Assembly: GCA_903851365.1 (NCBI GenBank)
Contig: CAINOB010000012.1
Span: forward strand, 1-35,266
Reading direction: 5' to 3'
From: an uncultured Bacteroidota bacterium
Lineage (GTDB): Bacteria > Bacteroidota > Bacteroidia > Bacteroidales > UBA12481
Length of the DNA stretch: 35,266 nt
Shown here: one piece after another, positions 1-35,266 of the stretch
Position numbering within the stretch: the stretch's first letter is position 1
Layout: every line of letters starts with the position of its first letter
Translations under genes and position numbers: made by a program
Notes under the pieces: model-generated
What the model was told of the DNA's origin: nothing
Seen by the model: only the letters and a program-made list of their open reading frames with translations
The model's database searches: none

Positions 1-819
1 GGGAAAGATGCCATGAAGGCTGATGGAACGGTAAACAGGGGCGCTCTGGCAGCAATTTTTAATCCGGAAGACCTTAATGCTCTGGAACAGGCACTTCGAA
101 TTAAAGATAAACACCCTGATAGTGAGATTGTTATTCTTACTATGGGCCCCGGCCGCGCCGCTGAGATTATCAGGGAAGCAATTTATAGGGGTGCAGATAA
201 GGGATATCTGCTTACTGACAGAAAATTTGCAGGATCTGATACCTTAGCCACTTCATATGCTCTTTCGATGGCGATTAGGAAAATGGAACCCTATGCAATA
301 GTGATTGCCGGTAGACAGGCGATTGACGGAGACACTGCACAGGTGGGACCTCAGGTGGCTGAAAAGCTTGGCTTACCTCAGGTGACTTACGTTGAAGAGA
401 TTCAAAGCATAAGCGATCATGAGATTATTATAAAAAGGAGACTGGAGCGTGGTGTGGAAATTGTTAAATCAACGCTGCCAGTCCTAATCACGGTTCATAA
501 TTCAGCCCCGGCCTGCCGTCCACGAAATGCAAAGCGTCTGATGAAATTCAAGCATGCGCAGACCATTACTGAAATGCAGAATTCAAGTGAGGATTATATT
601 GGATTGCAGAACGACAGACCTTATCTGAGAATTGAGGAATGGAGTGTCGATGATGTTAAAGCTGATGATACCTGGCTTGGACTTGCCGGCTCACCAACAA
701 AGGTCAAGAAGATTGACAATGTTGTGTTCAAGGCAAAGGAATCGAAGGTGTTATCAGGAGATAACGGAGATGTGGAATGGTTGGTCAAGGAGTTGATAGC
801 TAATAGTACCATTGGCTAG
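1..819 (+). CDS. etfB: Electron transfer flavoprotein beta subunit, 5'-truncated
   Basis: EtfB pairs with EtfA and shuttles electrons between acyl-CoA dehydrogenases and other carriers. The frame is open from base 1 (Gly-Lys-Asp-Ala before the first Met at 13), and EtfB proteins normally have an N-terminal strand before this point, so the gene starts outside the window and Met at 13 is internal. The AMP/FAD-binding signature is clear: AGRQAIDGDTAQVGPQVAEK. The GDTAQVGP form resembles EtfB proteins of anaerobes, including electron-bifurcating ones, more than the mitochondrial type; this is recalled family knowledge, not an alignment. EtfA follows after 35 nt and an acyl-CoA dehydrogenase after that, so the three probably act as one module. 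Confidence 0.95.
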   Translation, partial: GKDAMKADGTVNRGALAAIFNPEDLNALEQALRIKDKHPDSEIVILTMGPGRAAEIIREAIYRGADKGYLLTDRKFAGSDTLATSYALSMAIRKMEPYAIVIAGRQAIDGDTAQVGPQVAEKLGLPQVTYVEEIQSISDHEIIIKRRLERGVEIVKSTLPVLITVHNSAPACRPRNAKRLMKFKHAQTITEMQNSSEDYIGLQNDRPYLRIEEWSVDDVKADDTWLGLAGSPTKVKKIDNVVFKAKESKVLSGDNGDVEWLVKELIANSTIG

Positions 820-854
820 ACTTACCGATTGTTAAATTCTAAACCGGAAAAATT

Positions 855-1874
855 GTGAATAATATATTTATATACTGTGAAATCGAAGAAGGCCTGGTCG
901 CTGAAGTATCCCTTGAGTTGCTGACCAAAGGCCGTTCACTGGCAAATCAGTTGAATTGTAAATTAGAGGCTATCGCTATCGGATCAGGGCTTGATAAAAT
1001 TCCTGATCAGGTATTCCCTTATGGAGTTGATGTAGTTCATATTGCGGATGATAAAAGGCTAAAGAATTACCTGACTCTTCCACATGCTTCTGTTGTAATA
1101 GGATTATTTCGCAAAGAGCAGCCGCAGATTGGCCTTTTCGGGGCTTCTTCGGTTGGAAGGGACCTTGCTCCACGTGTGGCATCTGCCTTGAAATGCGGGC
1201 TTACCGCTGATTGCACCCAGCTTGAGATTGGCGATCATTTTGAGAAAAGGACGGAAACTGAATACAAGAACTTGTTATATCAGATCAGGCCGGCTTTTGG
1301 TGGAAATATTATTGCGACAATCATCAATCCCGAAACCAAACCTCAGCTTGCCACGGTCAGGGAAGGCGTGATGAAGAAAGAGGTCCTTTCTGTTTCTCAA
1401 AAAGGAAAGGTCAAAACTGTTGACCTGAATGAATACCTAAGCAGTACTGATTTTGCTGTTGAAGTCATCGAGAGACATATGGAGCAGAGGAAAGTCAACA
1501 TTAAAGCAGCACCGATAGTTGTTGCCGGTGGCTACGGTGTGGGCTCAAAAGAAAACTTCGACCTTCTTTTTGAATTGGCTAATCTACTTGGAGGTGAAGT
1601 AGGGGCGTCGCGTGCTGCTGTTGATGCTGGTTTCGTTGATCACGAAAGGCAAGTTGGACAAACGGGCATCACCGTTAGGCCGAAGCTATATATCGCGTGT
1701 GGGATATCCGGACAGATACAACACCGGGCAGGAATGGAGGAATCAGCCATGATAATTTCCATCAATAATGACCCTGACGCGCCGATTCACAGTATTGCCG
1801 ACTATGCAATTGTTGGTGAAGTATCGGATGTTATACCGAAGATGATCCGGTATTACAAAAAAAATTCCAAGTAA
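855..1874 (+). CDS. etfA: Electron transfer flavoprotein alpha subunit
   Basis: EtfA carries the C-terminal FAD domain of the Etf heterodimer. The 339-residue length is normal. FAD-domain motifs are all present in the C-terminal third: VAGGYGVGSKENF, SRAAVDAGF, QVGQTG, GISGQIQHRAGM and INNDPDAPIHSIADY. The start is a GTG at 855, which gives the usual strand NNIFIYCEIEEG; no ATG is better placed. It lies between EtfB and an acyl-CoA dehydrogenase (14 nt gap), so the three are very likely co-transcribed. Bifurcating and non-bifurcating Etf cannot be separated by eye here. Bifurcation is plausible because the window encodes several NADH- and ferredoxin-linked hydrogenases. Confidence 0.96.
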   Translation: MNNIFIYCEIEEGLVAEVSLELLTKGRSLANQLNCKLEAIAIGSGLDKIPDQVFPYGVDVVHIADDKRLKNYLTLPHASVVIGLFRKEQPQIGLFGASSVGRDLAPRVASALKCGLTADCTQLEIGDHFEKRTETEYKNLLYQIRPAFGGNIIATIINPETKPQLATVREGVMKKEVLSVSQKGKVKTVDLNEYLSSTDFAVEVIERHMEQRKVNIKAAPIVVAGGYGVGSKENFDLLFELANLLGGEVGASRAAVDAGFVDHERQVGQTGITVRPKLYIACGISGQIQHRAGMEESAMIISINNDPDAPIHSIADYAIVGEVSDVIPKMIRYYKKNSK

Positions 1875-1888
1875 TTAAAATCAGAACC

Positions 1889-3607
1889 ATGTCAAATTTC
1901 TATACAGATACCACGGATCTACAATTTCAACTTTCTCATCCATTGATGAAGAAAATTGTTGCATTAAAGGAAAATGGGTTTGCAGACAAGGATAAATTCG
2001 ATTTTGCACCTCAGGATTATGAGGATGCTGCTGATACCTATAGTAAAGTATTAGAGATCATAGGGGAAATATGTGAGACTACTATTGCCCCAAATGCAGA
2101 ATCTGTTGATCATGACGGACCGCAGTTAATCGGTAATGCGGTACAATATGCACGCGGTACCCAGGAAAATCTTGATATGTTGAAACAAGCCGGTCTGATT
2201 GGCATGTCGTTGCCAAGAAAATATGGTGGCCTAAATTTTCCTATAACTCCCTATGTTGTTGCAGCAGAGATGGTTTCAAGAGCTGATGCAGGCTTTGCTA
2301 ATATTTGGGGATTGCAGGATTGTGCTGAAACAATAAATGAATTTGCTTCGGATGAAGTTAAGGATGAGTTTCTTCCCAGGTTTCAGTTTGGAGCCACCGC
2401 TGCTATGGACCTTACAGAACCGGATGCCGGATCGGATTTGCAATCGGTTCAGCTGAAAGCACATTTTGATCAGGACCGGGGAGTTTGGATCCTGAATGGA
2501 GTAAAACGTTTCATCACTAACGGAGATGCCGATATTTCACTTGTTCTAGCTCGATCTGAGGATGGTACCTCTGATGGCCGTGGGTTATCTCTTTTTGTTT
2601 TTGATCGTAAAGACGGTGGATTAATTGTTCGCCGAATCGAAAATAAAATGGGAATCAAAGGATCCCCAACCTGTGAATTAGTATTTAAGGATGCACCGGC
2701 AAAGCTTGTGGGCGCCCGTCGCATGGGATTGATAAAGTATGTGATGGCTCTGATGAATTCGGCTCGATTAGGTATCGGAGCCCAATCGGTTGGGATATCA
2801 GAGGCTGCATATCGGGAAGCTCTTAAATATGCTGGCGAAAGAGAACAGTTTGGTAAGCCGATTATTCAATTTCCGGCGGTTTATGAATTGCTCACGGTAA
2901 TGAAAGTTAAGCTACAAGCCAGCCGTGCCTTATTGTATGAGACCTCCCGCTTTGTCGATATGTATAAATCCTATACTCATCACAGTGAGCATCGCAAACT
3001 GGAGAAGGAGGAACGGGATGAAATGAAGTATTATCAGAAACTTGCTGATGTATACACTCCTTTGGTCAAGCTGGTTGCAAGTGAATATTGTAATCAGATT
3101 GCTTATGATGCCATCCAGATTCACGGTGGAACAGGTTTCATGAAAGATTTTCCGGTTGAGAGATTATACCGGGATGCACGTATCACGACTATATATGAAG
3201 GAACCAGCCAATTGCAGGTAGTTGCTGCGATACGTGGTGTTACAACAGGGGTATATCTGTCAAAGATCAGGGAATATGAAGCAACAAAAGTCAGTCCTGA
3301 AAATGAGTTGTTGAGGAAGCGTTTAACCGAGATGACTGCGGAGTATGAAAACGCAATTTCAAAAGCCCAGAAATCGGATGATGGTGATTATCTTGACTTT
3401 CACGCGAGGAGATTAGTTGAGATGGCTGGAAATATCATTATGGGTTATCTTTTGCTGCTTGATAGTGAGAGAGATCCGATTTACCACGATTCGGCAAATA
3501 TCTTTATAAAAAGAGCTCAGTCATGGAATCGGGAAAGAATGCTTTATATTCATCAATTTGAACCCAATGATCTGGGTCTCTATAAGATAGATCTGATGAA
3601 ATTATAA
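1889..3607 (+). CDS. Acyl-CoA dehydrogenase, long form with C-terminal extension
   Basis: This FAD enzyme should oxidise an acyl-CoA to the enoyl-CoA, or act in reverse, passing electrons to the adjacent Etf. At 572 residues it is much longer than the roughly 380-residue classical enzymes. Family motifs include MDLTEPDAGSDLQ, IENKMGIKGSPTCELVF, ERE/QFGKPI and IHGGTGFMKDFPVERLYRDAR. The catalytic-base motif IYEGTSQLQ places the likely base at Glu437. About 130 residues follow it, as in the larger acyl-CoA dehydrogenases with an extra C-terminal helical domain. A charged insert (about residues 362-380) sits in the C-terminal helical bundle. Substrate chain length cannot be read from the sequence. 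Confidence 0.94.
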   Translation: MSNFYTDTTDLQFQLSHPLMKKIVALKENGFADKDKFDFAPQDYEDAADTYSKVLEIIGEICETTIAPNAESVDHDGPQLIGNAVQYARGTQENLDMLKQAGLIGMSLPRKYGGLNFPITPYVVAAEMVSRADAGFANIWGLQDCAETINEFASDEVKDEFLPRFQFGATAAMDLTEPDAGSDLQSVQLKAHFDQDRGVWILNGVKRFITNGDADISLVLARSEDGTSDGRGLSLFVFDRKDGGLIVRRIENKMGIKGSPTCELVFKDAPAKLVGARRMGLIKYVMALMNSARLGIGAQSVGISEAAYREALKYAGEREQFGKPIIQFPAVYELLTVMKVKLQASRALLYETSRFVDMYKSYTHHSEHRKLEKEERDEMKYYQKLADVYTPLVKLVASEYCNQIAYDAIQIHGGTGFMKDFPVERLYRDARITTIYEGTSQLQVVAAIRGVTTGVYLSKIREYEATKVSPENELLRKRLTEMTAEYENAISKAQKSDDGDYLDFHARRLVEMAGNIIMGYLLLLDSERDPIYHDSANIFIKRAQSWNRERMLYIHQFEPNDLGLYKIDLMKL

Positions 3608-3611
3608 TATC

Positions 3612-4403
3612 ATGTCTTACCGGATAGGCTTTATCGGAGCGGGCAAAGTTGCCTGGCATTTGGCCCCTGCATTGAAGAATTCAGGGAATCGGATTGTTCA
3701 GGTAATCAGCAGGTCAGCTTTATCTGCACAAAAGCTTGGCGATCGGGTGGGGTGCGAGCATACAGACAAAATCACCCGCCTGGATAAGGATATTCAAATA
3801 CTATTTTTGACAGTTCCAGATCATGCCCTCGTTGAACTTATCAATGATATCAGTGATTATCGTGGTATCGTAGTACATACCAGCGGAACTTTTTCTGCCT
3901 TAAGGTTCGCCTGTCAGAAATACAAATACGGTGGAATGTATCCTTTGCAGACGTTTTCAATAGGCAGGACACTTGATTTATCCAAAGTCCCTGTTTTTAT
4001 TGAAGGTTGCGAACCTGCAGTTACCGAAATACTCGTTAAGCTGGCTTCAGGTTTCACCACTGAGATTCATCTTGTGGGGCATGAGGAGCGGAGATGGATG
4101 CATCTGGCAGCTGTTTGGGCGAATAATTTTTCCAATCATATGCTGGCCAATGCTTACGGGATCATGAAGGAACATTCACTACCTGTAGACTGGCTGCGGC
4201 CATTAATCCAGGAAACATTTGAAAAGGCAGTTGAAATCGGACCACAAAAAGCCCAGACAGGACCTGCTGTAAGGCAGGATAAGTCGACTCTAAAAAAGCA
4301 TGTTGATTTATTATCTTACTCGCAGGAATTGCAAGTGCTATATAAGCGTATAAGTGATTCAATACAAAGTGTTTCACCATCGCCCAAAGAAGAAAATTTA
4401 TGA
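3612..4403 (+). CDS. Rossmann-fold / DUF2520 NAD(P)-binding protein
   Basis: The N-terminus has a dinucleotide-binding motif, IGFIGAGKVAWHLAPAL (GxGxxx type), like the F420-dependent oxidoreductase and ProC-like folds. The C-terminal half matches the helical DUF2520 domain (GMYPLQTFS, AAVWANNFSNHMLANAY, TGPAVRQD). Its specific reaction is unknown. It starts 4 nt after the dehydrogenase stop and overlaps the next gene by ATGA, so it is in the same transcript. In Bacteroidetes this family often sits directly before a KdsC-type phosphatase, as here. Confidence 0.85.
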   Translation: MSYRIGFIGAGKVAWHLAPALKNSGNRIVQVISRSALSAQKLGDRVGCEHTDKITRLDKDIQILFLTVPDHALVELINDISDYRGIVVHTSGTFSALRFACQKYKYGGMYPLQTFSIGRTLDLSKVPVFIEGCEPAVTEILVKLASGFTTEIHLVGHEERRWMHLAAVWANNFSNHMLANAYGIMKEHSLPVDWLRPLIQETFEKAVEIGPQKAQTGPAVRQDKSTLKKHVDLLSYSQELQVLYKRISDSIQSVSPSPKEENL

Positions 4404-4903
4404 GCTTTTTTAAAGAGGACCTACGAAACATCAGAGCATTTGTATTTGATGTGGATGGTGTTATCTCCTCGAATCAGGTAATTCTGCATGCCTCGGGCGA
4501 TATGATGCGATCGGTTAATACGCGTGATGGATTCGCGATAAAAACAGCCATTGAAGCTGGATTCAAGGTGGGTATTATCACTGGTGCCCGGTCTGAATCG
4601 CTCAGGGGACGGTTCAGCGAACTTGGAACTGATGATATCTTTCTTGGATCTTCTGATAAAATTTCTGATCTTAAAACCTTCATAGCCAAGCATAATATCA
4701 GGCTAAATGAGGTTTTATACATGGGTGACGATATCCCTGATCTCGGCGCCATGAAACTGGTAGGAATGCCAACTTGCCCGAACGATGCTGCAAATGAAGT
4801 ACAAACTGTATCAAGATACATTTCCAATCATCCTGGGGGTTATGGTTGTGTCAGGGATGTGATAGAACAGGTATTAAGGACTCAGGGTTTCTGGAACTAT
4901 TAG
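4400..4903 (+). CDS. kdsC: HAD phosphatase, KdsC (KDO-8-phosphate phosphatase) type
   Basis: KdsC removes phosphate from KDO-8-phosphate in lipopolysaccharide inner-core synthesis. The 167-residue length and lack of a cap domain fit. HAD motif I is FDVDGV with nucleophile Asp17 and Asp19; motif II is the Thr of GIITGARS; the metal-binding motif is MGDDIPDLGAM. The C-terminal NHPGGYGCVRDVIE segment is typical of KdsC rather than generic HAD enzymes. Start ATG at 4400 overlaps the preceding stop by 4 nt. Other HAD-IIIC sugar phosphatases are the main alternative. Confidence 0.85.
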   Translation: MSFFKEDLRNIRAFVFDVDGVISSNQVILHASGDMMRSVNTRDGFAIKTAIEAGFKVGIITGARSESLRGRFSELGTDDIFLGSSDKISDLKTFIAKHNIRLNEVLYMGDDIPDLGAMKLVGMPTCPNDAANEVQTVSRYISNHPGGYGCVRDVIEQVLRTQGFWNY

Positions 4904-4915
4904 AATAGTAGGTTT

Positions 4916-5878
4916 ATGAGTGTAAAAGGAGCTTTCAGAATTTTTAGGTTTCCGAATCTGCTGATGGTCGCCGTAACCATGTACCTGATGCGCTGGTCGA
5001 TCATTAAACCTCTTTTGGGAGTTTATGGGATTGATCTTCGGGTTTCAGAACTCGCATTTCTCGGTTTGGTCTTATCTACTGTGCTGATCACGGCTGCCGG
5101 GTATGTTATTAATGATTATCACGATGTTAGAGCTGATCAGGTAAATAAACCCAATAAACTTGTTATCGGCGTACATTTAAGCAGGCGGGCTGCTATGCTT
5201 CTTCATTGGATATTGAATTTTTTTGGCGTTACCATCGGCGCAGCCTTTGCAGTTTTGTATCATGTACCCTGGATGATCCTGATCTTTGCAGGTGCCCCAC
5301 TACTGCTCTGGTACTACTCAGTGAGGCTTAAACATATTCTTCTTGCAGGCAACCTTGCTGTTTCATTACTAACGGGAACGGTGCCACTTTTAGTTATACT
5401 TTTTGAATATCCTTTGTTGGCGAGGGATTTCCATAATAACACGGTATTTTACCCACAGGGTTTACACGCTATATTGATTTGGGTTTGTGTTTTTGCTTTT
5501 TTTGCCTTTATGATAAATCTGATCCGGGAAATTGTCAAAGATGCTCAGGACGTTGTTGGGGACATGGAAATGGATAGCAAAACCTTACCTATTTCTTATG
5601 GAATCAGGAAAACGAAGAAGATTATCGTCGGTCTTGCAGTTTTTACAGCATTGGTTTTGGGTTTCTTTTACCTGAGCTACCTAAGGGATGCGATTAGTTT
5701 GACCTACTATGGCGTTGCATTGCTCTTGCCATTTATCTATCTCGTTATTAGGGTTTTAAAATCAAAAGATTCAAAGGACTATGAGTTTATCAGCAGGCTG
5801 GTGAAAATCATTATGATGCTCGGCCTTCTCTATGCCCCTTTGGTTCATTGGCTCATAAAGCATTACCTTACAAAATGA
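4916..5878 (+). CDS. UbiA-family membrane prenyltransferase
   Basis: A polytopic membrane protein of 320 residues with about eight hydrophobic segments. It carries both Asp-rich prenyl-diphosphate/Mg motifs of the family: NDYHDVRADQVNKP (NDxxDxxxDxxN) and DAQDVVGDMEMDSKTLP. The enzyme should move a polyprenyl group onto an aromatic or polyol acceptor. Bacteroidetes relatives beside kdsC and maf are commonly called geranylgeranylglycerol-phosphate geranylgeranyltransferase-like, but the acceptor cannot be assigned here. The stop overlaps the Maf start by ATGA. Confidence 0.88.
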   Translation: MSVKGAFRIFRFPNLLMVAVTMYLMRWSIIKPLLGVYGIDLRVSELAFLGLVLSTVLITAAGYVINDYHDVRADQVNKPNKLVIGVHLSRRAAMLLHWILNFFGVTIGAAFAVLYHVPWMILIFAGAPLLLWYYSVRLKHILLAGNLAVSLLTGTVPLLVILFEYPLLARDFHNNTVFYPQGLHAILIWVCVFAFFAFMINLIREIVKDAQDVVGDMEMDSKTLPISYGIRKTKKIIVGLAVFTALVLGFFYLSYLRDAISLTYYGVALLLPFIYLVIRVLKSKDSKDYEFISRLVKIIMMLGLLYAPLVHWLIKHYLTK

Positions 5879-6492
5879 AACGATTCAGCGACCATTTGCG
5901 GAATTATCATATTTTTCTGGCATCCCGGTCGCCCAGGAGACATTCATTACTTAGCCAGGCAGGAATACCCTTTGAAGTTTGGCTGAAGGAAGAAGTTCCT
6001 GAAAATTACCCACCAGAATTAAGCCCATCCGAGGTAGCTGTTTTTCTGGCAAAACTTAAGGCTGAAACTTATATTCACGAACTTGGGATTTCAGACATCC
6101 TGATTACTGCAGACACTTTGGTCGTTCTCGGTCAGCAAATACTGGGAAAGCCTGCTGGCCGTGATGAAGCAATTAAAATGCTCAATGATCTCTCAGGTAA
6201 GCCTCATGAAGTTATTACGGGAGTCTGCCTGACATCAAAGGACCGGGAATCGGTTTTTACCTCGAGCACCATTGTTTGGTTTGATCACCTTGAGCAGGCT
6301 GAAATTGAAGAGTATGTCGATGAATTCAATCCATATGACAAAGCTGGATCCTATGGCATCCAGGAATGGATTGGATATATGGGAATTCACCGCATTGAAG
6401 GATCGTATTTTAATGTAATGGGATTACCAATTCAACGTCTTTATAAGGAATTACAGAGTTTTACGGACTATAAAACCATCAGAAACCAATAA
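5875..6492 (+). CDS. maf: Maf-family nucleotide pyrophosphatase
   Basis: Maf proteins hydrolyse non-canonical or surplus nucleoside triphosphates to monophosphates. Signature LASRSPRRHSLLSQAG starts at residue 15, with the catalytic-Asp strand ITADTLVVLGQQILGKP and the substrate segment YDKAGSYGIQEW. The frame is open upstream to 5848, but ATG at 5875 forms an ATGA overlap with the UbiA stop and gives the usual short N-terminus, so it is preferred (205 residues). The family subgroup resembles the dTTP/UTP pyrophosphatases, inferred from the ADT and GSYGIQ motifs only. Confidence 0.93.
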   Translation: MKRFSDHLRNYHIFLASRSPRRHSLLSQAGIPFEVWLKEEVPENYPPELSPSEVAVFLAKLKAETYIHELGISDILITADTLVVLGQQILGKPAGRDEAIKMLNDLSGKPHEVITGVCLTSKDRESVFTSSTIVWFDHLEQAEIEEYVDEFNPYDKAGSYGIQEWIGYMGIHRIEGSYFNVMGLPIQRLYKELQSFTDYKTIRNQ

Positions 6493-6498
6493 ATCGCC

Positions 6499-8652
6499 AT
6501 GAAAAAGTTATCGTTTATTTTAATCTTCTTCATTCTTGCCGGATCATTGCTTCGGGCAGAGGAGGGTATGTGGATACCGTTACTTTTAAAAAAGTATAAG
6601 ATTGAGGATATGCAGCGCGCCGGTTTTAAATTGACGGCTGAGGATGTTTATTCGGTAAATCAGGTATGTCTGAAAGATGCCATTGTAATTTTTGGTGGAG
6701 GCTGCACCGGTGAACTTATTTCAGGTGAAGGGTTGCTGATAACCAACCATCATTGCGGATATGGAAATATACAAAAACACAGTACTGTTGAGCACGATTA
6801 CCTGACCGACGGATTTTGGGCAATGTCGAAGGGTGAAGAACTTCCCAATCCGGGATTAAGTGTAACCTTTTTAGTTCGTATTGAAGATGTTACAGATGCT
6901 TCTTTAGTTGGTGTTACAGCATCGATGCCATCGGTTGACCGTGAAAAAACCATACAGAAAAACGCAGCAAATATACAAGCCGAGGCTATAAAAGGGACTT
7001 CCTATACAGCAAAAGTCACTCCGTTTTTCAATGGTAACCAATATTTTCTCTTTGTTTACGAATCCTATAATGATGTTCGCCTGGTTGGGGCCCCTCCAAG
7101 TGCGATAGGTAAATTTGGCGGTGAAACAGACAATTGGATCTGGCCGCGTCATACCGGTGATTTTTCGTTGTTCAGGATTTATGCCGGAGCTGATAACCGA
7201 CCTGCCGCCTATTCGCCGAATAATGTTCCTTACAAGCCTAAGAAATTTTTTCCAATCAGTTTGCGTGGAGTTGAGCCGGGTGATTTTACGATGGTTTTTG
7301 GTTATCCGGGGCGCACAACCGAGTATGTTCCTTCGTTTGTCATTGAAAGTCAAGTGAATTATTCCATCCCTGCTTCTGTTGATCTGAGGACCAAACGGCT
7401 TGATGTGATTATGGCAGCCATGGAAACCAGTCCTGAAATCAGGATACAGTATTCAGCAAAAAAGTCAGGAATAGCTAACACTTGGAAGAAGAACCAGGGT
7501 GTTTTGCTGGGTCTGAAGAAAGTAAATGCCATCCAGCGTAAGCTTGATTTTGAGAAACGGTTCCAACAATGGGCAGATGCTGATCCCGGGCGACATCTTC
7601 AATATGGATCGATATTGGAGCAGTATAAAGATATTATTGTTAAACAGGCTCCATTTGAGTTAGCCAACACTTATGCGCATGAGGCTGGTGAAGCACCCGA
7701 GATAATCGGTTTTGCTGGAAGGTTTGAATCGCTTATTGATTTGGCTGCAAAGGGAATTTCACCTGAATTTCAAAAGGTGGTGGATAATAATAAAGCCGGT
7801 ATAGCATCCTATTTTAAGGATTATGATGCACCGACAGATCAAAAATTGCTGGCAGTAATGATGGAAGCTTATGCCAAAGGAATTACTCCTGATTTCCAAC
7901 CTGAACTTTTAAAGAAGATAGCGGTTGATTTCAAAGGAGACTTTGAAAAATATGCAAAATCGGTTTTTGAGACCTCCGTATTCGCTAATCAGGATGAATT
8001 AATGGGTATTCTTAACAACTTAAATGCAAAGTCAGTTAAAAAGCTTGCCAACGATCCAGCCTTTATGATGTTAAAAAGTCTAAGGAAACTGCAGACCGAG
8101 ATTATCAATCCCGGATTGTCCCGCGGGCAGGGTCAGATTCCTGAGCTGCAGCGCCTTTATATGAAGGCTCAGATGGAAATGCAACCCGAAAAGCTTTTTT
8201 ACCCTGATGCCAACTCAACTTTAAGAATTACTTATGGAAAAGTCGACGGATTTTTACCTGCAGATGGTATCGAATATCGTCATTTAACCACTCTGGATGG
8301 TATAATGCAGAAGGATAATCCTCAGATTTATGATTACCGCGTTCCTGAAAAACTTAAAAAGTTGTATCTGGCGAAAGATTATGGTCAGTATGCATCTAAC
8401 AATACTGTTCCTGTTTGCTTTATCTCATCGAACCATACCTCAGGCGGCAATTCGGGAAGCCCAGTAATAAATGCTCAAGGCCAGCTTATTGGGATTAATT
8501 TTGATAGGAATTGGGAGGGCACCATGAGTGATATCATGTATGATCCTGATCTCTGTCGTAATATTAGTCTCGACATCCGCTATGCGCTTTTCATCATTGA
8601 TAAGTTTGCCGGGGCGACTCATCTTATCAAGGAAATGCAGCTAGTGAGGTAA
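6499..8652 (+). CDS. S46-family dipeptidyl peptidase, DPP11-like (acidic P1)
   Basis: An exported serine exopeptidase releasing N-terminal dipeptides, probably periplasmic. The N-terminal 20 residues form a signal peptide ending LLRA before EEGMW. The S46 triad is visible: His85 in ITNHHCGY, Asp221 in RHTGDFSLF and Ser652 in GGNSGSPV. Eighteen residues after the Ser is Arg670 in NFDRNWEG. In S46 enzymes the equivalent position is Arg in DPP11 (Asp/Glu preference) and Gly in DPP7, so acidic specificity is predicted. The 717-residue length is normal. It ends the housekeeping run; no strong terminator was seen after it, only a weak hairpin near 8670-8692. Confidence 0.93.
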   Translation: MKKLSFILIFFILAGSLLRAEEGMWIPLLLKKYKIEDMQRAGFKLTAEDVYSVNQVCLKDAIVIFGGGCTGELISGEGLLITNHHCGYGNIQKHSTVEHDYLTDGFWAMSKGEELPNPGLSVTFLVRIEDVTDASLVGVTASMPSVDREKTIQKNAANIQAEAIKGTSYTAKVTPFFNGNQYFLFVYESYNDVRLVGAPPSAIGKFGGETDNWIWPRHTGDFSLFRIYAGADNRPAAYSPNNVPYKPKKFFPISLRGVEPGDFTMVFGYPGRTTEYVPSFVIESQVNYSIPASVDLRTKRLDVIMAAMETSPEIRIQYSAKKSGIANTWKKNQGVLLGLKKVNAIQRKLDFEKRFQQWADADPGRHLQYGSILEQYKDIIVKQAPFELANTYAHEAGEAPEIIGFAGRFESLIDLAAKGISPEFQKVVDNNKAGIASYFKDYDAPTDQKLLAVMMEAYAKGITPDFQPELLKKIAVDFKGDFEKYAKSVFETSVFANQDELMGILNNLNAKSVKKLANDPAFMMLKSLRKLQTEIINPGLSRGQGQIPELQRLYMKAQMEMQPEKLFYPDANSTLRITYGKVDGFLPADGIEYRHLTTLDGIMQKDNPQIYDYRVPEKLKKLYLAKDYGQYASNNTVPVCFISSNHTSGGNSGSPVINAQGQLIGINFDRNWEGTMSDIMYDPDLCRNISLDIRYALFIIDKFAGATHLIKEMQLVR

Positions 8653-8734
8653 GCCAGAATTCAGCCGGCAAAAAGTCGGAATCTGATTTTTGTCATCTCT
8701 TTTACTAATAAACGTCATGTTTGCTTTTTGTGTA

Positions 8735-8752
8735 TTGTTATATTTTTAACAG
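8735..8752. promoter_or_regulatory. Candidate Rex operator before hydrogenase block A
   Basis: The sequence TTGTTATATTTTTAACAG is an inverted repeat, TTGTTA-N6-TAACAG, one base short of perfect. It resembles Rex operators of the TTGTTAA-N4-TTAACAA type known from clostridia. It lies 64 nt before the first gene of block A, in the 164-nt intergenic region 8653-8816. It overlaps TATATTTT (8739-8746), a near match to the Bacteroidetes -7 box TAnnTTTG; an upstream TTTG at 8720-8723 is closer than ideal. Rex itself is encoded at 31847-32470. An unusually strong Shine-Dalgarno, AAGGAGA (8804-8810), sits before the next ATG. Confidence 0.6.
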
Positions 8753-8816
8753 ACATAATAAGCGCAAGATTATTATTAGCAAAAACTCAAAAAATTGAAT
8801 TTAAAGGAGAGCAAAA

Positions 8817-9284
8817 ATGGCTGATGTTCAACAGATTATTAAGGATGTTACCGTGGTTTATGGCAAAGAAAGAAAGGCATTGATGCCGATCCTTCAAGCT
8901 GTGGTTAAAACCAAAAATTACCTGGATGACCAGGATCTCATTTCAATTGCCAAAGCATTGGATCTATCTGCTGCCGAGGTTTTTGGAACCGCCAGTTTTT
9001 ACACCTTCCTGGATACCGTTCCACGCGGTAAAAATGTTATCAGGGTATGTAAGACGATCTCCTGTCATATGGCAGGTAAGGATGAAATAATCCATGCAAT
9101 AGAAGATACCTTAAAGGTAAAAACCGGACAAACCTCCGTTGACGGAAAATTCACTCTTCTGAGTGCCAACTGTTTGGGGTGGTGTCATAAAGGCCCGGTT
9201 ATGCTTATTAATGATAAGGTATTTCCCGAGCTGACTGCCGAAAAGGCAATCGAGATTTTGCAGAAATATCAGGAAGAAGATTAA
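8817..9284 (+). CDS. NuoE-like [2Fe-2S] subunit of hydrogenase A
   Basis: A HydC/NuoE-type thioredoxin-fold subunit carrying one [2Fe-2S] cluster beside the NuoF flavin subunit. Length 155 is normal. The N-terminal helical part (to about residue 65) is followed by the cluster domain with Cys78 and Cys83 (CKTISC) and Cys119 and Cys123 (CLGWC), which is the C-x4-C...C-x3-C pattern. It is first of a three-gene run (gaps of 27 and 18 nt) with a short NuoF and HydA, behind a candidate Rex site and a good ribosome site. It should pass electrons between the FMN of NuoF and HydA. Confidence 0.93.
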   Translation: MADVQQIIKDVTVVYGKERKALMPILQAVVKTKNYLDDQDLISIAKALDLSAAEVFGTASFYTFLDTVPRGKNVIRVCKTISCHMAGKDEIIHAIEDTLKVKTGQTSVDGKFTLLSANCLGWCHKGPVMLINDKVFPELTAEKAIEILQKYQEED

Positions 9285-9311
9285 TTATCAGGAACCAATA
9301 GCAATATAAAA

Positions 9312-10478
9312 ATGGAAAATACAAGACCTAAACGGGTTGATATTATATTCCTGATGGAAGGGATTGATCCGATAAAAGTTGTTGAGAATGCAATTAAAAA
9401 AAGTCCGGATGATATAATTCTTGACATGATTGATTCCGGGTTGAAAGGTCGTGGCGGTGCAGGATTCCCGACCGGGCTGAAATGGAAATTCACCCGAAAT
9501 GAAGATAGCTACGATAAGTATGTGATTTGTAATGCTGATGAAGGCGAACCAGGAACCTTCAAGGATAGAGAGATACTTGATCGCGTCCCTGAAAAGGTTT
9601 TTGCAGGATTGGCAATATGTGGATATACGATCGGTGCACGTGAAGGTTTTATTTACCTCCGCGGTGAATATAATTTCCTTTTGCCCGCTTTAAATGAAAA
9701 GCTGGATGTGTTTAATGCAGGATTAAAGAAAATCGGATTAGATTTTACTATCCAGATGCGTTCAGGCAGTGGGGCTTACATTTGTGGTGAGGAAAGTGCT
9801 TTATTTGAATCAATGGAGGGCAAGCGCGGCGAACCCAGGAATAAGCCTCCTTATCCAACTGTTGCGGGCTACCTGGGAAAACCTACTGCAATCAATAATG
9901 TGGAAACATTGGTTTATGCTTTCATGATCGCCCGGATAGGACCGGAAAAATTCAAGGAAATGGGAACAAAAGATTCACGCGGATCTAAAGTTTTCTCCAT
10001 TTCAGGTGATACCCCAAAAGCCGGCATTTCAGAATTGGAATTAGGAATGAGTGTACAGCAGTTCGTTGATGAATTCGGTGACGGCGACACAAAAGCAGTA
10101 CAAGTAGGAGGAGCTTCGGGTGGTTGCGTTCCGAGGAAGATGTTTAAGGAAACCATTATCGGTTACGAAGGCATTCCGACGGGAGGTTCCATGATGTTAT
10201 TCAACAGCAGTCGCTCCATGTACAATGTCTTACATGATTATCTGGAATTCTTTACAGAAGAATCATGTGGACAATGTACACCATGCCGGGTAGGTTGCCA
10301 GCAGTTGTTAAAGGGAATCGAAGCAGTTAAACGGGGTGAAAAGAACCCGGGCTACCTTGATGACCTGAAGAAACTTGCCAAAACGATGAAAGTTGCGGCT
10401 AAGTGCGGTCTGGGGCAATCAGTTGCTAACCCATTCATTTCTATTGTTTCGAATTTCAAAGAAGAAATAATTTATTAA
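9312..10478 (+). CDS. NuoF-like FMN/NADH subunit of hydrogenase A, short form
   Basis: The flavin subunit that exchanges electrons with NADH. FMN/NADH motifs: GLKGRGGAGFPTGLKW, CNADEGEPGTFKDRE, GSGAYICGEESAL and NKPPYPTVAGYLGKPT. The [4Fe-4S] ligands are in ESCGQCTPCRVG and the downstream AKCGLGQS. Glu119 in YLRGEY matches the residue that contacts the NADH ribose in complex I NuoF. At 388 residues it lacks both the N-terminal thioredoxin-like [2Fe-2S] domain and the C-terminal two-[4Fe-4S] ferredoxin domain present in the HydB at 16606-18399. I recall that short HydB proteins are associated with NADH-dependent, ferredoxin-independent hydrogenases such as that of Syntrophomonas wolfei; application here is inference. 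Confidence 0.94.
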   Translation: MENTRPKRVDIIFLMEGIDPIKVVENAIKKSPDDIILDMIDSGLKGRGGAGFPTGLKWKFTRNEDSYDKYVICNADEGEPGTFKDREILDRVPEKVFAGLAICGYTIGAREGFIYLRGEYNFLLPALNEKLDVFNAGLKKIGLDFTIQMRSGSGAYICGEESALFESMEGKRGEPRNKPPYPTVAGYLGKPTAINNVETLVYAFMIARIGPEKFKEMGTKDSRGSKVFSISGDTPKAGISELELGMSVQQFVDEFGDGDTKAVQVGGASGGCVPRKMFKETIIGYEGIPTGGSMMLFNSSRSMYNVLHDYLEFFTEESCGQCTPCRVGCQQLLKGIEAVKRGEKNPGYLDDLKKLAKTMKVAAKCGLGQSVANPFISIVSNFKEEIIY

Positions 10479-10496
10479 GCCAAAATCGGAAGAACC

Positions 10497-12290
10497 ATGA
10501 GTAAATATTTGGTGAATCTTACAATCAACGATATACCGGTTTCAGTACCGGAAGGAACAACCATCCTTGCTGCTGCAAAAAAACTGGATTTCAGGATTCC
10601 AACACTTTGTTATCACGAAGACCTTTGCGTTGCAGGTAATTGCAGGGTTTGCGTTGTTGAACAGGTGGGTGGACGGGCACTTATAGCAGCCTGTGCAACC
10701 CCGGTATCTGAGGGAATGCAGATCCATACCAACAGTGCTGTTGTACGGACCGCTCGTAAAACTATTATCGAATTGCTGCTTTCGGAACATAACTCCGACT
10801 GCACCAAGTGTTACAAAAACGGGAACTGTGAATTGCAAAGTCTGGCACACGAATACCGTGTTGGGGATCATGTATTCATTGATCTGGTTAACGGAAAGCA
10901 TAGGTCTATTGACGATCTATCTCCATCTATTATTAAAGATGACAGCAAGTGTATCCGTTGCCAACGTTGTGTCAGGACATGCGATGAACTTCAGGGAGTA
11001 TCAGCCCTTGCTGTTGCTTATAAAGGAGATCATCAGAAGATATCTACTTTTTTAGACCATCCGCTGGTTGAAGTAGTATGCACCAACTGTGGACAATGCG
11101 TGAACCGCTGTCCGGTTGGAGCATTGATCGAGAAAACCTATGTTGAGGAAGTTTGGGATGTAATCAATAATCCAAACAAACATGTTGTTGTTCAAACAGC
11201 GCCTGCTGTAAGGGTTGCTATCGGGGAAGAACTTGGCTATAATCCTGGCGAAAGACTTACCGGTAAGATGGTTACCGCGCTGAAAAGGTTAGGATTTGAT
11301 TCTGTTCTGGATACTGACTTTACTGCTGACCTTACCATTCTTGAAGAAGGTACGGAGTTATTGACCCGTTTGAAGAGGGCAGTGGTTGATAAGGACCCGA
11401 CTGTAGCATTGCCAATGACAACTTCTTGCTCGCCTGGCTGGATCAAGTTTATTGAGCATACGTTCCCAGAATATCTACCGAATGTATCAACCTGTAAATC
11501 TCCACAGCAGATGTTTGGCGCTTTGGCCAAGACCTATTATGCTCAGAAAAAGGGGTTGAAAGCACAGGATATCACTGTGGTATCTATTATGCCGTGTACT
11601 GCTAAAAAATATGAAGCAAACCGTCCCGAAATGCGGTCAAGCGGATATAAGGATGTAGATTATGTTCTGACTACCAGGGAATTGGGTATGATGATCAAGC
11701 AAGCTGGAATCAATTTCCAGAATCTTGAGGATTCCGCATATGACAGCATTATGGGCGAATCGACAGGTGCTGCAGTAATCTTCGGAGCAACCGGTGGTGT
11801 TATGGAAGCCGCCTTAAGAACTGTATATGAATTGGTTACTGGTAGGGAAGTGCCATTTGCCAACCTAAACATACTACCTGTCCGTGGTATGGAAGGAGTA
11901 AAAGAGGCAAAAGTCAAGATTGAGGGCTGTTTACCGGAATGGAAATTCCTTGATGGAATCGAAGTCTCCTGTGCAGTGGCACACAGTCTGGCGCATGCCC
12001 GTAAATTGATGCAGGCTGTAAAAGATGGAACGGCACACTATCATTTTATTGAGGTAATGGCTTGTCCGGGTGGATGTTTGGGTGGTGGCGGTCAGCCGAT
12101 TCCGACCAATGAGGATATCCGGGCTAAGAGGGCAGCTGCTATTTATGGCGAAGATGAAGGTTTACCATTACGTAAATCTCACGAAAATCCTGAAGTCAAG
12201 ATGATTTATGAGGAATTCCTTGGAGCTCCAAACAGCCATAAATCACATAGTTTACTTCATACTCACTATCTGGTCAGAAAACAATATTAA
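10497..12290 (+). CDS. hydA: [FeFe] hydrogenase catalytic subunit HydA (set A), TSCSP variant
   Basis: A group A modular [FeFe] hydrogenase of 597 residues. Order: plant-type [2Fe-2S] (Cys38, 49, 52 and a later Cys), His-Cys [4Fe-4S] (HNSDCTKCYKNGNC), two [4Fe-4S] (CIRCQRCVRTC, CTNCGQCVNRC), the H-cluster domain and a small-subunit-like C-terminal tail (LRKSHENP ... LLHTHY). H-cluster motifs: L1 TSCSPGW (Cys311, Ser312), L2 MPCTAKKYE (Cys367), L3 MACPGGCLGGGGQP (Cys523, Cys527). Proton-path motifs EEGTELL and SPQQMFG are intact. The oddity is Ser312 where almost all relatives have the second Cys of TSCCP; the codon is TCG, two changes from TGC or TGT, so a single read error is unlikely. Cytoplasmic, no signal peptide. 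Confidence 0.95.
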   Translation: MSKYLVNLTINDIPVSVPEGTTILAAAKKLDFRIPTLCYHEDLCVAGNCRVCVVEQVGGRALIAACATPVSEGMQIHTNSAVVRTARKTIIELLLSEHNSDCTKCYKNGNCELQSLAHEYRVGDHVFIDLVNGKHRSIDDLSPSIIKDDSKCIRCQRCVRTCDELQGVSALAVAYKGDHQKISTFLDHPLVEVVCTNCGQCVNRCPVGALIEKTYVEEVWDVINNPNKHVVVQTAPAVRVAIGEELGYNPGERLTGKMVTALKRLGFDSVLDTDFTADLTILEEGTELLTRLKRAVVDKDPTVALPMTTSCSPGWIKFIEHTFPEYLPNVSTCKSPQQMFGALAKTYYAQKKGLKAQDITVVSIMPCTAKKYEANRPEMRSSGYKDVDYVLTTRELGMMIKQAGINFQNLEDSAYDSIMGESTGAAVIFGATGGVMEAALRTVYELVTGREVPFANLNILPVRGMEGVKEAKVKIEGCLPEWKFLDGIEVSCAVAHSLAHARKLMQAVKDGTAHYHFIEVMACPGGCLGGGGQPIPTNEDIRAKRAAAIYGEDEGLPLRKSHENPEVKMIYEEFLGAPNSHKSHSLLHTHYLVRKQY

Positions 12291-12315
12291 GGTTATTGAT
12301 TGATAGAATTGAAAA

Positions 12316-12348
12316 GGAGGCTATTTGAAAATAGTCTCCTTTTTTTTT
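12316..12348 (+). terminator. Rho-independent terminator after hydrogenase block A
   Basis: A 10-bp stem, GGAGGCTATT pairing with AATAGTCTCC (one G-T wobble), with a TGAA loop and followed by nine T residues. It begins 26 nt after the HydA stop, so it should end the block A transcript before the block B promoter. Confidence 0.92.
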
Positions 12349-12367
12349 GAAAAACACTAATAAATCA

Positions 12368-12398
12368 TTTGTTCTCCGATAAAGTTCTTATATATTTG
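12368..12398 (+). promoter_or_regulatory. Bacteroidetes-type promoter for block B
   Basis: TTTG (12368-12371), 19 nt, then TATATTTG (12391-12398): a full match to the phylum's -33 TTTG / -7 TAnnTTTG pattern. It lies between the block A terminator and the first block B gene (ATG 12449). A candidate Rex operator lies immediately downstream, where it could block transcription. Confidence 0.75.
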
Positions 12399-12416
12399 CG
12401 TGTGAAATAAATAACA

Positions 12417-12434
12417 TTGTTAGTAAAATAACAG
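12417..12434. promoter_or_regulatory. Candidate Rex operator before block B
   Basis: TTGTTA-GTAAAA-TAACAG has the same half-sites and the same 6-nt spacer length as the site at 8735-8752, with a different spacer sequence. It is 14 nt before the DRTGG gene and just downstream of the predicted transcription start. A weaker copy, GTGTGA-AATAAA-TAACAT (12400-12417), overlaps its left edge at a 17-nt offset. The conservation of half-sites but not spacer is what a dimeric repressor site should show. Confidence 0.65.
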
Positions 12435-12448
12435 AAAGTTTATTTCAA

Positions 12449-12823
12449 ATGAAAAACTCAGATAATCAGTTCATTAAAATGACGATTGAGGAAATACTGG
12501 AGCGGACGGGTGGGGAAATCCAATGTGGTGCACACAGGAAGTTCGATAAAGTTGACCGTGCATTCTGCTCTGACCTGATGAGCGACGTTCTTACCCTAGG
12601 ATGCCAGGAAGTACTTTTAATTACCGGACTTGCCAATGTTCAAGCTATCCGGACGGCCGAAATGGCTGACATCTCACATATTTTATTTGTTCGCGATAAG
12701 AACATCACCGAAGAAATGATACAACTGGCTGCAGAAAACGATATGATACTTGTTAAATGCAAGTCATCAATGTTCAAAGTTGCCGGAGAATTATTTGCCG
12801 CAGGAATAAAGCCTGTTTATTAA
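12449..12823 (+). CDS. DRTGG-domain-like small protein (first copy)
   Basis: A 124-residue soluble protein with alternating strands and helices (GCQEVLLITGLANVQAIRTAEMAD, ISHILFVRDKN, MILVKCKSSMFKVAGELF). It resembles the small stand-alone DRTGG proteins found with HydS and hydrogenase genes in anaerobes. It shares a layout with the second copy at 14577-14930 (VxITxxxNVxAIxxA ... SDLLSDV / SDLMSDV). The role is unknown; ligand or nucleotide sensing is inference. It leads block B and its stop overlaps the next start by one base (TAATG). Confidence 0.75.
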   Translation: MKNSDNQFIKMTIEEILERTGGEIQCGAHRKFDKVDRAFCSDLMSDVLTLGCQEVLLITGLANVQAIRTAEMADISHILFVRDKNITEEMIQLAAENDMILVKCKSSMFKVAGELFAAGIKPVY

Positions 12824-13239
12824 TGGATCTGGACTACAATATTGAAGGGGGCGATTTTACCCATGCAGGTGAGGCTTCGAGTCATCTTAAAAAGATACTT
12901 AAAAGCTTGAATCTGGATTCCGCCTTAATTCGGAGAACGGTGGTTGCCATGTATGAGGCAGAAGTAAATGTTGTCGCGCATGCCTGGTCCGGTACTATAC
13001 ATGTAAATATTCAACCCGATCATATACAGATTGCCGTCCGGGATTCAGGTCCTGGAATAACCGATGTGGAACTCGCGATGCAGAAGGGATATTCCACCGC
13101 TTCTGCGGCCGTGAGGGAGATGGGTTTTGGCGCAGGTATGGGGCTTCCAAATATTAAGGAAAATTCAGATTTCATGGATATTACTTCTGAACCCGGCAAT
13201 GGAACAATATTGAAAATTGTTAATCGCATCAAGCCATGA
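12823..13239 (+). CDS. RsbW/RsbT-like GHKL ATPase (first)
   Basis: A 138-residue GHKL-fold ATPase like anti-sigma-factor serine kinases. The N box is YEAEVNVVAHA, G1 is DSGPGI and G2 is GFGAGMGLPNIK; the tail EPGNGTILKI completes the fold. The frame is open upstream to an ATG at 12757, but ATG at 12823 overlaps the preceding stop as TAATG and gives a normal N-terminus, so it is chosen. It overlaps the next gene, the HydS-like protein, by ATGA, implying tightly coupled expression. A kinase role towards a partner protein is inferred. No STAS-domain anti-anti-sigma factor is in the window. Confidence 0.85.
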   Translation: MDLDYNIEGGDFTHAGEASSHLKKILKSLNLDSALIRRTVVAMYEAEVNVVAHAWSGTIHVNIQPDHIQIAVRDSGPGITDVELAMQKGYSTASAAVREMGFGAGMGLPNIKENSDFMDITSEPGNGTILKIVNRIKP

Positions 13240-14573
13240 CAGAAGAGAATTACTTCCATCACGCTCTATATGTTGATACAGTTCAGTGCAATGGCTGCGT
13301 TCATTGTGTGAGAGTTTGTCCAACCGAAGCTATTAGGGTCAAAAAAGGCTTTGCTGTCATTGATGCCAACAAATGTGTTGATTGTGGGAATTGTTACCGT
13401 GTTTGTCCGGTTAAAGCCATCAAAGTTGAGCAAGATGATCTAACTGCCATCTTCAATTATCCCGTCAGGGTTGCTTTAATTCCATCAGTCTTTATTGGAA
13501 GATTTGCCCAGGACATAAAAACCGAAACTATTTACGGGGCCTTATTAAAATTAGGATTCACTTATGTCTTTGAAGTTGAGCATGGGGTCAGCACGGTTGC
13601 CGAAGGGATCCGTTCTTATATTGCTGCTAATCCGCAAGTCAGACCGTTGATATCTTCCTATTGTCCGGCAGTTGTCCGACTGATTCAAGTCAGGTATCCA
13701 TCACTTGCTGACCATATTATCCGGGTTAAACCGCCGGTGGATGTTTCAGCTATTTATTGCAGAAAATTCTTTGAAGATCAAGGTTGTGATCCCGAACAAA
13801 CGGGGATTTTCTATATTACTCCGTGTGCTGCAAAGATTGCTGCTTTTAAATCGCCGGTCGGGGAAAGTAAATCTCCACTGTCGGGTGTTATTAATCTTGA
13901 TTTTCTGTATAACAAAGTGTTGGCAATCATATATCAGGATCGGAAAAACCTCACAGCTGAATTTCAAAGTCCGCCAGCCTCAGCTATTAAATGGAGTCTT
14001 ACGCGCGGTGAAGTTTCTTGTTCAACCGTGCGTGCCCTTGCTGTCGACGGTATGCATGAGATAAGCGATATTCTTGAAAAAATTGAGGAAGGTCAAATCA
14101 AAGGAATTGATTTTCTGGAAATGAAGGCTTGTCAGGAAGGCTGCGCAGGAGGTATTCTGACTGCAGGAAATACTTTTCTGACCGTGGCAAACATGGAACG
14201 CAGAGCATCAATGAAATCCCACACCTGCAGCTGCGAAGTTAGCCCATTGCATTATTATCAGAGTTTTCTGTCTGGATTGATATCACTGAGCCCGGTGGAA
14301 CCTCGCTCAGGACTTAAGCTTGATCAGGATGTGGAAAAAGCAATGGCCAAGCTTGAATCATTACGCAAAATAGAACTTCTCCTACCGGGAATTGACTGCA
14401 GCGCCTGTGGGGCACCTACCTGTCATGCCCTTGCAGAGGATCTGGTTCAGGATAAAGGTAATATCAGCCAGTGTCCATACATGGATTTATTATCTCTTAA
14501 CCGAGGGCAGATCAGTGGGGCCGAGGCACTTGATCATGCGGAAAATGTGTGGACGGGACGTATTAAAGATTAA
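13236..14573 (+). CDS. HydS-like Fe-S protein with H-cluster motifs and C-terminal [4Fe-4S] domain
   Basis: A putative H2 or redox sensor related to [FeFe] hydrogenase, 445 residues. N-terminal two-[4Fe-4S] ferredoxin starts at Cys18 (CNGCVHCVRVC) with a second set CVDCGNCYRVC. Hydrogenase-like motifs are L1 SSYCPAVV (Cys143), L2 TPCAAKI (Cys197) and L3 KACQEGCAGG (Cys299, Cys303), so all four cluster cysteines remain but the proton-shuttle Cys is Tyr142. A C-terminal domain has Cys388, 391, 396 and 413 (C-x2-C-x4-C-x16-C), like the PF04060 Fe-S domain. It has no PAS domain or kinase. The flanking ATPase and DRTGG genes are the likely output partners. This best fits the short sensory [FeFe] group; catalysis is doubtful. 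Confidence 0.88.
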   Translation: MTEENYFHHALYVDTVQCNGCVHCVRVCPTEAIRVKKGFAVIDANKCVDCGNCYRVCPVKAIKVEQDDLTAIFNYPVRVALIPSVFIGRFAQDIKTETIYGALLKLGFTYVFEVEHGVSTVAEGIRSYIAANPQVRPLISSYCPAVVRLIQVRYPSLADHIIRVKPPVDVSAIYCRKFFEDQGCDPEQTGIFYITPCAAKIAAFKSPVGESKSPLSGVINLDFLYNKVLAIIYQDRKNLTAEFQSPPASAIKWSLTRGEVSCSTVRALAVDGMHEISDILEKIEEGQIKGIDFLEMKACQEGCAGGILTAGNTFLTVANMERRASMKSHTCSCEVSPLHYYQSFLSGLISLSPVEPRSGLKLDQDVEKAMAKLESLRKIELLLPGIDCSACGAPTCHALAEDLVQDKGNISQCPYMDLLSLNRGQISGAEALDHAENVWTGRIKD

Positions 14574-14576
14574 AAG

Positions 14577-14930
14577 ATGAAAGTTAAAGAGCTGGTAAAG
14601 GAATTGAACCTGGAGGTAATTAATCCGGGGGAAAATATGGAACGAACGATTTCAGGGGGGTATGCATCAGATCTCCTAAGTGATGTCATGGGGCATTCAA
14701 AACCTGATATGGTATGGATCACGTTGCAGGCGCATGTTAATGTCATTGCAGTAGCGAGTTTAAAGGACCTTGCAGCAATCATTCTTGTTCATGGACAACT
14801 GCCTGATGTAGAAGTGATAGAGAAAGCTCGCGAGGAAGGGATATCTCTTTTAGGGACTGTTTCTGACACTTTCCTGACTGCAGCCAAAGTTTATGAGAGT
14901 CTGCACAGGAATGGAAATGATAAACGTTGA
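14577..14930 (+). CDS. DRTGG-domain-like small protein (second copy)
   Basis: A 117-residue relative of the protein at 12449-12823, with ISGGYASDLLSDVMGHSKPD, MVWITLQAHVNVIAVASLKDL and VSDTFLTAAKVYESL. It is one of two DRTGG-type proteins bracketing the GHKL ATPase and HydS-like gene, which suggests that they form a signalling unit or bind the same ligand. Its 3' end overlaps the PHP gene by 14 nt. The biochemical role is not known. Confidence 0.78.
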   Translation: MKVKELVKELNLEVINPGENMERTISGGYASDLLSDVMGHSKPDMVWITLQAHVNVIAVASLKDLAAIILVHGQLPDVEVIEKAREEGISLLGTVSDTFLTAAKVYESLHRNGNDKR

Positions 14931-15642
14931 TTGGCATATACATACGACTTTGTCGCCATGCGGCGACTTATCGATGGATCCTCTGACAGTCCTGCAAAAG
15001 GCTCATCAGCAAGGATTAAGGGTTATAGGGATAACCGACCATAATTCGACCCGGCAGGGCAGGCTTATGAAAAGTGAATTCTCAGATAATCACCTGATGA
15101 TCCTGGTTGGTGCAGAGGTTACCACGCGTGAAGAAATACATTGTTTAGCGTTCTTTGATGATCTTGTTGCTCTGGATGAATTCCAGATATATCTCGACCG
15201 GCATTTGCCGGCAATAGACAATAATCCTGTATTCTTTGGCGACCAGGTTGTCGTTGATGCCTCAGGAAACATCGTTTTTGAAGAAAAAAGATTGTTAATC
15301 TCGGCTCTGGACCAATCGCTGCAGCAAGTTGCCTCTTTTGTGGCCGAACGTGGTGGGATATTTATTCCTGCACATATAAATCGTCCGAGTTACAGCTTGT
15401 TATCACAATTGGGAATCATCCCTGATAAACTGATTGCAGATGCTCTTGAGTGGGTGCCGGGATACAAAGCGGGACCAGAATATTCGGACATTTCTGGAAT
15501 GTCATCATTTCCGATAGTGTTCAGTTCTGATGCTCATAGGCCTGACGAAATCGGATCGAAGTATACAAGCATGGAAATCGATGAACTGACCTTTAGGGGA
15601 GTAAAGCAGGGATTAACCGGAAAATTAACTCTTGCCAGTTAA
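14917..15642 (+). CDS. PHP-domain metal-dependent phosphoesterase
   Basis: A polymerase-and-histidinol-phosphatase-fold hydrolase of 241 residues without polymerase domains. Metal ligands are visible in order: DWHIHTTLSPCGD, GITDHNST, GAEVTTREEIHCLAF, IFIPAHINRPSYS and FSSDAHRPDEIG. The start is uncertain: ATG 14893, 14911 and 14917 are in frame. The last has AGGA at a proper distance and begins just before the HIH motif, so it is used. The substrate is unknown; a nucleotide, RNA or phosphoprotein signal is possible given its place among ATPase and sensor genes, but that is inference. Confidence 0.88.
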   Translation: MINVDWHIHTTLSPCGDLSMDPLTVLQKAHQQGLRVIGITDHNSTRQGRLMKSEFSDNHLMILVGAEVTTREEIHCLAFFDDLVALDEFQIYLDRHLPAIDNNPVFFGDQVVVDASGNIVFEEKRLLISALDQSLQQVASFVAERGGIFIPAHINRPSYSLLSQLGIIPDKLIADALEWVPGYKAGPEYSDISGMSSFPIVFSSDAHRPDEIGSKYTSMEIDELTFRGVKQGLTGKLTLAS

Positions 15643-15643
15643 A

Positions 15644-16189
15644 ATGAAAGATCTGAGTCTGCATATTTTAGATATAGTTCAAAATTCGATCCGGGCCAAC
15701 GCTTTGACCGTCACTGTCAGCCTCATCGTTGACAAGGATAACTACCTGCACCTTTCGGTCATTGACAATGGAACCGGCATGGACAAATATCAACTGGAAA
15801 GGGTTAAAGATCCATTTTTTTCAACCCGGACTACGCGAAAAATTGGACTGGGTGTTCCATTGCTGGCTCAAAAAGCGGAGGCCTCCGGAGGATTCATCTC
15901 TGTAAAATCAAAAGAAGGCAAGGGTACCGAATTGCTTGCCTCATTCCTATTGACACATCCTGATTGTCCGCCTCTGGGGGACATCCCTGAATGTGCCTGG
16001 ATGCTAATGGCTTCCAGCCCGGGAATCAGGATGATTTTCAAATTTAAAGGGGCTATGAATGAATGTGAATGGGACAGCGACCAGATCCGCACAGAATTGG
16101 GGGGAATCCCATTAACGGAAAAGGAAGTAATGACTGGAATATTAGAATGGTTCAAATTGGATTTTAGTAATTTTAAAGGAAATATATAA
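15644..16189 (+). CDS. GHKL ATPase (second), histidine-kinase-like without HisKA
   Basis: A 181-residue GHKL ATPase domain with N box HILDIVQNSIRANA, G1 DNGTGM, F box DPFFSTR and G2 IGLGVPLLAQKAEASGG, followed by a C-terminal extension of about 80 residues. It lacks a phosphoacceptor domain. ATG at 15644 lies one base after the PHP stop; a TTG at 15632 is less likely. It differs from the first ATPase (12823-13239) by its histidine-kinase-style F/G boxes. Such proteins are common just before NuoE/HydB/HydA genes in anaerobes. It may regulate assembly or activity of HydABC, but this is inference. Confidence 0.85.
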   Translation: MKDLSLHILDIVQNSIRANALTVTVSLIVDKDNYLHLSVIDNGTGMDKYQLERVKDPFFSTRTTRKIGLGVPLLAQKAEASGGFISVKSKEGKGTELLASFLLTHPDCPPLGDIPECAWMLMASSPGIRMIFKFKGAMNECEWDSDQIRTELGGIPLTEKEVMTGILEWFKLDFSNFKGNI

Positions 16190-16192
16190 GAC

Positions 16193-16609
16193 ATGACCAA
16201 GGTTAAAACACTGGCTGATCTAAAAAAACTTCGTGAGGAACTACAGAAGAAAATTCATGTACGTGAATCCGGAGATCATCCTGAATCGACCGTTCAGGTA
16301 AAAGTAGCGATGGCTACTTGTGGTATTGCATCCGGTGCCAAGGATGTAATGGTATTTTTAATGGAAGAGCTTGAGAAGCGCGGAATTGATTCCGTTGTGA
16401 CCCAAACCGGATGTATGGGTTACTGCTATGCGGAACCTACCATCGAAGTTACGCTTCCAGGACATGAGCCTCTTGTATTCGGATTTGTCGATAAAAAGAA
16501 GGCTGATGAAATTATCGAGAAATACATCAAAAACGGGGAACTTGTTGATGGTATCATTCCGATCACCTACCAATCGATCAATGAAAATCAGGAGGAGGGT
16601 CAGCAATGA
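16193..16609 (+). CDS. Thioredoxin-like (2Fe-2S) ferredoxin-domain protein
   Basis: A 138-residue thioredoxin-fold ferredoxin related to NuoE C-terminal domains. ATCGIASGAKD supplies one Cys where classical members have a C-x4-C pair, and TGCMGYC supplies two more. With three cysteines in these motifs, either a non-cysteine ligand completes the cluster or no standard [2Fe-2S] forms. It starts 3 nt after the ATPase stop and overlaps HydB by ATGA, so it belongs to the hydrogenase operon. It could relay electrons to HydB or take part in assembly; neither is proven. Confidence 0.82.
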   Translation: MTKVKTLADLKKLREELQKKIHVRESGDHPESTVQVKVAMATCGIASGAKDVMVFLMEELEKRGIDSVVTQTGCMGYCYAEPTIEVTLPGHEPLVFGFVDKKKADEIIEKYIKNGELVDGIIPITYQSINENQEEGQQ

Positions 16610-18399
16610 TAAAACACAAAATACATATCCTGGTTTGCGGGGGTACTGGTTGTAAATCCTCAAACAGTGATTTACTGGTGAGTACACTCCGGAATGAGCT
16701 TATTGAAAACGGACTTGATAAAGAAGTTCAGGTTGTTCTAACCGGCTGTTTTGGATTTTGTGAGCAGGGTCCGATTGTTAAAGTTCTGCCCGACAATATT
16801 TTCTATGTTGGAGTCAAACCAGATGATGCACATGAAATTATTGCGGAACACATCATCAAAGGCAGAAAGGTTCAACGCTTGCTTTACGTTGACCCTAAAA
16901 CTAAAGAAAGAATTCAGGATGCCAAGGGCATGAATTTTTATAAAAAGCAGCTTCGCATTGCTTTGCGGAATTGTGGTTTCATTGATCCGGAAAGTATTGA
17001 TGAATCTATTGCCCGGGATGGATATGCTGCATTGGCAAAAGTTCTTACGGAGCTCACTCCTGCCGAAACTGTTCAGATTGTGAAACAGTCGGGATTACGT
17101 GGTCGTGGAGGCGGCGGTTTTTCTACTGGTCTCAAATGGGAAATTACCGCTAAAAGTCAGGCGGATCAAAAATATGTGGTTTGTAATGCGGATGAAGGGG
17201 ATCCCGGAGCATTTATGGACCGGTCGATTCTTGAAGGTGATCCACATACGGTGATTGAAGCAATGGCAATTAATGGATATTGTACCGGTGCCGATAAAGG
17301 GTTGGTTTATATCCGAGCTGAATATCCATTAGCTATCGAAAGACTCAAAATAGCGATCAAACAGGCCAGGGAATATGGATTGCTTGGCCAGGACATTTTT
17401 GGAACCGGTTTTAACTTTGATATTGACCTTCGTTATGGTGCCGGTGCATTTGTCTGTGGGGAAGAAACTGCATTGATCCATTCGATGGAAGGTGAAAGGG
17501 GTGAACCTACTTTCAAACCCCCGTTCCCATCAGAAGAAGGTTACCTTGGCAAACCTACCAATGTAAATAATGTTGAGACCTATGCCAACATACCCCCGAT
17601 TATCCTGCAGGGTGCTGAATGGTTCAGTTCGATTGGAACAGAAAAATCCAAAGGCACAAAAGTGTTCGCACTCGCTGGTAAGGTCAATAATGTCGGGTTG
17701 GTCGAAGTCCCGATGGGTACCACTCTTCGTGAGGTGATATTTGAAATTGGTGGTGGAATCAAGGGCAACAAAAAGTTCAAGGCAGTACAGACGGGTGGAC
17801 CTTCCGGAGGATGCCTGACCGAAAAACATCTGGATATTCCGATTGATTATGATAATCTTATTGCTTGCGGCTCAATGATGGGTTCAGGCGGTATGATCAT
17901 TGTGGATGAAGATGATTGCATGGTTTCCATGGCAAAATACTATCTGGATTTTACTGTTGAAGAATCATGTGGTAAATGCTCTCCATGCCGTATCGGAAAT
18001 AAGCGTTTATATGAAATCCTCGAAACGATAACCAAAGGCAAGGGTACAGTCGAAGATCTGGACCGGCTGAGGAATCTCAGTGAGGTAATTAAAGATACGT
18101 CATTATGCGGATTAGGACAGACTTCACCAAATCCTGTGTTATCTACGCTTGATAATTTCCTTGATGAATATGAAGCTCATGTTAAGGATCACAAATGTCC
18201 GGCTGGACAATGCCGCGACCTGATGACCTATTGGATTGAACCTGAAAATTGTGTTGGTTGTACAGCCTGCGCAAGGGTTTGTCCGGTCAGTGCCATTAGT
18301 GGTGAGCGTAAGGAAGTTCACATCATTGATGCGGCGTTATGCATCAAATGCGGTGCTTGTTTGGAGAAGTGCAAGTTTAATGCAGTTTATGTTTCTTAA
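16606..18399 (+). CDS. hydB: HydB, long NuoF-like subunit of bifurcating-type [FeFe] hydrogenase
   Basis: The flavin subunit of the trimeric HydABC complex, which couples NADH and reduced ferredoxin to H2. At 597 residues it has three parts. A thioredoxin-like [2Fe-2S] domain has Cys11, 16, 48 and 52. The NuoF core has GLRGRGGGGFSTGLKW, CNADEGDPGAFMDR, GAGAFVCGEETAL and [4Fe-4S] ligands ESCGKCSPCRIG plus SLCGLGQ. A C-terminal two-[4Fe-4S] ferredoxin has CVGCTACARVCP and CIKCGACLEKC. Glu239 of YIRAEY preserves the NADH-type ribose contact. This long architecture is that of electron-bifurcating HydB; bifurcation itself is inferred. HydA follows after 18 nt. Confidence 0.96.
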   Translation: MIKHKIHILVCGGTGCKSSNSDLLVSTLRNELIENGLDKEVQVVLTGCFGFCEQGPIVKVLPDNIFYVGVKPDDAHEIIAEHIIKGRKVQRLLYVDPKTKERIQDAKGMNFYKKQLRIALRNCGFIDPESIDESIARDGYAALAKVLTELTPAETVQIVKQSGLRGRGGGGFSTGLKWEITAKSQADQKYVVCNADEGDPGAFMDRSILEGDPHTVIEAMAINGYCTGADKGLVYIRAEYPLAIERLKIAIKQAREYGLLGQDIFGTGFNFDIDLRYGAGAFVCGEETALIHSMEGERGEPTFKPPFPSEEGYLGKPTNVNNVETYANIPPIILQGAEWFSSIGTEKSKGTKVFALAGKVNNVGLVEVPMGTTLREVIFEIGGGIKGNKKFKAVQTGGPSGGCLTEKHLDIPIDYDNLIACGSMMGSGGMIIVDEDDCMVSMAKYYLDFTVEESCGKCSPCRIGNKRLYEILETITKGKGTVEDLDRLRNLSEVIKDTSLCGLGQTSPNPVLSTLDNFLDEYEAHVKDHKCPAGQCRDLMTYWIEPENCVGCTACARVCPVSAISGERKEVHIIDAALCIKCGACLEKCKFNAVYVS

Positions 18400-18417
18400 G
18401 ACCAGATTATCATTGCT

Positions 18418-20199
18418 ATGGATAAAATAAATTTGATTATCGATCATAAGCCGGTCCAGGTGGAACCCGGCACCAGTTTGTTGAAAGCAGCCCAGCAGGT
18501 AGGAATTAATATACCAACTCTCTGCTATCTGCATCTCGAAGACCTGAACATTGAAAACAAACCCGGCGGATGCAGGATTTGTGTTGTAGAAGTGAGCGGA
18601 AGAAGAAACCTTGCTCCTTCGTGTGCTACGGTATGCCAGGAAGGTATGGTTGTAAAAACCAATACCATGCGGGTATTAAATGCCAGAAGAACGGTTATGG
18701 AGCTAATTCTGTCTGACCATCCTTTTGACTGCCTGATTTGTGCAAAAAGCGGAACCTGTGATCTTCAAAAGACGGCCCAGGATCTGGGTATCAGGGAGAT
18801 TCATTACAAAGGAGAGCAGTCACATTATAAAGAGGACCGTTCCCCATCGATTATCCGGGATATGGATAAATGCATTCTATGCCGCCGCTGCGAGATGATG
18901 TGCAATAAGTTCCAGACTGTTGGGGCTTTGTGGGGAATTAATCGTGGTTTTACTTCGGTGGTAGCTCCGGCCTTTGAACAGGATCTGGTTAAATCGACCT
19001 GTACTTATTGCGGACAATGTGTTGCAGTTTGCCCAACGGGTGCGCTGACCGAAGTTGATAATACCAATCAGATCATCAGGGCATTAGCAAATCCGAAGAA
19101 AACAGTAATTGTTCAAACTGCACCTGCTGTGAGAGCAGCACTTGGCGAGGAATTTGGTATGGAACCTGGTTCTCTGGTAACGGGTAAGATGGTTTCAGCA
19201 TTGAAGCAGCTTGGGTTTGATTATGTTTTTGATACCGATTTTGCTGCAGACCTTACTATTATGGAGGAGGGTACCGAACTTCTAAAACGGCTGACAAATT
19301 ATTTGAATGGAAATAAGGAAGAGTCCTTGCCTATTCTTACCTCCTGCTGTCCTGCCTGGGTAAATTTCTTTGAAGAGTATTTTCCTGAGATGAAGGATAT
19401 TCCTTCAACTGCCAGGTCGCCGCAGCAAATGTTTGGGGCAATTGCAAAGACTTATTTTGCTGATAAGATCGGGGTCGATCGTAAGGATTTAATTGTGGCC
19501 TCAATCATGCCTTGCCTGGCCAAGAAGTATGAGTGCCAACGTGAGGAATTTAAGACGGACGGAAATCCCGATGTTGATTATGCACTTTCAACACGCGAAT
19601 TAGCAGCATTAATTAAGCAATCAAATATTGATTTTCTCAGTCTTCCGGATGCAGATTTCGATAAACCGATGGGTGAGTCGACCGGAGCGGCCGTGATTTT
19701 CGGAACTACTGGCGGTGTTATTGAAGCAGCCGTTCGAACAGCCTATGAAGTTTATACTGGAAAAACACTGGAGAGAATCAGTTTTGAGGAATTGCGGGGG
19801 ATGGAAGGCATCCGCCATGCGACGATTGATTTTAATGGATTACCTATTAATATCGGGATCGCCCATGGTTTAGGGAATGCGCGTGAACTACTGGAAAGCA
19901 TAAAAGCCGGAACCTGTAACTTCCATGCGATTGAAATTATGGCTTGTCCTGGTGGCTGTATTGGCGGAGGAGGGCAGCCTCTGCACCACGGCAAATCCGG
20001 AGTCATCACAGCGAGACAGAAAGCCATTTATCAGGAAGATTTGGCTAAACCCATTCGGAAGTCTCATGAAAATCCATACATCAAGGAATTATACACCGAA
20101 TTTCTGGGTGAACCGCTCAGTGAGAAATCGCATCATCTGCTTCATACTCACTATTTCGATCGCAGTAAAGTTAAAGTGGTAATTCCCAAAACAAAATAA
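18418..20199 (+). CDS. hydA: HydA, [FeFe] hydrogenase catalytic subunit (set B, canonical)
   Basis: A 593-residue group A hydrogenase of the HydABC type. It has an N-terminal [2Fe-2S] (CYLHLEDLNIENKPGGCRIC), His-Cys [4Fe-4S] (HPFDCLICAKSGTC), two [4Fe-4S] (CILCRRCEMMC, CTYCGQCVAVC), the H-cluster domain and the SHENP ... LLHTHY tail. L1 TSCCPAW is canonical (Cys310 proton shuttle, Cys311 cluster ligand), L2 is MPCLAKKYE and L3 MACPGGCIGGGGQP. Proton-path motifs EEGTELL and SPQQMFG are present. It is a clear paralogue of the HydA at 10497-12290 and the best candidate for the main catalytic H2 enzyme. The maturases it needs are encoded elsewhere. Confidence 0.97.
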   Translation: MDKINLIIDHKPVQVEPGTSLLKAAQQVGINIPTLCYLHLEDLNIENKPGGCRICVVEVSGRRNLAPSCATVCQEGMVVKTNTMRVLNARRTVMELILSDHPFDCLICAKSGTCDLQKTAQDLGIREIHYKGEQSHYKEDRSPSIIRDMDKCILCRRCEMMCNKFQTVGALWGINRGFTSVVAPAFEQDLVKSTCTYCGQCVAVCPTGALTEVDNTNQIIRALANPKKTVIVQTAPAVRAALGEEFGMEPGSLVTGKMVSALKQLGFDYVFDTDFAADLTIMEEGTELLKRLTNYLNGNKEESLPILTSCCPAWVNFFEEYFPEMKDIPSTARSPQQMFGAIAKTYFADKIGVDRKDLIVASIMPCLAKKYECQREEFKTDGNPDVDYALSTRELAALIKQSNIDFLSLPDADFDKPMGESTGAAVIFGTTGGVIEAAVRTAYEVYTGKTLERISFEELRGMEGIRHATIDFNGLPINIGIAHGLGNARELLESIKAGTCNFHAIEIMACPGGCIGGGGQPLHHGKSGVITARQKAIYQEDLAKPIRKSHENPYIKELYTEFLGEPLSEKSHHLLHTHYFDRSKVKVVIPKTK

Positions 20200-20205
20200 A
20201 GCACT

Positions 20206-20688
20206 ATGTCCAGCATAAAAGTAGAATTACATGAAAACCAGGTCAATGAGCTGGTTGAAGTTTGCAAATCATTCTCAAATGATCCGTTTGAACTAATCCA
20301 TGTTTTGCATAAGGCCCAAAGTATTTTCGGTTACCTTCCGGCAGAAGTGCAGGAAATTGTGGCCCGCGAATTGAAAATTCCAGTAGCCAAAGTCTACGGT
20401 GTGGTAACTTTCTATTCATTTTTCAGTATGATACCAAAAGGGCAAAACCCGATTTCCATTTGTATGGGAACCGCCTGTTATGTCAGGGGAGCCGAGAAGG
20501 TACTTGAAGAATTTAAGCGGAAGTTAGCCGTTGAAGTGGGAGAGACCACAAAAGACGGAAGATTCTCATTAAACTGCTTGCGTTGTGTTGGTGCCTGCGG
20601 TTTGGCTCCGGTAGTTATGGTTGGAGATAAAACTTATGGCAGGGTTTCACCGGATGGTGTTCAGGAGATTCTCGCAGAATATATGTAG
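20206..20688 (+). CDS. hydC: HydC, NuoE-like [2Fe-2S] subunit of set B
   Basis: The 160-residue small subunit that completes HydABC, 6 nt after HydA. The N-terminal helical domain (about 1-75) is followed by a thioredoxin-like [2Fe-2S] domain with CMGTAC (C-x4-C) and CVGAC (C-x3-C). The KVYGVVTFYSFFSMIPKG segment is typical of NuoE. The gene order HydB-HydA-HydC differs from NuoE-NuoF-HydA in sets A and C, which argues against simple recent tandem duplication. The stop at 20688 faces the SpoIIE stop at 20713 on the other strand, and no convincing hairpin lies between them. Confidence 0.95.
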   Translation: MSSIKVELHENQVNELVEVCKSFSNDPFELIHVLHKAQSIFGYLPAEVQEIVARELKIPVAKVYGVVTFYSFFSMIPKGQNPISICMGTACYVRGAEKVLEEFKRKLAVEVGETTKDGRFSLNCLRCVGACGLAPVVMVGDKTYGRVSPDGVQEILAEYM

Positions 20689-20712
20689 AGACGTTTGGTG
20701 CTTCTTTATCAG

Positions 20713-21900
20713 TTAGATATAAGAAACTTTTACTTCTAGCAAGAATTTTTTCTCAAGAGTTCTGGCAATCCGCTTGACGACAGTCCGGCGGATTTCCAGT
20801 TCTACGGGCAGGCTTGGATCCTGATGCGCAATATTTATCCGGGTTCCGATGATGAAATACACTTCATCTGACTGCAGAATCATTTTAATAATTTCATCAG
20901 CAGGGCCTTTGCCAACTTTGACGTTTTCATTATAGTGGTCGAGTAAAACCGAAACCTTCCCAAGCGTTAAAATCCCTTCTGTTATAAGATCAACGCCTTC
21001 AAGAAAGGCGACCGGCGGTAAGTCGGGATCAGTAAACTCAAATGAATCAACGATTTTCTTTTTCCATTCGCGGGCAATAATGTCCGCGGTTGTGGCGCCG
21101 CAAAGTATTTTCCGTCCAGGGAAGTCTTTAACACGGGTGGCTAATTCCTTATCTTTTTCTAATTCATAAGGTGGTCCGGAGCAGATCAGTAATTTTCGAG
21201 GTTCCCTGAAATAGATGGTGGCACAGCTTGTATCATCCTGGCAATGATACTTGTCATTCTGCACAGCCGAGTTTATTATTCGGGTTGATAGTTTCCGCGC
21301 TGAGATATCAGGATCGCGTGTAATCAGATCTCTGATATGGTCGCCGAGCTTTTCCCGGCCCCAGCCGAATGGATAGGCTGTGAATCCCAGTCCTGACTGT
21401 ACAACGCCATCGGAGCAAATAACTATCCGATCTTCTTTTCTGGCATAAAATGAACATGTCAAAATTTCTTTTCCGGCATTTTTATCGGTGGTCATCAGGA
21501 TGCAGTTCCATTCGGGCTCAAGTTGTTGACGACCCCGGAAAATGAGTGCATGGGGGTTATCGTATTCCAGAATTCTAGTCAGCCCGTCCTCCTGTATATC
21601 GACAACGGTAAATGTTGAATATGACATTTGCCTGTCGGAGCATACCGGCAGGGTATTCATGATTATTTCCGCTATTTTTTCGACATCCTTATGTTCCTTA
21701 GTAAAATTTAATGCCATGGTTGCTGTTAGTGTTGCCAGCATATTTGCCTTGACACCGTGACCCATGCCATCGCTCAAAACCATAATAGTGCGACCCTCTT
21801 CTGAGACTTTCTGACTCAGAAAAACGTCCCCGCATATCCGTTCACCCTCCTGATACTTCTGCTGGCAGTTTATCTCGATATGGAATCGCGGCTCGTTCAT
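20713..21900 (-). CDS. SpoIIE/PP2C-type protein phosphatase
   Basis: A serine/threonine phosphatase of 395 residues. The PP2C metal residues are in GERICGDVF, LSDGMGHG, ICSDGV and CQDDTSC, all in the N-terminal 230 residues. The following roughly 160 residues (from RKLLICSGPP to the end) form a separate alpha/beta region I cannot name. It overlaps the PAS-containing HydS gene by 4 nt (ATGA), so it is probably that sensor's direct output: a phosphatase acting on a protein controlled by a GHKL kinase. This HydS-phosphatase pairing is known from genomes of anaerobic bacteria. Its target is not identifiable here. Confidence 0.9.
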   Translation of the reverse strand: MNEPRFHIEINCQQKYQEGERICGDVFLSQKVSEEGRTIMVLSDGMGHGVKANMLATLTATMALNFTKEHKDVEKIAEIIMNTLPVCSDRQMSYSTFTVVDIQEDGLTRILEYDNPHALIFRGRQQLEPEWNCILMTTDKNAGKEILTCSFYARKEDRIVICSDGVVQSGLGFTAYPFGWGREKLGDHIRDLITRDPDISARKLSTRIINSAVQNDKYHCQDDTSCATIYFREPRKLLICSGPPYELEKDKELATRVKDFPGRKILCGATTADIIAREWKKKIVDSFEFTDPDLPPVAFLEGVDLITEGILTLGKVSVLLDHYNENVKVGKGPADEIIKMILQSDEVYFIIGTRINIAHQDPSLPVELEIRRTVVKRIARTLEKKFLLEVKVSYI

Positions 21901-23789
21901 TTGGTTTCTTCCGAACGATAGTATTTAATAATTGAATTCAGCATTCTTTCTGTATCCGAAGCGCCCTCGCCAAGCAGAAATCCTATCTGTTGAACCATTT
22001 CAAGGTTTTTATCGATCACTTCAGTTACTTTTTTGATCACCTCTTCCTTTTGAACTTCAGGCAGCGAGAGGTCGCGCAGAACGGCCCCAAGAATGGAACC
22101 TTTATTTATGGGGAAAACAGACAAGTTTAAAAGTCTGTTATTCATTGCGATATCTTTATGCATTATATCCTGATGATTCTGAAGGACAAATGTAAACAGG
22201 TTAAGCATCTGAGGAGGAAATAATGTTCGAAGGTCGGCGCCTTTTAGCCCGGGAATTACCTCATCAATAGATTTTATTTCATCGCCAAGGATTTCTATGA
22301 ACTCTCGGTTGGCTTGAATAATTCTCAGATTTTCATTTACGATGACCACACCTGAGGGTATCTTCTGCAATACTGCTGTCAGGGTTTCGGAATATTCCTG
22401 TGCAAGTTTTTTTTCTTCCAATGCCAGTTTTTCAGATTCCTGCAGCGCTTTCTGAGCTTTTGCGAGCTGTTCATTAGATGAGCGTAATGATTTAATGTAT
22501 TCCTGCTTGTTTTTTGTTCCGTAGAGATGACACATTTCGGCTTTAGCGAGGCCTAGGGCAACAGCAATGGCAAAATCACGGCACGTCTTATATCCACAGG
22601 CAAGGCAGCCACGGTTAGTATCATGATCCCCGGATGTTCCGATCAGTCGGAGAATATCGCTGATTTCAGTCTCATCTGGTAAGGTAAGAATCTGATCATC
22701 AGGAGTAAATTGCCTATCAATTTCGGCGATTTTGTGCAATTCAAGATTTGATTGCCAATCTTCGTCGATGAAATTCTCAAACCTCTTTGCAGCATAGTCG
22801 GTCACAAGGGTCCTTCTGCGGAACTTATGACCGCCGGCTGACATACCCGGTCCCATGATACAACCTTCGCAATAGAACAGATCGAGATGTTTTCGAATAT
22901 CATATGATGTCGCAAACTCATCAATAGATTCTATCATATCCTGACGACCGTCGGTAGACAGGAAGTTACTTGCCAGGAGCTCCTCGAATTGATCAGCTGC
23001 CTGCATGAATCCAGAAGATAGGGGATAGAGGGCTCCTTTTCTTCCGTTCGGAGGATTGAAATCTGAAAATTCAACTGAATTTTCAGAAATTTGCTGAGTG
23101 GAGAACCATTCGCGTAATTCGGTAAACGAAATCTGAGCATCGATATGGTGAGGCTCACCCGGCTTTCCAAATTCAAGCCGGCTTGCGAGACAAGGATTAA
23201 TCAAAACCACAACGGTCTCATCTGATTCCCTTTCGCGAATTATCCGAGCCATTATTGAAGCAGGACTATGGACCTGAATAATATTTTCGGTTAGTTGCGG
23301 CTGGTGTTTTGTGATATAGGAAACCACCGCCGGGCATTTCGAGGATATCCTGTACTTGCCCTTAAAATCTGAGAATAGTTTAGCATGTGCTTGTGCTGAC
23401 AGGTCTACTGCGAATGACAAGTCGTACACCCCTGCAAAACCCAGAGCTCTGATCATGCCGACAAAATTCCTGTAGTCGGTTATGTCGGGGAATTCAGCCG
23501 AAATACTGGGATCAATTATTGCACTTGCCTGTTTGCCGGATTTAAGAAAATCTTTGACTTTTTCGAGGTCCGACTGAATTTTCACTGCTCTGGTGGGGCA
23601 GATAGAATAACAACTTCCGCAGGCAATACATCGATCGGACAGGATACTTACGTGATCAACATTTGCTTTTACTTCGATAGCCATTGCAGGGCACTCCCTA
23701 ACACACGCATAGCAAAGGATGCAGGGTTCTGGTTCTATCCAGATTATCCGGTCATTAGTTTTATTGTCTGGGATATTTGATTTTTTCAT
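21897..23789 (-). CDS. HydS/HsfB-type sensory [FeFe] hydrogenase-like protein with PAS domain
   Basis: A 630-residue putative H2 or redox sensor. Order: two-[4Fe-4S] ferredoxin (Cys23, 26, 29, 33 and Cys54, 57, 60, 64); hydrogenase-like domain with L1 SSKCPAVV, L2 NPCLASR and L3 FYCEGCIMGPG; Fe-S domain CLACGYKTC with a later Cys (EMCHLY); coiled coil about 428-465; PAS domain about 473-570; C-terminal helix. The shuttle Cys is Lys, L2 lacks the Met and Lys of active enzymes, and L3 is C-x2-C instead of C-x3-C. It matches the sensory group C described for Thermotoga and clostridia. It overlaps its neighbours by 4 nt on both sides. Confidence 0.92.
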   Translation of the reverse strand: MKKSNIPDNKTNDRIIWIEPEPCILCYACVRECPAMAIEVKANVDHVSILSDRCIACGSCYSICPTRAVKIQSDLEKVKDFLKSGKQASAIIDPSISAEFPDITDYRNFVGMIRALGFAGVYDLSFAVDLSAQAHAKLFSDFKGKYRISSKCPAVVSYITKHQPQLTENIIQVHSPASIMARIIRERESDETVVVLINPCLASRLEFGKPGEPHHIDAQISFTELREWFSTQQISENSVEFSDFNPPNGRKGALYPLSSGFMQAADQFEELLASNFLSTDGRQDMIESIDEFATSYDIRKHLDLFYCEGCIMGPGMSAGGHKFRRRTLVTDYAAKRFENFIDEDWQSNLELHKIAEIDRQFTPDDQILTLPDETEISDILRLIGTSGDHDTNRGCLACGYKTCRDFAIAVALGLAKAEMCHLYGTKNKQEYIKSLRSSNEQLAKAQKALQESEKLALEEKKLAQEYSETLTAVLQKIPSGVVIVNENLRIIQANREFIEILGDEIKSIDEVIPGLKGADLRTLFPPQMLNLFTFVLQNHQDIMHKDIAMNNRLLNLSVFPINKGSILGAVLRDLSLPEVQKEEVIKKVTEVIDKNLEMVQQIGFLLGEGASDTERMLNSIIKYYRSEETK

Positions 23790-24037
23790 AGCCCAAAATG
23801 GTTCTTTAACAGTCTTTTCAATTCGTCAGGATCGTGTGAATGTATTAAATTATCTCCGATCTGGATCATTGGCCCTTCACCACAATGGCCAAAGCAGTGT
23901 GATCCATGAAAATTGACTTTATCTGTGAGGTGATATTGGATCAGAAATTGCTGGACAACCTGCACCATTTTTTTATTTCCGCGTGCGAAGCATGAGCTTC
24001 CCAGACAGATTCTTATCTCCGTTTTAATCTCTTCCAT
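23786..24037 (-). CDS. Small stand-alone [2Fe-2S] thioredoxin-like ferredoxin
   Basis: An 83-residue protein equal to the C-terminal domain of NuoE, with CLGSSC (C-x4-C) and CFGHC (C-x3-C). Leading the leftward operon and overlapping the PAS-HydS gene by ATGA, it is a likely electron partner or redox input for that sensor. Unlike the ferredoxin at 16193-16609 it keeps all four ligands. Confidence 0.9.
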   Translation of the reverse strand: MEEIKTEIRICLGSSCFARGNKKMVQVVQQFLIQYHLTDKVNFHGSHCFGHCGEGPMIQIGDNLIHSHDPDELKRLLKNHFGL

Positions 24038-24053
24038 GATTAGTTACAAATCA

Positions 24054-24071
24054 TTGTTCCAAAAATAACAA
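24054..24071. promoter_or_regulatory. Candidate Rex operator, leftward arm of block C
   Basis: TTGTTC-CAAAAA-TAACAA, one base from the inverted repeat TTGTTA-N6-TAACAA. It is 17 nt upstream of the leftward ferredoxin start and fully covers a minus-strand -7 box, so binding should occlude that promoter. Confidence 0.5.
24060..24067 (-). promoter_or_regulatory. Candidate -7 promoter box for the leftward sensor operon
   Basis: On the minus strand this reads TATTTTTG, a full match to TAnnTTTG. No clean TTTG was found at the -33 position (only a TTTTTTC run from 24091-24097), so the call is tentative. It would drive the ferredoxin, PAS-HydS and SpoIIE genes. Confidence 0.45.
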
Positions 24072-24132
24072 TAATGATCGCTGCTATTAGGAAAAAACCG
24101 AAAAATGTTGTAAAATTTGCATCCGAGATGTA

Positions 24133-24150
24133 ATGTTATATTAATAACAA
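24133..24150. promoter_or_regulatory. Candidate Rex operator, rightward arm of block C
   Basis: ATGTTA-TATTAA-TAACAA, again one base from TTGTTA-N6-TAACAA. A weaker partner, ATGTTT-ATTTGA-TAACAG (24150-24167), follows at a 17-nt offset and ends 1 nt before the ATG at 24169; the same tandem offset is seen at 12400-12434. A possible promoter is TTTG (24116-24119) with TATATTAA (24137-24144), overlapping the site. The 131-nt region 24038-24168 thus seems to hold back-to-back promoters, each with its own site. Confidence 0.5.
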
Positions 24151-24168
24151 TGTTTATTTGATAACAGA

Positions 24169-24627
24169 ATGAGTACTGAATTCGTGGATCTTTTGAAGAA
24201 ATTCCCTGCCGGACGGCGGGAAAACCTGATCCCTATTCTTCAGGAGTTTCAGGATCTGCATGGATTTATCCCAGAACCAGCAGTGGCTGCGATTGCGGAA
24301 TATCTTGAAATCCCAGCAGTTAAAATTTACAGTGTTGCTACTTTTTATAATGAGTTTCGATTCAATGCCGGAGGACGGTATCATTTTCAGGTTTGCCAGG
24401 GAATTGGATGCCAGGTGGATAGTAGTGAGAGGATACGTTCCGAATTAGGCAGGTTGCTTGAGATTGAACCCGGCGAAATTACCGGAGATGGCTGGTTTAG
24501 TCTCGAATGGGTACCTTGCCTGGGTGTTTGTCAGGAAGCTCCGGTTTTATCAGTCAATGGAGAGTTATATGCCAAAATGACTCCGGTGAGACTTAAAGAA
24601 CTTGTAGATAAGTTCCGCAATCGATAA
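24169..24627 (+). CDS. NuoE-like [2Fe-2S] subunit of divergent set C
   Basis: A 152-residue HydC/NuoE protein with the N-terminal helical part (LLKKFPAGRRENLIPILQEFQ) and a thioredoxin-like domain with CQGIGC (C-x4-C) and CLGVC (C-x3-C). All cluster ligands are present, unlike in its NuoF partner's N-terminal domain. It begins a rightward operon running at least through the receiver-kinase gene and probably to Rex, with gaps of 34 nt or less. Confidence 0.92.
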   Translation: MSTEFVDLLKKFPAGRRENLIPILQEFQDLHGFIPEPAVAAIAEYLEIPAVKIYSVATFYNEFRFNAGGRYHFQVCQGIGCQVDSSERIRSELGRLLEIEPGEITGDGWFSLEWVPCLGVCQEAPVLSVNGELYAKMTPVRLKELVDKFRNR

Positions 24628-24631
24628 AAAA

Positions 24632-26581
24632 ATGGAAACACCCCGAATGAGCGAAGAGCTACGCGACGGCTTGCTGGGATTAGTAACTCATCAGCAGCCT
24701 GAATCGGACCAGGCATTAAGATTTCTCGGTCGGACACTGAGGCGGGAGCGTATCGAAACCCTAACAGTTTTTATCGATAGGACGACTCCGACGACAATTT
24801 ATAGCATCAATCTTATTGAAGAAGCAGTAAAACAATGGTCTGTTGAGAATCAGCATCCTTCCGAGATTGTTGAAACCGGATGCTTGGGATTAATTTCAGT
24901 TGAACCGGTTGTTGGAATACAGGTTCCCGGAAGGGCAAGGTTATATTATGGACCTGTAGAGCCAACGGATATTGCAGGGATGTTGAATGCTATAACCAAA
25001 CAGGTTGTACCGGAGGAAAATCTTATCGGACAAATGGTTATGGCTGGCCAACAGCCATGGGAAGACATTCCCGATTGGAAAAAGCATCCTTTTTTTATCA
25101 ACCAGGAGCGTTCTGTCACGAGTTTGAATGGGGTTATTAATCCCTGTCATATATCGGATTATATTGCCTGGGGAGGATATCGTACTTTTTACAACAGTAT
25201 AAGAAATTATTCCGGTCAGGAATTAATGAAGCTGATTGAACAAAGCGGATTAAGGGGTAGGTCTGGATCGGGATTTCTGGCATCTGTTAAATGGGCCAAG
25301 GCAGCTGAAACAACCAGTGATAAGCGATATGTTCTTTGCAATGCCGACGAATCGGATCCCGGTGGTTACATGCATCGAATCCTTGTTGAAAGTAATCCTC
25401 ACCTGATATTGGAAGGAATTATGCTGGCTGCCTATATTATTGGAGCCAACCATGCCATTATCTATACACGGTCGAGGTACAGAATGGCAGTTAAGAGGAT
25501 ACAATGTGCATTGAGTCAGGCCAGAGAATTCGGATTGATTGGCCAGGATATCCTTCATAGTGGATTTACGCTGGACATCCAACTGAAAAGAGGCCCCGGA
25601 GCTTTTGTCTGCGGTGAAGAAACGGCGTTAATATCAAGTCTGGAGGGCAAGCGAGGATCACCAAGGACCAGGCCTCCCTATCCGGCAACTTCAGGATTGT
25701 TTGGAAAACCAACATTGATTCACAATATCGAGACTCTCGCTCAAGTTCCAATGATAATTGGCAAAGGACCTGATAATTACAGGCAATTAGGAACGCCTGG
25801 ATCTAGTGGTACCAAGCTTTTTAGTCTTTCTGGGAAAATTAAGCGACTTGGTGTGGTTGAAGTTCCTTTTGGAACATCATTGGGTGAGGTTATCAACAGT
25901 ATGGGTGGTGGTACACGTAATGGGCGGCCTGCCAAAGCAGTGTTATTGGGAGGGCCCTCCGGAAAGTTTATCCCTGTATCAAAATTTGATATTCAACTGG
26001 ATCTCGACAAATTCAACGAAGAGAATCTTGTCCTTGGGTCGGGAAGCATTGTCTTATTGGATGATGAGAGTTGTCCGATCAACCTTACCAAGAATATGAT
26101 GGATTTCATCCGCCAGGAGAGTTGTGGGAAATGCATTCCATGCAGAGACGGATCAAAGAGAATCATGGAGGTTTTGAGCTTGATTTCAAGCCGTTCGACT
26201 CCTGAAAATAAATATGAAGCCCTTGACCGGTTTAAGGGTGTAACCGGTGTTCTGGAACTTGCGGAAGTGATGCAATCTACTTCATTGTGTGGTTTGGGCA
26301 AGTGTGCACCAAACCCTCTGATCAGCGGAATGGAATTGTTTAGAGAAGAGTTGGAAGAACATGTATTCGACCGAACCTGCCGGGCAGGTGTCTGTTTAAA
26401 TATGAGATCATTCCTTGTTGATCCGGTGGCTTGCAACGGATGTAACCTATGCTTTGTTAAATGTCCGGAAAAAGCGATTATTGGCTCACCCCGACAAGTC
26501 CATTATATTGTTGACGACCTTTGTACTGGTTGTGGTAAGTGTTTTGATGTCTGCAAGTTCAATGCCATTTTGGTAAATTAA
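24632..26581 (+). CDS. NuoF-like flavin subunit of set C, altered NAD(P)H site
   Basis: A 649-residue long-form NuoF/HydB. The N-terminal thioredoxin-like domain has lost its cluster ligands: the second motif is GCLGLI (Cys84, Ile88) and the first C-x4-C pair is absent. The NuoF core keeps CNADESDPGGYMHR, GPGAFVCGEETAL and the [4Fe-4S] motifs ESCGKCIPCRDG and SLCGLGK. The flavin loop reads GRSGSGF rather than GRGGGGF. The ribose-contact motif is YTRSRY, with Arg282 in place of the Glu found at 119 and 239 in its two paralogues here. Both C-terminal [4Fe-4S] motifs are intact. The reaction partner may be NADPH or another donor; this is inference. Confidence 0.92.
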   Translation: METPRMSEELRDGLLGLVTHQQPESDQALRFLGRTLRRERIETLTVFIDRTTPTTIYSINLIEEAVKQWSVENQHPSEIVETGCLGLISVEPVVGIQVPGRARLYYGPVEPTDIAGMLNAITKQVVPEENLIGQMVMAGQQPWEDIPDWKKHPFFINQERSVTSLNGVINPCHISDYIAWGGYRTFYNSIRNYSGQELMKLIEQSGLRGRSGSGFLASVKWAKAAETTSDKRYVLCNADESDPGGYMHRILVESNPHLILEGIMLAAYIIGANHAIIYTRSRYRMAVKRIQCALSQAREFGLIGQDILHSGFTLDIQLKRGPGAFVCGEETALISSLEGKRGSPRTRPPYPATSGLFGKPTLIHNIETLAQVPMIIGKGPDNYRQLGTPGSSGTKLFSLSGKIKRLGVVEVPFGTSLGEVINSMGGGTRNGRPAKAVLLGGPSGKFIPVSKFDIQLDLDKFNEENLVLGSGSIVLLDDESCPINLTKNMMDFIRQESCGKCIPCRDGSKRIMEVLSLISSRSTPENKYEALDRFKGVTGVLELAEVMQSTSLCGLGKCAPNPLISGMELFREELEEHVFDRTCRAGVCLNMRSFLVDPVACNGCNLCFVKCPEKAIIGSPRQVHYIVDDLCTGCGKCFDVCKFNAILVN

Positions 26582-26591
26582 TTCTTCACCT

Positions 26592-28289
26592 ATGATGATT
26601 GAAATTGAAGTTAACGGACGGAAGATAAAAACCCAAAAGGGGGAACTTATCCTTGACACGTTAAAAGCAAATGGCATTCATGTTCCGACTTTATGTAACC
26701 TGGAAGGATTTAAACCATCGGGAGCCTGCCGGATATGCGTAGTTGAAGTGGAGGGGCGAAACGACCTGGTACCCTCATGTTCCTTTTTTATTGAGGAATC
26801 GATGAAGATCCAGACACATTCTGCCCGAGTTATTCAGGCCAGAAAAACCATACTGGAACTTTTACTTTCAAACCACGATGATGCATGCTTGTCCTGCGAT
26901 AGGGGAAGGTGGTGCAAATTGCATGAACTGGCATTTGAATTGAATGTCACTGAAAGGAAATTCGGACGGACAGCCGGAAGAAAGAAAATTGACAATACCA
27001 GCCAGGCGATTATCCGTGATCCTTCAAAATGTATATTGTGCAGCCGTTGTGTACGAGTCTGCGAAGAATTGCAGCATGTTGCAGCACTGGACTTCCTAAA
27101 AAGGGGCAGTCGTACAGAAGTTGGTACGGTACTGGATAAAGGACTCAACTATTCTTCCTGTATCAGTTGTGGGCAGTGCATTCAGGTGTGCCCGACCGGA
27201 GCGCTCAAGGAAAAAAGCCATCTTGATCAGGTGGGAGCATTGTTACAAAACAAGGACAAGGTTCCGGTAGCGATGATAGATCCAGCTGTTTTTGCAACTC
27301 TGGGCGAGTTTTTTGGATATAAAGCCGGACCTGAATTTTCATCGATTCTGATTAACGCCCTTAAACGGATAGGCTTTCAAAAAGTATATGGAACGGGCTG
27401 GGGAGCAGAATATCAAGCTGGAAGATTAGCTGGTATTCTCATCGATAAAAATCCTGATGAAAATGATACTCCGCTCATTTTTTCGGAATGCCCATCTGTA
27501 GTCAGGTACATCAGTCAAAGCAGACCCGCACTCCTGTCAAGGCTTGTGCCGCTCAAACCGGCAAACCAGATTATGGCTCATTTGCTCAGGGAATTAACCT
27601 GCAATCAAACTGGAAAATCAAAGTCTGATGTTTCTATTGTTTACCTGACCTCCTGTACAGCATCGAAAAATGAAACCACTGCAGCGATGAGGATCAAGGG
27701 TTCAGGATTTTTACCTGATTTCTCTTTGACAACCCGCGAGGTCTATCGGTTAATCCGTTTATATGGCATTGACGTTGAAAGTTTGAATCCGGAATTTCAG
27801 GAAGATTTCTTTGGCGTTGGGGCAAAATCAGGTCAACTTGGTGCCATATCTGGGGGGAATATCGAGATGTTAACCAGAATTATCCAAGCCAGGATTCCGG
27901 AGGCCAATCTGAGTGGAGAAAAGGCCGGAAAGCTAAGGGGAATAAAAGACGTAAAAGAAACAACCTGCGAATTTAACGGCAAAAAGCTGACATTGGCATC
28001 GATAAGCAGTATAACCCAATTTGAAAACTATTATAAGGAAATCCGCAGTAAGCATCGTAAGGTGGATTTGCTGGAGGTTATGGCCTGTCAGCATGGCTGT
28101 ATTAACGGAGGCGGACAACCGTGTCGGGGTGCTGAGCGAAATTTGCGTAACAGGATGAAGGGTGTACTCGAGTGGGATGATAGATTTTCTGGAATAATGA
28201 CAAAGGATCACCTTGATTTACCTTCTGATCTGATTCTGAATGATGAGGATTGCCAGGCGGTTTTTTCGCCAAGGCAGATTACAAAATAA
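26592..28289 (+). CDS. HydA-like subunit with remodelled H-cluster pocket (set C)
   Basis: A 565-residue HydA homologue. The electron-relay half is complete: [2Fe-2S] (CNLEGFKPSGACRIC), His-Cys [4Fe-4S] (HDDACLSCDRGRWC) and two [4Fe-4S] (CILCSRCVRVC, CISCGQCIQVC). In the H-domain all four cluster cysteines remain: FSECPSVV (Cys300), TSCTASK and MACQHGCINGGGQP. The shuttle Cys is Glu299, the L2 Met is Thr, the cyanide-contacting Lys is Ser, and the proton-path motifs EEGTELL and SPQQ are gone (PANQ at the latter). The small-subunit tail with SHENP and LLHTHY is absent. It may be a sensor, a catalytically slow hydrogenase or an enzyme for another small molecule. The start may be 26592 or 26595. 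Confidence 0.9.
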   Translation: MMIEIEVNGRKIKTQKGELILDTLKANGIHVPTLCNLEGFKPSGACRICVVEVEGRNDLVPSCSFFIEESMKIQTHSARVIQARKTILELLLSNHDDACLSCDRGRWCKLHELAFELNVTERKFGRTAGRKKIDNTSQAIIRDPSKCILCSRCVRVCEELQHVAALDFLKRGSRTEVGTVLDKGLNYSSCISCGQCIQVCPTGALKEKSHLDQVGALLQNKDKVPVAMIDPAVFATLGEFFGYKAGPEFSSILINALKRIGFQKVYGTGWGAEYQAGRLAGILIDKNPDENDTPLIFSECPSVVRYISQSRPALLSRLVPLKPANQIMAHLLRELTCNQTGKSKSDVSIVYLTSCTASKNETTAAMRIKGSGFLPDFSLTTREVYRLIRLYGIDVESLNPEFQEDFFGVGAKSGQLGAISGGNIEMLTRIIQARIPEANLSGEKAGKLRGIKDVKETTCEFNGKKLTLASISSITQFENYYKEIRSKHRKVDLLEVMACQHGCINGGGQPCRGAERNLRNRMKGVLEWDDRFSGIMTKDHLDLPSDLILNDEDCQAVFSPRQITK

Positions 28290-28295
28290 AAAGCA

Positions 28296-30287
28296 ATGGC
28301 AGAAACTGGCTATAAGAAACTGGTAACCACAATTCCTGACAAGTGCAGGGTTTGTTATACCTGCGTTCGGGAATGTCCGGCAAAAGCAATAAAGATTGTC
28401 AATGGACAGGCAGAAGTAATGCATGAAAGATGCATTGGATGCGGGAATTGTGTGAAAGTATGTTCTCAGAAAGCAAAAAGTTTTCTGAATGAAGAAAAAG
28501 AGGTTTTCGCTCTGTTAAAAAGCGGTCAACCTGTTGCCGCCTTAATTGCACCCAGCTTTCCAGCTGAATTCGGTGACCTGTCTGATCCTCATGAACTCGT
28601 TGGTGTACTCAGGGCAATGGGCTTTAAATATGTTTGCGAGGTTGCCTTTGGAGCCGACCTGGTAGCCAGGTCGTTCTCGGATATTTTTTCCAATGAGGAG
28701 CACCCTGCAGTCATCAGTTCAGATTGTCCGGCGGTAGTTTATTATGTCCGGCAATATCATCCAGGCCTTGTTCCGGCCCTTGCAAAAGTGGCTTCACCGA
28801 TGGTGGCTATGACGAGGGTTGTGAAGAAAAAATATGGGAAAAATGTCAGGACAGTATTTATTGGACCATGCATCAGTAAGAAAGCTGAATCTGATGAAAT
28901 AGACTATGTGCTTACCTTTCAGGAGTTAAGGCATATGATGAAGCATAAGGGCATTAAACCCGGTCAGATCCAGCCTTCAGAGTTTGATCCTCCTAGAGCT
29001 GGTCGGGGACTTATTTTTCCGGTGAAGAGAGGCATGTTGCAGACGATTAATATCCCTGAAGATCTTTTTGATGGAAACATACTTGTAGCCGAAGGGAAAG
29101 TCAATTTCCCAGCTGCCATTGATGAATTTGAGCAGGGAGCCATTGCCGACCAGCACCTCGAATTACTATGCTGCGAAGGCTGCCTGATGGGTCCGGGGAT
29201 GTCGCCGGATGGAAAGCGCTATGCCAGACGTGCGCTTATTGGGAATTATGTCAGGGACAGGATTCATCACCATGATAATCAAAAGTGGAATGATGAAATG
29301 GCTGAATATGCATCCCTCGATCTTAGTCAGACCTTTGCTCCGGTAGATCGCAGGCTCGATATGCCAACTCCGGCAAAAATCAGAAAAGTCCTAGCTTCGA
29401 TTGGCAAGCGCAACCCTCAGGATCATCTGAATTGCGGTGCATGCGGATATGATTCGTGCGAAAGTCACGCGGTCGCAATTGCCCAGGGTTTAGCCGAAGT
29501 GGATATGTGTCTTCCTTACACGATTGAGAAAATGCATACTTCTATCATGGAGCTGAATTTCTCAAACGAAAAACTTGCTAAAGTACAGCAGGCTTTAAAG
29601 CATTCCGAGAAACTTGCCCACATGGGTCAATTATCGGCTGGTATAGCTCATGAGCTGAATAACCCTCTGGGTGTTGTGATCATGTATGCCAATATCCTGT
29701 TGGATGAATGTGAAAATGATCAGACGAAACAAGATCTTGGACTGATTGTTGCGCAAGCCGACCGTTGTAAACGTATTGTCGGTAACCTGTTGAATTTTGC
29801 CCGAAAAAATCAGGTGCGCCTTGAGGAGGTTAGTCTTGTTAAGCTGGCACAGGATAGTCTGACCTCCGTTATCATCCCTGACAGGATAAAAACCATGATC
29901 GACAGCAGGGTAAAAGATGCTGTAACATACCTGGATCAGGAGCAGATGATGCAGGTTTTAACTAATCTGATAAAAAATGCGGTAGATGCTATTCCCGGCA
30001 CTGGCTACCTGACCATTGCCATTGAATGTGATGCTGAATATTTCTGCCTGAGCGTCAAGGATACCGGGACTGGCATATCTCCGGAGAATATGGATAAAGT
30101 GTTTACTCCATTCTTTACGACAAAGGAGATTGGCAAGGGCACAGGACTTGGTTTGGCCACCACTTACGGAATTATTAAAATGCACAAAGGTAAAATCGAA
30201 GTGGAGTCGAACAATGATCCGGTTACCGGACCCACCGGTACAAGCTTCAAGATATTTTTACCCCGAATTAATGATTTGAAATTATGA
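28296..30287 (+). CDS. HydS-like sensor fused to a histidine kinase
   Basis: A 663-residue single-chain sensor kinase. Order: two-[4Fe-4S] ferredoxin (Cys17, 20, 23, 27 and Cys46, 49, 52, 56); hydrogenase-like domain with L1 SSDCPAVV (Cys144), L2 GPCISKK (Cys192) and L3 CCEGCLMGPG (Cys292, 293, 296); Fe-S domain Cys380, 383, 388, 405; short coiled coil; HisKA with phosphoacceptor His452 in GIAHELNNPLG; HATPase with NLIKNAVDAI, DTGTGI and GTGLGLATTYGI. It has no transmembrane segment, so sensing is cytoplasmic. It overlaps a receiver gene by ATGA. The input domains imply H2 or Fe-S redox sensing; the ligand is inferred. The shuttle Cys is Asp143. Confidence 0.93.
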   Translation: MAETGYKKLVTTIPDKCRVCYTCVRECPAKAIKIVNGQAEVMHERCIGCGNCVKVCSQKAKSFLNEEKEVFALLKSGQPVAALIAPSFPAEFGDLSDPHELVGVLRAMGFKYVCEVAFGADLVARSFSDIFSNEEHPAVISSDCPAVVYYVRQYHPGLVPALAKVASPMVAMTRVVKKKYGKNVRTVFIGPCISKKAESDEIDYVLTFQELRHMMKHKGIKPGQIQPSEFDPPRAGRGLIFPVKRGMLQTINIPEDLFDGNILVAEGKVNFPAAIDEFEQGAIADQHLELLCCEGCLMGPGMSPDGKRYARRALIGNYVRDRIHHHDNQKWNDEMAEYASLDLSQTFAPVDRRLDMPTPAKIRKVLASIGKRNPQDHLNCGACGYDSCESHAVAIAQGLAEVDMCLPYTIEKMHTSIMELNFSNEKLAKVQQALKHSEKLAHMGQLSAGIAHELNNPLGVVIMYANILLDECENDQTKQDLGLIVAQADRCKRIVGNLLNFARKNQVRLEEVSLVKLAQDSLTSVIIPDRIKTMIDSRVKDAVTYLDQEQMMQVLTNLIKNAVDAIPGTGYLTIAIECDAEYFCLSVKDTGTGISPENMDKVFTPFFTTKEIGKGTGLGLATTYGIIKMHKGKIEVESNNDPVTGPTGTSFKIFLPRINDLKL

Positions 30288-30685
30288 CAAATGAAGAATA
30301 CCTGCCTCTGATTCTATTAGCTGATGATGATCCTGATTATCTTTTTCAGATGAAGTTTGCACTGGAGAAGGGGGGATTTCGGGTGATTACCGCTGAATCA
30401 ATGGACGAAGCTGAATTAATTTTAGAAAAGGACCATCCTAAACTGGCCATTTTCGACCTGATGATGGAACGGGATGATGCCGGGTTCATTCTTTCCTACC
30501 ATGCAAAGAAAAAGCACCCGGGCATGCCAGTAATTCTCCTGACAGCGGTTACGGCAGAAACCGGACGACAGTTCGGATCGAATTTGCCTGGAGCAGATGG
30601 ATGGATAAAAGCGGATTTATATCTTGAAAAGGGTTTACATCCGGATCAGCTGATTGAGCACATTAAATCTTTATTAAGCCATTAG
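30284..30685 (+). CDS. Single-domain response regulator
   Basis: A 133-residue receiver with acidic pocket Asp14-Asp15-Asp16 (ADDDPDY), phosphoacceptor Asp58 (AIFDLMM) and switch Thr in ILLTAVT. No output domain is present. The C-terminal part is somewhat divergent (GADGWIKADLYLEKG instead of the usual Lys-Pro). It overlaps the sensor kinase by 4 nt and precedes a receiver-kinase by 2 nt, so it is the likely first phosphate acceptor or an intermediate in a relay. Confidence 0.92.
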   Translation: MTNEEYLPLILLADDDPDYLFQMKFALEKGGFRVITAESMDEAELILEKDHPKLAIFDLMMERDDAGFILSYHAKKKHPGMPVILLTAVTAETGRQFGSNLPGADGWIKADLYLEKGLHPDQLIEHIKSLLSH

Positions 30686-30687
30686 AA

Positions 30688-31812
30688 ATGGAAATGTTAA
30701 AGGTTTTGGTCGTTGATGATGAGCCTGGAATCCGTTCCGGCATCGATCGTATTTTAAGCAAATTCACAGTCGGATATCCGTTTATGGATGAGGACATCGG
30801 TTATACCGTATATGAAGCCTCGACTGGTGAAGAAGCAATCAGGATTTTTCATGATAATCCACCTGATATTGCCCTGCTTGATAATAAGTTGCCGGGAATG
30901 GGGGGGGTAGAAGTCCTGGAATATATTAAAAGGAACCAATTAAATATTGAGGTGATGATGATCACTTCATTTGCTTCTCTCGAGTTAGCTGTAAAGGCGA
31001 CCAATATCGGGGCCTATGATTTTGTTCCTAAGCCCTTTACTCCACAGGAACTGCGCTCATCCATGGAAAATATCACTAAGCATCTTTTTCTGAAAAGGAT
31101 GACGCAGAAAATGAATAAGGAGGGAAAGCAGATCAGGTTTCAATTCTTATCAGTGCTCTCACATGAACTAAAGAATCCGTTAAATTCCATTGAGGGGTAC
31201 TTGCGGATGATGCAGGAACGACAAGCGGGCGATCAGATTGCTTCTTATGATGAAATGATTGATCGTGCCATAGCAAGAATCAAAGGTATGCGGGTCCTGA
31301 TCATGGATCTCCTTGATTTGACCAAGATTGAGTCAGGCAAGAAAAACCGCGAGATGCAGCAGACTGATCTCGTAAAAATTGCGAGGATATCCTGTGAAAC
31401 CATGGGCCCAATGGCTATTCAAATGGAAGTGGATATTCAGTTGAATTCTCCTGAAGAGTTTAATGTGATGGCCGATGCCGAAGAGCTGGAGATCATTTTA
31501 AATAACCTTATAAGTAATGCTGTCAAGTACAACAAAGTTGGCGGCAAGGTGATTTGTACACTTAAAACAGTGAATAATAAGCTTATCATAGAGGTTGAGG
31601 ATACGGGTATCGGAATACCTGAAGATGATATTCCGACGCTTTTCCGCGAGTTTGTTCGCATCAGGCAGAAGGAAACCAAGCATATCATGGGGTCCGGTTT
31701 GGGTTTGAGCATTGTGAAAAGGCTGATTGATCTTTATGATGGAACTATTGAAGTTGAAAGCCATCCTGGGAAGGGTTCAATTTTCAGGGTAGTGTTGCCA
31801 GTTATTATCTGA
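30688..31812 (+). CDS. Receiver-histidine kinase hybrid
   Basis: A 374-residue protein with an N-terminal receiver (Asp10-Asp11, phosphoacceptor Asp65 in LLDNKLPGMGG, Lys in PKPFTP) followed by HisKA with His159 in LSHELKNPLN and an HATPase (NNLISNAVKYN, DTGIGIP, GSGLGLSIVKRLI). It is cytoplasmic with no DNA-binding domain. A receiver in front of a kinase suggests that the fused sensor kinase upstream gates this second kinase. The final output regulator is not in the window. Confidence 0.93.
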   Translation: MEMLKVLVVDDEPGIRSGIDRILSKFTVGYPFMDEDIGYTVYEASTGEEAIRIFHDNPPDIALLDNKLPGMGGVEVLEYIKRNQLNIEVMMITSFASLELAVKATNIGAYDFVPKPFTPQELRSSMENITKHLFLKRMTQKMNKEGKQIRFQFLSVLSHELKNPLNSIEGYLRMMQERQAGDQIASYDEMIDRAIARIKGMRVLIMDLLDLTKIESGKKNREMQQTDLVKIARISCETMGPMAIQMEVDIQLNSPEEFNVMADAEELEIILNNLISNAVKYNKVGGKVICTLKTVNNKLIIEVEDTGIGIPEDDIPTLFREFVRIRQKETKHIMGSGLGLSIVKRLIDLYDGTIEVESHPGKGSIFRVVLPVII

Positions 31813-31846
31813 TTATGTATGTTTGGACAAATTAATTCTGATTATC

Positions 31847-32470
31847 ATGAGTTTACCCGAAAAAACGGTTGAAAGACTAAGCGAATACCGGAGAACTTTG
31901 CTGGATTGCCTGAATCAGGGTAAGAGCCATATTTTCTCCCATGAGCTTGCAGCGCTGCTCCATAACACTGCTGTACAGGTCCGTCGTGATATGATGTTAA
32001 TGGGTTTTACCAGCATGCAGCGTAAAGGTTATGCAATTAAAGAACTCATTGAAGCTATTGGTGAATTGATCGACACTTCCGAAGGATTAAATGTTGCGGT
32101 GATTGGTGTTGGAAACCTTGGCCGCGCTATTACCGGTTATTTTCAAGGTAAGCGGTCGAAACTAAACATTGTTGCCACTTTTGATATCGATCCGGAAAAG
32201 ATCGGACGAATGATTGCCGGCGTAAAATGCTATTCACTTGATGATTTTCCAAAACTCGTGGGTGACTTGCAGATTTCGATTGCAATCCTCACTGTACCAC
32301 CGGAACATGCCCGTAATATTGCGGACTTTGTTGCATCGAGCGGCATTAAGGGAATCCAGAATTTTACGACCGCTCCGTTAAATATGCCACCCCATGTTTA
32401 TCTTGAGGAATATGATATGATCACCTCTCTGGAAAAAATCGCTTATTTTGTAAAAAATCATCAGGGATAA
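31847..32470 (+). CDS. rex: Redox-sensing transcriptional repressor Rex
   Basis: Rex represses anaerobic energy genes when NADH is low relative to NAD+ and lets go when NADH rises. The N-terminal winged helix (about 1-75) contains HELAALLHNTAVQVRRDMM, followed by the Rossmann domain with VAVIGVGNLGRAI, and the C-terminal swapped helix has NMPPHVYLEEYD. ATG at 31847 gives 207 residues; the open frame back to a TTG at 31823 is less likely. It lies 34 nt after the receiver-kinase gene. The four TTGTTA-like dyads before the hydrogenase blocks are its likely targets; no such site was seen right before rex. Confidence 0.93.
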   Translation: MSLPEKTVERLSEYRRTLLDCLNQGKSHIFSHELAALLHNTAVQVRRDMMLMGFTSMQRKGYAIKELIEAIGELIDTSEGLNVAVIGVGNLGRAITGYFQGKRSKLNIVATFDIDPEKIGRMIAGVKCYSLDDFPKLVGDLQISIAILTVPPEHARNIADFVASSGIKGIQNFTTAPLNMPPHVYLEEYDMITSLEKIAYFVKNHQG

Positions 32471-32493
32471 CTGCCCAAGCGGCTTTTTCAATA

Positions 32494-33405
32494 ATGCTTG
32501 TTCACCGGAGTCTCGAGAAACTCAATATAAATAAATCTGTGGTTACCACAGGGTCGTTTGATGGGGTGCATGTTGGCCACAGAACGATTATCAATCGCTT
32601 ACGCTCCATTGCCAAAGAAACTGATGGCGTTTCAGTTTTGGTAACGTTTTATCCTCATCCACGTAAAATTCTGTATCCCAATACGCAAGGTAAAGACCTT
32701 CAGATGATCAATACCCAGCGGGAAAAAATCTACCTTTTAGAAAAAGCAGGATTGGATCATTTGGTCATTATCCCATTTTCACTGGAATTCTCTAAAACTA
32801 CTTCGGTCGATTTTATCCGTAAAATATTGGTTGCTAAATTACACGCCAGTTGCGTTGTAGTGGGTTTCAACCATCATTTCGGACATAACAGGGAAGGGGA
32901 TTATGATTATTTGCATGAACTCGGGAAATATTATGATTTTGCTGTGGAGGAGATTCCTGAGCAAGACATTCACAATGAGTTTGTCAGTTCGACTAAAATC
33001 AGGAAAGCAATCCTGGAGGGAAATATTCAACGTGCAAATGCATATCTTGATCATGAGTATTTTTTTATTGCCCCGATTAAGCCGGCTTCAGATGTATTGA
33101 TGCCGATGGGAATCCAGTGGTTTGAATTGATTCCTGAGGAGGAAGAAAAACAAATTACCCCTCCAGGAGTCTATGCCGGTTCGGTTCTTGAAGATGACCG
33201 GAGAATTAAAGTAATGGTGTTGATTGAGGAAACTGCTCAAGGCAGCCGGATATTACTAAATGCCCCTGAGTATGATCTTTCAGTGCTCCCAGAGGTTAAT
33301 CTCGCATTTCATAAAAAGATACGACTTACCGCTCCAGGTGAGTCTGGTTTTGATAAATCCTTACTTATTCAGGACATAGAGGACATTCGCGATCTTATTT
33401 ATTGA
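32494..33405 (+). CDS. ribF: RibF-like protein: FAD synthetase domain intact, riboflavin-kinase domain degenerate
   Basis: RibF normally makes FMN and FAD from riboflavin. The N-terminal nucleotidyltransferase half is normal: TTGSFDGVHVGH (residues 18-29), VTFYPHPR, FNHHFGHNREGD and SSTKIRKAILEGN. After about residue 185 the flavokinase motif (GRxxGFPTAN) cannot be found. A region with PPGVYAGSVLEDDRR aligns roughly with the kinase beta-barrel, so the fold may persist without the ATP site. The 303-residue length is near normal. It may be an FAD synthetase only, with another RibF elsewhere. Its last 45 nt overlap the end of the convergent ABC ATPase gene. Confidence 0.85.
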   Translation: MLVHRSLEKLNINKSVVTTGSFDGVHVGHRTIINRLRSIAKETDGVSVLVTFYPHPRKILYPNTQGKDLQMINTQREKIYLLEKAGLDHLVIIPFSLEFSKTTSVDFIRKILVAKLHASCVVVGFNHHFGHNREGDYDYLHELGKYYDFAVEEIPEQDIHNEFVSSTKIRKAILEGNIQRANAYLDHEYFFIAPIKPASDVLMPMGIQWFELIPEEEEKQITPPGVYAGSVLEDDRRIKVMVLIEETAQGSRILLNAPEYDLSVLPEVNLAFHKKIRLTAPGESGFDKSLLIQDIEDIRDLIY

Positions 33406-34050
33406 TTCAGATGTTTCATCAGCCGTAGCAACTGATTTCACAATTTTTAGTGGAGTGTGATTCAGAAAAATGATATGCTGCCCAAGTCGAATAGCCTCGT
33501 CGATATCGTGAGTGACAAAAATGACTGTCCGGCAGTCTTCTTTCCAAATTTCGAGAAAAGAATCCAGAATATTGTATTTCAGTTTGTTGTCGAGATTTTG
33601 AAAGGCTTCATCCATCAAAATAAGCTTGCTGGGAAAGGCAAATGCTCTGGCAATCGATACTCTTTGTTTCATTCCCCCGCTCAATTGTGAAGGATACATC
33701 ATTTCTTCCTCCTGCAGACCCACCAACCTGATGAACTTTCTTGCGGTTTCATAAGCAAGGTCTTCAGGCATTTTATCGAGCAGCGGGAACATGACATTTC
33801 CCAGTACTGTTTTCCAAGGCAATATTCTTGTTTCCTGAAATATGCAGGATATCCCTTCTTCTCCAAAACCTATTAACTGTCCGCTGTCCGGACTCGTGAT
33901 CCCTCCAATCAGATTTAAAAGCGTCGTTTTGCCGCATCCCGACGGGCCAAATAAACAAGTAATTGAACCGGCTTTAAAATCCAGGGTAAACCCGTCAAGA
34001 ATTTGCCGTTGACCAAAGGATTTTGAAATATTTTCGAGTTTCAGGCTCAT
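33361..34050 (-). CDS. ABC importer ATPase, nitrate/sulfonate/taurine type
   Basis: A 229-residue ATP-binding subunit with Walker A GPSGCGKTT, Q-loop IFQETRILPWKTVLGN, signature LSGGMKQR, Walker B LILMDEAF and switch His in VTHDIDEA. The LPW after the Q-loop is typical of the TauB/SsuB/NrtD branch. It overlaps the permease gene upstream by 4 nt. The 3' end overlaps ribF on the other strand, so the two transcripts are antisense to each other there. Confidence 0.93.
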   Translation of the reverse strand: MSLKLENISKSFGQRQILDGFTLDFKAGSITCLFGPSGCGKTTLLNLIGGITSPDSGQLIGFGEEGISCIFQETRILPWKTVLGNVMFPLLDKMPEDLAYETARKFIRLVGLQEEEMMYPSQLSGGMKQRVSIARAFAFPSKLILMDEAFQNLDNKLKYNILDSFLEIWKEDCRTVIFVTHDIDEAIRLGQHIIFLNHTPLKIVKSVATADETSESINKIANVLYVLNK

Positions 34051-34802
34051 CTTTTCCAGGTTATCGAGCGTTTTTCAACCCAGCGAATCAATAATTCAAA
34101 GGCCGCACCGACCAGAATAGCTATCAATGTCCAGGCAATAACCTCAGATACAAGTAAATAGCTTTGGGCGTTTTGCATCATTGAACCGATCCCATACCTT
34201 GGCTGGCTCAGGACTTCACCAATTATCACAGATCTCCACCCGAATCCTACTGAGGTTGATATCCCGCTGAAGAGAAAGGGGAGGATCGATGGCCAATAGA
34301 TATCCCTCAGTATCCTCGGTTTTCCAATCTGATAAAGGTGAGCCATCTGAATCAGTCCAGAATCAGTTTCCCGGATACCCTGGGTAATATTTATGGTTAG
34401 TATCGGAAACATGGTAAGGAAACCAATGAATACCGGAACCTGTTCAACATGGAACCAGATCAGGGCTAACAGGATTATTGCTACAACCGGGGTAGAGCGT
34501 ATGGTGATAAGGATTGGCTTGAACCCCGCTTCGATCCCACTATTCAAACCTGATGGTATTCCAATAAGGACAGCGAATACAAAAGCGATCAGAAAGCCAA
34601 TCAGACCCCGGAAGATAGTAATACCTAAAGAAGACAGGAATGCGGGTTTTTCAATGATACCAAATAAGGATCGGATGGTGTCAACCGGTCCGGGCAGAAT
34701 CTGCCTGGAGTTGAACGATATGGATAGTAATTCCCAACCTGTTATCAGTACAAGAACGACTATCAGACTAATGATCCGGTTTCTGAAAGATGAATTGTTC
34801 AT
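34047..34802 (-). CDS. ABC importer permease, nitrate/sulfonate/taurine type
   Basis: A membrane permease of about 251 residues with six or so hydrophobic segments and the EAA-type loop (YQIGKPRILRDIYWPSILPFLFSG). The frame is open upstream to 34889, but Met at 34802 directly precedes the first hydrophobic segment and limits the overlap with the binding-protein gene to 35 nt, so it is chosen; Met at 34826 is an alternative. The substrate is not predictable from the permease. Confidence 0.9.
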   Translation of the reverse strand: MNNSSFRNRIISLIVVLVLITGWELLSISFNSRQILPGPVDTIRSLFGIIEKPAFLSSLGITIFRGLIGFLIAFVFAVLIGIPSGLNSGIEAGFKPILITIRSTPVVAIILLALIWFHVEQVPVFIGFLTMFPILTINITQGIRETDSGLIQMAHLYQIGKPRILRDIYWPSILPFLFSGISTSVGFGWRSVIIGEVLSQPRYGIGSMMQNAQSYLLVSEVIAWTLIAILVGAAFELLIRWVEKRSITWKR

Positions 34803-35266
34803 CAGGTAATTTTCCGCCAATGGCATCCGGATTAAAAGTAAGAAAAACTTGCAGGAACTGCCCGATTTCAGGACGTATATCTGATGCATAACGGAATTTC
34901 AGATGACATCCGGGTATTGATTTTACAGCGATTGCAGGATTAGGAAGTATCTGATGAAAAACGATTCTTGCGGCCGAAAGGTCAGGATGGTTATTAACTT
35001 CATCAATAGAATGGATCCATGCTTCACAGATTTTTACGATCCAGTCGGGATGTTTCTGAACAAAATCCTTTCTTGCCATGAGGGCAGTCTGCGGCATTTG
35101 ATGACCCGGAAATGCTAATGCCCACTCAGTATTCAGGTCCATAATTTGTTTTACCGAAGGATTGCGCGATCTGGCCAATGTTACCAGCGGTTCAGATATT
35201 ACAGCAAGACCAGCCTTGCCAGCAGCTACAGCATTTGCCAGATCTATATGGGTTGGAAAGGAATAA
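34768..35266 (-). CDS. ABC substrate-binding protein, truncated by window end
   Basis: The frame stays open to the last base (reading YSFPTHIDLANAVAAGKAGL before the internal Leu at 35178), so the N-terminus and any signal peptide lie outside the window. The visible C-terminal 165 or so residues (AVISEPLVTLAR, FPGHQMPQTALMARKDFVQKHPDWIVKICEAW) fit the NMT1/TauA/SsuA-like binding-protein fold. Substrate unknown. It heads the leftward binding protein-permease-ATPase operon. Confidence 0.85.
   Translation of the reverse strand, partial: YSFPTHIDLANAVAAGKAGLAVISEPLVTLARSRNPSVKQIMDLNTEWALAFPGHQMPQTALMARKDFVQKHPDWIVKICEAWIHSIDEVNNHPDLSAARIVFHQILPNPAIAVKSIPGCHLKFRYASDIRPEIGQFLQVFLTFNPDAIGGKLPDEQFIFQKPDH

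Follow-up and report, generated by a model that had tools for sequence, protein, structure and literature searches.

The window analysed here, a stretch of 35,266 nt from an uncultured Bacteroidota bacterium, encodes at 28296-30287 (+) what is probably, judging from its sequence, a soluble sensor histidine kinase that derives from a group C [FeFe]-hydrogenase and belongs to the BfuT type, with a proposed phosphorelay. This fusion is a single open frame of 663 amino acids. Pfam places Fer4-type motifs for two [4Fe-4S] clusters within residues 13-60, Fe_hyd_lg_C at 79-300 (E 1.1e-46), an FeS domain at 378-407 and, after a helix, HisKA at 443-505 with the phospho-acceptor His452, followed by HATPase_c at 547-657, i.e. 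the layout of an orthodox histidine kinase. This agrees with the first-pass annotation, which had described a ferredoxin, an H-cluster-like domain and a C-terminal Fe-S domain in one chain with HisKA/HATPase, a hydrogenase-derived sensor being joined directly to a kinase. No PAS domain was detected by Pfam in the 663-residue chain, which separates it from M2f HydS proteins (TmHydS type). A chance open reading frame or a frameshift as the source of the fusion is ruled out by the single open frame with full domain matches. The AlphaFold model of the fusion is poor (pLDDT 66, pTM 0.50) and was used solely for rough fold matches.

The residues expected to bind metal clusters and phosphate are strongly conserved. 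In an alignment of 40 rows, where rows without a given residue are gaps or L078 (no hydrogenase part), the eight N-terminal ferredoxin cysteines are present in each of the 37 hydrogenase rows covering them, the H-cluster cysteines C144, C192, C293 and C296 in 37, 39, 38 and 38 rows, respectively, and the four FeS-domain cysteines in 38. His452 is found in 39 of 39 covering rows, including L078, a kinase without hydrogenase part. All four H-cluster cysteines are thus present, yet motif P3 reads Cx2C and not Cx3C; the HydA proteins and the group D-like HydS have one more residue at this place. Lys358 is retained in all 39 hydrogenase rows, the Met353 position is Gly in 38 of 39, and at position 299, Asp is found in 34 of 37 rows (Ser in two, Asn in one). 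According to the available portion of PMC3485046, Asp is the only replacement of this cysteine giving high activity in CaHydA. No Met occupies the Met497 place of the fusion in the alignment, and further classical proton-path residues seem absent from it, as judged by eye and uncounted.

Counting the window's own, 22 of the 60 genomes from the order carry the fusion. Because it is present in so many independent assemblies, at 38 loci whose 38 sequences are all different (L040 and L077 being the two contig pieces of G006), the assembly join that the first-pass annotation had named as a possible refutation is ruled out. In three genomes (G002, G037 and G041) the match shows one internal TAA, with open frames of 1929-1980 nt. 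The gene order, proposed earlier as a check, is conserved as well. A script found HydA immediately 5' of the fusion at 32 of the 33 loci with enough upstream sequence, the receiver-kinase downstream at 32 of 34 and rex downstream at 25 of 33; the eight loci lacking rex become seven once L063 is corrected. L055 and L072 carry the fusion without partner genes. In the window the run, all on the + strand, comprises a hydC-like gene for a 2Fe-2S thioredoxin-like protein of NuoE type (24169-24627; PF01257, E 2.9e-43), a hydB-like gene of NuoF type with a C-terminal ferredoxin domain (24632-26581; PF01512, PF10589), a group A-like HydA, here HydA' (26592-28289), the fusion, two receiver genes, rex and, as end gene of the conserved run, a ribF-like FAD synthetase gene (32494-33405). 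The two receiver genes are as first annotated. The lone receiver (30284-30685, 133 aa, Pfam receiver 10-127) overlaps the fusion by 4 nt (30284-30287), and a 2-nt gap (30685/30688) separates it from the receiver-histidine kinase (30688-31812, 374 aa; receiver 6-125, HisKA 152-217, HATPase_c 263-372). Asp58 of the former is conserved in 34 of 34 sequences, Asp65 and His159 of the latter in 35 of 35, L078 counted, so that adjoining receivers with conserved acceptor aspartates, as a phosphorelay demands, are in place.

The distance between sensor and kinase is nearly invariant. The stretch from the last Fe-S cysteine, C405, to His452, both counted, measures 48 residues in 37 of 38 relatives; L045 alone deviates with 34, i.e. 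14 residues or two heptads fewer. This spacing fits a phase-locked coil, but a single multiple-of-seven exception could also be due to chance, and the rows share kinship. The spacing and its two-heptad exception, together with the conserved cluster cysteines, argue against the improbable alternative that the H-domain does not regulate the kinase and that the fusion merely tethers it to the HydABC-like complex, an idea left room by the fact that we found no biochemical data on the fusion in the literature consulted. The best NCBIfam match of the kinase core is AtoS, far under the cut-off (184.6 of 646 bits), and its best fold match, taken from the poor AlphaFold model, is ZraS. The nearest kinase elsewhere in the genome is 34% identical to the fusion kinase and is directly followed by a regulator with a receiver-like N-terminus and GAFTGA. 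In Perlabentimonas, a Cache-domain kinase whose kinase part is 55% identical to that of the fusion precedes a related receiver-kinase (60%). Since a fusion-like kinase thus stands on a Cache sensor before a related receiver-kinase, the sensor part looks swappable.

The BfuT-type reading spans a pure redox sensor and an H2 sensor, which differ only in the presence of the diiron site in the window's lineage. HydE, HydF and HydG, whose presence in a genome is a mark of functional [FeFe]-hydrogenase, had no match over the cut-off in the 12 genomes from the window's family (its own, which is 99.4% complete, and 11 relatives) or in G053. When a Bacteroidales HydG served as BLAST query against eight family genomes, no match was better than 4e-6, while full matches were obtained in two control genomes, one of them the query's own. 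An H-cluster in the fusion is therefore not assured in this lineage, and the H2 sensing suggested by the first-pass annotation becomes doubtful for this organism; it is plausible where HydEFG exists. Among open-licence papers, nothing on point was found about hydrogenases without HydEFG. HydG does exceed the cut-off in 14 fusion-bearing genomes, and in eight of these hydG lies 1.6-5 kb downstream of the fusion on the same strand (coordinates compared by eye; in G024, a contig end carries a piece of hydG).

These uniform absences would be explained if the H-domain were always left without its [2Fe] subsite in the window's lineage and held the cubane [4Fe-4S] only, the protein being a pure redox sensor kinase, to which we give close to an even chance. 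Loss of the Lys358 position in two proteins encoded nearby points the same way. HydA' has Ser there in P2 and Glu at the proton-relay cysteine in P1 (SECPSV), with its four cubane cysteines retained. Among 32 HydA' rows, the window included, the relay cysteine and Lys358 are both lost in 15, both kept in 15, and only the lysine is kept in two; about five changes are required on the tree, and its well-supported branches yield a single independent pair, for which reason joint loss is not claimed statistically. The other protein, a divergent HydS paralogue with PAS (21897-23789, -), also has Ser at the Lys358 position and shares 34% identity with the fusion across 475 aligned positions (1e-101). 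It is followed by a gene for a SpoIIE-type phosphatase (20713-21900, -; PF07228, E 3.8e-13), and an 83-aa 2Fe-2S thioredoxin-like protein is encoded at 23786-24037 (-). Against a pure redox role, all eight HydG-less carriers (G000-G003, G005, G006, G008 and G053) keep Asp299 and Lys358 in the fusion, and the key P1-P3 residues of HydA1 and HydA2 are intact in 17 of 17 sequences from ten family relatives, which is unexpected if [2Fe] is never bound. The same conservation, and the hydG gene adjoining the operon in other families, would suit H2 sensing through a complete H-cluster here too, with maturases that were overlooked, e.g. because an unbinned replicon carries them, or whose task is taken over by an unrecognised route. 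This is possible, but we hold it tentatively, as the absence is uniform over 12 genomes and three genes. That the family equips two catalytic HydABC enzymes and the sensor kinase with H-clusters by an unrecognised maturation route that dispenses with HydEFG seems unlikely; if true, an organism free of HydEFG would have a functioning H2 receptor in the sensor kinase. The uniform lack of detectable HydEFG beside intact-looking hydrogenases raises the question of what role they have without a diiron site, or by which route one is assembled.

For the BfuT-type sensor kinase, electrons would reach the H-domain from H2 by way of the H-cluster in organisms able to build one, and in others from reduced ferredoxin-type partners. 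Both the N-terminal and the C-terminal [4Fe-4S] clusters may relay the reduction state to the fixed-length coiled coil, which would shift the kinase/phosphatase balance at His452. Phosphoryl groups could then pass to Asp58 of the lone receiver and Asp65 of the receiver-kinase, and this branched signal would be handed on to a regulator, most likely of NtrC type, whose gene lies elsewhere. Because a single chain holds sensor, coil and kinase and its operon also encodes the receivers, the H2-sensor idea is testable in one assay. No output regulator linked by sequence to the relay was found. The sigma-54 motif G.FTGA is absent from the ORFs of loci L048, L050, L051, L055, L066, L072, L074 and L078 (the Cache-kinase locus). 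Among eight proteins from five of those loci, Pfam recognised, besides receivers, a PAS kinase, the Cache kinase with its receiver-kinase, a protein of metallo-beta-lactamase fold and a radical SAM protein, which is HydG. A scan for sigma-54 promoters gave no signal (23 matches at two mismatches versus 18.4 expected).

The first-pass annotation had considered the terminal output missing. This stands as far as such a regulator is concerned, but the next gene, not noticed in that reading, is rex (31823-32470, +; NF003995, 190.3 bits, cut-off 126), which starts 10 nt past the receiver-kinase end (31812/31823) and encodes a redox-sensing repressor. Rex proteins are NADH sensors without phospho-acceptor, so rex still does not account for where the relay ends. 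Rex-type operators, as sequence sites only, stand before each of the three hydrogenase operons in the window: TTGTTC-N6-TAACAA in the divergent promoter region (24054-24071) and ATGTTA-N6-TAACAA before hydC (24133-24150), each with one mismatch, one site before HydCBA-1 (8735-8752; hydC at 8817) and one (12417-12434) before the run 12449-20688 with the group D-like HydS and HydBAC-2. The first Rex pattern, at three mismatches, was weak (6 versus 3.2 expected). TTGTTA-N6-TAACAA occurs four times in the window versus 0.12 expected, a partly circular figure as the pattern was shaped after viewing intergenic palindromes; the T. ethanolicus Rex motif ATTGTTAN6TAACAAT (PMC5886521), found afterwards, is the same. 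Genome-wide, a backward control pattern occurs at 37 places versus 22 for the Rex motif, which is therefore not enriched as such, and placement alone counts. The operon would yield a HydABC-like complex and Rex, and hydrogenase genes may be set both by NADH/NAD+ through Rex and by the sensor's own reading.

The first-pass annotation had regarded the system as undescribed. This was dropped, since the available portion of PMC11406978 (2024) describes [FeFe]-hydrogenases of group C that bear a histidine kinase domain and lie beside HydABC, namely group C3 as BfuT of sub-type V BfuABC, in a cluster of Hydrogenedentota and Calditrichota, and group C1 with HATPase_C in Hydrogenedentota; in the excerpted PMC5037454, HydDB has a "histidine kinase-linked (putative)" subtype C1. 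The fusion resembles BfuT in having Fe_hyd_lg_C and a histidine kinase in one chain and in lying downstream of hydA/bfuA. The window is also like three Bacteroidota described there with one bfuT 3' of bfuA and another 5' of bfuC, although in that portion of PMC11406978 explicit mention of the kinase domain is confined to Hydrogenedentota and a HydDB best hit and does not extend to the Bacteroidota genes. It names no receivers, rex or relay-cysteine loss, whereas the window has a degenerate HydA' and its genome no HydEFG over the cut-off. Relative to that text, our analysis adds the coil spacing, rex with its operators, the HydEFG absence and the HydA' residue loss. For HydDB group C1, H2 sensing via histidine kinases is proposed (PMC5037454, in part); the fusion, likened to it by description, has the kinase inside its chain. 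In the cited literature, as far as available, group C enzymes are termed putative H2 sensors whose signal path is not demonstrated. TmHydS of Thermotoga maritima (group C; portions of PMC10055695 and PMC13104023) shares with the fusion the N- and C-terminal [4Fe-4S] clusters, an altered Cys299 and Gly at the Met353 place (Gly177, PMC10055695), but it has PAS and Ala at 299 where the fusion has HisKA/HATPase and Asp. TamHydS of Thermoanaerobacter mathranii (group D; excerpts of PMC8163306) likewise has a sensor-type H-domain beside HydABC and a kinase-like ATPase, with no kinase in its chain, unlike the fusion. Group D membership of the fusion is ruled out by its kinase and by its much greater distance from the group D-like HydS of the window (13236-14573; 24%, 8e-24) than from the PAS paralogue. 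HoxBC-HoxJ combines a regulatory [NiFe]-hydrogenase with a histidine kinase as separate subunit. In group 2b of this class (PMC5037454, in part), a hydrogenase feeds a kinase as proposed for the fusion, through a metal site unrelated to that of the fusion.

ORF calling and Pfam confirmed the three-gene make-up proposed in the first-pass annotation: a fusion of a hydrogenase-derived sensor with a kinase (28296-30287, + strand; two ferredoxin-type motifs, Fe_hyd_lg_C, FeS, HisKA and HATPase_c), a receiver (30284-30685) and a receiver-kinase (30688-31812). The gene next after the receiver-kinase is rex (NCBIfam model). The genome (5.23 Mb, 130 contigs, completeness 99.37%), whose close named relatives are uncultured Bacteroidetes or Bacteroidales MAGs, has six Fe_hyd_lg_C matches, all inside the window: HydA1, HydA2, the degenerate HydA' adjoining the fusion, the fusion itself, a PAS-bearing HydS and a group D-like HydS. 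The fusion had also been put forward as a candidate for an undescribed system, a view that must be given up since both its kind and its arrangement are already in print. In the accessible text of PMC11406978, the BfuABC clusters of Hydrogenedentota include group C3 [FeFe]-hydrogenases that bear a histidine kinase domain, Calditrichota share this organisation, and in three Bacteroidota one bfuT lies downstream of bfuA and another upstream of bfuC, with no express statement there on the kinase domain of these Bacteroidota genes. HydDB lists C1 as histidine kinase-linked (excerpt of PMC5037454). The portions of these two papers at hand mention no receivers, rex, operators, coil length, degenerate HydA' or HydEFG lack, and our literature searches brought up no further paper recognised as dealing with this fusion.

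The fusion was found in 22 of the 60 genomes of the order compared (window's own counted) and, within the window's family, in 7 of 12. It also occurs in named Bacteroidota MAGs and in one MAG titled Ignavibacteria. From 42 loci examined, removal of three duplicates and of L078 left 38 different fusion sequences, two of which (L040 and L077) are parts from one genome. Loci L078-L080 match the kinase part only. The Perlabentimonas gracilis stretch (L078:6966-9982), a locus other than the bfuT loci of PMC11406978, encodes a Cache-domain kinase with a similar kinase core, plus a receiver-kinase; compared with the fusion, this kinase looks like a sensor swap. The conserved order is divergent SpoIIE, HydS-PAS and small ferredoxin, then hydC, hydB, hydA, fusion, receiver, receiver-kinase, rex and ribF. 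Conservation of gene order was borne out by a script run over the fusion loci, which counted HydA upstream in 32 of 33, receiver-kinase in 32 of 34, receiver in 31 of 35 (overlooking those of L043 and L061, present on inspection), hydB and hydC in 24 of 27, rex in 25 of 33 (overlooking that of L063, likewise present), divergent HydS-PAS in 13 of 19 and SpoIIE in 9 of 11. No rex was seen in the stretch examined of L048, L050, L051, L066 and L074; L050 and L074 have an additional receiver upstream of hydC, as do L048 and L051 by BLAST match. At L055 and L072, one of them the Ignavibacteria-titled MAG, the fusion stands without HydABC, receivers or other operon partners in the stretch examined.

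In the alignment, the cluster cysteines and His452 are invariant in all hydrogenase rows covering those positions. Lys358 (CpI numbering), the residue that holds a cyanide ligand, is present in 39/39 hydrogenase rows of the fusion. The proton-relay position (Cys299 of CpI) is occupied by Asp in 34 of 37 rows, Ser in 2 and Asn in 1. According to the accessible text of PMC10055695, sensory types conserve the hydrogen-bonding residues that fix the [2Fe] site, and about 43% of them have Ala and 17% Cys at position 299; in that of PMC3485046, Asp is the only replacement of the relay Cys giving high activity. The fusion and its PAS paralogue have a C-x2-C P3 motif; that of the group D-like HydS is C-x3-C, as in the HydA proteins. 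From C405 to His452, both counted, there are 48 residues in 37 of 38 fusion rows and 34 in L045.

Among 32 rows of the HydA directly upstream of the fusion, window included, 15 have both Cys299 and Lys358, 15 lack both and 2 lack the Cys only, the relay Cys being gone in 17. The window's HydA' (26592-28289) has Glu at the relay Cys and Ser at the Lys358 place. The four cubane Cys are present in those HydA' rows that were read. On the HydA tree, many branches of which are weak, the losses amount to about five changes. HydA1 (10497-12290) has TSCSPGW as P1, the same as the solved HydA1 7q4v. The PAS paralogue (21897-23789, - strand), which adjoins a SpoIIE phosphatase, matches the fusion at 34% over 475 aligned positions; the likeness runs through the same helix and then gives way to PAS, as if the output part had been swapped. 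Lys358 is lacking in 17/17 rows of this paralogue, and some cubane Cys are missing in 5, with Asn at the C499 place in 4 and Lys in 1 (L056, where the other cubane Cys are missing too). It is perhaps a cubane-only sensor. The run 12449-20688, in which a group D-like HydS (13236-14573) and HATPase, DRTGG and PHP genes stand ahead of a HydBAC set, is reminiscent of the T. mathranii arrangement (PMC8163306).

Models for the maturation proteins exceeded the cut-off in 22 (HydG), 26 (HydE) and 24 (HydF) of the 60 genomes, and none of the three did so in any of the window family's 12 genomes, which are 62-100% complete, or in G053, another Bacteroidales genome. With a Bacteroidales HydG as BLAST query, the best match in eight family genomes was no better than 4e-6 and G053 gave none; full matches came from the two positive controls, of which one was the genome that the query was taken from. 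HydG was over the cut-off in 14 of the 22 fusion-bearing genomes and not in 8. A wider survey, read by eye, took in 148 genomes of the order with a completeness of 90% or more; a strong HydA (E <=1e-80) turned up in 94, and 13 of these had no HydG over the cut-off. HydE and HydF were looked at in nine of these 13 (G080, G101, G110 and G125 left out): HydE is present in G017, G021, G044 and G059, so gaps may explain the missing HydG, and in G000 (the window's own), G004, G007, G014 and G053 none of the three is over the cut-off. Key P1-P3 residues are intact in 17/17 HydA1 and HydA2 sequences of ten family relatives; in L102, a more distant HydA of G005, the Met353 place is taken by Ala, and G011 gave no HydA of this kind among the relatives compared. 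The diiron site may still be made where HydEFG were not detected; if not, the intact P1-P3 residues serve another purpose.

The Rex motif of Thermoanaerobacter ethanolicus is ATTGTTAN6TAACAAT (excerpt of PMC5886521). Our search pattern, which equals the 18-base core of this motif and allows one mismatch, was shaped on window sites already seen, before the published motif came to light. It finds four sites in the window (shuffles: mean 0.12, 0/100 reaching 4). Two of them lie in the divergent region ahead of hydC; of the other two, one precedes the HydCBA-1 set and one the run from 12449. Genome-wide there are 22, four of them in the window's 0.67% of the genome (binomial 1.4e-5); a backward control pattern gives 37, so it is the placement of these sites that is notable, not their number. 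Seventeen divergent regions, including the window's, hold 16 sites in 11 regions, where 0.13 would be expected and the highest count among 500 shuffles was 2. Six of the 16 come from the window together with two congeneric relatives, and 6/17 regions have none. Going by its family, Rex is not known to act as a phospho-acceptor. The kinase core of the fusion resembles the AtoS/ZraS type by best family and fold matches, and the partner of the genome's nearest other kinase carries GAFTGA, which together point to a sigma-54 activator encoded elsewhere as the putative output of the relay.
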